NCBI GenBank assembly: GCA_947044365.1
Contig: OX345636.1
Span: 8,142,001 to 8,206,000 of the forward strand
Reading direction: 5' to 3'
Length of the DNA stretch: 64,000 nucleotides
From: Petrosia ficiformis
Lineage: Eukaryota > Porifera > Demospongiae > Haplosclerida > Petrosiidae
The position numbers and the translations under genes were made by a program. Shown here in pieces: positions 1-64,000 of this stretch (positions are counted from its first letter, which is position 1; every line of letters starts with the position of its first letter). Below the pieces are notes generated by a model, which was given only the letters and a program-made list of their open reading frames with translations, was not told the DNA's origin and searched no databases.

Positions 1-157
1 CATGTATCTACACATGTCTTTTTACATTATACATGTACATGTACACATGTACTTTTACATTAAACATCTACATGTATGTACACATGTCATTTTACATTAT
101 ACATGCACATGTATACAGGCATATGAGATGTTTGATTCGGACACTGCCAGCTGAGCT

Positions 158-230
158 GCTTTGGTAGCTCAGTTGGTAGAGCATCTGTCCGGAGTGCAGA
201 GTGTCATGGGTTCGAATCCCAACTGAGGCA
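158..230 (+). other. tRNA-like head of a SINE (cloverleaf with GGA anticodon position)
   Basis: A 73-nt cloverleaf can be drawn: acceptor 158-164 with 223-229 (several G-T pairs), D arm GCTC/GAGC, anticodon stem 184-188 with 196-200, 5-nt variable loop, and a T arm with loop TTCGAAT. The anticodon position reads GGA (serine), but the long variable arm of tRNA-Ser is absent. Position 33, almost always T, is C, and the outer T-stem pair is A-A. These defects, plus the SINE-like 3' body, argue for a tRNA-derived retroposon head carrying Pol III A and B boxes rather than a working tRNA. A tRNA scan would settle it. Confidence 0.6.
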
Positions 231-300
231 ACTCTCATTTTTCATTTTTCCATTGCGTGGTGTCTTTCTTTCTTTCTTTGTTTCATCTCAGATAACATCA
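158..300 (+). mobile_element. tRNA-derived SINE with (CTTT)n tract
   Basis: The tRNA-like head is followed by a body starting AACTCTCATTTTTCATTTTT, a CTTT-repeat tract and GATAACATC. The same body and tail without the head recur at 12600-12684, which shows a dispersed unit with variable CTTT length and 5' truncation, as expected of a SINE. Confidence 0.6.
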
Positions 301-431
301 TGTATGTACACATGTCTTTTACATTATACATGTACATGTACATGTACACATGTACTTTTACATTAAACATGTACATGTATGTACACATGTCATGTTACAT
401 TATACATGTACACAATGTACATGTACATGTA

Positions 432-1105
432 TGAATTATGTTTCATGTACATGTACTTGTACATGTATTTATACATGTACAGCTATATAAACGTCTATTG
501 ATGTGTATACAAAGTCAAAGAATCTTTTCTTTGCTCCTGGCATTGTTTCTATAATTACAGTGGAACACAACTGCTATATTATTGTAACACAATTGAACAG
601 AACTTGTTAACCATACTATAAACAAGATATATTTCTGTACAGCATGATGTAATCAGTATTTACTTAATACTTCAATTTGTGAAACCTTCATTTTGTGGGA
701 TATAAGAAGTCTTCATGTACTACAAGTTGGTGGATATAATGTGCTTGTATTGGTACCAGGGTAAATATATGCACAAAGGTTGTAATATTTGTGCATAGGT
801 ACTGACCTTTGAATGTACATTTTCATATTCAAAAGGTATAGCTTTACTAAATGCATATTACATGTACATGTATGTATTTTACCCACATCCCTCAAGAATA
901 ATTCATGAGCTAAAAGGTGATGTACTAGTTATTCAATTTTCATAATAATTATGTGTAAGAATATCATGTTACTACAAAGGGACTATATAGTTTGATTTCT
1001 ACAGCAATAATTATGTTGACCAGATAAGAACATAATTTGTGTATTGTAATAATTATTTTCTAAACTATTGTAAAGTCTTAATTGAGATATAACAAGATAT
1101 ATATA
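432..1105. repeat. Local duplication, unit 1 (partner 2232-2770)
   Basis: The stretch matches 2232-2770 in the same orientation at about 1.8 kb offset. Shared blocks include CAGCTATATAAAC (481 and 2281), TTTGCTCCTGGC, and a block around TTATGTTGACCAG (1011 and 2677). Insertions and deletions separate the copies. No gene is visible in it. Confidence 0.75.
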
Positions 1106-1111
1106 TTAATA

Positions 1112-1766
1112 GTTTAATAGTATCCATGTACATGTACAATATAAAAGTATCAAATCAGACTGTTTATTTACCTTTAAAACTCTTTTGTGTTTGAATGTCC
1201 TGATATCAATACTAATATCATATATACTGGTTGCATGGTTAGTACTGTTACTTATTAATCACATGTTTTTAATTAAGTACATACTACATCCTTTATCATG
1301 ATTTATTCCACACATACATGTTAAACACATGTGTATAATATTATAATAACATCTTTTTTGATAGTGACAACATGTTTATCATGAGGATTATTTCCCTCGC
1401 AGTATATAACTAGTTTGTTCTCAAATAATTGGATATCAAAATGTATCTTCAGCTTATATCAATCCACATTTACCATTTTCTCATAGCATGTTAACCAATG
1501 AGTACCAATACACCTCTACCAACATATCTGATAGCTGTATGGCTCTGTGATAAACAGTCTTATAGGTTATGATAATTTGATCACATGACCTTTAAACACT
1601 CGCATTTCATAATATTTGATATCCAGGGAAATGGATACCACATTTAGTGGGCTTCCTATATGTACAATGTATATAGAAAATGGCAGAAATGTGAGACGAT
1701 GAGAGAATTACTAGTCATTAGGGGCAGTATGTTAGTCAGGGCATGATCACTGAACCATAGTGTGTA
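1112..1766. repeat. Segmental duplication block, left copy (partner 39882-40538)
   Basis: About 655 bp match 39882-40538 almost base for base in the same orientation, starting GTTTAATAGTATCCATG and ending CATAGTGTGTA. Both copies lie 3' of the MATH exon of a TRAF-like gene, so the block belongs to the same duplication as the two genes. I see no coding potential. Confidence 0.9.
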
Positions 1767-2029
1767 CGAAGTTGCGTCATTCCCGGGGGGCTCAGTCAAT
1801 TAATTGGCGTGACACGTACTAGAACTCGCACTCGAACTCAGCAGAATAAAAGCTGCTTGTAGCTTACATAGAATTAGAAACTGGAACTACTAGGTAACTA
1901 TTCTACCTTCTTTAAAAGGTAAACAAAGTAGATAATCAAAATAATAACTGTAATAGGCTGTTGTGTTACAGGCATGATAAAGTCAGCGATGATTACTGAA
2001 TGCTGGACACCAAAAGCAATCATAGGGAT
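1767..2029 (+). mobile_element. ATCCCTATGATTGC-family TIR element, partial copy
   Basis: The sequence begins AGTTGC.TCATTCCCGGGG and ends GCAATCATAGGGAT, as in the copies at 24841-25300, 26838-27231 and 37797-38220 (inverted). The left TIR is missing here. It sits exactly where homology to the right-hand segmental duplicate stops, so it is absent from the 39.9-40.5 kb copy. Confidence 0.6.
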
Positions 2030-2231
2030 ACGTTTTTCTTGTTTTTATTAAGTACATACATCCTTTATCAGGATTTATTCCAGTTAAACACGTGTAAAAT
2101 GTACATGTACATACATGTAAGTGTCACTTTGTTTCTATATTACTTGTTAGACACAGGAGTGTATCCACAAGATTATGAGTTGTCTGGTGTGTGTATGTAC
2201 ACATTTCCTTTTACATTATACATGTACATGT

Positions 2232-2770
2232 ATGAATTATGTTTCATGTACATGTACTTGTACATGTGTTTATACATGTACAGCTATATAAACTTCTGTT
2301 GATGTGTATACAAAGACAAAGAATCTTTTCTTTGCTCCTGGCTATAATTACAGTGGAACACAACTATACTATTGAAAGGTATATTATTGTAACACAATTG
2401 AACAGAACCTGTTAACCATACTAGAAACAAGATGTACTTCTGTACAGGATGATGTAATCAGTATTTACTTATATTTCAACCTTCATTTTGTGGGACATAA
2501 GAAGTCTTCATGTACTACAGGTTGGTGGATATAATGTGCTTGTATTGGACCAAGGTAAATATGAACAAAGGTTGTAATCTTTGTGCATAGGTACTGACCT
2601 TTGAATGTACATTTTCACATTCAAAGAGTATAGCTTTGCTAAATGTGTATACTTTGATTACTACAGTGATAATTATGTTGACCAGTTTACTAAGATAACA
2701 GCATAATTCATATGTTGTAATAATTATTTTCTACACAATTGTTAAGTCTCGATTTGGATATAACAAGTTG
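2232..2770. repeat. Local duplication, unit 2 (partner 432-1105)
   Basis: This is the second copy of the 432-1105 sequence, with scattered substitutions and small gaps. It runs up to the 3' side of the MATH exon at 2819. Confidence 0.75.
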
Positions 2771-2818
2771 TAAAACAGTATGTACTACACTGAGTGTAAT
2801 GTAACACAATTATATTAC

Positions 2819-5800
2819 CTGTTGGTAAAGTGATTTTGTGTATTTCAATGCACAAAGTATCGTTGTGTAAATACGCACGGTTATTTTCCTGGTCAAGGTG
2901 TAGGTTATCGTGAGATATTAAATCAAGACCCCACCCCGGTGCTCTTTCTCCTTCAATAACTCTTGATCTACACTCAATGTCAATACTCTCGTTGAATTGA
3001 ATGATCTTCTCCACATGTTGTTTATCCTCCTTCCAGTTGAGTAGTCGTATAGTGATATCACCTTTGAATGGCCATTGTAGGTATTGATCATTTTCTCCCT
3101 TCATCAGACACACAAACATGGAAACATGCGAGGCTTTACCATCACCATCCCCATTTGCATCCACTCTTAACTCTAACTTATAGCCACCTATTCTGGTATA
3201 GAAAGGTGGACTATAGTATGTATTGTTAAGTTTTTTGTGTTCAGAAAAGTTAACAATGTTTATTATAAATGGTGAAATAGACTTTGTAGTTTTAGGAGGA
3301 GGAGGATACCAAATGGGAACTACAATTCCTATAAAAATTAATTAATTCAGCGAATGAAATGATAATAATTCATTATACACACTTACATTTAACTCTTTAC
3401 CGACTATAATTGAAATAAGCATTTTCGTTATTAACCTAAATTTAATTAGGAAATATTGTGTGGGTGGAGCCTTAAGGTCTATATAGCTTTATTCAACTCT
3501 ATAACTCTCATATTTTATAATACTCAAAATTCTAACTTACTATGTGGAAAGAAGATTCTTTAACAAACAAACAAGGAGTTATTAATCATTTAGAATGGAC
3601 ATTGTAATTAGTTGTGAAATTCTTCATTACCATTATGGATGTTTAATTGTAGCATTATAAATCATACTATCACAATAATATTATCACTTGAATGTATTAC
3701 ATATTCCTAAAGGACATTTGTTGGGATTCAAGGATGGCCTTTTACTGAATGCATGCACATGTGTGTAATATCTTTATATTCGGTATACATATTTTAATGC
3801 TAAGCAGTGGGAGGTCTTTCCTGTGAAGTATTTAATTACTAATTCCCACCACTTGTTAAAATCAACACACAAGTCTATCCTAAGGATCTCATAGTCCTGG
3901 TTATGCAGGTGTTCAACACACTAATCTGCAGACTCTCTAATTATTTGTTTGCTTGCACAGTTAAGTGCCTGTGATATCATTATTGTGCTAGTATGTATTT
4001 TGGGAGGATGTTTTACCTACTCATAACCACTTCAGTGTATACTCGTTTGTATAATACTATCCACATAAAACTCCTTATATGGAAGTTTTTATAAATAAAA
4101 TTAGACAATCTGTGTTCCCAGGATTGGAAGCTGCTTTGCTGTTTCACTGTTCTTAAGTTTCTGACAATAATTATATTAGTACAGCATAGATGGTGTACTA
4201 ATATAGTTTCACTGTTCATATGCTTTTGGTAATACATCTATGCTGTACTAATATACATATTGTCATTTCATTGATTATAAACATTATACATGTATCTCCT
4301 GTATCACATGTGCTGATTGATGAGAAATGATATTTACAAGTGTTAAAAAGGTCTACCAATTATTTATTAATTATTGACTACACATATATTCTTACTCCCA
4401 GTTCACGACTATAATTGTAAAATAATCAGATTCTATAACTTGCATAGCTGCAGATAAGACATTCATTGTTACTGACAGGTTTAGAGAATATGTGCTGGTT
4501 TTGAATTATGCACTTTAACATTGAGTATGCTTAAAATGTCAGTAAATACAATACCTTTCATTCGTGATAACTGTTGTTTCAACTGTAGTATTCTACGAGA
4601 ATTGTGTAAATCATTGGCTTGTATTTGTGCTAGTAGTTCTTCATGATCTCTGGTTATTTTCTCATGTAGCTTTCTCAGTTCTCTGAGCTCTTCTTCCATC
4701 AGCTGGTGTAGCTTATCTGCCCTTTCGCGTACCATTTTAAACTCCCTCATCATTTCTTCCTTGCCTTCCATGAACTCATGTTCCATTTCTCTTCCATATT
4801 TCTCATAAACTTCTTCTAATATCTCTTCACACTCTTCCTCTGTAACATCCTCTAGTAACATCATCAGCTCATCTGGAACTGTCTGGACTATTTCTTTTCT
4901 GCTTGCTTCAACCTTCTCTTGCAGCATATCGATTTCCTCTTGTATTATATTGGTTTCACTAGTTGTCTCCTCCACATATAGACACTCATTAGTAAGGTGT
5001 CTCTCTAGATCACCCAGCTCTCCCACCCATTCACACCCTTTCTCATTGTTTGTACAACGAAGTCTCAATTTCAATAGTTCACCATGTTGTTTTCTATTAA
5101 ATATGTTAGCATACTCTTTTGTACTACAAGAGGGACAGGACTGTTTATTTGCTCTAGTATGTTCTATACACACCTGAAAATATCAATGATTATAATAATA
5201 ATTAATATTATTGATTATGATTTGTTCATAGTTATAGAGATTATGACTATTTTCATGTTTTACTGAGTATTCTATATACATGTGTACTACTGTGCAAGTG
5301 AAAATCAGTCTTATTTGAATTTCAAGTTTTTACGTTCAACTGCTCGTTTCTCAGTCGACTAGTTCCAGAATTTAACAAAATTTTGTAACTAAGAAGTTAT
5401 TTTAGGGAGTTGAATTAGCTTTGCTAATAAGATGATATCCCCACTTAGAAAAAAATTGGAAATCAAGTAAGACTGTTTTTTTGCATACACAGTCTGGAGC
5501 TCATAGCCCTGATAAAATCAATAGCAGAAACAAACAGCACTATATATTTAATGTTAAAATAAGCATAAGGTACATGTATGTCTAGTATTTAAATTATAAT
5601 TCTGTACAATAATAATTATCATATTGGATTAGTTCACTTGTTAGAATTCTTCATAATAATGCGTTACCTGACAAATAGGAGTTCCACAACACACTAACAC
5701 ATGTGGTTCTCTAACTACTAACAGACACACTGGACAATGAGGTGTTTCTGGAGGAAGATCAAGAAATAGTTGATCTTCATATCCACCAGTAGGTAGTGAT

Positions 5801-5832
5801 TCATGAACAGTGATATTAGAAATAGCCATCAT
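2819..5832 (-). CDS. TRAF-like RING/zf-TRAF/coiled-coil/MATH protein, copy 1
   Basis: Three exons join in phase on the minus strand: 5832-5668 (55 codons, ATG at 5832), 5173-4555 and 3328-2819, with GT-AG introns and a phase-1 second junction. The joined protein has a RING-like finger (CPVC at 33-36 to CPSC near 68-71), a TRAF-type CCHC zinc finger (C95 to C119), a charged coiled coil (about 130-255) and a MATH domain (about 275-431). TRAF-family proteins act as E3 ligases or adaptors at cytoplasmic receptor tails; the role here is inferred from domain order only. The RING has Thr where C-G-H normally places the zinc-binding His. The last exon ends in a phase-1 donor at 2818, so a further exon, possibly beyond the left edge, should supply the stop. 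The paralogue is at 44897-40930. Confidence 0.85.
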
Positions 5833-6655
5833 AGGAAGTGTAGTATACTATGACACACCCAAACTACCTAATCTAGTTATGTATTTCACACTCTACTATT
5901 ATCTAATCATAAGTGTACACTCAACATCATGAAAAGATAAACATCATCTTTACTATAATTATATCATCATTAGAAATATGAAATGTAATATTGAAATTAG
6001 TATAACACAAACTGCAATAGATAAATTTCCTATCATTGATTTAGTATTATTGAATAATACATTATACACACCATAACAAGATTAAAGCCAGTGCAGTGAG
6101 CATTTAGTATTCATTATAATATTATATTATCTTGAAGTTGATTGTAGTCCATCTCTAGGTCAATATCAGATGCTGTATATATAATTATGATAGGGTTATA
6201 ATAATTATATTTATTATGAAAATCATTTTTCTTACTTTCAAATGTGTATTGTTGATGATGAAATATCTTGCATATCTGAAAATTATAAAACCAATTACTA
6301 TAAAGTATAATGAGAATTTATTATAGTACATTATAATTATAATATGTTATAATACCATGGTACATGGGCAATACCATGGGGCTCATAAGAAGAGGTAATT
6401 ACTTTACAGTTTACATAAAGGTCTCCAGTTTCAAGTGATAATTCAAGTGTACTAAGTGTTTGTTTTCAGTTTGTCTCCTCCCTACATCACTTGTAAAGAC
6501 TTCCCTTTGTGTACCTTAATTGCATTCCATTGACAAATTTTATAATCACCATGGAGATGTCTACTTATACAGCCTGTGGCTTGAGCTCCTAATGAACTGG
6601 TGATTATATCGATCCTTCAATTAATATATCACATAATTGTAATGAGTGATAGTAT
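5833..6655. promoter_or_regulatory. Duplicated 5' flank of TRAF-like copy 1 (putative promoter region)
   Basis: This AT-rich flank matches 44898-45875 closely, including the sequence just upstream of the ATG and a conserved stretch ending near TGTAATGAGTG. The right copy carries an extra insertion at about 45650-45830. No core promoter motif can be assigned with confidence. Homology stops where the BEL/Pao LTR seems to begin. Confidence 0.45.
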
Positions 6656-6656
6656 T

Positions 6657-6841
6657 TGTGATGTAAATTTGATTATGAATATTATTATTGTTTATTGATT
6701 TGACTATGAATATTGTTGTAGTTTTAATTGAATGAAAAATAAACAAGTTGTTGTGAAACTGAGTGCGTATCAAGGGCGAATAAGTGTCGAACAAAGATCA
6801 AGTCAGACAATTGAAGTTATATTACATGGTCCGCCGAACCG
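6657..6841 (+). mobile_element. Putative BEL/Pao 5' LTR end and primer-binding site
   Basis: Homology to the duplicated TRAF flank stops near 6655. A candidate LTR then runs from TGTGATG to CA at 6825-6826, with AATAAA near 6737. It is followed directly by TGGTCCGCCGAACCGG, which has the TGG start typical of a tRNA-primed binding site. No matching 3' LTR was found, so the boundaries are tentative. Confidence 0.4.
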
Positions 6842-6937
6842 GATTAGTCGACTCTCTTGAGCTGTTTCAGCCGTATCGTGAACGAGAGACAGAAATTTGT
6901 GATCACCACGTGGTATTCCAATTGACGCCCAAAGAAG

Positions 6938-8040
6938 ATGAGTGAATACGCTCGACAGAAACGAATACGAGGAGGACACCGAGGCTCTACTACTCGTACT
7001 TTGACGAAAGTAGACGAAGCACTGACAGAGGAGAGTACAGACATTCTAAAACTAATGCAACTGAAACAATCACTTGAAGAAAAGGTAACTATTTTGACCA
7101 CACTCGATGAGAAGATACTGGAAAAGACCCCTGATGAAGAAGTGGAGGAGGAAATACAGCAGTCGGATATCTTTGCTGAAAGAATTCAACTAACCATCAT
7201 AAAATTGACGAAGGTATTGGGAGAAATTGAAAAAATGAGTGATGGTGCTACAGATACAAGTACCGATAGGAGGACACCTTCATGATCTACGTCCCTGTCA
7301 CCATCAAGATCTCCAACCCCGACACCTCGTGTGAGTCCTCCCTCTGAAACAGTCACAGCAACTGTATCCAGCACTACGAAGGTGAAGCTACCTAAACTGT
7401 CACTTAAGAAGTTTAACGGAGATGAGTCAAGATGGACCAGTTTCTGGGATTCCTTCGAATCGGCTGTTCATCGAAACACCGACCTCTCAGATGTTGACAA
7501 ATTCAACTACTTAACGTCAATGATTGAGCACAGTGCATCCGAAGCAATAGCAGGCCTCTCCCTTACAGCATCCAACTACAAGGATACTGAAGAGGAGGTT
7601 TGGGAACAAACAAGTAATTGTCAACAAACACATGGAGATTCTCTCCGAGTTACATCAGATGCCTACGGTACTCTGCTTTCATCCGTACTGATGAACAAGT
7701 TGCCGTCTGAGTTGAGACTTGTAGTGAGCAGACACATCGCTGGAGATAATTAGGAACTAGACCCATTGATGGAACTGATTGAACAAGAAATCGAAGCTAG
7801 AGAGAGAGCTGATACAAGACAATAACCTCATCTACATCACGTGATTACAGAAGGTTCATACCATTTACAACAGCCACATTCGTAGTTGGAAGTCAAAAGG
7901 TAAACTGTTGCTACTGCAGAGAATCACATTTTCCAAGTGTTTGTAAATCTGTGACTGACGTTGAAACTAGGAAGCAAGTTTTAGGAGAGAAGGGAGATGT
8001 TCATACATTCTGAAGATGATATTGAATTTTGGAGTGCTCT
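6938..8040 (+). pseudogene. BEL/Pao retrotransposon gag remnant (DUF1759-like)
   Basis: The reading frame starts MSEYARQKR, has a charged helical N-terminus and then a DUF1759-like core with LPKLSLKKFNGDESRW, FWDSFESAVH and LSDVDKFNYL, hallmarks of BEL/Pao gag. A later segment has a zinc-knuckle-like CCYCRESHFPSVC. An in-frame TGA at 7283-7285 (same frame continues), an in-frame TAG at 7751-7753 and a further TAA at about 7826 interrupt it. Sequence between EEEVWEQ and LRVTSDAYG appears shortened. No protease, reverse transcriptase or integrase follows, so this is a 3'-truncated relic. Confidence 0.8.
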
Positions 8041-8082
8041 GTTGGAAAAGGCTTATGCTAAGTATATTTAGTTGTGTGATTA

Positions 8083-8099
8083 TATACATATATATATAT

Positions 8100-8131
<32 letters not shown>

Positions 8132-8155
8132 ATTATACATGTATATATATATAGT
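8083..8155. repeat. (TA)n microsatellite
   Basis: Near-pure TA dinucleotides sit between the gag relic and the next dispersed element. Comparable TA tracts lie at 15370-15476, 16283-16368, 36358-36411, 53596-53742 and 60513-60556. Confidence 0.85.
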
Positions 8156-8308
8156 ATTGTGTTGCTTTAGTAACTATAACTATAACTAAATTACATGTTT
8201 GTAACTAAAAATGGGCACTTTTAGTTAGTTAACACCCTTTTAGTAAGCCTAATATTGTTTTAGTTAATTAACTATAACTATAACTAAATTGTGAGAAACT
8301 ACTAGAAG
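8153..8308 (+). repeat. Dispersed AACTATAACTA-bearing repeat, plus-oriented copy
   Basis: The repeat contains AACTATAACTATAACTAAA at both ends and CCCTTTTAGTAAGCC inside. A clear reverse-complement copy lies at 12722-12875. It may be a short non-autonomous element, but I see no terminal inverted repeats. Confidence 0.6.
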
Positions 8309-8459
8309 TGAAACAACACTAATATACATGTACTTGTTCATGAATGTCTTATTCATTATCTATCCGTTCATCTAATCTCACCTCCTTCATCCACCCATCA
8401 TTCATCAACCCATTGATTTGTTATTCATCCAATCATCTATTCATTAATCCATTCATTCA

Positions 8460-8945
8460 TCCACTCACCCTCCAGTATTCGATCATCATTCATTCATCCA
8501 CTCATCCTCCAGTATTCGATCATCATTCATTCATCCACTCATCCTCCAGTATTCAATCATCATTCATTCATCCACTCACCCTCCAGTATTCATCATCATT
8601 CATTCATCCACTCATCCTCCAGTATTCAATCATCATTCATTCATCCACTCACCCTCCAGTATTCATCATCATTCATTCATCCACTCATCCTCCAGTATTC
8701 AATCATCATTCATTCATCCACTCATCCTCCAGTATTCGATCATCATTCATTCATCTATGTATCTATTCATCTTTTTTTATCTATCTCTCCATCCATCCAT
8801 CTATTTATCCATAGATCCACCTTTTCATTCATCAATTTTATGTATCCATTCATCCATTTATTCACTCATTCATTCATTCATCCATCTATCTCTCTATTTG
8901 TCCATCCAAGGCATCCATCCATCTATTACTAATTCATTTATCTAT
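8460..8945. repeat. 37-bp minisatellite followed by (CATY)n tract
   Basis: About eight copies of a unit containing CATTCATCCACTCATCCTCC occupy 8460-8755, alternating between slightly different lengths. Degenerate CATT/CATC tetranucleotides continue to about 8945. The open frame across it reads only H, P, S, I and F residues and is a repeat artefact. The tract abuts the first recognisable calpain exon. Confidence 0.8.
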
Positions 8946-9426
8946 CTACATGTAGACTATACAGTGGTTACGAGACTCTGAAAGGAGGCAAGACTTCAGA
9001 ACAAATGACTGATTTCACAGGGGGTGTGGTTGAAAGTTAGAAGCGTCAACCGGATATGTTTGGTAATATATTGCGTAGTTTATCAGACTCCTCATGAGCT
9101 GTTCCATTGAAGTAAAACAAAGTAAAAAGTACATGCATCTCTTTTTTTTCATCATGTTTTTCTCTTTTTTTAGGCTACTGGACGACAGGATATAGAGGCA
9201 AAGCTTGCTTCAGGTCTGATCAAGGGACACGCCTATTCTGTTACTGGAGCAACAACAGTAATGAAGATGTTGTTATTAAAAAACTGAAATCTATATACTT
9301 ATTATGCTATGTAGGTGACTGTGAGTGGAAAAACTGTGAAACTACTTCGAATTTGTAACCCATGGGGACAAAAAGAGTGGAATGGAGACTGGAGTGACAA
9401 GTAAGTGTATGCACATGTGTTCATCT

Positions 9427-10390
9427 ACTACACAGTACAAATGCTCATACATGTACATATGTGTATAATTATGTACTAGTGTACTTGTGTGTTCATAGGT
9501 ATGTACTACATAGTACAGGTGCTCATGCATGTACATATGTGTATAATTATGCACTAGTGTACTTGTGTGTTCATAGGTATGTACTACACAATACACTGTA
9601 AAAATAGAAAATAACAAATATATTGGTTAGTACAGTTGCAAGGATTTAACAATTAGGTGGTTGTTCAGTATACATATATCTAACACCATAGCTATTTTGG
9701 TCTAATTATATTAAAATACGTAAAAGATATATGTACCTATTGTAATCAATTAGCATGCCTAATATCTTAAATTAGATGCATAAAGAAGGTTTGGCAACCT
9801 AGAATGGTTCAATTAAAATAAATATTCTACTTTTTACATCTAATAGACAGCATAAGGATAATGAGATTACAATTATTTGATTATAATTGCATTATATGGA
9901 TAATAACATACACAACCAATTAAATTATAATTCCTTGCAACTGTACTAACAAATAAATTTGTTATTTTAACAATTTTATTTTTACTGTGTACAAGTGCTC
10001 ATACATGTACATATGTGTATAATTATGTACTAGTGTACTTGTGTGTTCATAGGTATGTACTACATAGTACAGGTGCTCATGCATGTACATATGTGTATAA
10101 TTATGTACTAGTGTACTTGTGTGTTTATAGGTATGTACTACACAGTACAAGTACTCATACATGTACATATGTGTATAATTATGTACTAGTGTACTTGTGT
10201 GTTCATAGGTATGTACTACACAGTACAAATGCTCATACATGTACATATGTGTATAATTACGTACTAGTGTACTTGTGTGTTCATAGCTATGTACTACACA
10301 GTACAAGTGCTCATACATGTACATATGTGTATAATTATGTACTAGTGTACTTGTGTGTTCATATATATGTACTACACTGTACAAGTACCA
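9427..10390. repeat. 78-bp minisatellite in the calpain third intron
   Basis: A unit containing CTACACAGTACAAGTGCTC and TGTACTTGTGTGTTCATAGG repeats at 78 bp, with about two copies before and five after a MITE at 9594-9989. The frames on both strands stay open because 78 is a multiple of 3, which produces spurious ORFs on each strand. Confidence 0.9.
9594..9989. mobile_element. 396-bp MITE with TA target duplication
   Basis: Terminal inverted repeats begin CACTGTAAAAATA on the left and CACAGTAAAAATA on the right, and extend about 50 bp through TTAGTACAGTTGCAAGGA. TA dinucleotides flank at 9592-9593 and 9990-9991. Removing the element restores the 78-bp minisatellite unit, which proves insertion into the array. 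TIR and TA duplication suggest the Tc1/mariner group. It has no coding capacity. Confidence 0.9.
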
Positions 10391-10937
10391 GTAGTCAAGT
10401 ACAAATACATGTACACATACATGTACATGTACATGTATGTGTACATGTACGTGTACATGTACATATGTGTATTCCTATTTTGTATATTATAGTTCTCCAA
10501 CATGGAAGAAATTACCAGCTGCTAAGCATCGTGAACTCCAGGAAGATGGAGTAAAAGAGGATGGAGAGTTTTGGATGAGTTATGAAGATTTTATCAAACA
10601 CTTTACAGACTTTGAGATGTGTTCTGTTAATATTGACCAATTGTATGAAGATGAAAAGAGTGAGGATATAGAACAATCACAGATATAATAATATGTTTGA
10701 AGTCATTCATAAATAGACAGACAAATAGACAGACAAGTATACATACAGTTATGAATAAAGATACAGACACGTGTGAGACAAAACTGATGTTTTTAGACAT
10801 GAATAGAACAAACAAAGGAATGCTTTGCTAATCTTGTCTACATTGACAAAGGAAGGTAGTGATTATATTGAAGGCACACTCACAAGAGAAGTTCAATATG
10901 TTGCTCTATCTGTATTAACTGATAACAGTATTTATAT

Positions 10938-11265
10938 TAGTGCTGGGAATCAGTAGAGACATCAATATCGATTATTAGCACACCCAATATCGATTGATTA
11001 TCGATAATATCAGAAGAAGTAATTAATTACTTGACAGGAAAGACCCTCCACTAATTGGCATGAAATACATAATTTTGGTATCATGTACTAAATATAAAAC
11101 CAGTTGTAAGTTAAGTTACTAGGATGTTTTTAAAAAAACAAATGCCTTGTACTGAATGCACATGTGCATAAGTACAAATTGATATCTGGTCATGATATCA
11201 ATTATTCCTAAATATGCTATATCGATAATGATTATTGATATTTTGATTATCGAGACCCAGCACTA
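10938..11265. mobile_element. hAT-type MITE, ATCGAT-rich, copy 1
   Basis: The ends are TAGTGCTGGG and CCCAGCACTA, a 10-bp perfect inverted repeat. Flanks ATTTATAT and GTTTATAT fit an 8-bp target duplication with one change. The body is rich in ATCGAT and TCGATTGATTATCG. A related element in opposite orientation lies at 33157-33462. Confidence 0.75.
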
Positions 11266-11389
11266 GTTTATATATATACGAATTATTAATATTGATAAAG
11301 AAACCATATCTGTGTAACACTAGACATGATAATACATCAGTGTCAGTAACAGTATAGGACACTCTATCTTTTCATGTATATACAACATA

Positions 11390-11830
11390 CAACTCTGTGT
11401 AACTGTGTTAGTGTAAAACAGTAACTCAGTATAGTGGATAACACTTGTATAACTGTGTGTTAGTGTAAAACAGTAACTCACTTGTTAGTATGATGGAGAA
11501 CACTTGTATAACTGTGTGTTAGTGTAAAACAGTAACTCACTTGTTAGTATGATGGAGAACACTTGTATAACTGTGTGTTAGTGTAAAACAGTAACTCACT
11601 TGTTAGTATAATGGATAACACTTGTATAACTGTTTGTTAGTGTAAAACAGTAACTCACTTATTAGTATGATGGAGAACACTTGTATAACTGTGTGTTAGT
11701 GTAAAACAGTAACTCACTTGTTAGTATGATGGAGAACACTTGTATAACTGTGTGTTAGTGTAAAACAGTAACTCACTTGATAGTACAATGGATAACACTG
11801 TATGACAGTGTGTGACAGTGTAAAACAGTC
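11390..11830. repeat. 59-bp minisatellite, about 7 copies
   Basis: The unit holds CACTTGTATAACTGTG and GTAAAACAGTAACTCAC; cacttgtata starts at 11442, 11501 and 11560. The edge units are degenerate. Confidence 0.9.
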
Positions 11831-12240
11831 ACTGCTTTCATGTCTGTACTGTTTTCAACCAACTACATTGAATCATTCAGATGATGATCATATACAAAGC
11901 TTACTATAATATTGAATTACTTGTTATTAGCATTGTTTTAGCATGGGCTAAAATAAGTGTGCATATAAGAGTAATGATACTTGAATTCCTTCCTCATTAA
12001 TACAAAATACTCACAAAGTCTTTAGTTGAGTACATTGAAGTACTTTTAAGTCCTTTCATCAAAGGAGGCATTAAATACTGTCAATTTGTTATAATTGAAT
12101 AAAGCTTGCAGATGTAATATATCAAAGTGGAATGGAAGTTTAACAATCTGTCAGCTACATATGAACAGCACCTAAATACCTAGTACTAATGCTTTGACTT
12201 CATTACTTCTCAGCTAGAAGCATTCGTACCTGTGCTTCTC
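11831..12240. other. No gene seen
   Basis: AT-rich unique-looking sequence between two minisatellites; no open frame, RNA or TIR element could be supported. Confidence 0.6.
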
Positions 12241-12243
12241 AAA

Positions 12244-12600
12244 TGTACATACATGTACTTGAGCACATTTTCACTAGTAGAACTTGTACTTGTGCCTGTA
12301 CTCAAATGTACTTGTAGATTTACATGAGTACATTTTAACTAGTATAATTTCTACTTGTGCTTGTACTCAAATGTACATGTACATGTACTTGAGTACATTT
12401 TAACTAGTAGAGCTTGTACTTGTGCTTGTACTCAAATGTACTTGTGCTTGTACTCAAATGTACATGTACATGTACTTGAGTACATTTTAACTAGTAGAAC
12501 TTGTACTTGTGCTTCTACTCAAATGTACTTGTACATGTACTTGTACATTTTAACTAGTAGAACTTGTACTTGTGCTTGTACTGAAATGTACTTGTACATG
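12244..12600. repeat. Minisatellite of TACATGTACTTGAGTACATT units
   Basis: Imperfect units of about 60-66 bp combine ACTAGTAGAACTTGTACTTG with CTCAAATGTACATGTAC. A spurious frame reads C-T-C-A repeats. It leads directly into a truncated SINE copy. Confidence 0.75.
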
Positions 12601-12684
12601 CAACTCTCATTTTTCATTTTTCCATTGCCTCAGGTGTCTTTCTTTCTTTCTTTCTTTCTTTCTTTTTACATCTCTGATAACATC
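12600..12684 (+). mobile_element. 5'-truncated SINE copy (body and CTTT tail)
   Basis: Matches 230-300: CAACTCTCATTTTTCATTTT, then an expanded CTTT run, then GATAACATC. The tRNA-like head is missing. Confidence 0.65.
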
Positions 12685-12721
12685 TTGTACTTGAGTACAT
12701 TTTCACTAGTAGAACATGTGC

Positions 12722-12875
12722 TTGTGCTTTTAGTTATAGTTATAGTTAATTAACTAAAATAATATTAGGCTTACTAAAAGGGTTTTAGTTTTAGTTAACT
12801 AACTAAAAGTGCCTATTATACCTTTACAAGATTAGTTTTAGTTATAGAATTAACTAAAACAACACCATTGTGTAT
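12722..12875 (-). repeat. Dispersed AACTATAACTA-bearing repeat, inverted copy
   Basis: Reverse complement of 8153-8308 with a few small indels. Confidence 0.65.
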
Positions 12876-13627
12876 ATATATGTACATATTACATAGTATG
12901 CTAATACGTCGTATATACAAAATATATCACATCCAAGGACACAAAACGAGGGTGTATATGACCTATTAGGATGCTACGTATATACAATATATTTTATGAT
13001 GGTGACATCTCCTGCATAGTGTGCAAATGGAAGGTCTATATACAATATATAGAACTCACCACATGAAAGGGATGATATCACCATCATACTTTATATATAA
13101 TTATATGTAATATATATACCATGGCTTCGAGGGCCAATATCAAGGTGCGAGGGTCTTATGTTCACCATATATACCGAGAAGCCATGGTATAGCTAACAGA
13201 AACATCAAAGAAGAACAGGACAATGGACACGAGTAACAGGCTAACACAACTTACACTTTCAGCGATATGGGGCAATCAAACGAATAGTTCCTGGGAGAAA
13301 CGCCCATCTATTGGTTCTTTTTTTAAAGAGACAAAGAGAGCTTATTTTCTGTGTTTATTTCTCGAACACACTTCCTATAGCTTTCATTCTCTTTACACTT
13401 TCGGTGACTGTGCATGTGCAAAACCATGACATCATACAGGTTCAAGCATGTGATATCTTAAGAAGCCATGGTCTATATCTTCTGGAACATATTTACACAC
13501 ACACACCGCTATATCCACCATGGTTAATTAGCTTAATGATCAACATTAAAGTTTATTAATATTGCAATGTGATTATGATAAGAAAACATTAAATGGTGGG
13601 TATATTGAGTTTATTGTTATAACTGGT

Positions 13628-15026
13628 TTATTGATTGATGTGAAGATTAATATTGAAGACACCTCCATGTACAGTTTGAAAGTTGAGTGTTTTCAAGGCA
13701 TCGCTAGGAGGAATGGGTGGCAGACTTTCGATGGGAGGCTTGCATTCTAAAGTCAAATTGGCTTGGTTTTCATCATTTCCCTTTTGTTTGTTTGTAACTG
13801 TGGCTTTACAAGCTGTTTGTATTTGATGAACAGAGGTTCGCTCATATGATCTCAAGCCTTCTTTAGATAAGTGTCCAGAGCGTTCCATGATTACCTTTTC
13901 TGGGTTGGAGGCACTGTTCATCCGGGAAATTGAAGTTGCACGCAGGCTGTGATTTGATTTATTCTCAACATCAATACCAGCTTGTGAACAAATATCCTTC
14001 AATTTTGTGTCAAGTTTGTTGTGGCCTATTGTCATAACAGAATACTATGGGGCAGAATCTTCAATTGGTACTTTTGTTAAAGGCTTGCAATAAAACACAC
14101 TGTTTTCATGAAGACCATCAGGAAGTTTGGAGATATATAATTTGAGAAGAAAAACATGGCAACGATTAGCAACTTCAGGTCTAGCATATTGACAAATTTT
14201 CTTATTTTCAAGGTTTAACTGCTTTCTACCCCCAGGGCGGTTCTTGGATCCATGCTCTACATACTCAACAAATTCCAGCATTTGGTCAGGGCAATCCGGA
14301 TCTGGTTCATAACCAAAATTCAACTGAGCCAGTGTTAAATTGCAATGTTCTCAGCCACTTCTCAAAACAAAGTTCAACCCATTATAATAGAAAACTGCAT
14401 TCAAAAGACCATCTGGGGTTTCTGAATTTAGAACTGTGCTCTCCCATAATTTGTCTTCTTCTTCATTCATTATAATACCTGCTTTTGTTGCTGATGTTTC
14501 TCCTATTCCTTCCTTGTGTAGATTTTCAAGAAGTGCATGAAGAGACTCGAATTCACCATCTGGATTCTGAATTTTGAGTTTATATGGTGAGTTAGTTAGT
14601 GTCAATGTATCGACTCAATCCACACATTATGGACACCAGGCTTCTTGGACAGTATGGATCCTCATTTGATTTACGAACCTCAGAGACAAATGTACACAAC
14701 CAATCACGTACTTCCTTTGCCTCATTTCTCAGTAAAATGTCATTTGGTGGCCCACTTCTGCCAGACTGCTTGCGGGTTTCTAACCAGTCCTCGAAAATAT
14801 TTACAGCCCATTGTGTGACTTTTTCAGTATTTTGCGGAGTGATCTTCTTCTTAAGACTGTCTGTTTCCGATGATGAAGAAACAAAAGAGAAACGCCCATC
14901 TATTTGTTCTTTCTTTCTCTTTTTTAGCGACAAAGACAGCTTCTTTTGTGTGTTTACACGCTTCATGGCCTTCACTCTCTTAGAGTTTCTGTGACTGTGC
15001 ATGCGCATGCGCATGTGCAAAACCAT
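13628..15026 (-). pseudogene. Crypton tyrosine recombinase (KIAA1958/DUF3504-like), broken
   Basis: The reading runs 15026 to 13628. The N-terminal part carries WAVNIFEDWLETRKQSG, followed by a segment with PDPDCPDQMLEF and a C-terminal tyrosine-recombinase core. In that core HSLRAT supplies the His-x-x-Arg, SGHL the second His, and GLRSYERTS the nucleophile Tyr. This is the arrangement of animal Crypton proteins and their domesticated relatives, which cut and rejoin DNA through a phosphotyrosine. Breaks are a frameshift near 14600 (two frames overlap), an in-frame TGA at 14353-14351 and an in-frame TAG at 14047-14045. The frame is otherwise open, so decay is recent. Confidence 0.8.
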
Positions 15027-15041
15027 GACGTCATACCAGTG

Positions 15042-15160
15042 GTGATATATGGCATATATCCCTGCTGTACTCGTGAACGAACTTTGATGGGGTTGTATAA
15101 CTTCCCTGCGGTTGTATAACTGCCCTGTAGTCGGGGATATATGCCATATACATGTATATG
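15042..15160. repeat. Inverted repeat TATATGGCATATATCCC upstream of Crypton
   Basis: TATATGGCATATATCCC near 15045-15062 pairs with GGGATATATGCCATATA near 15137-15155. Direct GTTGTATAACT copies lie in the loop. It could mark an element end or be a chance feature of the Crypton leader. Confidence 0.55.
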
Positions 15161-15344
15161 CCCTGTTGGCTCTTTGATGTTTCTTTTAACTATGGTATAT
15201 ATATGTATAATTATATATATATCTACATAACAAAACCTAAAGAAACCCCATTATTATGATGATTTTGCAGTCTACTTATTTTCCAGCTTGTACATGTATA
15301 ATTATATAGGAAAATGGAAAGCCAAATGAATATATAACTTATTA

Positions 15345-15377
15345 ATTAGGAAGTTAATTATTTTCACTGTATATATA

Positions 15378-15419
<42 letters not shown>

Positions 15420-15456
15420 TATATATAGTTGGAGGGAAAATAATTAACTTCCTAAT
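15345..15456. repeat. Perfect 21-bp inverted repeat around a TA microsatellite
   Basis: Arm 15345-15365 (starts ATTAGGAAGTTAATTA) is the exact reverse complement of 15436-15456, separated by 70 nt of TA-rich sequence. It may be the ends of a tiny foldback element whose interior is the TA tract. Confidence 0.8.
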
Positions 15457-15479
15457 TATATATATATATATATAATTGT

Positions 15480-16282
15480 ATCTATATAATAATGCCGTTG
15501 TCTGTCTGTCACAATTAAATTCCCTTGCAACAAAGACCCAGAAAATCATTAGATGTTGATGTGCGTGCGTTGACGTGATGTAATAAAATGAGGCATTGAC
15601 AGTAAATTTGACATTTGTGCATTGAAAAAGAAGCTTTGAGTGATAATCAGCGACAGAAATAGACAAAGAGAGAGAATAACTTTGGAGATAGTAGTAGAAT
15701 GAGAGTTTAGGATAGATAGAGGACAAACATGGACTTAGGCATGGAGGGAGAAGAGCTTTGGAGACAGTAGTATAAAGAGTGTTCAGGAGATCTTTAGATA
15801 GAGAGAGAGACATAGATGGAAAAGGAAAACACTAGCTGATATAATTATAGAGAGAAGCTTAGCTAACATCTGATAGAGATAGGAACACAGACAAGACTAA
15901 TTGATATAGAGAGAGAAGCCCAGCTAACATCCGATAAAGATAGACAAATGAATGAGCCTGTAGTGTACTGCACTTAGAATGTACTACAGGAGTGAATTTG
16001 GGAGCTCTTTGGATACAGAAATTCCATAGCAACAGTATGTAGTGTCTATGTCCGCAATTGCTTGACAATTTTTTGAACAATTTTTACACAGAGTCGGAGA
16101 GAGAGCGAGAGACGTATCATTTAGTTTATTCATTTATTAAATAATACATTCATTTGTATTATAAATATATTATATTTATATCACTAGAACATACTATGCT
16201 TGCCTAGCTTAAACCGCTGAAGGCATGGAAGAAAGATAAGATGAGCATGCATAAACATTTGTATCAGTTAGCAGCAGTATAT
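15480..16282. other. GAGA-rich region without recognised gene
   Basis: Sequence enriched in AGAGAGA with two similar blocks, GAGAAGCTTAGCTAACATC and GAGAAGCCCAGCTAACATC. Frames are short and not conserved-looking. It may be a decayed element. Confidence 0.4.
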
Positions 16283-16300
16283 TATATATATGTATATATG

Positions 16301-16361
<61 letters not shown>

Positions 16362-16368
16362 TATATAT
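16283..16368. repeat. (TA)n microsatellite
   Basis: Long near-pure TA run. Confidence 0.85.
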
Positions 16369-16770
16369 GTGACCGTATATTAGAAAAATAATAGCAGATG
16401 TTGTGCAAAATTTGAATTTTTACTTTTTGGTATTCTGAAATAGATTGTTGTCTTGGCTACAATTTAGTTTTTGAATCAATGAAATCGCAATGCGTTGCTC
16501 AGTTATGACCAGTTTAAGTCGTCCTACCGTGGTTGTCAACTTCTTAGAAAAACGCGTTTTTGTCTTGCTAATTAATTGTGGCGAGCCTGAGCGAGCCCCA
16601 CACTAGTCGTGTAAACGAGATTCCGTCGATATATATATATAGAGAGAGAGAGAGATACGACTTCTTACTGTTAAAACTCTTACTTACCGTTAAAACTCTT
16701 ATAATACATGCAATGGAAATAAAATAAATCAGCATGCGACTTGCACGTTATCTGTACACACGTGTTCAAA

Positions 16771-17250
16771 ATGGCTGATTCAATTTCAACTAAAATAAGA
16801 GCGAAGAGAACACGACAAGAAGAAACTCCTGAACAGCGCCAAGAGCGACTGAAAAAACGCAGGATCTCAGATAGACGGCGTAGAGAATCAGAAACTCCTG
16901 AAAAAGGTTGTGCTAGACTGGAACTTCTTAAACTGATGACCAGAGAGCGGTCAGACTAGCTCAGCTAAGTAATAATCAGCAACAAAGACTATCTACGGAA
17001 AGTGACGACCAGAGAGCTGCTAGACTAGCTCACCTAAGTCACAATCAGCGACAAAGACTGTCTACTGAAAATGATGACCAGAGAGCTGCCAGACTAGCTC
17101 AGCTAAGTCATAATCGCCAGGAAAGAATGTCTTTAGAAAAACCAGAAGAAAGACAACGTAGACTGCAGCTCGACAGAGACGGACACCAACAAACAAGACA
17201 ATTGCGTACACAAAGCCATGCTGATTTGGCGAATCTGAGTTCATCTTCTG
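16771..17250 (+). pseudogene. Helitron-like N-terminal remnant with 69-bp coding repeats
   Basis: The ATG at 16771 opens a basic, glutamine-rich frame (RTRQEETPEQRQERLKKRR, SDRRRRESETPEK). It breaks near 16930 and continues in another frame as about three 23-residue repeats of the form LSTESDDQRAARLAHLSHNQ. Such ETPE and RAARLA repeats are typical of N-terminal regions of Helitron-encoded PIF1-helicase proteins in invertebrates, from memory of the family. No rolling-circle or helicase motifs follow. It could instead be another repeat-bearing transposon ORF. Confidence 0.5.
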
Positions 17251-17396
17251 CATGTTTATTTTTCCGGCTATTTTTTATTGGCGACATCTCTATTACTCTA
17301 CCGTGAACCAAAGCTCCAGAATGTATTTCCTCTCCAATTTCAGATACATCAAAATTGTCAAATTCCAATTTCCTCTTCAAGTTACTACTGGCCATG
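17240..17396 (-). pseudogene. Possible transposon ORF fragment (MASSNLKRKLEF)
   Basis: A minus-strand frame reads MASSNLKRKLEFDNF then VHGRVIEMSPIKNSRKNK, which resembles an OB-fold-like small protein found near invertebrate transposons. It collides head to head with the Helitron-like remnant near 17250. The assignment is tentative. Confidence 0.35.
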
Positions 17397-17837
17397 ATCT
17401 CTTCACTTCGATTTCCCATGCAACTAAATGTGGATGTAGGAATGCGCATGCGTATAAACTCGTGAAGGCTCGCCCCCACAATGTTTCTACATTCTTCTAG
17501 TTATTCATACATTTCCCGCGTGTTCGTAAATTAACTCCGTTTATTCAATGTCATGTGAATCAACCGCGTGGTGGAAAGGTTAAGGTCATTTGGACTCCAT
17601 GATTTGCTGGTTTTCTCTTGAATCTGTGTTGATTCTAGGACCTCGGAAGACTTCTGAAAGGTGAGTAAGATATTTTAATGTTTGTATTAAGTGTGTAGTG
17701 AATGTTGCTAGCAGTGTGCGTAGCATTATTTAAACGGGAAGTATCAGAGACTGTTCAATTAGCTTTGTTTTTTTATGGATAGAATATAATTATAACTTTA
17801 TTTGTATGGATGTAATAAAATGGTGTATGCGTGGGAG

Positions 17838-19560
17838 TTAGCTATTTATCCTCTTGCATAAACGACGGTTGTGGCCTGCCTGACCACAGTTTCCACAAAT
17901 TCTTTGTCGCTTTGCAGGAGGAAGTGTGGAGGTAGGCAACTGAAACTGTACTCTAGAAGTTGGTGCTACAGATCGAGGTGATGATACAGGGGTTGGTACT
18001 GGTGTTCCTGGTCGTGGTACTGATGGCAAGGGTCCGGTAAGGTCTTTGGCCTTATCGGAACAGTATGGTCGAATTTTGTCGTATAAATACCACTGTCTTT
18101 CTGCTGACATCCCTTGAGGTTCAATAATTGGTGGCATTTCATGTATGGTAGGATTCCATGAATCATCTTTTAATAGAGCTGATTCTATTTCAGTAGAATC
18201 TCTCAAAATTTTGGAAATTATTATTCCTTTTTTGTTGGTAGAAGCAGTAAAATGGTGGTATTTAGTAATATTACTTATCTTTTTAAGATGTGTTGCAAAG
18301 AATGTTACCCAGTTGTAAGTGGGAACAATGACCTGCCCATTATGAGTACCCACAAGCTGGGCATGATTGACAGCTGCTGACTGTTCAACAACATTGACAA
18401 TGTCATCTAAACATTCCACACGAGTTTTCCTGAATCGTTGTTTAAATAGACCGAAACAAGAGTCTGGAGTAAATTTCGTATGGCCTGGTATCATGAATGA
18501 TAAGGTAATAGATTTATTTAAGCCTACAAGGACTCTCCATAGTAGATACTGTTGAATAAAGCAACAAGTAATTAAGTTAATTAATGTATTGTAAAGGTAA
18601 AATTTTGCCATACCTGAATGACTGTGTTGTTCTTATTCTGACCTATGCAATTGTCAGCATGCATGGCCAGTTTCTGTTCTCCAACCCCATAGATGGAAAG
18701 AAAGTGGTGGAGTAGGCTGGTTACTGTGTTCGACCCTTTTCCGGTGTCTACTTGTTCGTCAATGAGGTAATTAATCTTAGTGTGATAATGTAAAAGTAAA
18801 TTATTGTTTGTTTAGATTTTGTTAGGTTTACCTGTTTGGGTATTCCTTCACAGCATACCCCGAATATGCCACACTTTCGAGGTGTAAGAAAATATATGGG
18901 ACCAGGTTGCATTGGATCACTAGGGAAATGCACTTGTTGTGCATAGTCGAAACTCAGATGGAGAGTCATGTCAAGAGAGGAGGTAGGTGTTTCATTTAGT
19001 AGTGGTGGTTGTTTGTATGTGCCATCTGGCAAACAATAAAATTTTTTCAGGTCCTCTTTGCTCATTTGACATTGCAATTTGTAAAATTGCCGTTCATATT
19101 TCGCCCTTTCTATATGTAGTTTAGCTTGCTCAAGAACCTATTTTTTTTGTTGATAAAATGAGTAATTTTATGTACCTGTTGTTTAACATCCTCTGATGCA
19201 TTATTTGCGTCAGTTATAACTCTGGAATTCTGTTGACATACCCAGCACAAATCTGACTGTGGCTTGGTGATTATAATTTGAGGTACATACTTCTTCCAGA
19301 GGGAACAGAAAGTTGTGTATGCTGCAAGACGTCTGTCGGACTGTTCATTAGCTTTAGTGTATTGAGTCCATACTAATTTTTTGGTCATGTTTGTTGGTAA
19401 GAGTTGTAAATCCATCCTTTTGTAACCAGGAATTCTTTCATGGAGCACACTGCATTTAATTTGTCCTACGAAGTGCTTAGAGACTTTCGAGTCCCAGTAA
19501 GCAAGTGGGTAGAAGAACACATGTAGTACTCCATATCGGAAAAAGAGCCAAGTTTGGGAT
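17838..19560 (-). CDS. Spliced transposon-type gene, DNCxGQNKNN family (DUF7869-like)
   Basis: Four minus-strand exons join with GT-AG introns of 38-65 nt: about 19560-19176, 19137-18832, 18775-18614 and 18548-17838 (stop TAA at 17840-17838). The order is a YGVLHVFFYPLAY-like start, a CWVCQQNS motif, YLIDEQVDTGKG, HADNCIGQNKNNTVIQ, LLWRVLVGLNKSITLSF, PGHTKFTPD and a terminal zinc knuckle CGNCGQAGHNRRLC. The D-N-C-x-G-Q-N-K-N-N and G-H-T-K-F blocks define a large invertebrate family of presumed RNase H-fold transposon proteins; that activity is inferred. The first exon boundary is uncertain. Exons are open and splice sites clean, so it may be a recently active gene. A related element fragment sits at 46376-46560. 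Confidence 0.65.
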
Positions 19561-19569
19561 CTCGTAAGT

Positions 19570-19665
19570 GAACAGTGGCCAAAATATATGCAGCAGAAAC
19601 GACAGTGTTGGAAATGGTAAACATTTTGAGAAACAAGCTCAGTCCTCTAAGGGTTAATTAACTTA
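19570..19665. mobile_element. Terminus of the DUF7869-like transposon
   Basis: AAATATATGCAGCAGA and CTCAGTCCTCTAAGGGTTAA here recur at 42020-42100 in the same order, and TTAACCCTTAGAGGGCTGAG recurs reversed at 46376. It therefore marks one end of a dispersed element that upstream encodes the DNCxGQNKNN protein. Confidence 0.6.
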
Positions 19666-19759
19666 ACTTAACTTAAATACTAATATTTAGATATATTGAC
19701 CCTAAAGCCCACAATACAAGTAAATTGTGTAGTTACAAATGATGTGTTACATGTACATG

Positions 19760-20433
19760 CAGGCATGGGGCGAAGTACTTTTAAAAGTACTTGAGTACAT
19801 TCCAAGTACTTTATAAGGTTGAAATCACGAGTACAAGTACAAGCACTTGGTTTTAACAGCTGTAATCAGTACGAGTACAAGTACTTTAGTACAGTACTTA
19901 AGCACTTTTACTCACTATCTTCAATATTACATAGTAAAACAATAGGAAATAGTAACTAGAAATAATTAAAAAAGTTATTGCATCTAATGAACATTAACTT
20001 AGAAAATCTAGAGTCATTCAGTCTACATCTTTCTGGTGTAAAACCTTTTCCTGCTGTACTAAATAAACGTTCTACAGCTGCGGATGATGACGGCACCGAT
20101 AGAACCCTTTTCACCAGTGGTGTAAGTTTCTGGTATAGATTTGACACTTCTCATATATAAAAGACAGGCGCTACTGTTTGAAAATCCTTGATACTATAAC
20201 AGTATACACAATCACACATAGCTAGTTTTAACACCTGTAATGTTAACTAACTGTGTTAAAGTACTTTAATGTGCTTCAAAGTACTTAGGAAGTACAGGAA
20301 TGTTTTACACTGTGCTTAAGTACAAGTACCTATTAGATGTCAATAAAAGTACTTAAATACATTACAAGTACTTTCAAGTACTGTGCTTAAGCATGCTCAA
20401 GCACGAGTATCAAAGTGCTTCGCCCCATGCCTG
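19760..20433. mobile_element. 674-bp internally deleted hAT element with exact 8-bp TSD
   Basis: The ends CAGGCATGGGGCGAAG and CTTCGCCCCATGCCTG form the TIR. TGTACATG flanks exactly at 19752-19759 and 20434-20441, the 8-bp duplication expected of hAT. Subterminal regions are packed with AAGTACTT/AAGCACTT motifs, probably transposase-binding sites. The only coding sequence left is the hATC domain. A diverged relative with its own TSD is at 37125-37676. Confidence 0.92.
19956..20147 (-). pseudogene. hAT transposase C-terminal dimerisation domain (hATC)
   Basis: The frame carries VLSVPSSSAAVERLFSTAG and CRLNDSRFSKLMFIRCN, the signature of the hAT dimerisation domain, and ends NNFFNYF at a stop. 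Everything N-terminal (zinc finger, RNase H core) is deleted inside the TIR-bounded element. Confidence 0.88.
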
Positions 20434-20441
20434 TGTACATG

Positions 20442-21500
20442 TATATGAAACAATATTTGTATTATTTATATAATACACATGACATTTCAGTATAACTGAC
20501 ATGACTTTGTGCTATGTGACACCATTAACTTGAGAGAAGATGAAGCTGATAAGGAACTTGTACATGTAGGTTACTTCAAAATAGAAATCAGACTCTGTGT
20601 TAATAATACATGTATATACATGTACAGTATTTGTATTAGCTAAATACATGTAAATGTATGTGTACATGTATATTAGATTGACAAAATTATGATATTCTTT
20701 TTAAAAAAGGTCACCATAATAACTAAATATTATCCAACCATGCGTTCCACACCAGTAAAACATCTTGTAGGTATCAAACAGTACCTGAAACACCATCAAC
20801 AACTCATTCAGACTACTACAATACTAGATCTATCTAAAAATTTGCTTTTATAGCGTACTGTACAACAACAGTAATACTCATCAGCACATAAATGGAGCAC
20901 CTTCTGTTGACATTTACCTCTCTTTACTAACTCAATTGCTACCTACAAAAGCCTACCAAACACTACTAAATAAGCCATGTATTGACATGAATATTATTTA
21001 AATAACTCAATATTTCAGTATGCAAACAGAAATGATTTGTCGTATCATTTTACTGTATTAACATCTAAATACTGATATATCACTGATCCTTAGGTAGTAC
21101 TATCATATGTAGTTGGTCTGCACTCATCTAATAAATTGATTGTATACAAATATACTTAGCAGTTGTGAATCATTATTATATTTCCATCTGGTTCTATTCA
21201 TGATATATGTATATTCATGATTTAGTAGATGGTGCATTTGTTAACATAGCGTACATTAATCTCCTGTGTATCCAGATATGTTGATGAGGTTATTACATTA
21301 TTGATAATATACCTCTCCAGATCACCTGTTGAGGTAAGTAATGGAAATCTAAATAGTATTCTACATTACTTGTACAAATATAATTATTATTACAAACATG
21401 GGCTTTAGTGATAATATCTGGTATTCCTACAGGTCATGAAATCAGGAGAAGATAAATAATATATAATTATGATGAACTCTTGGACTGTAGTGGTTACATA
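20442..21500. other. No gene seen
   Basis: AT-rich sequence with short frames only; no TIR element or RNA gene recognised. Confidence 0.55.
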
Positions 21501-21503
21501 CAT

Positions 21504-21779
21504 GTAACTTCAATACCACTAAGGTACCTAATTGTGTTGCCATGGGCTCGTAACTTCAATACCACTAAGGTACCTAATTGTGTTGCCATGGGCTCGTAAC
21601 TTCAATACCACTAAGGTACCTAATTGTGTTGCCATGGGCTCATAACTTCAATACCACTAAGGTACCTAATTGTGTTGCAATGGGCTCGTAACTTCAATAC
21701 CACTAAGGTACCTAATTATGTTGCAATGGGCTCGTAACTTCAATACCACTAAGGTACCTAATTGTGTTGCCATGGGCTC
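21504..21779. repeat. 46-bp minisatellite, 6 copies
   Basis: The unit starts GTAACTTCAATACCACTAAG and ends GCCATGGGCTC, at 21504, 21550, 21596, 21642, 21688 and 21734. Copies are almost identical, so the expansion is young. Confidence 0.95.
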
Positions 21780-21839
21780 TTCTTTTACAATATAAACATC
21801 AAAGACTACCATTTATAGCATCAACTCAAACACACAGAC

Positions 21840-23590
21840 TTTTATACCTCTTTTCAGTGGCGTAACTGAACCCGGGCATCAGCGAAGTTTTATTAAAGAA
21901 CTATGAATACTTGTAACATGTTACAAGATTTAAACAAGTGTGGTTTATAGAGACAATAACTTGATAATAATTAAATCATGCAAAAATGAAGTAAGATATA
22001 CAATTCAGCTGAAGAAAGCCTCTTAGTAGTTAGTGTATAAGTACTGGTAACACAGTGATCTGCAATACCTGAAATTTGGAAAAAATTATCATTTGCTATC
22101 ATTATTTACATCACCAAACTGACATTCTGATTTTATGTCATGGTCGAGAATTGTATTATCATGAAGATAATTCAATGAAAACAGAAAATAAACCAAATAA
22201 GATATTTTTCCAATCTATTAGTAGCAAATTAGATTCAAGATATTGCAGATCATCATTGTGTATTGTTCTTAAAGGAATATGACCTCCCATGATATAGTAT
22301 AACTAAAAATAAGATTTGTGAGTTTCATCCATTATAGATTCGAAAGATTTAGTTTAGATGACAATACATCATCTGAAGGAAACACTGCAGTCAGTTCTTA
22401 AATCATAGTGAAACACTTCACACACACACACATCCACTAGCCACAACTCTTTCCAAATATAACTTAAATCATTTCTGTATTTAAAATGCTACTATATAAT
22501 TACTATATATTCAAATGGTGCGTTTGTTATCCCTACAGATTTCAGTGTGTAGGTACTGTCAACCATCTGGGAAACCACTCACATATTTTCAAAGACTATA
22601 ACCCATCCAGTGTCATGAACTCATGATCATGCAATGACAGAGAGAAATCAGCCAGATGACACAACTCAGAAACACATAGCTCAATGGCGTCCCTGATAAT
22701 AGTGAAGCAATAACTAACACTCTCTTGAAGTACATTAAATAAGGAGTTCATGAGAGAACATCAGTAGTAATAATTTTACTGATGAAGGTAACTTATCAAG
22801 ATATATTTTCTGATACCTCTCTTCCTTGAAACACTTTAGTAACAATTAGAATCTATGTTTCAAACACTCAAAATATAAATTTACAAAATATTACCTTGTT
22901 CAAATTTCATCTGTTAGTTTCCAGCCCCACCAATTGAAATTTGAAAGTTAAAGTGTCTATCTCACAGCTATTACATAACAACTAGTTGCTAAATATTGAG
23001 ACATTGTCAGAATCGACTGTTATTGAGACTAATTATTATTATTAGCTACTATTAGCAACTATTATTATTATTGTATTATTATTATTATCACTATTATTAT
23101 TATTATTATTCATTATTATTATTATCACCAAAGTTTTACAAATCAGTATTAATGAAAAAAATAATAAAGATGTATGAGTTGAATGAGTTTAAGGAGTTGA
23201 TTGTTGAGGGTACAAAGACACATAGTAGGCAAATGTAGTAAAAAATGTAGGCACCAGTGATATTGGACATTGAATCCTTAATTTGTTTTTGGCTCAACAA
23301 ACAAATCAATGCTGGCAGACATTTTGGTTGGCAGTAATATACACAGATCATATTATACAACACTGCCTACCATGTCTGTAGCCCTAGATAAAGCATCATC
23401 CAGTGTATGTATGGTCATTGGTTTTTAATGATTTGTGTGTTAGAGGCTGCAAATTATGTTTACTTATATGGTCTATTTCTATGATCCTTACCTTCAAAAA
23501 AACTAATCTATTTGCTTACCTCTCTATTTTAATAAAATTTTCAAATTCTTCAAAAGAAGACGTGCTTCAGTAGTGTTTTGTTTATATTAA
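21840..23590. other. No confident gene; ATT microsatellite at 23035-23128
   Basis: AT-rich region with short frames. (ATT)n with interspersed GCTACT and CACT occupies 23035-23128. Nothing else could be supported. Confidence 0.5.
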
Positions 23591-23599
23591 TAACAATAC

Positions 23600-24290
23600 T
23601 TCCCAGCTTCTTTAGCTTTAATTTGTCAGATCTTCCATTCACATATAGCACAGTGCACTTTTAAATTAATAGGTAATTTCAATTGTTCAATATTCAATTT
23701 AGGAAGGAAACATTTGAGAACTGCCTTGATAGTAGTACATATATTAGCAGGTGGAATCTGTTCTGCTAATATAATATAATGCAACTTTCAAATCATTGTC
23801 GAGTATTGCTTGCCATCACCTTTTGTTTTATTGCTTAAAAAAGGATAGACGATGCATCAGTAATGGTAGATAATTCTTTTTGAACAAAAAAGCAATGCTT
23901 TATATAACTCCACATTCTTCTCTTGAATATCCTGAGCTGTTTCTTCAATGCTGATATGATCGGAAAGGGTAGACTGATCTCTGCAGATAGAAGGTCTGCT
24001 CCTACATGCAGAGATCAGTCTGCCCTTTCCAAGCAGTATTTAGCTCCCTTTTAACAATCTTTCTGTTATATCTCGTGCTTGCCTTTTCATTTCATCACAT
24101 TCCCGATTTCACCGCTCTCAAATCTATTGTTAACTTCTGAACTTGTTCAGTATATTCCTTTCCCTCAACTTGCACTGCTTTCACTTGGTGTTCCCCTAAG
24201 CCAAAGCTCACCACTGAGTTTTGAGGTTGATTTGATGTTGCAAGCCTTCAATAATCATTGAGCATTATCAGAGGGTAAACTTCTTGTTTA
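23600..24290 (-). pseudogene. Degenerate transposon-like coding remnant
   Basis: Minus-strand translation shows stretches that look protein-coding but lie in shifting frames with stops, notably LAEQIPPANICTTIKAVLK, LNIEQLKLP and, further upstream, VEGKEYTEQVQKLTIDLRAV. The pattern resembles the C-terminal part of an invertebrate transposon ORF, but the family is not certain. A 24-bp hairpin (23962-24030) interrupts it. Confidence 0.35.
23962..24030. repeat. 24-bp hairpin with 21-nt loop
   Basis: GGAAAGGGTAGACTGATCTC (start of arm 23962-23985) pairs with the arm at 24007-24030; the only non-Watson-Crick position is a T-G wobble. Length and loop size fit a foldback insertion or a miRNA-like precursor. 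Confidence 0.8.
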
Positions 24291-24840
24291 TAAATGCACG
24301 CCAATGGCAACATAAAATTAAAACACTGTTGTGGCAAGTGTAGGGTGGCAATTATCCAGCCCCACCCTATTAATACTGCAGATCAGATATCAGAATTCGC
24401 AGTTGTGACGTCAGTAACACGTTTTGCGTAAGGATGCTCCTGCTGTTCTTGTTATTTTGTCTTCTTCTCTCTGCCAAGTGAAGGTACCATCTTATGCAGC
24501 TCGATTCACCCTTCCAGAAGGAGCAGAACAAGGAATAATGATAAGAGAGCTGTGACTGTCATCCATAGTAACGTGAACTTTTTTGAGTAGAATATCATAT
24601 TTGGTGGCAGAGGGGCACTTCAACTCATGAAGAAGATTGTCGGAAGATGTAAGTGATGATTACATAATGCTTTATTTTGTTCAGTAATACATGATATAAT
24701 CTCAAGTTACTATAATAATAATTATAACGATTATAATAACTGAACCACTACAACATCAAACTCTACATTATATATAATTATTATATTATATATATATGTG
24801 GTGGCCATTATGATATTAATTATTATGGGTCTTGGGGGCT

Positions 24841-25300
24841 ATCCCTATAATTGCTTTCTGTGTGGTATAATTAATTTATAATTATGTTTGTATCATTTAC
24901 GTGAGTATTCATTGTATAAGTAGTTAAGGAAGTTGCATCATTCCTGGGGCTTCGTTCAATTTGTACGTGAAAGAGTACGCGCTTGAGCTGCAGACCAGCA
25001 GGAAGATTCAGGAAGAATGTAAAATAGCTAGTAACTGTTGTATATAGCAGAGAAACAGTATAAAGATATTGCAAGAAATTTTAACAAGTATATAACAATA
25101 AATTGTTTAGTTTCAGATATGAGGAAGTCATCATTTAGAACCTTGAACGACTACTTAAGTCAGTTCATCAGAGATCTGTGTACTTAGACTGCAATTACAT
25201 TACTTCCTTGGGTCCCAGTTTTTGAGTACATAGAAAGGTAGAGACACTAGTGCCATCAGCATTGATTCATACATAGTAATCACAAAGCAATTATAGGGAT
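24841..25300 (-). mobile_element. ATCCCTATGATTGC-family TIR element, full copy
   Basis: The ends ATCCCTATAATTGCTTT (24841) and AAAGCAATTATAGGGAT (25284-25300) form the TIR. The interior shares AGTTAAGGAAGTTGCATC, GAGAAACAGTATAAAGAT and CACTAGTGCC with the other family members. No transposase, so non-autonomous. Confidence 0.7.
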
Positions 25301-25334
25301 ACGTTTTTCTCAATATATATGTATAATATATATA

Positions 25335-25468
25335 ATGAATTTGAGGTGTATATGCTAAATATACAACTAGTCAGTGAGGAAGTTTGAAAAATATCACCCG
25401 AGGGTGATATTTTTTCAAAACTTCTGAACTGACAGGTTGTATATTTAGCATATACACCGAAAATTCAT
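25335..25468. repeat. 134-bp near-perfect palindrome with a 2-nt loop
   Basis: Arms 25335-25399 and 25402-25468 are reverse complements with few differences, meeting at ATATCACCC-GA-GGGTGATAT. Weaker TA-rich pairing continues outward on both sides to about 25315 and 25490. This is a cruciform-prone foldback structure, probably a MITE of two fused TIRs. Confidence 0.85.
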
Positions 25469-25673
25469 AGTATATATTATATATATTTTGAGTATATTGC
25501 GTGTCGCCATTGTGCACGTGTGTTCGCACATGCGCATATGTAGTTTAGACAGCCACTTCCTACACGTGCATGCAGAGGTCAACAGGCAGAAAGGAATATC
25601 TTGTTGAATCGTCAATGGCAAGATAAAGATTATTCCCCTCCACCGATTAAGAAAAAGGGGTCTTTCACTTTTC

Positions 25674-25931
25674 TTGAAAAGAAAAGGCAAGACCAATGAA
25701 CAGAAGGACAGATTTGCTAGGCTATCAGAGATCGAGCTAGAGGAGTGTAAGAACAAACCTGGCTGTAAAAACGCTGACAAATCACAATTATGGGCTTTTT
25801 GTGTTTTTGAAGCGTGGATTGAAAATCAGTGTGGTAGTGAGCCAGACGATGATCAGATCAGGTACAAGGAATCCAATTTGTACGCTGATGACGCCAAAAG
25901 AGTGTGCTCGCCATGTTGTGCAAATTTATAG
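25674..25931 (+). CDS. Small ORF resembling a Crypton-type N-terminal segment
   Basis: The 85-codon frame starts MKRKGKTNEQKDRFARLSE and contains KSQLWAFCVFEAWIENQCG. That resembles WAVNIFEDWLETRKQSG of the Crypton at 15026-13628, the WxxxxFxxW motif of KIAA1958-type N-termini. It ends in CSPCCANL and lacks any recombinase core. It lies just right of the 25.4 kb palindrome. It may be a transposon fragment or the first exon of a longer gene. Confidence 0.35.
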   Translation: MKRKGKTNEQKDRFARLSEIELEECKNKPGCKNADKSQLWAFCVFEAWIENQCGSEPDDDQIRYKESNLYADDAKRVCSPCCANL

Positions 25932-26837
25932 TAGAGGCAAGAATAGTGTGTGTATTTGTTTTGCTTCAGGACTGTTGTTTATTATTATTGTTGAGTTATT
26001 GATCATTATATGTTATTATTCCTCACACTATACAATATCTATAATAGAGAGATGTTTGAATAAATTAATGAGTGTATTATTAAAATTATAACTATATAAT
26101 TATATTGTGTAATGAACATTATGTCACATCATGTGTACATTTCATACACCATTTTCTGTACATTGTTTTTTGTATCTTTGAAGCTTTGTTTCTTGGGCTT
26201 TGTCTATCGTCCTAATGAGTGTTTATACAGCTATTTGTGAAGTTTTGTCCAGAAATTCGCTAGTTTTCAAGAGATCTAATAGCCATGCTATCCCCACATT
26301 TTGCATATTCATGATGTACTATTGATTTCTTAGTGTTGATACAAATGGTGTGTTTCGGGCTGTTGCAATATGTTACTTAGGCAAAGTTGTTCTAAAGCCA
26401 TGCTGTTTTAGCAAAAGCTAGCGAGGGTTCTGCACTGTTATTAGATAATTTCTCATGTATAACTAAACTGTTAATGACTTATATATTCTGATAGTGTAAT
26501 ACACACAAAAAACATATTATCTTGTCTGAGAAAATCTACCAGTATACAGTCACTGATTATTCATTACATATGTAATTATATATATGAAATATGATATTAT
26601 ATACTAGTAAATGAAGTTTAAAATATTGTCAATTGACTGTAGTAGTATATAGAATCTAGAAAATGATGTTGAATACAACAAAACTAATAAGACATATTCA
26701 GACCATGTTTGAGTGTTTGAGTTTAATTCACATTTCAAATGTCTATTTATGACTCATACAGATGGCTTCCATTTGTTTTGAACTATAATCATTTACTAAA
26801 TGTTTGTGACCACACATGCATATTGTGAACATAGTTA
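25932..26837. other. No gene seen
   Basis: AT-rich sequence with short frames only. Confidence 0.55.
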
Positions 26838-27231
26838 AGGAAGTTGCAATATTATATCATTATGGGGACTAGCTAATTACTAGGCATGGCCTGTAGAAGA
26901 ACTCACTCTTGAGCCTCAGACTAGCAGGAGAATGTAAAAGAGCATCTAATACTAATAGCTATTGTATATATCAGAGAAACAGTATAAAGATGATGTAAGA
27001 ATATTAAACGAGTAAGAAAAGCAAGTAATTATAATGAGTTGTTGAGTTTCAGACATGAGAGAGTCATCAGCAATGAATAAGGTTAGAACATTGAAGGAGT
27101 ACTTCAGTTTTATCAAAGATCTGTAGACTTCAATTATGCATTGTTCAGGCCATAGTTTCATAGTATGCATAAAGGCCTAAAGGGACACTAGTGCATGATT
27201 GATTTAGTCACTGCAAAGCAATCATAGGGAT
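26838..27231 (-). mobile_element. ATCCCTATGATTGC-family TIR element, partial copy
   Basis: It starts AGTTAAGGAAGTTGCAAT and ends GCAATCATAGGGAT. It matches the interior and right end of 24841-25300 but lacks the outer left TIR. Confidence 0.65.
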
Positions 27232-27534
27232 ACCTTTCCTCAATACCTTCTTGTTTCTGCTTTTCTTTAAATTGTTGCATATCTCATGAGCCCTCCATAA
27301 TTATATATCATGAATTCTATTTTATGCATGTGTGGAATATGTGTTCCTACATAAACTGTAGTGCCCATTATTCAATAATGTTAATAACTGTTTATTAAAA
27401 TATTAAATGTACTAATATACATGTACCATAACAACAAACTAATATAATATAAAATACTATATTATCATCTAAAATATATAGTAAACTACTTGTATTACAT
27501 GTAACTAATAATTATATAACTATTGTTTATATTA

Positions 27535-28052
27535 TTAATGTATAATAATTTTAGATATTACAAAACACAATTTATCACTATTAATATATTCAGTGTTATA
27601 ATTAGCATTGTATTCTAAATCACTGTGTGATATGAAGTGAGGTATACCCAGTCCACTAGGAGCTGTGTCTCCTTGTGTTACTCTTGTACGAGATTCTAAT
27701 GGTGCATTGTAATGGTCGATAGTCTTCTCCACATGTCCCTTATCCTCCCTCCAATTGAGTAGTTGCATAGTAATCTCACTATTGAAAGGCCATTTCAAGC
27801 TCTCATCATATTCACCTTTCATGAGGTATGCAGCAACACCTACATGTGTACCTGTACCAGTACTGTAACCATTGGCATTTGCACTTAATTTTAGTTTGTA
27901 TCCACTCGGTCCAGTATAGAATGGTTGACTATAGCACTGATCAGCTACTCTCTTGTGCTCACTAAAGTTGTACATAGTGATAGTACATGGAGGGAGGAGA
28001 TAAGGGAACTCAGTTACAGGTGTAGGAATATACCAACTAGGTACATCTTGAC
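27535..28052 (-). CDS. MATH-domain exon with stop (terminal cassette)
   Basis: After an acceptor (TTACAG) at 28053 a phase-1 exon reads VPSWYIPTPV, then a MATH domain with EHKRVADQ, PFYTGPSGYKLKLSANANG, YLMKGEYDESLKWPF and TMQLLNWREDKGHVE. It ends KIIIH and TAA at 27537-27535. Sister exons have CAT ACA G then a GT donor here, so this copy has lost or never had the donor. No RING or zinc-finger exon lies between it and 40.9 kb, so it may be the last MATH cassette of the gene starting at 44897, or an orphan duplicate. Confidence 0.75.
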
Positions 28053-31000
28053 CTGTAATATAATAAATAATAAATAAATTATTAATAATTTGATAGTAAA
28101 TCTAACAGGTATTGACTCCTATGCTAGTAGGCTTTTCAATATCAACAAAGATGTGAAATGATTGGAATTTGATTATGTCAATAGTACATGTTGTTTATAG
28201 TGTACTGAATATATTTACAAGTTATATTACATGTTTACAAGACTCATGTAGTGTTTCTATATTAATATAATATCAAGTATTATCACTAATATAATAATGT
28301 AAACATGTTATTATAATGTGATGAGTACTAAACTATAATATATCACATTATGATATTTCATGTTCTTTATACTAGGAACTAGATAATTATGATGTATATA
28401 TGACAAGATGATATAAATATATTATTATATTTTATGTCATCTATTGTTATATCATGAATGAATCATACTTTTGATATTTTTAGTGTCTGGATATTCATAT
28501 TTATAATGTAAAGTAATGTATTACCTCATTATATTAGTAACTACTAACTAACAGACTTAGTGTTTATATTATCTGTTCAGTACTATAGAAGATAAGAAAT
28601 ATGAACACAATCATCATCTATCATCATTTTATTATAATTATTGATTTGACTAGTTCAGTTTATGTGCAGATATATAATGAATATCCTAACATTAAAAATC
28701 CATTCAGATATATAGTAATTAAATGAATATTCAGATAGAATGGATATTCATTCCAGTCCTAGTACATAGTCATATAGTATATTAATATCATTATGATAGA
28801 AGGACAAAGGTTGGTTATGTTCAAATACAAATGTTCATCATAGTGTGGTTGTATTGAATGAGATTATTAACACAAAACATGTGATCCATCCTACAACTGA
28901 TAGTTGTGTATATTAATAAACACTGAGTGTAGTATAAATATATTTCAATGAGTTCAGTGAATAGTGAAGAGTACATTTCACTGAATATAAATGTAATTAT
29001 ACACATGTAATGATAAATCATTCATATTAGTATAGTAACATATTATAATCAAAACTAAACCTATTAAATTATATTAATGATTATAATAATTACATAATGT
29101 GATGATCATAATCATAACCAGTATTCTTATTATTAAATTACTACATGTCTTGTAATATACTATAGTATAAAACTATTATATATGAAGTTATCACATTATT
29201 CATTAGCTAACTGTAAACTACAAGACAATGTATAAACATGACTATGAATATAATTATGATGTAATTATCATTTGTTATCTCTATAGATATCAGTCTCCTG
29301 ATTTTATAAGGAAATACTTCAGGGAAATACTACCTGGTACCTGGATCAAAATGGTTGCTCATATCAGAGGAAATTGTAGGTATGGTTCATATAATATATA
29401 CATGTACTATGGATGATGATGTCATACTAAATTACGTGCTTGTAAAATATAAATTAAGTAGTACTGCTACAGCAATAAAAGCAATGGTGAGAAGATATAG
29501 CTGATGTTATTTTCCTGCTACACAGACTATTAATGTGTCTTTCCAGGTTCATTTAACAGTCAGTTATAACAGATTTCATAACTCATAATGTCTGAATGAG
29601 TTATGAGTAGATATCTAATGAATCTTAATAGTCATGATGAATATATTATACATGTAATAAAAATAATTGCGAATGCCAACATTTATATCCACAACAATAT
29701 TGACATAGGATGAGATATACTATGTTGTCATAGCAACATAATTGATTTTGTAGGAGGTATATCACTCCTGTTTGCAGATATATAACTAGGACTATGTATA
29801 CATGTAGATAATAATAATTTATACATGTCTATATTATGTATTTCATACCAGAAGCTCATGAAAGGGAATAACTCCCACACAAATTATAGTAATTACACAA
29901 GTGATGTTTCTTATCCTAGTATCCAGTTTAGGTTACATGTTTCTATTATAATTCAGAACTAGATATCATGTATAATATACTATGTCTATAGTAACTACCT
30001 GTGCATGTGGTATACATGTGTTTTATACATTTTGTATGTATCTATTAGTTAAAATAAGACATGCTAAATTCTATCAAATCAAATTTCAAAGCGTGTATGT
30101 ATTTATCTTAAGTTCAGTACAATCATCTGTGTCTCATTATATTTGTATGGAAATCCTGTTAATGAGCTTCTGTGTGTTACTATACACATGTGTACTTTAT
30201 AATCAATAGTATGTGGTTAGTTATATCTTGTGTTAGGGATATATGTACATGTAATAATTATAATCTTCTCCTATCTTGATCACTGTGTGGTAATGATTCA
30301 CTATATCTATAGTCCTGGTAACAGGATCAATTGAAATATATGATTTTTCTAGAATTGATAATTGAATTTGGTCATTCCAATCAAACTTATAATCACACCT
30401 AAGCTCATAAAGGAATCATACATACATCTTGATAGCTAGTCGAGGTGGATTATAACTGAAATGATTTAATTGCAAACATTCCTGTCTTATTGCCTGGACT
30501 ATAGACACAGTGGTTTGATTTTACATGTACATGTACATTGTATGACATGAGTGTATGGGAATGAGACTGTGTAATAATACATGTACGTATGTCATATGAA
30601 CAGATGTTGTATATTGTCAGTATATTAATACTCTTATCTACAAGTACATGTAACTTGTGATATTTACTAGTAACATAATTATAAAGTCTATAAAGACACA
30701 TTAGTTTACTAAATCATATACATGTATATACTCAGGAGCGCATGAACCCCTCCGAAGCCGGGGAAGGAGCGTACAACTGCAAACACTAAGCAAACAAGGT
30801 GGAGGCGCTACGTGGCTGACAATACACAAAATTAAATCACATTGGTAGTTAGGAATTAGATAAGCTTTTTGGATTCATTGTTAATTATAAATGAAATGGT
30901 AATGTACAGACCAGAAGTAGACAAAACAGGAGTAGATAGAACACAACAAGTCAATATCAAGTATAATAGATAATGAGTATGTGTTTAATTAATCACATGA

Positions 31001-31700
31001 TGTATATAACAATTATGTGTAAGAAACAAAATGGTTTGTGTAATTTGTGTTGATACAATTTATATTACATAAAGTGTGTGTATTAAATATAAAACAATGA
31101 ATCATGTCAAATATGTAAATATCAACTTGTAAATTTCATGTTCTTCTCTTATAATTATAATTATCACTAATTACAATCCAATTATCTGTACATCACTAAT
31201 TATAATATTATAAATCTCTTCCTGATGTTACATGTAATCATAATATTGTCCTGATTCATGTACTCCTGTTTCATATAATCACATTTCATCTACTAATTAA
31301 TTTCCATTTATATATTATATATGAGTCTGGTTGAGTTATTATGTGTACAAGACAGTATCTAGAGACATGTATCTGTATCCCAGCTGATACACAAGGTTTA
31401 GAGAGGATTAAAGTTTGTGAGATTATTATGATTATAATTATATTAAAATTAATGATAATACATGAATTACAAGTAGATGAAATGTGAGTAGACAAAACAG
31501 GAGTAGATGAACCTGTTCTAAATAGTAATCATGAGAGGTGACATTATTATTATAATATCAGTTACATAACATAATAATAATTGATACAGATAACAGGTGA
31601 TAATGATTACTGATCCAATTATCAATACTTCACTAATTCAATATTATTATCAAACATGTGATGTACTAGTTATGTAATTTTAATAATGTGTGTAATAATA
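28053..31700. other. AT-rich region; one weak exon candidate at 29287-29373
   Basis: No confident gene. Between CTATAG and a GTATGG donor, 29287-29373 reads YQSPDFIRKYFREILPGTW, which looks protein-like but matches nothing I recognise. A short GC-richer patch lies at 30735-30825. The rest shows short frames and TACATG words. If the MATH exons belong to one gene, the part left of 31772 is intron. Confidence 0.35.
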
Positions 31701-31771
31701 TCATGTTACTACAAAGGGTCTATATGTATACATGTATGTAATGTTATATAATATACAATATGTTTTATTAC

Positions 31772-32287
31772 CTGTATGTATGATAACTTTAGACACTCTG
31801 AAACATAGTGTGTCGTTATGAAGGTATTCTGTGTTGTTATAAGCATTATACTCTAACTCCTTGTGAGGAACGACTCGAGGTTTAACCCCTGAACCTGGTG
31901 CTGTCTCTCCATCTGTTACTCTTGTACGAGCTGCTATTGGTGTATTGTAGTGGTCAACGATCGTTTCCACATGTGCCTTATCCTCCCTCCAGTTTAGCAA
32001 TTGAATAGTAATCTCACTATTCAATGGCCAGTTCAAAGTCTCATCATACTCCCCCTTCATGAGACGTACACCTACACTTAGGTGTGTATCTTTTCCAGAA
32101 GCTAACCCGTTGGCGTCAACACGTAGTTGTAATTTATATCCATTTGTTGTAGAGTAAAAAGGTACACTACACCACTGGTCACCAACTCTCTTGTGTTCAT
32201 TGTAGTTGAACATTGTGATTGTACATGGAGGGAGGAGGTGTGTGGACTGAGTCTCAGGAGGGATATACCAGGTTGGTATATCAGTAC
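31772..32287 (-). CDS. MATH-domain exon, phase 1-1 cassette
   Basis: The exon is 516 nt, the same length as the MATH exon at 41445-40930, entered and left in phase 1 (acceptor ATAG, donor GTAATA). It reads IPTWYIPPET, EHKRVGDQW, PFYSTTNGYKLQLRVDANG, RLMKGEYDETLNWPL, TIQLLNWREDKAHVE and HNDTLCFRVSKVIIH. This is a complete TRAF-type MATH fold, the usual receptor-tail binding module. It is closest to the exon at 28052-27535, including the LLPPCTITM linker, so the two arose from a local duplication. No upstream RING exon of its own is visible. Confidence 0.8.
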
Positions 32288-32289
32288 CT

Positions 32290-33034
32290 ATGATAATAAA
32301 TATAATAGTTAATATATGAAATTAGTTATAATATCTTCATGAGGTATAGTAACTATACTATTATTAGTAATGTGTAAATATATTTGAAGAGTATATCATG
32401 AAAAGAAGTGGTCACAATATAACTGATCAGGAATGTATAATTATAATAATTATGTGAGTGTTGTATATAATAGATATGTTTAATATACTATACTTTTATG
32501 TATAGTTTAATAACTAGCATAACAATAATTATTAATATACTAGTTAATTACAATTATAGTATGTGGATATTGTATGTAATTGTTATATCATACACGGACC
32601 TCTGGTCTCCACATGTTATATATTGTTACAGTATCAATATATTCCATGGGTACATGTGGAGGTATACTATAACTGTTTTGTACATGTAGCATGGAAATGA
32701 AGTGGAAATGTTATTCCTTTCCAGTAGTTATGGAATGGTTTATGGATTCACTCCTTATCTTGTAAATAGACCTGTTAATTGTAGAATGTCATCTTTCTGT
32801 CAACATTTATCATGTGTCACTCACTACAAGTGCTTATGAAACATGATATTGGTGGCCTCTTGATAATGGGTGTATAATTGGGATTTAAAATGTGTTGTTA
32901 TTAATATCAGGTGTTATTAATTGTTTCACATACATCATGTATGTGTTCTTTAGGATTCAATTACATGTACACAGTGTAACATGTAAAATCAGGTTCATGT
33001 TTCATGTATATATCCTGACAGGGGTACGGTTATA
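32290..33034. other. No gene seen
   Basis: AT-rich, short frames only. Confidence 0.5.
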
Positions 33035-33084
33035 TTCCAGCTAACTGACAATTATACAAGTGTATAATTGTCAGTTAGCTGGAA
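33035..33084. repeat. Perfect 24-bp palindrome with AG spacer
   Basis: TTCCAGCTAACTGACAATTA (start of arm 33035-33058) and its exact reverse complement 33061-33084 are 2 nt apart. The right arm and its flank (CAGTTAGCTGGAAAGTTTGC) are duplicated at about 33118-33145. Confidence 0.9.
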
Positions 33085-33156
33085 AGTTTGCATTATATGT
33101 ATATATGCCCCACACTTATCAGTTAGCTGGAAAGTTTGCATTGTATGTATATATAT

Positions 33157-33462
33157 TAGGGCTGGGACGATTAATCGATTAATCGATTAATCAATCGATA
33201 TTGAAAATTCTTCTGATTATCGATTATAAGTCTATGATATCGATTATGCTAATTATTCCAAACAACATACTTTTCAAGCATGTGACGGCAAATAATGTAC
33301 GATATGGAAATGACAGGAAGCCTTTTTGATCATCAAATGGGAGGAGTTTCCTGTATTAATTGACTTAATTGGCCTAATTACTTCTGCTGATTTTAATCGA
33401 TTATCAATCGACTTAGAGTTAGTGATAATCGATTTCAGAATCTCAGCCGATTCCCAGCCCTA
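33157..33462. mobile_element. hAT-type MITE, ATCGAT-rich, copy 2
   Basis: The ends TAGGGCTGGGA and TCCCAGCCCTA form the TIR. Flanks ATATATAT and ACATATAT fit an 8-bp target duplication with one change. The interior (ATTAATCGATTAATC, ATTACTTCTGCTGA) matches 10938-11265 in reverse orientation. Confidence 0.75.
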
Positions 33463-33704
33463 ACATATATATGTTTGCATACATAATCTGTAAAAATCTT
33501 TTATTCGTAGGTGTTAACGAATTTAAACAACATAGGAAACCTTATTAGTGACTCAAACATTAAAGCCAATAAATTCAGACAACTAACCAACTATTATCAC
33601 TTAAACTGATAATTATGAAATTAAACACTTTAAGCAGCACCTCCTCAGGCTCGCCCCACAATGATTAGCATTCATGCTAGCATTCTGTAGTTATATCATC
33701 TAAT

Positions 33705-33900
33705 ATGCACTGGTATGTCATCTGTTATGTACTGGTGTGTCATCTATTATGTACTGGTGTGTCATCTGTTATGTACTAGAGTGTCATCTGTTATGTACTA
33801 GAGTGTCATCTGTTATGTACTGGAGTGTCATCTATTATGTACTGGTGTGTCATCTATTATGTACTGATGTATCATTTATTATGTAATGGTGTGTCATGCA
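33705..33900. repeat. 22-bp minisatellite
   Basis: About nine copies of GTGTCATCTGTTATGTACTG with small variants, degrading toward 33900. Confidence 0.9.
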
Positions 33901-36365
33901 TCATGTAGTGTCATGTACTATGCTCTCATGTGTCATTGATACACTGCTACATCATGGATGACACACTAGTACATAATAATTAGTTTAGTACATAGTCTAC
34001 ATACAACATCCAATATTTATGAATATTTTTCTTAAATCATCCAATAAATGTTTTATAAATGATTTTGTAATAAATATATTATAATATTATCCCATACTAC
34101 ACAAAGGATCAGTACATTTGAACATTGTTATCACGAATATAGTGTACATGTATATGTTTGCTAATAATATTAGTAGCCATATATTTGTCATAGCAACTGG
34201 GCTATAGAAACTTGCTACATGTATGTACATTTGGCTACTTTTGGTTACTTCCACACACACAGATCTCTAATAAAGCAACTAGATTCTCTGACACAAATAG
34301 GATACTGATGTCCTCGTAGATGACTAAGCTAATCATAATGGAAGGAGGTTAGTACCTATATATAACAGTAGCCCATGTATGAATAAACTGTTCAATGATA
34401 TGTAGGAGTGTTTGACATCTGTATTACACACTATACTAGTTAATTTATAAATACACAAAAGATTTTTAAATTTGCTTAAATTGTCATCCCGTTGTTTCTG
34501 AAAAATGAAATGAAATTAATCCAGCTCTAGTAACTACAGTACATGTACATGTGCATTGTACATGTATAATTGTACATGTACATGTAAATGTGCATGTACA
34601 TGTATGTCAATAAAACATCACTATACTGTACAGTAATTATTCAATAGATCTGCACTACAATACATTTACATGTACATGTACATGTACAATATCACAAAAT
34701 ATTCATTCATATCAACCCATCAAGTGTTTAGGAGTACATAATATTATATTAAATGTTCACTATTATCAGATGGAGTACGTTATGATAGGATGAGTAAATT
34801 ATACATTGTTATCATAAATACATGGTTACTATGGAAACATGTTACTTGTATTTACATATTAGTAGCTAATCACATGTACATATTTACCAAATAAAGCTAC
34901 TACATGTGTGTTTTATACAAAATTATAATGTTGATGATTATTAAATATGTTTTATATTCATATCTAATTGATAATTATACCTATGTACATTATGATGATA
35001 TAACTTTAGGATATGAAAATTATATTACATATGATAATGAAGTAACTATGTATACATGTATTATATAAAGTACATGTAATTGAATAATATATCCTATTAG
35101 AGGTTATTTGATTACATCATTTACATGATAATACATAAAAAGTAAACTGTGTCACACTGTGAGTCTGATATTTTGAGTGGTAAACTACTATACAAAACAA
35201 TAATAACAGTATCCATTACATGTACTTGTTGTGTTCTACTACTGGTAATATAATGTTGATAAAACCCTTTAGTCTGGTAGTTCCTAAGTGTAGTTGAATA
35301 ACATACTAGGTATATATGATTACAACTATTCTGTTTCCACATAATACAATAGAATCAAGCTTTCTTTTACCACTCATTTCATGAAGAATATCTGGTAAAT
35401 CCCAGAGTATGAAATATTGTGACATCATTTAAATAACCTCTCAACTATTTAAAAGAAGCTGGTATTTATCATTCATATTTTTAATCCTCATTTATTATGT
35501 ACATGTATTGTATTTGTATTGACCTCTTCATGATGAGATCATGTAGATATAATCAAAGGTTGCTATTAATATAAATGATGTTACAGACATGCTAAGTGAG
35601 GGTTGGTTCTGCTGGTTAGTCTACTGTTCATCAGCTTATAGTCCAGTTAGATATTTGAGAAGATAGAAACAGCTGGCTTTGAAGCTAGCTTTGGAATTAG
35701 TACTGATATTTTACAAGTGATGATTTAAACTTTGCAACTTATCGTATCAAAGATCCCTCATGTCCAAAGTTAGCTTGCCTTGTTCAAGCTGCTGCTGAAT
35801 TTGACAAATACCCCTTAAACTATGATTTCATACAATTGTACAGGTAGTGTTTAATATTATATATAGTAATACGTACATGTACACACTGGATATACATGTA
35901 CATGTATAGGTGTTTAGTATTGATGTTGTACTGGTAGTGTACATGTATATAAGTGTCACTTTGTATATTACTTGCTACATGTGACTGATTAGGTGTAAGT
36001 GATCCAACAGTAGCTGCATGTGTCAGTATACATGACTTACAGCTGGCAGTGAATAAAGTTTCAGCAGTTGTATTCAATTTGTGGTTTATACATGTACATG
36101 TATGGTTGGTTTAATTTACTGGACCATGTAGTTTTGGTATATAATTATAATTATTTTAAATAATGTTTACAAAGTTTTTGCAAACTTTATTTTATTGTAA
36201 GTAGAAGTAGACATCTGCTTGTGACCAAGCTATAAACATAGACAAAACAAAATTAGTATCTAATAGATTACTCATATATTTTGACTTCCCATTACTATTA
36301 GCTACTGATGTGCAGTGATTTCCCCCTGTATTTCCCAATGGTCTTTGTAAATATTTATTATATAT

Positions 36366-36413
<48 letters not shown>

Positions 36414-37116
36414 GCAAATAATTATGATTATATATTGGCCCAAACAGTGGTCTGATGAAAACAACATCAATAGGTATAGTGGATACATTCACACGATGTT
36501 TGTGAACTGATCAAATGTAATGTTTATCAAATGTTTACTATTAGATGTTTTCTATAGTAAGCTCTATTTGGTTGTATTCAATAATTCGGTATACTCCAGT
36601 GTTTTAGTGTTTTCAACATAGTGGTGCTGGCACGAAAATCAAAGGATATTGCAAAGGGAAATGACATTGCATAGAGTAGTGCAACACCTCTCTTCAACTC
36701 TTTAGCTAGAACCTTGCATTAATCTTCTCAATAGGAGAGATGTATATCTGAACTAACAATTTGAGTTTACATAATACAGAGTGTAATGTCATTTCTAAAT
36801 GAGACTTTAATTTGTGCTCTGAAGTGCCACATTAAGATTGATGTTTATGTATCACATGACATTTCACATGATTGTATATAATTTTCATTATGCTAGTAAT
36901 AATTATAATTATAATTCATAAAGCGGTGATATTGTACATGTAAGTTAATGATACGCATGTACATGTATATGTAGTAGACATGACACATGTATAATATCTT
37001 CAAACAGATAAGAATAACTCAACATGGTATTATTATCAAAATTTATATAATTATTAATAATTATTCATTTCAGTATATTCATATGTAGTAATATGTTGTA
37101 TAAGTTATATCAAGTA
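33901..37116. other. No gene seen; TACATG clusters and (TA)n at 36358-36411
   Basis: AT-rich sequence with TACATG-rich clusters near 34540-34690, a short stretch (near 35945) resembling 2115-2150, and a TA microsatellite. No coding, RNA or TIR features supported. Confidence 0.5.
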
Positions 37117-37124
37117 GTTTGAGA

Positions 37125-37676
37125 CAGACATAGGGCGAAGCACTTTAGAAAGTGCTTGAGCATAATCTGAAGTATACAGTAAAGTGCTTGAAGCTGTAAA
37201 CTGTTCATATAGTTGAACAGGCGGAAGTGCTTTGAGCACAAACTGAAGCACCCTGAAAGTGGTTCAAGCATAATTTTAAGCACATTTCTAATTAAACAGC
37301 GCCAAAAAAGCAATTTTTAGTGAATTAGATTATTGTTACATTTTATAAACATTGTTTTTTTGAAAAGTACTGTCTTTAATTTGTCATCATTCAGTCCAAA
37401 ACACCTTCCAGCTATGCTATAAAGTCATGATAATTACACATTTTAAAACTATCAGCCTGGTACATGTATATATTTAAAAGTAATTTATAAACTGTTTTGA
37501 ATCATTTCTACTTAACAAGCACTTAATTGTACTTCATAAGCACTTTTAATAAAACGTGCTTAAGCATAAGCACAAGCACTTTACCAGAAAGATGATCAAG
37601 AGCACTTTCAAGCACTCCAAAAAATGTGCTTATAGCAGTTTTAAGTACAAGCACATTTGTGCTCACTCCATATTTG
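37125..37676. mobile_element. Diverged non-autonomous hAT element with exact 8-bp TSD
   Basis: The left end CAGACATAGGGCGAAG resembles that of the element at 19760. The right end CTCCATATTTG is its eroded complement. GTTTGAGA flanks exactly at 37117-37124 and 37677-37684. The interior is full of AAGCACTTT/AAAGTGCTT motifs as in the 19760 copy but has no hATC remnant. Confidence 0.85.
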
Positions 37677-37796
37677 GTTTGAGATACATGTAGTCTTGTC
37701 TCCACTACCCACACTATTAACAAACAAAAGATATCTGGTGACTTTAATTGAATTTCTTGTCATTTGAAACTAACAAGTGTATATAGAGAAAAAAAC

Positions 37797-38220
37797 ATCC
37801 CTATGATTGCTTTACAAATTTAAGTGAAGATAAAAGTATGCTTTGTGATGTCCAGCATTCAGTAATCATGGCTGACTTTATCATGCCTGAAACACAACAG
37901 CATACTATAGTTATTATTCTGATTATCTACTCTGTTTACCTTTTAAAGAACCTTGTAGAACTTAAAGAATATATTTCAGGTAGGATAGCTAGCTATTTGT
38001 TCCAGTTTCTACGTAAGCTACACAGTTTTCTTTCTGCTGGGATCTGTAGAGCTTGATCGCGCGATCTTTTACGCGCCACGCCCATTAATTGATCGAGCCC
38101 CCGGGAAGGTGTAACTTCCTTAACTACATATACAACGCATACTCGCGTAGGTGACACAAGAATATTATAATTATTATATATATATATAGTTCGAACCCGT
38201 GGGAAAGCAATCATAGGGAT
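37797..38220 (+). mobile_element. ATCCCTATGATTGC-family TIR element, full copy, inverted
   Basis: The ends are ATCCCTATGATTGCTTT and AAAGCAATCATAGGGAT. The interior is the reverse complement of the core of 24841-25300 (for example AACTTCCTTAACTACA). A short frame (MADFIMPETQQ) has a counterpart in the 26.9 kb copy, but stops and frame changes argue against a real protein. Confidence 0.75.
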
Positions 38221-39102
38221 GGCCCTACGGGCCATAAAAAGTATCACTGAAAAGATGATGGATCACTACAGATAAGACTGTATTGTAGCACTTTATTATT
38301 TTATCTACAAAACTATGCTTTTTATAGACTTGATAAACAAAGTAATTTTCTTTAACATTGTTGTGACATCACAAATTTGATTGGTTAGCCAGAAATCTGC
38401 TCAATAACAAGAAACTATACTGAAGTCACCAGTTGACCTTTTACTAATTAAGAGCATGAGCTTTTGGGGATGAGACTATGTTTGAGTAAGGATCTGATGA
38501 ACTGTGTAATGTTTTTTGTCTGCTATATAAACTGTAATCTTCATTTCAGTACAATAATAATTGATAAATCACAAATACTTTGGGCTGACCTAGTATTAGC
38601 TTTCATGCTATTTTGTGCTAGTCCCTTGCTTTGCATAAATGATTTGTTAATTGTAATGGAGAAGCTCCACCTAAACTACATGTAGTCACACCACTTGAGA
38701 TACGTATATCTAGTGATCTTCTATCAATTTATTGGTTATGTTGACTCAGTATACAGGGAATCATGCACATCATTCAAATTTAAATTCAAGTACATGTACA
38801 TGTATGTTGTAATGTCATCAAAATATCATATGACTAGATGTGTACATGTACTGTACATATGTTGAGGTTCATCACTAATGACTATAATAAATTATACATG
38901 TACTATTCTTTATTGGGACTCAGGCTTGTCTCAGTTAGAGATACATATGTACATGTATGTGTAATAGTATAATTACCATATAAGGAAATGATAATTATGA
39001 ACAAGGAAAGGTGTGTCTTAATTCTTAATAACTATAAATCTCATCAAACATTGTTTTGTTTATAATTACATACACATAATGTATATTACATGTATGCATA
39101 GA
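38221..39102. other. No gene seen
   Basis: AT-rich sequence. A small GGCCC-TAC-GGGCC hairpin follows the TIR element at 38221-38236. Confidence 0.5.
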
Positions 39103-39687
39103 TAATAAAGTAAAGGGATTGGAAATGGGCGTTCGCTAATGTTTTAATGCTGTAAGTTTAAATTGTGGTTTGTCTCATGACCCAATCATTCTGTTATTAT
39201 GTAATGGGTCTAAATCACCATTTAGGCTATTCCTGTGAAAATTACAGGTACAGCTGATCTAGGTACCATTTGAGCAGATTTCGATGAGTAGAGAGATTAT
39301 TATTTGTACTGGAAGTTCCAAACTTGGTTCGTCTCATGACCCATGTATATATAGTACTATAACATGTTTTGACTATTAGTAGTTTATTAGTTGTCGAGTG
39401 ATAGGTACAGTGAAAACATTTGTTGACAACTGCAGGGTAAATAAAACAGGAGTCTATAAAGTTTATAGTACGACTTTTCAGTAAATTGGACGAGAGAAGC
39501 TGTGCGCACCTTCAAATACTGGCAATTCTTTGCTTACCCTCTAACTGTGTCCAGAAATAGTCTTTTTAGTGTAAGCTTCTTCTTTCTTTTCACCGTGTTT
39601 ACATAGGCTTGCTGAGGCCTGCAACGTGCGAAATAACAAGTACATGTAGCCCGGTTTCTATGGGTTTCCAATCCCTTTACTTTATTA
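39103..39687. mobile_element. 585-bp MITE with 23-bp perfect TIR
   Basis: The left end TAATAAAGTAAAGGGATTGG (39103 on) is exactly mirrored at 39665-39687. The interior repeats TCTCATGACCCA twice and has no coding capacity. No clear target duplication, so the superfamily is open. Confidence 0.85.
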
Positions 39688-39881
39688 CCTATGATGTATG
39701 TACACGTATGTTAACCACACCCCTTAAGAATAATAATATTCAGGAAATAAAACGTTTGCACAATATTTTCAGTGTCTCTGTTCATAGAGATACACTGATA
39801 CACAGTATATACTGTTGATACTAATAATCAATACTCAGTAATGAACACTCTCTTCTTGTATGTTATATAACTTATTTTGTG

Positions 39882-40538
39882 TGTTTAATAGTATCCATGT
39901 ACATGTACAATATAAAAGAATCAAATCAGACTGTTTATTTACCTTTAAAACTCTTTTGTGTTTGAATGTCCTGATATCAATACTAATATCATATATACTG
40001 GTTGCATGGTTAGTACTGTTACTTATTAATCACATGTTTTTAATTAAGTACATACTACATCCTTTATCAGGATTTATTCCACACATACATGTTAAACACA
40101 TGTGTATAATATTATAATAACATCTTTTTTGATAGTGACAACGTGTTTATCATGAGGATTATTTCCCTCTCACTCTATAACTAGTTTTTTCCTCAAATAA
40201 TTGGATATCAAAATCTATATTCAGCTTATATCAATCCCCATTTACCATTTTCTCATAGCATGTTTACCAATGAGCACCAATACACCTCTACCAACATATC
40301 TGATAGCTGTATGGCTCTGTGATAAACAGTCTTATAGATTATGATAATTTGATCTAACGGCCTTTAAACACTCGCATTTCATAATATTTGATATCCAGGG
40401 AAATGGATACCACATTTAGTGGGCTTCCTATATGTACAATGTATATAGAAAATGACAGAAATGTGAGACGATGAGAGAATTACTAGTCATTAGGGACAGT
40501 ATGTTAGTCAGGGCATGATCACTGAACCATAGTGTGTA
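39882..40538. repeat. Segmental duplication block, right copy (partner 1112-1766)
   Basis: Near-identical to 1112-1766 in the same orientation. It lies 3' of the MATH exon of the second TRAF-like gene. Confidence 0.9.
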
Positions 40539-40929
40539 TATAGATTCACTGAATCATTTGGACCTAGGAAGAGTAGGGCTGGCATTTCAACATGATTAAT
40601 GATTTCCTTTTATATACTTCTTCACTCATCCAGTATCATTGTGGTTAACTTCCTAATGATATGATATTCATGTGACACACCATGACTAATGTACTATCCA
40701 TGATGACTAGTTAAGTATTTTGGGGTAAGTATTTGTTCTAAATCATAAGACTGGTTTTAACATCCAGTGACATCCAACTAATTTTATATTTTCTCACTCC
40801 ACCTTAATACCACAAAAGAAGGAATACTAAAAATGGAATGGACGTAATTAATATACGTATTGTTATTCCTGTGTATACATACATATTCTATACTAAATGT
40901 ATTAATACATGATAAATAATAATAAGTAC

Positions 40930-43900
40930 CTGTAGGTATGGAAACATTTCCAATTAGGAAACAGAGAGTATCACTGCTAATATATTCTGTGTTGTTACTA
41001 GGATTATAATATAGTTCACTGTGGGGGATGAAATTGAAATAACCAAAACCAAGAGCTCTCTCTCCTTCAATCACTTTAGAACAACTCTTTAAAGGAGTGT
41101 TATCATTGAACGGTATAATCTTCTTTACATGTTCGTTATCCTCTCTCCAATTGAGGAGATGAATCGAGATGTCTCCAGTAAAGGGCCATTTCAATTGGTT
41201 ATCGTTTGTTCCTTTCATGAGGCATACAACCACTGACACATGTGTGCCTTTACCTTTACCATACCCATTTGCAACAATAGCTAATAGCATCTTGTAGCCA
41301 TTATATGATGAATAGAATGGTGCACTATAATACTCAGCATTAAGTTTCTTGTAGTCAGTAAAATTTGTTACATTTACTATGAATGGTGGAATAGAAGGAG
41401 ATGACTTTGTAATTAGAGCAGAATACCACATAGGAACTGTAGGGCCTGTGAAATATAATAATAATAATTATTAATCTATGTGTAGTATAATTTCATGTGT
41501 TATAATATTTGAACTACGTTATGTGATTATTTTGAAATTTAAAATCATGAATATAATTAACTGTACTTGTGTTATTAGATAAGAGTTAAATAGTAATCAT
41601 TAAAATATCAATTATATGTGACTATGAATAAGAAAATTAGTCTCTTGAGAAATAAAATTAATTTTGCTTTTAAAACACATAACTTAGAGGGCTACATGGT
41701 TCGGAGTGCATTCCTAGTATTACGAAGCACTCTAAAATTTTGTAATGTGTGTCAGGGATAAGCCCATGTAAATAGCTTAAAATGTTGAGGGATGTTTGGC
41801 CAACCTTTGCCCTAAATACCAAGTACAGGAGGAATTTTAAAGTTGGGTGTCTCCCCGTTAATGGAGGCTAGGAGGGGATTCAGCCTCTCACCACCCACGC
41901 AATTTGGAAGTACAGAGACCACACCTATGCAATTGGGTGGGTAGCTACATTTCCCTTGCTGTAAAATCTGAAATCGTGTGGGTGTAGCTGGTGCCAACAT
42001 GTAGTGGGGTAATTTTGTTTGCCGAAATATATGCAGCAGAGACGCCAGTGTTTGGAAATGGGAAGAATTTTGAAAAACAATCTCAGTCCTCTAAGGGTTA
42101 AATGTTCACTATTCAGTCAGGAATATCAAATGATATTTGATATTCACTTTATGATTATAAATTAATTATCTTCATGTATAAAATAACTGAATAATGAACA
42201 TTTAAATATATTAAGTATTTGACAAATTATTATTTCCAAAGCGACTCATTTTCTCATCCACATACATGTAGTCATCATAATATAATTATGTGTTATAATA
42301 ATATAATTATGAATTGATTAGTAACAGTATACTCCTCATTATATATACTATATATAAGATGATTGATATTTACATGTAATTAAGAGACAAACTGAATGTA
42401 TTGTAATCTCATCACATGTAAGATAATATAATTATACTAATACAGGTCATTACTTCATATAAGGATAGTATTGTAGATATATTGCATATTCAAAATAGTA
42501 TAATACATGTACATGTACTTATACAAACCACACAATACAATAATGTAATGCTTGAATGATAACATCCTGATATAACCCTATAACAATGTCCATACTACTA
42601 ATATACATGTACTTCTTATATCATATGAGACTATATAAATATAACATTATTTCATGACTTCTTATATGAAGTCTTATTAATTGTAATTATTAATAAGACC
42701 ACTAGCCTCATACCTGGGGATGATACAATTATGTACATACACTACTGTATTATTTCATGACTTACATGTATTATATGAAGCCTTATTGCCGAGCACCTTA
42801 GTGCGATGCAACTAATACGGTAGTGTAGTGAAATTTCAACCTTAGTTTGTATATATATATATATATGTGTGGTTCTGTCACGCTTAGGAATGCAATAATT
42901 AAACATACGACCACAGGCACGTTAATACATAGAGCGCGCATACTGTTGATGGTGTACTGCTCTAAAGTAGAGACGAGTGAGGAACCTACCATTAAGGAAC
43001 CTACAGCATGCCTTCGACACCTAGATACACTGAGAAAAAGGATGCAAAGACGGGGAGCTACAGAAGAGGCCAAGACAGAGGAGAAATTAAGAGGTAGAGA
43101 ACAGAAACAGCGAGATCTAGATGAGAGTGAACAAGAAGCAAGAGCATCCCATGTATGTTAGCATTATCGCAAGGATCACAAGATGACAAATCACTAAATT
43201 CTCTCTTCTTTCCTCCCATTATAAGTGTCAAAGACAAATAATTATACCATTGTGTGACTAAAACCTTTCTGGATATTAATTGACTACAGTTTAGTGCGAG
43301 CGAGGCAGTCCTGTGCATACGTATTCCTAGTTAATTGTAATTATTAATAAGACCACTATCCTCATACCTGGGGATGAGACAATTATGTACATACACTACT
43401 GTATAGTAAAGCCTGGTTCACAATATGATTCAAGGCCTTGTGTTTCTTTGCGTTGTGTCAGTGCTTTATATTTTTAAGATGACACGTTTCTTTTAAAACC
43501 GTCAGACACAACCTAACTAACACAAGATAGGATCTGATTCTATTTTATATTTATTTGTATACATTACATGTATAATTTAATACCTTCCAAGAAAGTTATG
43601 TACCAAAAACAATCTTCATTGTTTTTATGACAATATATAGGCAACTTTCAGTTAGGTTAACAACTCTCATGATTTTATTGATCAAGTCATGTAGCTACTC
43701 AAATACAAGTTATAAATAATTATGAGCTTAGTTTGAATTATGTGATTAAAAGTAGGAGTGTGCTTAAAAATCAGTAAATACATATATACAATACCTTTCA
43801 TTTGTGATAACTGTTGTTTCAACTGTAAGATCATGTGAGTATTTTGTAAGCTGGTGGTTTGTAGTTGTAGTTGAAATTTCTCATGATCTCTGGTTAGTTT

Positions 43901-44897
43901 CTCATCTAACTTCCTCATTTCTGTGCTCTCTTCTTCCGTCTGCTGTTGTAGCCTCTCTGCACTTTCTTGTAGCATTTTAAGCTCCTTCATCATTTCATCA
44001 CTGCCTTCCTTGAACTCATTTAGCATTTCTTTTTGTTTAGCTTCGTATTTCTGCTCAAATGTTTCCAGATATTGTAATACTTCTTCACATTCTACCTCTG
44101 TAGCATCTTCTAGTAACATCACCAGTTCATTTGGGACTGTCAGGACTATTTCCTTCTTGTGTGCTTCAAGCTGCTCTTGTATCAATTCAATTTCCTTCTC
44201 TAGTACAGTGATTTCTCTTGATGTCGTCATATCCTGTTCTTCCATTCTTGTCTCGTCTCCATGTTTCTCTTCCTGTTCTTTGGAGGTATCCATTTCCGGT
44301 AAATATACACAATCATTAGTAAGGTGTTTCTCTTGATCATCCAGCTCTCCCACCCATTCACACCCTTTCTCAACATTTGTACAACGGATCTGCAATTTGG
44401 AAAGTAGACGATGTTGTTTTCTATCGAAGATATTAGTATACTCCTCTGTATTACAAGAAGGACAGGACTGTTTGTTGGCTCTAGTATGTTCTATACACAC
44501 CTGGAAATATCAAAAGTATTAGTATCACTGGTTTAGTAAGTTAAAAGCTGGGAATCGTAATGGTTAACCCACAATATAACATAATATGAAGATACTCTAA
44601 AAATGTGTTTCATGTAAATAATAATTATATACTCTACAAAAACTTTACATTTTGTGTATAATATTTTGTAATGTTGCATGCCAAATTACTGGTGTGATAT
44701 AGGAATTGGTCAGATTGCTTCAAAATACTCACCTGACAAATACGAGTTCCACAACACAATAATACATGTGGTTCTCTAACTACTAACAGACACACTGGAC
44801 AATGAGGTGATTCTGGAGGAAGATCAAGAAATAGTTGATCTTCATATCCACCAGTAGGTAGTGATTCATGAACAGTGATATTAGAAATAGCCATCAT
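40930..44897 (-). CDS. TRAF-like RING/zf-TRAF/coiled-coil/MATH protein, copy 2
   Basis: Exons 44897-44733 (ATG at 44897, 55 codons), 44500-43795 and 41445-40930 join in the same phases as copy 1. The protein has a RING-like finger (C33 to C71), a TRAF zinc finger (C95 to C119), a coiled coil about 29 codons longer than in copy 1, and a MATH domain (YYSAPFYSSYNGYKMLLAI, CLMKGTNDNQLKWPF, IHLLNWREDNEHVK). The first exon differs from copy 1 at only three residues, while exons 2 and 3 are much more diverged. The zinc-ligand His of the RING is Thr here too. The MATH exon ends in a phase-1 donor (GTACTT); it could join a short terminal exon or the MATH exons at 32287 and 28052. The 2.35 kb second intron carries transposon debris. 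Confidence 0.87.
41685..42100. mobile_element. Non-autonomous derivative of the DUF7869-like transposon
   Basis: The left end AACTTAGAGGGCT and right end CTCAGTCCTCTAAGGGTT form imperfect inverted ends. The last 90 bp match 19575-19665. It lies in the second intron of TRAF-like copy 2 and has no coding capacity. Confidence 0.55.
42677..43409. repeat. Direct repeat flanking inserted transposon debris
   Basis: TAATTATTAATAAGACCACT and CTCATACCTGGGGATGA occur at about 42677-42752 and again at 43332-43409. The 580 bp between hold the Helitron-like fragment, so the debris came in with, or caused, a local duplication. Confidence 0.7.
42940..43161 (+). pseudogene. Small Helitron-like N-terminal fragment
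   Basis: The frame reads LRHLDTLRKRMQRRGATEE, RGREQKQRDLDESEQEARA and a stop at 43159-43161. The arginine/glutamate/glutamine repeat style resembles the 16.8-17.2 kb remnant. It is short and isolated in an intron on the opposite strand to the host gene. Confidence 0.35.
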
Positions 44898-45875
44898 AGG
44901 AAGTGTAGTATACTATGACACACCCAAACTACCTAATCTAGTTATGTATTTCACACTCTACTATTATCTAATCATAAGTGTACACTCAACATCATGAAAA
45001 GATAAACATCATCTTTACTATAATTATATCATCATTAGAAATATGAAATGTAATATTGAAATTAGTATAACACAAACTGCAATAGATAAATTTCCTATCA
45101 TTGATTTAGTATTATTGAATAATACATTATACACACTATAACAAGATTAAAGCCAGTACAGTGAGCATTTAGTATTCACTATAATATTATATTATCTTGA
45201 AGTTGATTGTAGTCCATCTCTAGGTCGATATCAGATGCTGTATATATAATTATGATAGGGTTATAATAATTATATTTATTATGAAAATCATTTTTCTTAC
45301 TTTCAAATGTGTATTGTTGATGATGAATATCTTGAGAAATATCTTGCATATCTGAAAATTATAAAACCAATTACTATAAAGTATAATGAGAATTTATTAT
45401 AGTACATTATAATTATATAATATGTTATAATACCATGGGGCTCATAAGAACAGTTAATTACTTTACAGTTTACATAAAGGGAATACTTGTCTCCAGTTTC
45501 AAGTGTTACAGTAGATAATTCAAGTGTACTAAGTGTTTGTTTTCAGTTTGTCTCCTCCCTACATCACTTGTAAAGACTTCCTTTTGTGAACCTTAATTGC
45601 ATTCCATTGACAAATTTTATAATCACCATGGAGATATCTTATCCAGCTTGTGGGAAATCTACATGAACCCTCAACCACATTTCCCACAGATGACTATAAT
45701 CTACCTCTAGTGTGAGATATCCTATACTTGCATGTATATAAATTATTTATTATAGTATACATCATATATGTAATATTAGCATACCTTGAATATAAATCAC
45801 ATGTTTTCTAACGGAACTAGTCATTTTATAGATCCTTCAATTAATATATCCCATAATTGTAATGAGTGGTAATAT
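44898..45875. promoter_or_regulatory. Duplicated 5' flank of TRAF-like copy 2 (putative promoter region)
   Basis: Very close match to 5833-6655, with an insertion at about 45650-45830 and short indels. High conservation of a non-coding flank reflects recent duplication and may carry the promoter. Confidence 0.45.
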
Positions 45876-46053
45876 TCCCTGTATAATAATTATAATGATA
45901 TCATACTTATTAATATGTCAAGATAAACCTGAATATCAGGAGTATCAGGTGATCAATACTCAATGTCTTTTGAATACCTAGCTTATCACACTATAGACTG
46001 TATGATGTTACATACAAAACAGTTTGGTCAGTGAGTTTGTTATCTCAGTTACA

Positions 46054-46250
46054 ATTTATAATATCTCATTTATAATATAATTCAAGTGTTAGTATATTAT
46101 ATTACTATACTATCAGTACATACAGTAATACACATAATATCTCATTTATAATATAATTCGAGTGTTAGTATATTATATTACTATACTATCAGTACGTACA
46201 GTAATACACATAATATATCATTTATAATATAATTCAAGTTATATTACTAT
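46054..46250. repeat. 76-bp tandem repeat, 2.5 copies
   Basis: ATATCTCATTTATAATATAA recurs at 46061 and 46137 and, altered, near 46213. Confidence 0.85.
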
Positions 46251-46375
46251 AGTATATAAACCTAATAGTAACTGATAGTATAAGATGACTGGTATAATAT
46301 TTCACACCTCTGAATACCATAGTAAATTAGTAATATCAGTTTACACTTGTCAGTATTTCATTTACTATTAATTAT

Positions 46376-46920
46376 TAACCCTTAGAGGGCTGAGCTTGCT
46401 GGTGCTTCTACAGCAGATATCTTAGCCACTATTCACTTTCTGTGTCCCAAACTTGGCTTTTTTTTCGACATGGAGTACTAGTTCTAGCAACTTGATTACC
46501 AGGACTCAAAAGTCCTCAAGCGCTTCGTAGGACTAATTTAAATGCAGTGTTCTCCCTCTTTTCACTGCAACTGGGGCATACAAAACAAAACTGCTGCATG
46601 TTAGCACCAGTTACACCGTGTTACCAGGTGTTAAACCAAGAGAAATGACTTAGCTACTCACCAAATAGCATGGATGGGTTTATTGTGTGTGTGTTAGGGG
46701 GGAGGGGGGTTGGCAAGGAGGCATACCCCACCTTCGAAACTCATTAATGGGTTACAGGAGCAAAAGGCAACTGAACATTATTAGCCATTTTCATGAGCTT
46801 ATCCCTAACACCAATTACAAACATCTGGAGTGCTTTGTAATGTTAAGAACACTCTCCCAACTGCATAGGGGTCATATCCCACATATATGGCCATCAGCCA
46901 TATGTAGGAACACAAAGTAG
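46376..46920. mobile_element. Fragment of the DUF7869-like transposon (terminus plus exon remnant)
   Basis: It starts TTAACCCTTAGAGGGCTGAG, the inverse of the end at 19650. It then carries CCCAAACTTGGCT and GACATGGAGTACTAG, which match the 5' exon of the gene at 19560-17838 on the other strand, but with stops. The right boundary is unclear. Confidence 0.55.
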
Positions 46921-48991
46921 ACTAACTAATAACATAACACTTTATATTACAAAAATACAAACTATGAATACTAAACTGATGTGTATACTGTATAATGTAA
47001 TGGGTAATTTTAAATACTTCAGTTGGTTACAGGAGTTTCAATGTAATTTTATTATCCTCAATGTTGAATTGTTATTACTGCTAGGTAATATCTACATGTA
47101 CTGGTTTCATTTCATCTTGATCTATATTGACCAGTACATATATATGTCATGATAAAGCATAGTAACAAAAATAATATTAATACAATATATATATATATTA
47201 TATATTATAGTATACATGTACGTACAACCTATGGTGTAATATTATCATTCCACGTGTGAAAACAGCAGATGTTACTTACTCATTTCAGAGTAATTAGTAT
47301 ATACATGAATTTGTATTTATAATAACAAATAACATGTTGTATTCCACAGAAGTTAGCAGAATAGTCCAGTTGCATGTAGGAACTATGGAATGCAATAATG
47401 AATAATTGCACATGATGTCACGATGTGATTACCAGTAGAAATGTATTGCTTACTATTAGCTGAAGTGTTCAAATTTAAAATTGTTGCTGCATGTATACTA
47501 TACGGTATACTCTACATTGTATATTAGTGAAAAGTGGGCTAAACTAGAATCTTGAATGAACATACCAATCTTTGTTTTGAGACAAAACGACGAGTGGTCC
47601 AAGAGATACAGCAAGTTTTGTTAACAATAACTGGTCATAAGTTTTACATACATGTATATATGTGGAAGTACTAGTACAAACAATCCCAATGTGTAATATT
47701 GTATTGAAACTGATGTAACCAGATGAGGGTTAAAATAATGTTAATTTATGACCTGACTAAATAGACTGTTTTAATATGACTACATTATAATCATAATTAT
47801 AAATCATAAACTAATCTTAAGTCCCAAACACTATAATATATTACCTTGAAATCATCCAGTTTCATTTAATGATTTTAGACTCCATTGCATGGCAAACAGA
47901 TTAGTCTATTCTTCATAGACTATTACACTTCAACAGAAAGGTTTCATTATATAAACTTCACTGTGAATAAAGTTTAATAAAGTTTATGTTTATAAAGTCA
48001 TTAAGATAGTACTTACACAAATCAGAGTGTGGGCAAGGAGTCTAAATGTGTTGAACTCCATGTTAAGTGTGGTCTAGCTACTGCTTGCAAAATAGACCAC
48101 ACTTACATGGGGCTTAACATGGATGTCAGGTTGGAATATATCCATTGTTTTATGAATACATGTACCTGTGAAACTAACTGTCTTGAGAAAACTTTTCAAA
48201 TATTGAAGCTGTTTTAGTGAGCCTTGTGAGTTTTACATGTATCTTGTCAAGACTCAATCCACATCTATGTGTAATAATAATAGTATATAACATTGTTGTA
48301 TTGATATTCTTCTAAATCAAGATCAATTATCTCTTCTCTAGATTCTAGATGAGATCAAAACATTTACATCACAAAGTAGATGATAATATTAACCTGATAT
48401 TTGGTTTCATCTCTTGAACAAGACTTCATATTAACTGAACTGTATCTATTGTGTACTCTTCAATCACATCTAATGATACAAACATTATGTAAACATTGTT
48501 ATGTAATAACACATAATAATAATGTAGTGATGGTATGTACATATAGTATGTACATGTACAGCCAGACCCTCACAGAAAGACAGATGGGCTGCTATTGCTC
48601 TTCGGGAATGCAGTAATTACAATTAGACGATTGGGCGTGGTCACACTAAATTAGTACGTGCAACTTGTCATTGTAATCTCACTTCAATGGTCTTTTGATA
48701 TAGCTATAAACTACAATGACATATCTGTCCTATGACTAGTGGAAAGTCAAATAATCAAGGTAGACATGAAACTATTTCCATCAATATTTGCTACTGCAAA
48801 AACATTATAATGTATTACCAGACAAAAAGGAGGTAGATCTATGATCTCCATTAGCAAATCTTTTAATTCCTTGTATTCCTGGTTTCTATCTACAACTATG
48901 GCAGAAGATATAACATATAACAAAACACTCTCATCATCACATGTACATAATGATATTAATAGATTTAGTCATCACTGTTTATATTATTGAC
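46921..48991. other. No gene seen
   Basis: AT-rich sequence with a short TA tract near 47185-47210; only short frames. Confidence 0.55.
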
Positions 48992-49050
48992 TAGTCTGGC
49001 GTGGCCACACCCTTCCTCCTCCAAGCGAAGGGTGTGGCTGCGCCAGACTA
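48992..49050. mobile_element. 59-bp hairpin-only insertion with 9-bp direct repeats
   Basis: Arm 48992-49015 (starts TAGTCTGGCGTGGCC) pairs with 49027-49050 over 24 bp with two G-T wobbles and an 11-nt loop. ATTATTGAC lies directly outside on both sides (48983-48991, 49051-49059). It is GC-rich in an AT-rich setting. It reads as a minimal foldback element with a target-site duplication. Confidence 0.75.
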
Positions 49051-49399
49051 ATTATTGACATGTAATAATTAACCACTGCAACTATAGCTACAGTGGAACA
49101 ACTTTATTATATCAATATTACCAGTCCATTACTATACAAGTGAATGGACATGCCACACCAAACTAATTATATCATAGATATTACTTTTACTACCTGATAT
49201 CTTCTGTTTCAATTGAAATATCCAGTTAATAGATTAGTTCATTCAGATTTCTTCTACTGTTCATGTCAGTCATTCTATCATGATATCTGATGACTTATAG
49301 TGGACACTACTGTTGTCTTTCTTGCAATCGTTCAAACACTTTTTTGTGTCTGCTCAAGATCTCTCGTTTGCTCTCAAATTAGTGTTTCTACTGATACTA

Positions 49400-49733
49400 G
49401 AGTAAGCCACCAATTGTTGGACATATCTATTTTCGGACAGTCATATCACGCAAACGCAAAAACATACAGCTGTCATTCTTGGACCACTGGAAGAGTTACT
49501 GTGCAGCTATGTGTGTACCAAAAATCACCTGCAAAAGGTGATGTATGCAAGCTGTGCAGAGGCAAATCCTGCACCGTCCGAATTAAGCAAACATCGGATA
49601 GATAAATCAAAAGACGGACTGTATGTTGTAAACGTTAAGACAAAGGCATATGAATCATCTATTCCCTGTATGAAGTAGAACAACTCATCTTCTAATAAAT
49701 CTCCAAGACTTGTCTTCTGCCACTCCTTTATTG
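49400..49733 (+). repeat. Left terminal inverted repeat of the outer element
   Basis: Pairs with 59745-60074; similarity is strongest over the outer 50 bp and around CCGTCCGAAT (near 49574) and AAGCAAAC.TCGGATA, and weakens inward. Frames over this stretch on both strands are shadows of the TIR. Confidence 0.85.
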
Positions 49734-50549
49734 TCGTCATCAATGACTATCATAAAATTGCTGTAATTTCGAAAGTGCGCATGCTCAATGATTGGCCACA
49801 TTATACTGCAGGACAGCAGGAGTTGTTCCAGGAAGTTCTTTTCAGCATTGAACCTCACTAACCTGCACTCTTGGATCTAAGTTTTTATCAACTTTGTCTT
49901 ATATTGTAAGACAAATAGAAGATATGTCAGTAAGTCACTAGTTGGGCAAAGTGTATGTGTTAAAGTACAGATACATGTATATGTGTTTGAAACACTGATG
50001 CACTAAACTCTACCAAAAGAAGGGAGTAGGGCTATTTTTATGGTAATGGCATTTTGACATTTCAGATTCCATTTGAAAAAATATTTGTAAACATACAATA
50101 ACCCCAGAATTGGACCCAAATACAAACATTTACGTATTAAATTATAATTTTTGTTTGGGAATGTTATGGTCTATTTGCCTGGTTATGTATCTGTGCATGT
50201 ATACGACGTGTCCCTCAATTCTAGGGTGTAGACATTTCGTAGGTTCACAAATCATTACTATAGCCTGGCCCAATGGCATTGTGGGTTCACTTCTGGATAC
50301 ATTTTATTATATTTATAATTTAGCAAATGTGTACAAGTATCACTAGCTAAAAAGCCAAAGCAATACTAATGTAAAAGTAGGCAGCAGTGTGGTTATTAAT
50401 TACCTTTTGGCTGTATGTGGTTTAACTACTTGATGGTTATTTCGACACTCCAGTTGGTATAATAATATATGATGACTGACTGGAGATGATCTATTTTATA
50501 TTATATATTGAAATAATTGTATAATTATTATATCTTTTACTTCATTTAG

Positions 50550-52362
50550 ATCACTGATTATCCCATCTTGAGTGAAAGGATTATAGTATCACAATTATGT
50601 GATCGATTGGATGACTTTTCCATCACAAATTCTCACAGACCCAAATGCTATCACACTTATGAAGATATAAACATGGTGAAAGCTATGACTGCAGTGGAAA
50701 ATGGAATGTCACTGCGACGGGCTGCCGAAATGTTTGGTGTACCAAAATCAAGTCTTCATGACCGGACATCTGGGAAAATCCAACATGGAGCCAGACCTGG
50801 ACCACCTTCATATTTAACATTGGAACAAGAAGGGGAGCTGGTGAACTTTTTGATTCGTTGTGCCGGTATTGGATACCCACATACAGTTGCACAAGTAATT
50901 GCATTAATACAGCTAATTGTTGATCAGAAGGGTATAAAACGCTCTGTAACTCATGGCTGGTGGCAGAGATTTTGTGAACGCCACAAGGAAATATCACTAC
51001 GTACTGCAGTACCACTAGCAATTGCTAGAGCAAAGGCAACAAATCATGAAACAATTGGGAGATATTTTGATATGTTGGAAGATACTTTAAAGGAAAATGG
51101 TATTTTTAATAATCCTATGCGTATCTACAATTGTGATGAAACTGGGATGCCATTGAACCCAAAGGGTGTCAAAGTGGTTGCGAAAACAGGCTGTAAGAAT
51201 GTAAGCTCTATCTCTGGTGACACCAAGACACAGATTACTGTGCTAGCTTGTACATGTGCTACTGGTATTGCTTTACCACCACTAGTCATCTTTGATAGGA
51301 AAACCTTAAACCCCGAGATGACAGTTGGAGAAATACCTGGAACCCTTTACGGACTGTCAAAAACAGGCTGGATTAACAGAGAGTTATTTTTCCAGTGGTT
51401 TTATCGTCATTTCCTTGTGTACTGTCCTCCAATAAGACCTTTACTTTTACTAATGGATAGGCATTCTAGTCATTACTGTCCAGATGTTATTACAGCAGCA
51501 GCTCAAGAAAAGGTAATTCTTTTCACATTACCTCCTCACACAACACATCTTGCTCAACCATTGGATGTAGGCTGTTTCAGTCCATTAAAGTCCTGTTGGA
51601 AGCAGGTTTGCCACAATTTTTATAAACGTAATCCAGGAAGAGTAGTTTCACGATACGATTTTTCACATCTATTTAGTGAAGCTTGGATGTTAGCAATGTC
51701 TCAAAAAAATATTAGAGCTGGATTTAGTGCAACAGGTGTATATCCTTTCAACCCCAGAAAGGTCCAAGATCAAATATGCAAAGAAAACCCTTCTGCATTT
51801 CACCCCGAATCACTGCCACACCGTACAGGACTGGCATACATTCCTTTGTACAGTCCAGTATGTGATAAACGTTCAAAATATTCACCATATTACGAGCAAT
51901 CTACTACCACATTATCAGATGTAAATGCCTCATTTAAATCATTCTATGATTATAATAATGAACTGGAACCCTCCACAGCAATATCTCCATCCAATAGGTC
52001 ATTATCATTAGGAGATATCAATCATTTCAATGAAGATTCTTTGACTATCATGCCACTTAGAAAAGCCTCTTCAATCAGCCAGTTTTTGAGCACTCCAAAG
52101 CCTCTACCAATGAAGTGCCAGAAGACTGCAGGAAAGGTACTCACTAGCATTGAAAATATTGAAGCTATTAAAGAAAAAGAAAGAATAAAGCAAGAGAAAA
52201 TAGACGAGAAAGAAAAACGAAAAGTAGCTAGAGCGAAGGCTAAGGAAGCCAAAGCATCAGCTAAACAGCAAAGAACCTGTAGAGGTGTGTCAGTGTGTGG
52301 TCCTGAAACTAGTGACAGTGGTCTAGAAAATGAAGACAATGAAGTGAAAAACAAAACAGGAA
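50550..52362 (+). CDS. pogo/jerky-type transposase (psq HTH plus DDD), open
   Basis: The exon starts after TTTAG at 50549 and stays open to a phase-1 donor GTAAGT at 52363. Counting from the TTG codon at 50568, residues about 31-70 form a psq-type helix-turn-helix (NMVKAMTAVENGMSLRRAA), followed by a Tc5-like DNA-binding region with WWQRFCERH. The DDE_1 core has Asp190 (YNCDETGMP), Asp297 (LLLMDRHSSH) and Asp333 (AQPLDVGCF), a D-D-35-D spacing. The tail is a lysine/glutamate-rich helix. The first in-frame ATG (50673) falls inside the HTH, so an upstream exon probably supplies the start. The enzyme would cut at TIR ends and insert at TA. No stops or frameshifts: recently active. Confidence 0.9.
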
Positions 52363-52419
52363 GTAAGTTATTTTGTTATTTCTGGATATATATGTACATG
52401 AATGTTTGGCATACTATAG

Positions 52420-53010
52420 GTAAGAAGCAGGTAACGCGTAAAACTAGAGGTGTGTGTGATGAAGACAGTTTAGTGGAAACAAAAACAGGAAGTAAGTTAT
52501 TTTGTTATTTCTGGATATAATATGTACATGAATGTTTGGTATACTATAGGTAAGAAGCAGGTAACTCGTAAAACTAGAGGTGTGTGTGATGAAGACAGTT
52601 TAGTGGAAATGAAAACAGGAAGTAAGTTATTTTGTTATTTCTGGATATAATATGTACATGAATGTTTGGCATACTATAGGTAAGAAGCAGGTAACTCGTA
52701 AAACTAGAGGTGTGTGTGATGAAGACAGTTTAGTGGAAATGAAAACAGGAAGTAAGTTATTTTGTTATTTCTGGATATAATATGTACATGAATGTTTGGC
52801 ATACTATAGGTAAGAAGCAGATAACTCGTAAAACTGGAGGTGTGTGTGATGAAGACAGTTTAGTGGAAATGAAAACAAGAAGTAAGTTATTTTGTTATTT
52901 CTGGATATATATGTACATGAATGTTTGGCATACTATAGGTAAGAAGCAGATAACTCGTAAAACTGGAGGTGTGTGTGATGAAGACAGTTTAGTGGAAATG
53001 AAAACAGGAA
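52420..53010 (+). CDS. Outer micro-exon array, five 72-nt phase 1-1 exons
   Basis: Exons lie at 52420-52491, 52550-52621, 52680-52751, 52810-52881 and 52939-53010, in a 130-bp (last spacing 129-bp) tandem unit with 58-nt introns (acceptor ACTATAG, donor GTAAGT). Each adds 24 residues of the form KKQVTRKTRGVCDEDSLVE, and the joined codon gives KTGSKKQ. The transposase exon ends in phase 1 and each array exon begins and ends in phase 1, so any number can be included without a frameshift. The array resumes at 58264 beyond the nested element. Confidence 0.8.
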
Positions 53011-53592
53011 GTAAGTTATTTTGTTATTTCTGGATATAGAGTAACGGACCATATATCAGACGACTCAATTTTCGGACATCTATATTGAACAAACGACATG
53101 TGCTCTGGAGCTAGTTCTTCACCAGCTGGTAGTCCTATATCTACACTATTTGCGTACCAAAAAGTAGCTTGCAATCTTTGACCAAATAAAAGTTATAGCT
53201 CGATAAAAGACATTGTCCGAATACTGCGGTTTTCATACAGTTGAACCAGTTTTCGGACTAGGTCTGGAAAAAGCTGAGAATGAAGCGAAAATGAACAAAA
53301 CTTATGATTTTAGTATACCTATGTTCTCTCTTTCAAACCTCCAATTCTAAGCTCTGGGTCGCTTGTATGATGCAAATAGCGAGCAGTGACGGATTTGCAT
53401 CACATGATCAATAATCGGATGCACGTGATCAAACGAAGGCACATGCTTGGTTCAGTAAGAGCTGAAAGGTATGTTTTTGTTGGTATGCACATCTAATTTG
53501 AGTTCTTTTAACATATATAAACCATTATATAAGCCTAATATGTGTTATGCAACAGCTAGCATAGTATCGGTGGTATGAAATCGTTTTATGAC

Positions 53593-53595
<3 letters not shown>

Positions 53596-53637
<42 letters not shown>

Positions 53638-53694
53638 TATATATATATGTATATATATATAATATATATATGATATATATATAATATATATATA

Positions 53695-53737
<43 letters not shown>

Positions 53738-53742
53738 TATAG
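53596..53742. repeat. (TA)n microsatellite inside the nested element
   Basis: Imperfect TA array just upstream of the inner micro-exon array. Confidence 0.85.
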
Positions 53743-53792
53743 AAGCAAGAAAGGTGTTTACATAATCTTTTATTGTGTTTTACTAAATACAG

Positions 53793-55127
53793 TGTTAGTT
53801 GAATCTGAAGGCGAGTTGGAGGTGTGTCTTCCTCCAAGACAAACCACTAGAAACAAGAAGAAAGGTGTATACATAATTATAAAATAATAATGACTTTTAT
53901 TGTATTTTACTAAATGCAGTGTTAGTTGAATCTGAAGGCGAGTTGGAGGTGTGTCTTCCTCCAAGACAAACCACTAGAAACAAGAAGAAAGGTGTATACA
54001 TAATTATAAAATAATAATGACTTTTATTGTATTTTACTAAATGCAGTGTTAGTTGAATCTGAAGGCGAGTTGGAGGTGTGTCTTCCTCCAAGACAAACCA
54101 CTAGAAACAAGAAGAAAGGTGTATACATAATTATAAAATAATAATGACTTTTATTGTATTTTACTAAATGCAGTGTTAGTTGAATCTGAAGGCGAGTTGG
54201 AGGTGTGTCTTCCTCCAAGACAAACCACTAGAAACAAGAAGAAAGGTGAATACATATAATTATAAATAATAATGACTTTTATTGTGTTTCACTAAATGCA
54301 GTGTTAGTTGAATCTGAAGGCGAGTTGGAGGTGTGTCTTCCTCCAAGACAAACTGCTAGAAACAAGAAGAAAGGTGTATACATAATTATAAAATGATAAT
54401 GTCTTTTATTGTAAATGCAGTGTTAGTTGAATCTGAAGGCGAGTTGGAGGTGTGTCTTCCTCCAAGACAAACCGCTAGAAACAAGAAAGGTGTATACATA
54501 ATTATAAAGTAATAATGACTTTTATTGTGTTTTACTAAATGCAGTGTTAGTTGAATCTAAAGGCGAGTTGGAGGTGTGTCTTCCTCCAAGACAAACCGTT
54601 AGAAGCAAGAAAGGTGTATACATGCATGTAATTATAAAGTAATAACGACTTTTATTGTGTTTTACTAAATGCAGTGTTAGTTGAATCTGAAGGCGAGTTG
54701 GAGGTGTGTCTTCCTCCAAGACGAACCGCTAGAAGCAAGAATGGTGTGTACATAATTATAAAATAATAATGACTTTTATTGTACGTGATTTACTAAATGC
54801 AGTGTTAGTTGAATCTGAAGGCGAGTTGGAGGTGTGTCTTCCTCCAAGACAAACCACTAGAAACAAGAAGAAAGGTGTATACATAATTATAAATAATAAT
54901 GACTTTTATTGTGTTTTACTAAATGTAGTGCTAGTTGAATCTGAAGGCGAGTTGGAGGTGTGTCTTCCTGCAAGACAAACCACTAGAAACAAGAAGAAAG
55001 GTGTATACGTAATTATAAAATAATGATGACTTTTATTGTGTTTTACTAAATGTAGTGTTAGTTGAATCTGAAGGGGAGTTGGAGGTGTGTCTTCCTCTGA
55101 GACACACTGCTAAAAGCAGGAAGAAAG
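53793..55127 (+). CDS. Inner micro-exon array, 11 phase 1-1 exons
   Basis: Exons of 72 nt (three of 69) start at 53793, 53920, 54047, 54174, 54302, 54421, 54545, 54675, 54803, 54929 and 55056, in a unit of about 127 bp with introns of roughly 51-62 nt (acceptor GCAG or GTAG, donor GTGTAT in most). Each encodes VLVESEGELEVCLPPRQTT followed by a basic RNKKK tail. A twelfth, decayed copy follows near 55180. All exons are multiples of three in phase 1. The reverse frame is also open, a shadow of the repeat. No start codon exon is seen between the TIR and the array. Confidence 0.8.
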
Positions 55128-55281
55128 GTTGGTGCATTGTACATACTGAAAAATAGAATGAGTTTTATTGTGTTTTACATTGTTAGTTGAAACAGTACAA
55201 TTTGAAGGTGAGTTAAACATAATTACTTTTTTTTTTATCATTAAAATTGAAGATTCATTAATTCACTAATGTTTCGTTTAG

Positions 55282-57690
55282 ATCCTTATCATTGTGATGA
55301 ATTGTGGATAAAGAATCTGAATTTGTTTAAATCTGATAAAAAGTGTCTTGAAAGTGATGCTGATGTTTCAGACAAAGTGATAAATGCTGCTCAGGCACTT
55401 TTACATCTTCAGTTTCCACATGTGTCTGGGTTTCAAAACACACTGCTGGGTGAAAAACTTAAATTTTCATCGATATCTAATTTCCCTATTCTTCAAATAA
55501 TTCACACAGGTATGATTAATGCTATATTTTACATCATAGGAATTTTTGTGCAAGAGGGAGAAAGTGTGGCTAATTAATTAAATCATACCATATATCTTTA
55601 TGTAGCCATCACTGTATCATATACATTGTTTTCAGTTGAACAGTATGTGTACACATACTTACACATAATTACTCTTTCGCCAGTTGCGGCTCATTGATAT
55701 CCAAGTGATACCAACAACTTCGAAAAAATCTAGATAACACTGTTTTACAAGTAAATTAATAATGACTCAATTTGACTAGTTGGCCTACCATACTCACAAG
55801 AAAACCTTTGCTGAAAATGGCACATGGGTATATGAAATGAGTAGTATAATATGTGTACTGTAATTTCTAATTTAACAAAAACATTTTATTAATTTAGAGA
55901 GTAGTCAATTATGCTAACATTAATTTTGGTTATTAAAATTAATAGTTAATCAATTAAGTGCACAGTTTGATTTTGTAACTCCGTTATAATCAGAGAGTAC
56001 GGTAGTACTCTCTATGTAGGGATGGCACGGAAAAAAAATGGCCGCCCATGCATTTCAATTGCAAGTGATGAGCTGAAATCTGTGGTAATATATACACATA
56101 AGTTTCTATACACACATGCCTGTTTATATCTAGTGTTTTTATGACTACCAATACCTTCTAGATGGCCGAAGATTATTGTTAAGGTAGAGAACCAGCGAGT
56201 GGCAAAACTGGCAAAATCTTCATCATATTATTTTCCAGACAAATCATTTTTTTGTTTGTTGACCTATCACGATGATTCTAGCACCATTCCCGTCGCATTT
56301 ATAGTAAAATTCTGGTCGTAAAGTATCGAGATGATATCTTCAGATACTATGAAAGAAGACAGTCTCAACGACTACAAAGATTTGATCTGGAATTGGACGC
56401 CATTTTCCTAAGTGGAATTTAATTACGCATGCGCATTTGTATACTCTTTTAAAACATGGAAGCTGAAAAGGTGGAAGTGTTTGGCATTGTAATAACATTT
56501 GTGAGTTTGTGAGCAAATACTAATAATGAATATAATAATTATTAATATTAAAGCAATTGTATAATAATATTGTATACTATGATAAGCATTGGAATACTGA
56601 ATGGTTGACACAGTGACTGACACTACTTCTTGTAGGACTGCAGACAGTGATGTAAGTGAATAGAGAATATACATCATCTGTAAGTGAAAGAGAATGATAA
56701 TCAATACATAAACAAAAGACTGACCTTCATTGATGAACAAATTTTAATGCATTTTTGATTGCATGATTTCATAATGATATATAGTATTTCTGCAATCTAC
56801 AAAAAAACATTCACATCGTTTAGAAAAAAATCAATGAAAACAAGAATAATAAAAAACATTTTCAATAAAAATGAAAGAAGATGTAGGGATGTCAAAACCC
56901 AAAAAGCAAGCAAACAAGGTTGGGAAGCTAACTTAGAACCCAAAATTAAACAAACCACTTCCATATAACCCTACATAATTACAGCTCTTTGTACAGAGGT
57001 GTAAGCACTTATGTAGGGTTATATGGAAGTGGTTTGTTTAATTTTGGGTCCTAAGTTAGCTTCCCAACCTTGTTTGCTTGCTTTTTGGGTTTTGACATCC
57101 CTACATCTTCTTTCATTTTTATTGAAAATGTTTTTTATTATTCTTGTTATAATTATGTTGCAGGATCTAATCATTGGATTTGTACAAGTAGCCAAAAATC
57201 TGGAGTTGTCCAAGTAGTAGACAGTTTACAGCTGTACCTACCACTAAACCAGTTTACCATCCTTCAAATTGCTCAAATTTATTCTATTCCTTCTGATTCT
57301 GATATTTTGGAAATTCAGACACTATCAGTTCAACAGCAAGAAGGAAATAAAGATTGTGGTCTATTTTCAATTGCCACAGCTTTCGAAATTTGTAATGGTA
57401 GCAATCCTGAGCAGGCACACTTTGATCAATGGAAGATGCGAGCTCACCTTATTGAATGTTTTAATGAAGGAAAACTTACTTCTTTTCCAAGAATATCAGC
57501 AGAACCTTTACCTCGACCGATGAGAAAGCTTCGCAGAATAAAAATCTTCTGCTGCTGTAGGATGCCAGAAAATTATGATGAATTAATGATATTATGTGAT
57601 TTGTGTAAGAAGTGGTTTCACTGTTGTTGTGTCAACATTAATGCAGACCAGATTCCTGATGTCTGGAGGTGTGACAGCTGTGATTCATGA
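55282..57690 (+). CDS. Inner Ulp1/SENP-type cysteine protease with PHD finger
   Basis: Exon 55282-55509 (phase 1-1) and exon 57164-57690 (TGA) join across a 1.65 kb intron. The N-terminal part has DPYHCDELW, VSDKVINAAQALL and LQIIHTG. After the junction come SNHWICTS (catalytic His), VVDSLQ (Asp) and EGNKDCGLFSIATA (Cys). The C-terminus is a PHD finger with CCCRMPE, CDLCKKWFHCCC and WRCDSC, all zinc ligands present. Ulp1-type enzymes cleave ubiquitin-like proteins or polyproteins; PHD fingers read histone tails. The exons immediately upstream are the micro-exons, in the same phase, so the mature protein probably has a repetitive N-terminal tail. A 138-bp inverted repeat fills the end of the intron. 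Confidence 0.85.
56840..57147. repeat. 138-bp near-perfect inverted repeat, 32-nt spacer
   Basis: Arms 56840-56977 and 57010-57147 are reverse complements with about one mismatch. The right arm ends 16 nt before the second protease exon, so the left arm is an inverted duplicate of the intron end. Frames mirrored in both arms are artefacts. Confidence 0.92.
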
Positions 57691-58263
57691 TTAAAAATAA
57701 TATTTGAGTTGACAATTTTTTTCAGTTATATAATTATATATACTTTGATTTATTAAACTGGCATTGTGGTTCCTGAACACTCACCTATATATAACTGCAC
57801 TATAGTAATATCTGAGCTCTTGGCATTCGACTTGTCCCTTTGACGCGCATCCGATTATTGATCACGTAATGCATGATCAACAACTGCTCGCTATTTGCAT
57901 CATATAAGAGACCCAGAGCTTACACTTGGAGGTTTGAAAGAGAGAACATAGGTATACTGAAATCGTAAGTTTTGTTCATTTTCGCTTCATTCTCAGCTTT
58001 TTCCAGACCTAGTCCGAAAACTGGTTCAACTGTATGAAAACCGCAGTATTCGGACAATGTCTTTTATCGAGCTATAACTAAAATTTATTTCAAAGATTGC
58101 AAGCTACTTTTTGGTACGCAAATAGCGTAGATATAGGACTACCAGCTGGTGAAGAACTAGCTCCAGAGCACTTGTCGTTTGTTCGATATAGATGTCCGAA
58201 AATTGAGTCGTCTGATATATGGTCCGTTACTCTATATGTACATGAATGTTTGGCATAATATAG

Positions 58264-58609
58264 GTAAGAAGCAGATAACTCGTAAAACTAGAGGTGTGTG
58301 TGATGAAGACAGTTTAGTGGAAATGAAAACAGGAAGTAAGTTATTTTGTTATTTCTGGATATAATATGTACATGAATGTTTGGCATACTATAGGTAAGAA
58401 GCAGGTAACTCGTAAAACTGGAGGTGTGTGTGAAGACAGTTTAGTGGAAATGAAAACAGGAAGTAAGTTATTTTGTTATTTCTGGATATATATGTACATG
58501 AATGTTTGGCATACTATAGGTAAGAAGCAGATAACTCGTAAAACTAGTGTCTCTGATGAGGGCAGTTTAGTCAAACGTCTCTCTGAGAAAGACAAGAGAG
58601 TAGCAAGAA
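58264..58609 (+). CDS. Outer micro-exon array, continuation (three exons)
   Basis: Exons lie at 58264-58335 (72 nt), 58394-58462 (69 nt, one codon lost near GVCEDS) and 58520-58609 (90 nt, diverged: SVSDEGSLVKRLSEKDKR then VARS). All stay in phase 1 with the same ATAG acceptors and GTAAGT donors as 52420-53010. The last exon resembles the KEKRKVARAK tail of the transposase exon, which hints that the repeat arose from the transposase C-terminus. Confidence 0.75.
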
Positions 58610-58640
58610 GTAAGTAGTCATGAATGGCAAGTATGTATAG

Positions 58641-59637
58641 GTAGTATTATAATACATATACTATACAGTGCTGACGAGGATCATCTTGATGTTGATGGAG
58701 CAGTTTTAGCCAATATGTCACTACTATTGAATGGGGAAGAACTAACATGTACATTTATTATTCGTTATCAACTGTTACTGAGAGATCAGTTTGCCATTGG
58801 TGGGTTGGAAGATCCAGCATATGGTAAAGAGTATAATTTTTCCACTCAGAGGGGACGTTTTGTGCAGATTCTTCATGTGAATGGTAATCATTGGATCACT
58901 GTGTCTAATATTAATTGCAGATCAGGTATTACTAATTTGTTATATATCTGTATTTATTGTATAGGGTTGGAATGTGTATTTTACCTACACAATACTATAA
59001 CAATAGCATTAAAAAGCATTAGAAAATGATATCTGATTACTAGTGTGTGCTATGATTTTATATGGTGGTGTGAATTATAAGTTTACGTTTCCATGTACAA
59101 TGTATATATACAAATTATTTACTTACAGGTGTACAAATCTTTGACAGTATAAGTGATGAAAATATAAGTGACGACACAATATGTCAAATTTGTAGTATTG
59201 TACGGACACCGAGAAGAAGTATCAAGATTGAACTTATTAATGTTTGCAAACAGAGCGGAATTAAAGATTGTGGATTATATGCAATGGCATATGCAACCAC
59301 ATTATGTGATGGTGAAATGCCTCGCACGAAAGACTACATTCAAAGTGAATTGAGAAACCATCTGTACAATTGTTTACAAAGATCAACAGCATTACCTTTT
59401 CCATCAGTGCATCGCCATTTGGAACCTGGTCAGGTTGTAAAGAAGAAAATACCTGTTGTTGTTCATTGCAGTTGTCGTCTACCAGAAACTCCAACCATTA
59501 GAATGATAGAATGTACTAACTGTGATGTTTGGTTTCACGAAATGTGTGAAGTAATTAATCCCAAAGCATGGGATGATGAATCATATGCTTGGTTATGCAG
59601 TAAAGTTACAGAAAAAGAAAAGAACAATTGTAGTTAA
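58641..59637 (+). CDS. Outer Ulp1/SENP-type cysteine protease with PHD finger
   Basis: Two exons, about 58641-58925 and 59129-59637 (TAA), join in phase 1. Exon 1 reads ADEDHLDVDGAVLA, LRDQFAIGGLEDPAYG and GRFVQILHVNGNHWIT (catalytic His). Exon 2 gives VQIFDSIS (Asp), GIKDCGLYAMAYA (Cys), an LRNHLYNCLQ helix and a PHD-like finger (CSCRLPE, CTNCDVWFHEMC, YAWLCSK). The last PHD cysteine is Lys, so the finger may be impaired. The exon 1 start is unsure: the acceptor at 58640 gives the right phase but leaves only a 31-nt intron after 58609. The inner gene is a diverged paralogue. Confidence 0.8.
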
Positions 59638-59744
59638 AGAAATTCATGTAAAGAGTTTGAGTTATATACAACTGTATAATAATTATTTCATAATGGGCGT
59701 GGCCGAATATACCGCCTATTGTCTGCGGTAACTCGTTACAATGG

Positions 59745-60074
59745 AATCAAAATCCTAGAAGACAAGGCTTGGACATTGTTTAGAGAATAACTGACACTAC
59801 TTCATACATGCAACAAATAATCTATTTGCTTCTCTTTTAAGGTTTACAGGAGCGGATCCGTCTTTTGATATCTTTATCCGACGTTTGCTTGATTCGGACG
59901 GTCAGGATTTGTGGCCGTAAAGTCTACGTATTTCATCATCAGCAGCTCGTTTTTGGTATGCACACAGCTAAGGTTCAAATCTTACTGTGATCCAAAAATG
60001 AGAGCTCTGGGTGCTTGCATTTGCATAATTTGAATGTCCGAAATTAGATATGTCCAACAATCGGTGGCTTACTC
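59745..60074 (-). repeat. Right terminal inverted repeat of the outer element
   Basis: Inverted counterpart of 49400-49733; ends GTGGCTTACTC then TA. Confidence 0.85.
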
Positions 60075-60076
60075 TA

Positions 60077-60512
60077 CTTAGCTTCCCTAAAACTATAGTC
60101 GATGATAGCTTACGCTTTTCATATTCATATATACTGCTTTGCATAATCTATAGACGACAGTCTCATTCCCAGACTTGATCACTTGAAATTCAAATTACAT
60201 GACACACCCGGTATCCAGTCATGTTTGATGTTTTAGTGCTAATCCCAATCAGAATCAGAGATTCAGATCAGTTTGCATGCGAGCACGTGTTTGAACTTTG
60301 AAGTAGTGTTGCAGCTGAGGACAACTGCCAACTGGACAAGTAGTCAAGTACCACAACGTGGTTTATGCGATATTGTATGACCGAGATATGTATATATACT
60401 GATGATCCAAAGTGTATATGAGGGAAATTATAGATATAATGGACTGCCTTATTTAAACGAGGTAAGATTTACTGTTGAGTTCATAATGTACATTGTAATG
60501 CATCATTTTAGA

Positions 60513-60551
<39 letters not shown>

Positions 60552-60870
60552 TATATATAACATAATTTATACAGGGTTTCATTTACAAAATTTGTTAAAG
60601 GAGGGCAAATGAAACGTGGATTTTGAGTGGGCGCCATACAAGGTTATCACAGTGTGCTTATTGGCAAACAAATTTCAAGGTGGGACAAATCTATAGCAAG
60701 GGGGATGGGGAATGACTGATATATATATATATATATACATGTATCTATATATATAACAGACTTGTAGTTTGAATTTCAAAAATCATACATCCTAATCAAG
60801 TATTAAGGAAAAAGTCACAACAAGTGAGTAAAATATTTTTTGCCTGTACATTGTACTAGTGATTAGTTAG
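60077..60870. other. No gene seen; (TA)n at 60513-60556
   Basis: Flank of the outer element with a TA microsatellite and a second short TA tract near 60718-60755; no open frame of note. Confidence 0.55.
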
Positions 60871-60879
60871 TGACAGTCA

Positions 60880-61125
60880 TGAAGAGTAGTGAGCATGTAT
60901 CATTGCTTTATAGAATGTATAGTGAAGAGTAGTGAGCATGTGTCATTGCTTTATAGAATGTATACTGAAGAGTAGTGAGCATGTATCATTGCATTATAGA
61001 ATGTATTCTGAAGAGTAGTGAGCATGTATCATTGCTTTATAGAATGTATACTGAAGAGTAGTGAGCATGTATCATTGCTTTATAGAATGTATATTGAAGA
61101 TAGTGAGCATGTATTGCTTTATAGA
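60880..61125. repeat. 43-bp minisatellite, about 6 copies
   Basis: The unit TGAAGAGTAGTGAGCATG plus CATTGCTTTATAGAATGTAT repeats head to tail; the last copy is deleted internally. Confidence 0.9.
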
Positions 61126-61137
61126 ATGTAGACTGAT

Positions 61138-62275
61138 TTCTTGACTGTACATTGTACTAGTGATTAGTTAGTGACAGTCATAGGTATTGTGACCCTTTTA
61201 TCACTAGGCTCTTATAGTTACTATTTCTTGACTGTACATTGTATTACTGGTTAGTTAGTGACAGTCATAGGTATTGTGACCCTTTCATCACTAGGCTCTT
61301 ATAGTTACTATTTCTTGACTGTACATTGTACTAGTGGTTAGTTAGTGACAGTCATAGGTATTGTGACCCTTTTATCACTAGGCTCTTATAGTTACTATTT
61401 CTTGACTGTACATAGTATTAGTGGTTAGTTAGTGACAGTCATAGGTATATATTGTGACCCTTTTATCACTAGGCTCTTATAGTTACTATTTCTTGACTGT
61501 ACATTGTACTAGTGGTTAGTTAGTGACAGTCATAGGTATTGTGACCCTTTTATCACTAGGCTCTTATAGTTACTATTTCTTGACTGTACAATGTATTAGT
61601 GGTTAGTTAGTGACAGTCATAGGTATTGTGACCCTTTTATCACTAGGCTCTTATAGTTAATATTTCTGGACTGTACATTGTATTAGTGGTTAGTTAGTGA
61701 CAGTCATAGGTATTGTGACCCTTTTATCACTAGGCTCTTATAGTTACTATTTCTTGACTGTACATAGTATTAGTGGTTAGTTAGTGACAGTCATAGGTAT
61801 ATATTGTGACCCTTTTATCACTAGGCTCTTATAGTTACTATTTCTTGACTGTACATTGTACTAGTGGTTAGTTAGTGACAGTCATAGGTATTGTGACCCT
61901 TTTATCACTAGGCTCTTATAGTTACTATTTCTTGACTGTACAATGTATTAGTGGTTAGTTAGTGACAGTCATAGGTATTGTGACCCTTTTATCACTAGGC
62001 TCTTATAGTTACTATTTCTTGACTGTACATTGTACTAGTGATTTGTTAGTGACAGTCATAGGTATTGTGACCCTTTTATCACTAGGCTCTTATAGTTACT
62101 ATTTCTAGACTGTACAATGTATTAGTGATTAGTTAGTGACAGTCATAGGTATTGTGACCCTTTTATCACTAGGCTCTTATAGTTACTATTTCTTGACTGT
62201 ACATTGTACTAGTGGTTATAGTTAATGACAGTCATAGGTATTGTGACCCTTTTATCACTAGGCTCTTATAGTTAA
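61138..62275. repeat. 87-bp satellite-like array, 13 copies with higher-order pattern
   Basis: Units start TTCTTGACTGTACATTG and contain GTTAGTTAGTGACAGTCATA and CCTTTTATCACTAGGCTC. Starts are spaced 87 bp (61138, 61225, 61312...). Two units carry an extra 4 nt (GGTATATATTGTG), at about 61399 and 61752, and the following two units have the same variants each time, so a block of several units was duplicated as a whole. Confidence 0.92.
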
Positions 62276-62560
62276 GCTTTGTAGTCTCCTATATCTCTAG
62301 AATGCCCTATATTATTAAGTTTCTGTCTCTATTACAATGTATGATAATAATGGTGATGTAAAGGATAGAATGTGCTGACCTTTTATATCTCTTCACCGTA
62401 TAAAAATGTTGAACAGATGCATACATTGTTTATCATGTTAATAATTTAAAATTATTTTTAAGTACACGTTTGGCATAATTTCTCTCTCCTTGACTTGTGT
62501 CATGTCTGCATGTGTTCACATATAATAGCATCAATACTTGAAGTATAGTCATAAAAATGT

Positions 62561-62865
62561 TTCATTCTGCTGGTCTGCTCAGTCTCAAACACGCACAGCT
62601 ACAACAGCTATTAATGTAGTTTCCACATGCTGATTTCATTCTGCTGGTCTGCTCAGTCTCAAACATGCACAGCTACAACAGCTATTGATGTAGTTGCCAC
62701 ATGCTGATTTCATTCTGCTGGTCTGCTCAGTCTCAAACACGCACAGTTACAACAACTATTAATGTAGTTGCCACATGCTGATTTCATTCTGCTGGTCTGC
62801 TCAGTCTCAAACACGCACAGCTACAACAGCTATTAATGTAGTTTCCACATGCTGATTTCATTTGA
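62561..62865. repeat. 74-bp minisatellite, 4 copies
   Basis: The unit TTCATTCTGCTGGTCTGC plus CAAACACGCACAGCTACAAC repeats at 74 bp. Confidence 0.92.
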
Positions 62866-63475
62866 TTTCATTCAGAATCATCCTACTGGTCTGCCAGTGT
62901 GTTGTAGTTTTCACACACATTCGTTTATGTACATGTACTACTTCCATTTACTTGCGACATCCTTAGCATTGTATTCAACACTTACAAGACACAAGAATAT
63001 ATAAATATATTATTTCTGATCATACATATACATACTGTGTACATGCACATTCATGTGCCTGGCATGCTAGCAATAGGTGTAGAAACAATTAACAAACAAG
63101 CAAGCAACCACAATGGCTTATAAAATATTGAAGAAGCCACTCTGGCTTGACAATCAGCCAGCATGTACATGTATAGTAATGTATTCATTATAAGTTATTA
63201 ATTTCAACTCCTGCTATCAACACTGTTTACTGGAAAATGATACTGGTTGGATTTGAGCATACCTTAAAATAAATTTATTATTAGTGTTGCACCTATACAG
63301 TAATTTCCCTATATGGCTATATTTCACAATTCAAATTGCCTATATGCAGATCCAATCCAATATTGTCTGTGTGAAATACATGTATATAGTTGTATTTATC
63401 TAGTTTACAACTGTTCACACATGGTGTAATGTTAATTATTGATGTGTGATGTCTCATCCACGGGTTCATTGATTT
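62866..63475. other. No gene seen
   Basis: AT-rich flank with a short duplicated phrase (ATTGATGTGTGATGTC at about 63440 and 63500). Confidence 0.5.
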
Positions 63476-63479
63476 AGCT

Positions 63480-63870
63480 AAGAAAGCTTTACCCTTTATT
63501 GATGTGTGATGTCCATCATCAGTCTGTGGTGATTGGGATACACTTCTCTCACAAACAGTATCGAGAAATCATTTAAAATCTGACAAAATCCATCAGCTTC
63601 TAGTATGCCTGTAAACAAGCAATTATTGGTAGCTCCTCTACAACTAATGTCTGCCCATACATGGACTTTGGCTGGATGCTTAGGATGACGTTTAGGACTT
63701 GGCTGCTCTCCCCTTTTCCCATGACAAAATCTCCTTTGAGACTGTATTTGAATAGAAGCTTCATCTGTCCAAATGACTTCTTCAAACTGACATTCTGTGT
63801 TCTCTATTGTTCATGCAAGACATTTCATTTTGTTGGGCTGGTGTATCAGTTGACATTATACTGATCTTCT
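63480..63870 (-). pseudogene. Tc1-like transposase fragment
   Basis: Minus-strand reading gives QLIHQPNKMKCLA, an in-frame TGA, then FEEVIWTDEASIQ (first catalytic Asp), RRFCHGKRGEQP, KVHVWADISCRGATNNC and LEADGFCQILND. After a shift, a short HHRLMMD segment marks the second Asp region, then a stop. This is the middle of a Tc1/mariner transposase; N-terminal HTH and final acidic residue are missing. The TGA replaces a usual Trp codon, and the fragment is unrelated to the pogo element to its left. Confidence 0.8.
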
Positions 63871-63905
63871 GAATGTCCAACCCAAGAGTGTTCGACTATT
63901 CAGAC

Positions 63906-64000
63906 TAGTACAGTATGTATTGCATACAGTAGTAATGTATTGCACTGTATACATGTAGTACAGTATGTATTACATAAAGTAGTAATGTATTGCACTGTAT
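63906..64000. repeat. 50-bp tandem repeat cut by the window edge
   Basis: TAGTACAGTATGTATTGCAT at 63906 recurs, slightly changed, at 63956; the array may continue beyond the window. Confidence 0.75.

Follow-up and report, generated by a model that had tools for sequence, protein, structure and literature searches.

A pogo-clade transposon of the sponge Petrosia ficiformis with a predicted transposase-Ulp1-PHD fusion gene

Elements of the pogo superfamily (Fot/Fot-like, Passer and Tigger) are described as 1.2–5.2 kb long, their transposase being encoded in one or two ORFs; Ulp1 and PHD go unmentioned in the excerpted pogo section of the source (PMC7386202). The two domains are found together in Ginger1 transposons, especially Ginger1-9_HM of Hydra, which have an Ulp1 protease and a PHD finger at the transposase C-terminus, and some MULEs (Mutator) also bear Ulp1 domains (PMC2836005). 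Another DDE recombinase partnered with a PHD finger protein is known from the RAG1-RAG2/Transib-derived pair (PMC4411706). We found no report of a pogo element carrying Ulp1 or PHD in the open-licence literature, which was the scope of our search (Repbase Reports and most subscription papers lie outside it). This agrees with an earlier, sequence-only reading of the locus, according to which Ulp1 is not a standard part of pogo elements, but in the lineage analyzed here the domain is conserved. The explanation that we favor, as somewhat more probable than all others together, is a pogo-clade transposon whose single gene would make a transposase-Ulp1-PHD fusion with a chromatin-targeting, desumoylating tail.

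Two nested elements in one interval

We analyzed 64,000 nucleotides of contig OX345636.1 (the window, whose numbering is used throughout). The interval 49400–60074 contains two pogo elements, one inside the other, with the following features:

49400..49718, + strand: 5' TIR of the outer element (TA at 49398-49399)
50550..52362, + strand: outer transposase exon (HTH_psq, weak Tc5-type HTH, DDE_1 with DD35D, K/E-rich tail; phase-1 donor after 52362)
52420..53010, + strand: five tandem in-frame exon units of the outer element (72 nt each; introns 57-58 nt)
53039..58232, + strand: nested second pogo element (TA flanks; transposase absent from this copy; within an intron of the outer gene)
53039..53426, + strand: 5' TIR of the nested element
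53793..55127, + strand: eleven tandem exon units of the nested element (69 or 72 nt)
55282..55509, + strand: first Ulp1 exon of the nested element
57164..57690, + strand: second Ulp1 exon and PHD finger of the nested element (His, Asp, Gln, Cys)
57843..58232, - strand: 3' TIR of the nested element
58264..58609, + strand: last three tandem exon units of the outer element (72, 69, 90 nt)
58710..58925, + strand: first Ulp1 exon of the outer element (carries His; weak acceptor)
59129..59637, + strand: second Ulp1 exon and PHD finger of the outer element (Asp, Gln, Cys; final PHD Cys absent)
59757..60074, - strand: 3' TIR of the outer element (TA at 60075-60076)

The long, TA-flanked TIRs claimed by the sequence-only reading are present at 49400 and 60074 (about 320 nt, 74% identical to each other), and they are not a product of chance, because the outer TIR 12-mer occurs 29 times as compared to 4 times for the reversed control. 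The nested element has its own TIR pair (about 390 nt, 94–98% identical) and its own Ulp1-PHD, and it sits between the outer tandem exons; that is, a transposase-less relative of the outer element inserted itself into one of the outer gene's introns. Minus this insertion, the outer element of 10.7 kb measures about 5.5 kb. Of the two Ulp1-PHD sets in the interval (about 33% identical), 55282–57690 is the nested element's and 58710–59637 the outer element's, so the earlier attribution of the protease to the element itself holds for the outer set and fails for the nested one, which came with a separately inserted, related element. For the first outer Ulp1 exon, an alternative donor after 58613 with an acceptor at 58669 is likewise open.

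The outer transposase ORF (50550–52376) contains DDE_1 (Pfam E-value 4.3e-21) with a D-D-D triad of DD35D spacing, HTH_psq (8.1e-9, above cut-off) and a Tc5 HTH that is below cut-off in the window (0.011) and above it in locus L040; no start exon was identified for it. With these HTH domains, the DD35D core, the TA site and the TIRs, the element can be assigned by its sequence to the pogo superfamily, for which PMC7386202 gives the catalytic spacings. The relatives with which it was compared were in-genome and database ones. The Pfam lists contained no integrase family, and identity with Ginger1 was rejected, a Gypsy-integrase-like core being absent. The description of the transposase as intact was right as to the psq-HTH/DDE_1 ORF and its triad, but too strong, since Arg follows the second catalytic Asp (4 of 7 sister copies have Gly there, the motif being found only in those four), and the window copy of the outer element looks damaged.

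Ulp1-PHD as a component of the lineage

A genome search for exact-TIR copies, as proposed in the sequence-only reading, did find transposase and Ulp1-PHD together, in 6 of 8 TIR pairs (one further pair contains Ulp1-PHD only and one contains neither). Ulp1-PHD lies downstream on the same strand at 14 of 16 close transposase loci genome-wide and at 16 of 53 loci of 43–61% identity, and was seen downstream of none of the four more distant transposases. In several families the two parts occur together inside the TIRs. About 0.2 instances would be expected near transposases of diverged families by chance, which rules out chance proximity. The tree of Ulp1-PHD alone was unresolved, and identity correlation was used in its place. 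The observations support Ulp1-PHD as a conserved, co-inherited component of this pogo lineage, and it is therefore not the case that other copies consistently lack the protease. That Ulp1-PHD is a separate transposon or host gene sitting by accident inside a plain pogo element is true of one set in the window, the nested one with its own TIRs; for the outer set it is ruled out by the six TIR pairs, the co-occurrence in diverged families and the Amphimedon gene models, which predict fusions, and the exon phases match as well, leaving this explanation extremely improbable.

Transposase and Ulp1-PHD are linked by arrays of 69/72/90/93-nt exon units that lead into Ulp1-PHD and are joined in phase 1, with lengths divisible by three in 42 of 42 units (the scan of the arrays in other families takes the best of many site pairs and serves as a lead only). 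The same fusion is predicted for the Amphimedon queenslandica gene LOC109581489 (models X14–X18), and a protein search with the transposase gave 806 matches, among the 120 best of which no organism other than Amphimedon was named. The reading frames and exon phases favor a single spliced fusion gene over two genes. An element making two proteins, i.e., a transposase ended by intron retention plus an independent Ulp1-PHD protein, would be consistent with loci L020, L021 and L026, in which the transposase frame stops just within the first intron so that unspliced transcripts would give transposase alone, and with L011 and the nested element, which keep Ulp1-PHD without transposase. We consider it unlikely, given that frame-keeping units connect the two parts, that the Amphimedon predictions are fused, and that L040 encodes transposase and PHD finger in a single ORF. 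For the anatomy of the fusion element our confidence is high: the predicted protein would run from psq/Tc5 DNA-binding domains through the DDD core and a variable-length linker, built from tandemly duplicated symmetric exons, to an Ulp1/SENP-like cysteine protease and a C-terminal PHD.

The protease-like exons, on the same strand as the transposase, encode His-Asp-Gln-Cys, the catalytic residues of Peptidase C48 (Ulp1/SENP), followed by a PHD finger. His-Asp-Gln-Cys is the catalytic order in SENP/Ulp1. The sequence-only reading of a protease with a full His-Asp-Cys set and a PHD-like finger was accurate except for the last Cys of the outer PHD, which is missing. The window exons gave no match to Pfam PF02902 at E-values up to 1; this family matches 10 of 15 alignment members at E-values up to 0.1 (best 4.7e-4), and locus L025 scores 16.6 bits as compared to the curated cut-off of 20.7. 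A PDB sequence search with the Ulp1 part gave nothing relevant. The structure model of the Amphimedon fusion (1117 aa) is poor overall (mean pLDDT 49.3; Ulp1 part about 30–45 and unmodelled), so we drew on it for the transposase and PHD matches alone. The Ulp1 part resembles SENP/Ulp1, and a SENP-like fold is supported but not settled.

The PHD finger scores 24.4 and 24.9 bits against PF00628 (cut-off 24), and its Cys4-His-Cys3 ligands are complete in the nested copy and L009. All 5 sister copies whose tail was read have the Cys that the outer copy lacks; judging from the translations, a one-base frame difference may lie behind the loss. In locus L015 a stop directly follows the last PHD Cys. 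The nearest matches of the Ulp1-linked PHD are the H3K4me3 readers PHF2/PHF8, in which aromatic, Met and Trp cage residues read the mark; in our alignment Met and Trp are invariant (15/15) and Phe/Tyr precedes the first Cys in 14 of 15 members. Within the clade the PHD finger is more widespread than Ulp1: it occurs without Ulp1 in 10 of 20 diverged loci read, and PHD sequence is found at the 3' end of 4/4 distant transposases (in an uninterrupted ORF in one). The PHDs of Ulp1-less families differ from the Ulp1-linked ones.

Selection and a possible chromatin role

Comparison of subfamilies shows purifying selection on Ulp1-PHD (dN/dS about 0.1; synonymous changes are in significant excess), and catalytic and zinc residues are kept among relatives 32–61% identical to the nested copy. 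Both results argue against PHD and Ulp1 being passengers without function in transposition, to which the many families without Ulp1 would conform, as would the close copies L009 and L015 (near-neutral dN/dS of 0.48 and 0.60 for Ulp1-PHD and of 0.94 and 0.66 for the transposase, all on very few differences); we regard passengers as very unlikely.

The chromatin-targeting, desumoylating mechanism is a tentative proposal, to which we give a little less than even weight. Through its PHD finger the transposase would be held at open, H3K4-methylated chromatin; the predicted protease would remove SUMO (or a related modifier) from the transposase or from silencing or repair proteins in the vicinity, so that copies might land and stay in expressible chromatin. 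Should the protease instead cleave its own element's polyprotein rather than host SUMO conjugates, its predicted fusion in cis to the transposase via a long repetitive linker would fit, but Ulp1-less families retain transposase plus PHD, and we think this distinctly improbable. As a possible but doubtful extension of the desumoylating proposal, the pogo lineage may exchange chromatin modules that sit C-terminal in its transposase: starting from an old transposase-PHD fusion, some families would have had the older PHD replaced or joined by an Ulp1+PHD cassette whose finger is PHF2-like, and the tandem symmetric exons would form a length-variable, splice-tunable hinge, unspliced transcripts giving transposase alone and spliced ones a desumoylating, H3K4me3-seeking transposase. 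If so, the element would be a self-contained device for open-chromatin targeting and resistance to SUMO-dependent silencing.

Comparison with known systems

In the sponge element, a predicted histone reader and an enzyme resembling SUMO proteases are carried by the transposase itself, within a superfamily that has been described as simple, and its in-frame mini-exon arrays are an unusual route to a linker. PHD-only and Ulp1+PHD families side by side in one genome offer a natural comparison. As the pair also occurs in Ginger1, going by the excerpted source, unrelated transposases may each have gained this chromatin kit, so that the part played by SUMO and H3K4 methylation in targeting transposons can be tested directly.

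As far as the excerpts of the cited sources go, the sponge element is like pogo in its TA target site (most families), its D-D-D core with DD35D and its TIRs, and has psq and Tc5 HTH domains as in Fot/Fot-like. It differs from published pogo elements in carrying PHD plus, in a subset, Ulp1, and in size: TIR-bounded copies elsewhere are 4.3–8.4 kb long (10.7 kb with the insertion in the window), with TIRs of about 310–490 nt, although three (L011, L014, L028) fall inside the published range. With Ginger1 it has in common the C-terminal Ulp1 and PHD, introns in the transposase gene and an early-branching animal host, whereas the Ginger1 core is Gypsy-integrase-like and the sponge core is DDE_1 with a psq HTH, and the sponge element has TA target sites, long TIRs and tandem in-frame exon arrays. 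MULEs likewise bear a transposon-borne Ulp1-like protease, but with an unrelated transposase, and the excerpted source mentions no exon arrays in them. RAG2, which reads H3K4me3, is a separate Kelch-PHD protein, whereas the sponge transposase and PHD form one fusion in L040 and, by prediction, elsewhere too.

Nested elements and their genomic copies

The ends proposed by the sequence-only reading hold: GAGTAAGCCACC begins at 49400, its reverse finishes at 60074, and TA adjoins both ends. That reading took this interval as one element, but it contains two, the second with its own TIR pair. The window features are as follows.

49400-60074: outer pogo-like element, TIR-bounded
53039-58232: nested pogo element
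56833-57154: short inverted repeat that looks like a small element (arms of 146 nt, 98%; spacer of 30 nt), within a nested-gene intron; L022 and L033, two related loci, have a stretch resembling it
14592-15185 (-): ORF with QRICH1 domain (Pfam 1.5e-8), which we suppose may be a Crypton-type recombinase remnant
17838-18632 (-): ORF with DUF7869 (1e-9) and, by eye, a zinc-knuckle-like tail; probably another transposon protein
2742-3341 and 31701-32321 (-): MATH-domain ORFs
40784-41467 (-): ORF similar to these by eye
4481-5182 and 43682-44509: ORFs resembling one another by eye, with weak Pfam matches below cut-off

The MATH-type and look-alike ORFs are perhaps a TRAF-like gene cluster.

The nested TIR pair is the better preserved (arms of 148 and 204 nt, 96–98% identical; about 390 nt at 94% in another alignment). 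It encloses 11 tandem units, an Ulp1-like gene and a PHD finger, and was inserted in an intron of the outer gene, with an exon unit on either side. No transposase was found within 53039-58232; a relative on a different contig, L039, carries fragmented transposase sequence upstream of its array, with no counterpart in the nested copy. The outer element has a separate Ulp1-PHD, sharing about 33% identity with that of the nested element. The outer transposase had been described as intact; the window copy has Arg after the second catalytic Asp, a PHD without its last Cys and a 5.2 kb insertion within an intron, and is probably not fully functional.

The TIR 12-mer occurs 29 times (15 forward, 14 reverse) in the genome (29 contigs, 191 Mb; the window is G000:C1:8142001-8206000), as compared to four for the reversed control, and forms eight convergent pairs, seven on C1 and the eighth at C10:2657933/2663496. 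In line with the earlier reading, transposase and Ulp1-PHD lie together inside six of the eight (window, L009, L012 with L013, L014, L015 and L016; L014 misses the first Ulp1 exon). The L011 pair has Ulp1-PHD without a transposase; L010, a 310-bp pair at C1:3595362, has neither. L010 (G000:C1:3595362-3595671) is a miniature bearing the outer element's TIR ends.

A genome-wide transposase search gave 88 matches, merging to 73 loci; the searches for transposase and Ulp1-PHD scored best candidates only. A same-strand Ulp1-PHD match was found within 9 kb downstream at 14 of 16 same-family loci, 16 of 53 loci at 43–61% identity (a further one has Ulp1 only) and none of the 4 at 31–36%, with a chance expectation of about 0.2, one upstream case and one opposite-strand case. 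These figures are a lower bound, because 102 of the 150 Ulp1-PHD rows were used (82, most reaching the PHD side, and 20 Ulp1-only), leaving out the weak rows, further pieces of the same locus and a separate list.

A probable spliced gene with exon arrays

All 42 exon units of the outer family have lengths that are multiples of three (69, 72, 90 and 93 nt), and the array introns (n = 34) measure 57, 58, 62 or 182 nt. As the units of one copy are duplicates of each other, they do not count as 42 independent events; more informative is that unit lengths differ by 3, 18 or 21 nt. The nested family has 11 and 5 units, each of 69 or 72 nt, and the unit scan yielded none in L014 and L018. Among the 16 other loci scanned, 15 have tandem arrays (98–206 nt period) between transposase and Ulp1/PHD; L033 has none. 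Where the transposase ORF ends, a donor matching the search pattern is present in 12 of 24 rows, in every case with one in phase 1 (L029 and L032 with an additional phase-0 match upstream); the other 12 have none, L014 and L022 because their scan ended early. The spliced outer model, which lacks a start exon, is open across 1042 residues; its first Ulp1 acceptor would be either 58710, poor but frame-preserving, or 58669, which looks better but needs a weaker donor.

The nearest named proteins among the matches listed are from the demosponge Amphimedon queenslandica, whose LOC109581489 isoforms X14–X18 (1117–1244 aa) are predicted as psq-DDE_1-repeats-Ulp1-PHD in a single protein. The two isoforms compared, X18 (P0141) and X15 (P0144), have different numbers of repeats. 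Isoform models of this kind are usually supported by RNA reads. We infer that transposase, units and Ulp1-PHD are one gene. In the relatives P0106 and P0014 the transposase tail continues into many short repeats, like the exon arrays here. Another Amphimedon protein, P0060 (961 aa), is predicted to join a pogo transposase and Kelch repeats, possibly another accessory fusion, or an annotation artefact.

Selection, descent and the wider PHD finger

Comparing the window copy with L012, L014 and L016 gives dN/dS values of 0.12, 0.09 and 0.09 for Ulp1-PHD (11–12 synonymous and 5–6 other changes; Fisher p 4e-6 to 4e-5) and of 0.14, 0.18 and 0.25 for the transposase; the three comparisons have the window branch in common. 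Against L012 and L016, the first Ulp1 exon differs by 4 synonymous and 2 other changes. Ulp1-PHD values from close copies, each based on few changes, are nearer neutral, at 0.48 and 0.60 against L009 and L015 and 0.53–0.80 among L019, L020, L021 and L026, which is the pattern expected when inserted copies decay; nested copy versus L039 gives 0.37.

In the transposase tree, where L019, L027 and L039 fill less than half of the columns, 12 of 13 Ulp1-bearing rows (Amphimedon P0141 included; P0018 scored by eye) fall within one clade (support 100/100). L025, which bears Ulp1, is placed outside it and L027, which lacks Ulp1, within it, so Ulp1 presence requires three changes (mean 7.8 after shuffling; none of 500 shuffles as low). 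P0141 is sister to L039, of the nested element's family (support 97/96), so the fusion predates the divergence of the two hosts, unless it moved horizontally. Transposase and Ulp1-PHD identities are correlated (Mantel r 0.78, p 2e-4, nine rows; 0.74, p 6e-4 without L025); the Ulp1-PHD tree alone gives no resolution.

The PHD finger is more widespread than Ulp1. Twenty diverged loci, picked by transposase score and partly for an already known nearby Ulp1-PHD match, and including near-copies (L019, L020, L021 and L026; L029 and L032), comprise nine with Ulp1 and PHD, ten with the finger only and one with neither (L037). An enclosing TIR pair, with the finger directly before the 3' TIR, is present at seven of the ten; none was found around the finger of L030, L034 or L035, the last lying 6 kb from a shortened transposase. 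Six of nine Ulp1-less PHDs submitted (L027 outside this set) are above the Pfam cut-off and three below. The PHD profile matches the plus strand in 29 of 33 stretches (30 matches; none in L010, L013, L018 or L037) versus one weak minus-strand match (0.021); as it was built from these and related fingers, the plus matches are partly circular, the strand contrast not. All four transposase loci of the far clade carry sequence coding for a PHD at their 3' end: it shares one uninterrupted 655-aa ORF with the transposase (L040), follows the transposase tail in frame beyond a stop codon (L041/L044 and L043), or encodes a finger broken by a frame change (L042). In the alignment, Ulp1-linked fingers are C-x-C with Met, and those without Ulp1 are C-x2-C or C-x4-C with Trp. 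L025, outside the main Ulp1 clade, likewise has a C-x-C finger next to its Ulp1. Ulp1 thus seems to move together with its finger as a cassette, and the two types of finger may not be direct homologues.

Predicted functions and known systems

The transposase has DDE_1, HTH_psq and a D-D-D triad with DD35D, and its weak structure model matches Mos1 and Sleeping Beauty. The protease part conserves His, Asp, Gln and Cys; with an E threshold of 0.1, 10 of the 15 aligned members match Peptidase_C48 (best 4.7e-4). The modelled second Ulp1 exon of the nested copy (pLDDT 84) aligns best with SENP5, followed mostly by other clan CE enzymes (SENP1, Ulp1 and bacterial deubiquitinases included), a spread that makes SUMO the likely but not certain predicted substrate. 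The PHD's nearest PDB sequences are PHF2, PHF8 and BPTF, and many matched structures were solved with H3K4-methylated peptides. In a possible mechanism, the transposase would bind the TIRs through psq/Tc5 domains and then cut, the PHD would keep the complex at nucleosomes methylated on H3K4, and the protease would strip SUMO from nearby proteins.

Section 8 of PMC7386202 describes pogo elements of 1.2–5.2 kb with one or two ORFs, HTH being the only domain type named there beside the DDE core. Pogo combined with Ulp1-PHD and exon arrays was not found in the open-licence literature searched. The kind of thing is already known, since the Ginger1 paper has Ulp1 plus PHD within a transposase in Ginger1-9_HM, and its authors propose a role for Ulp1 and OTU domains in transposition via ubiquitin and SUMO pathways (PMC2836005).
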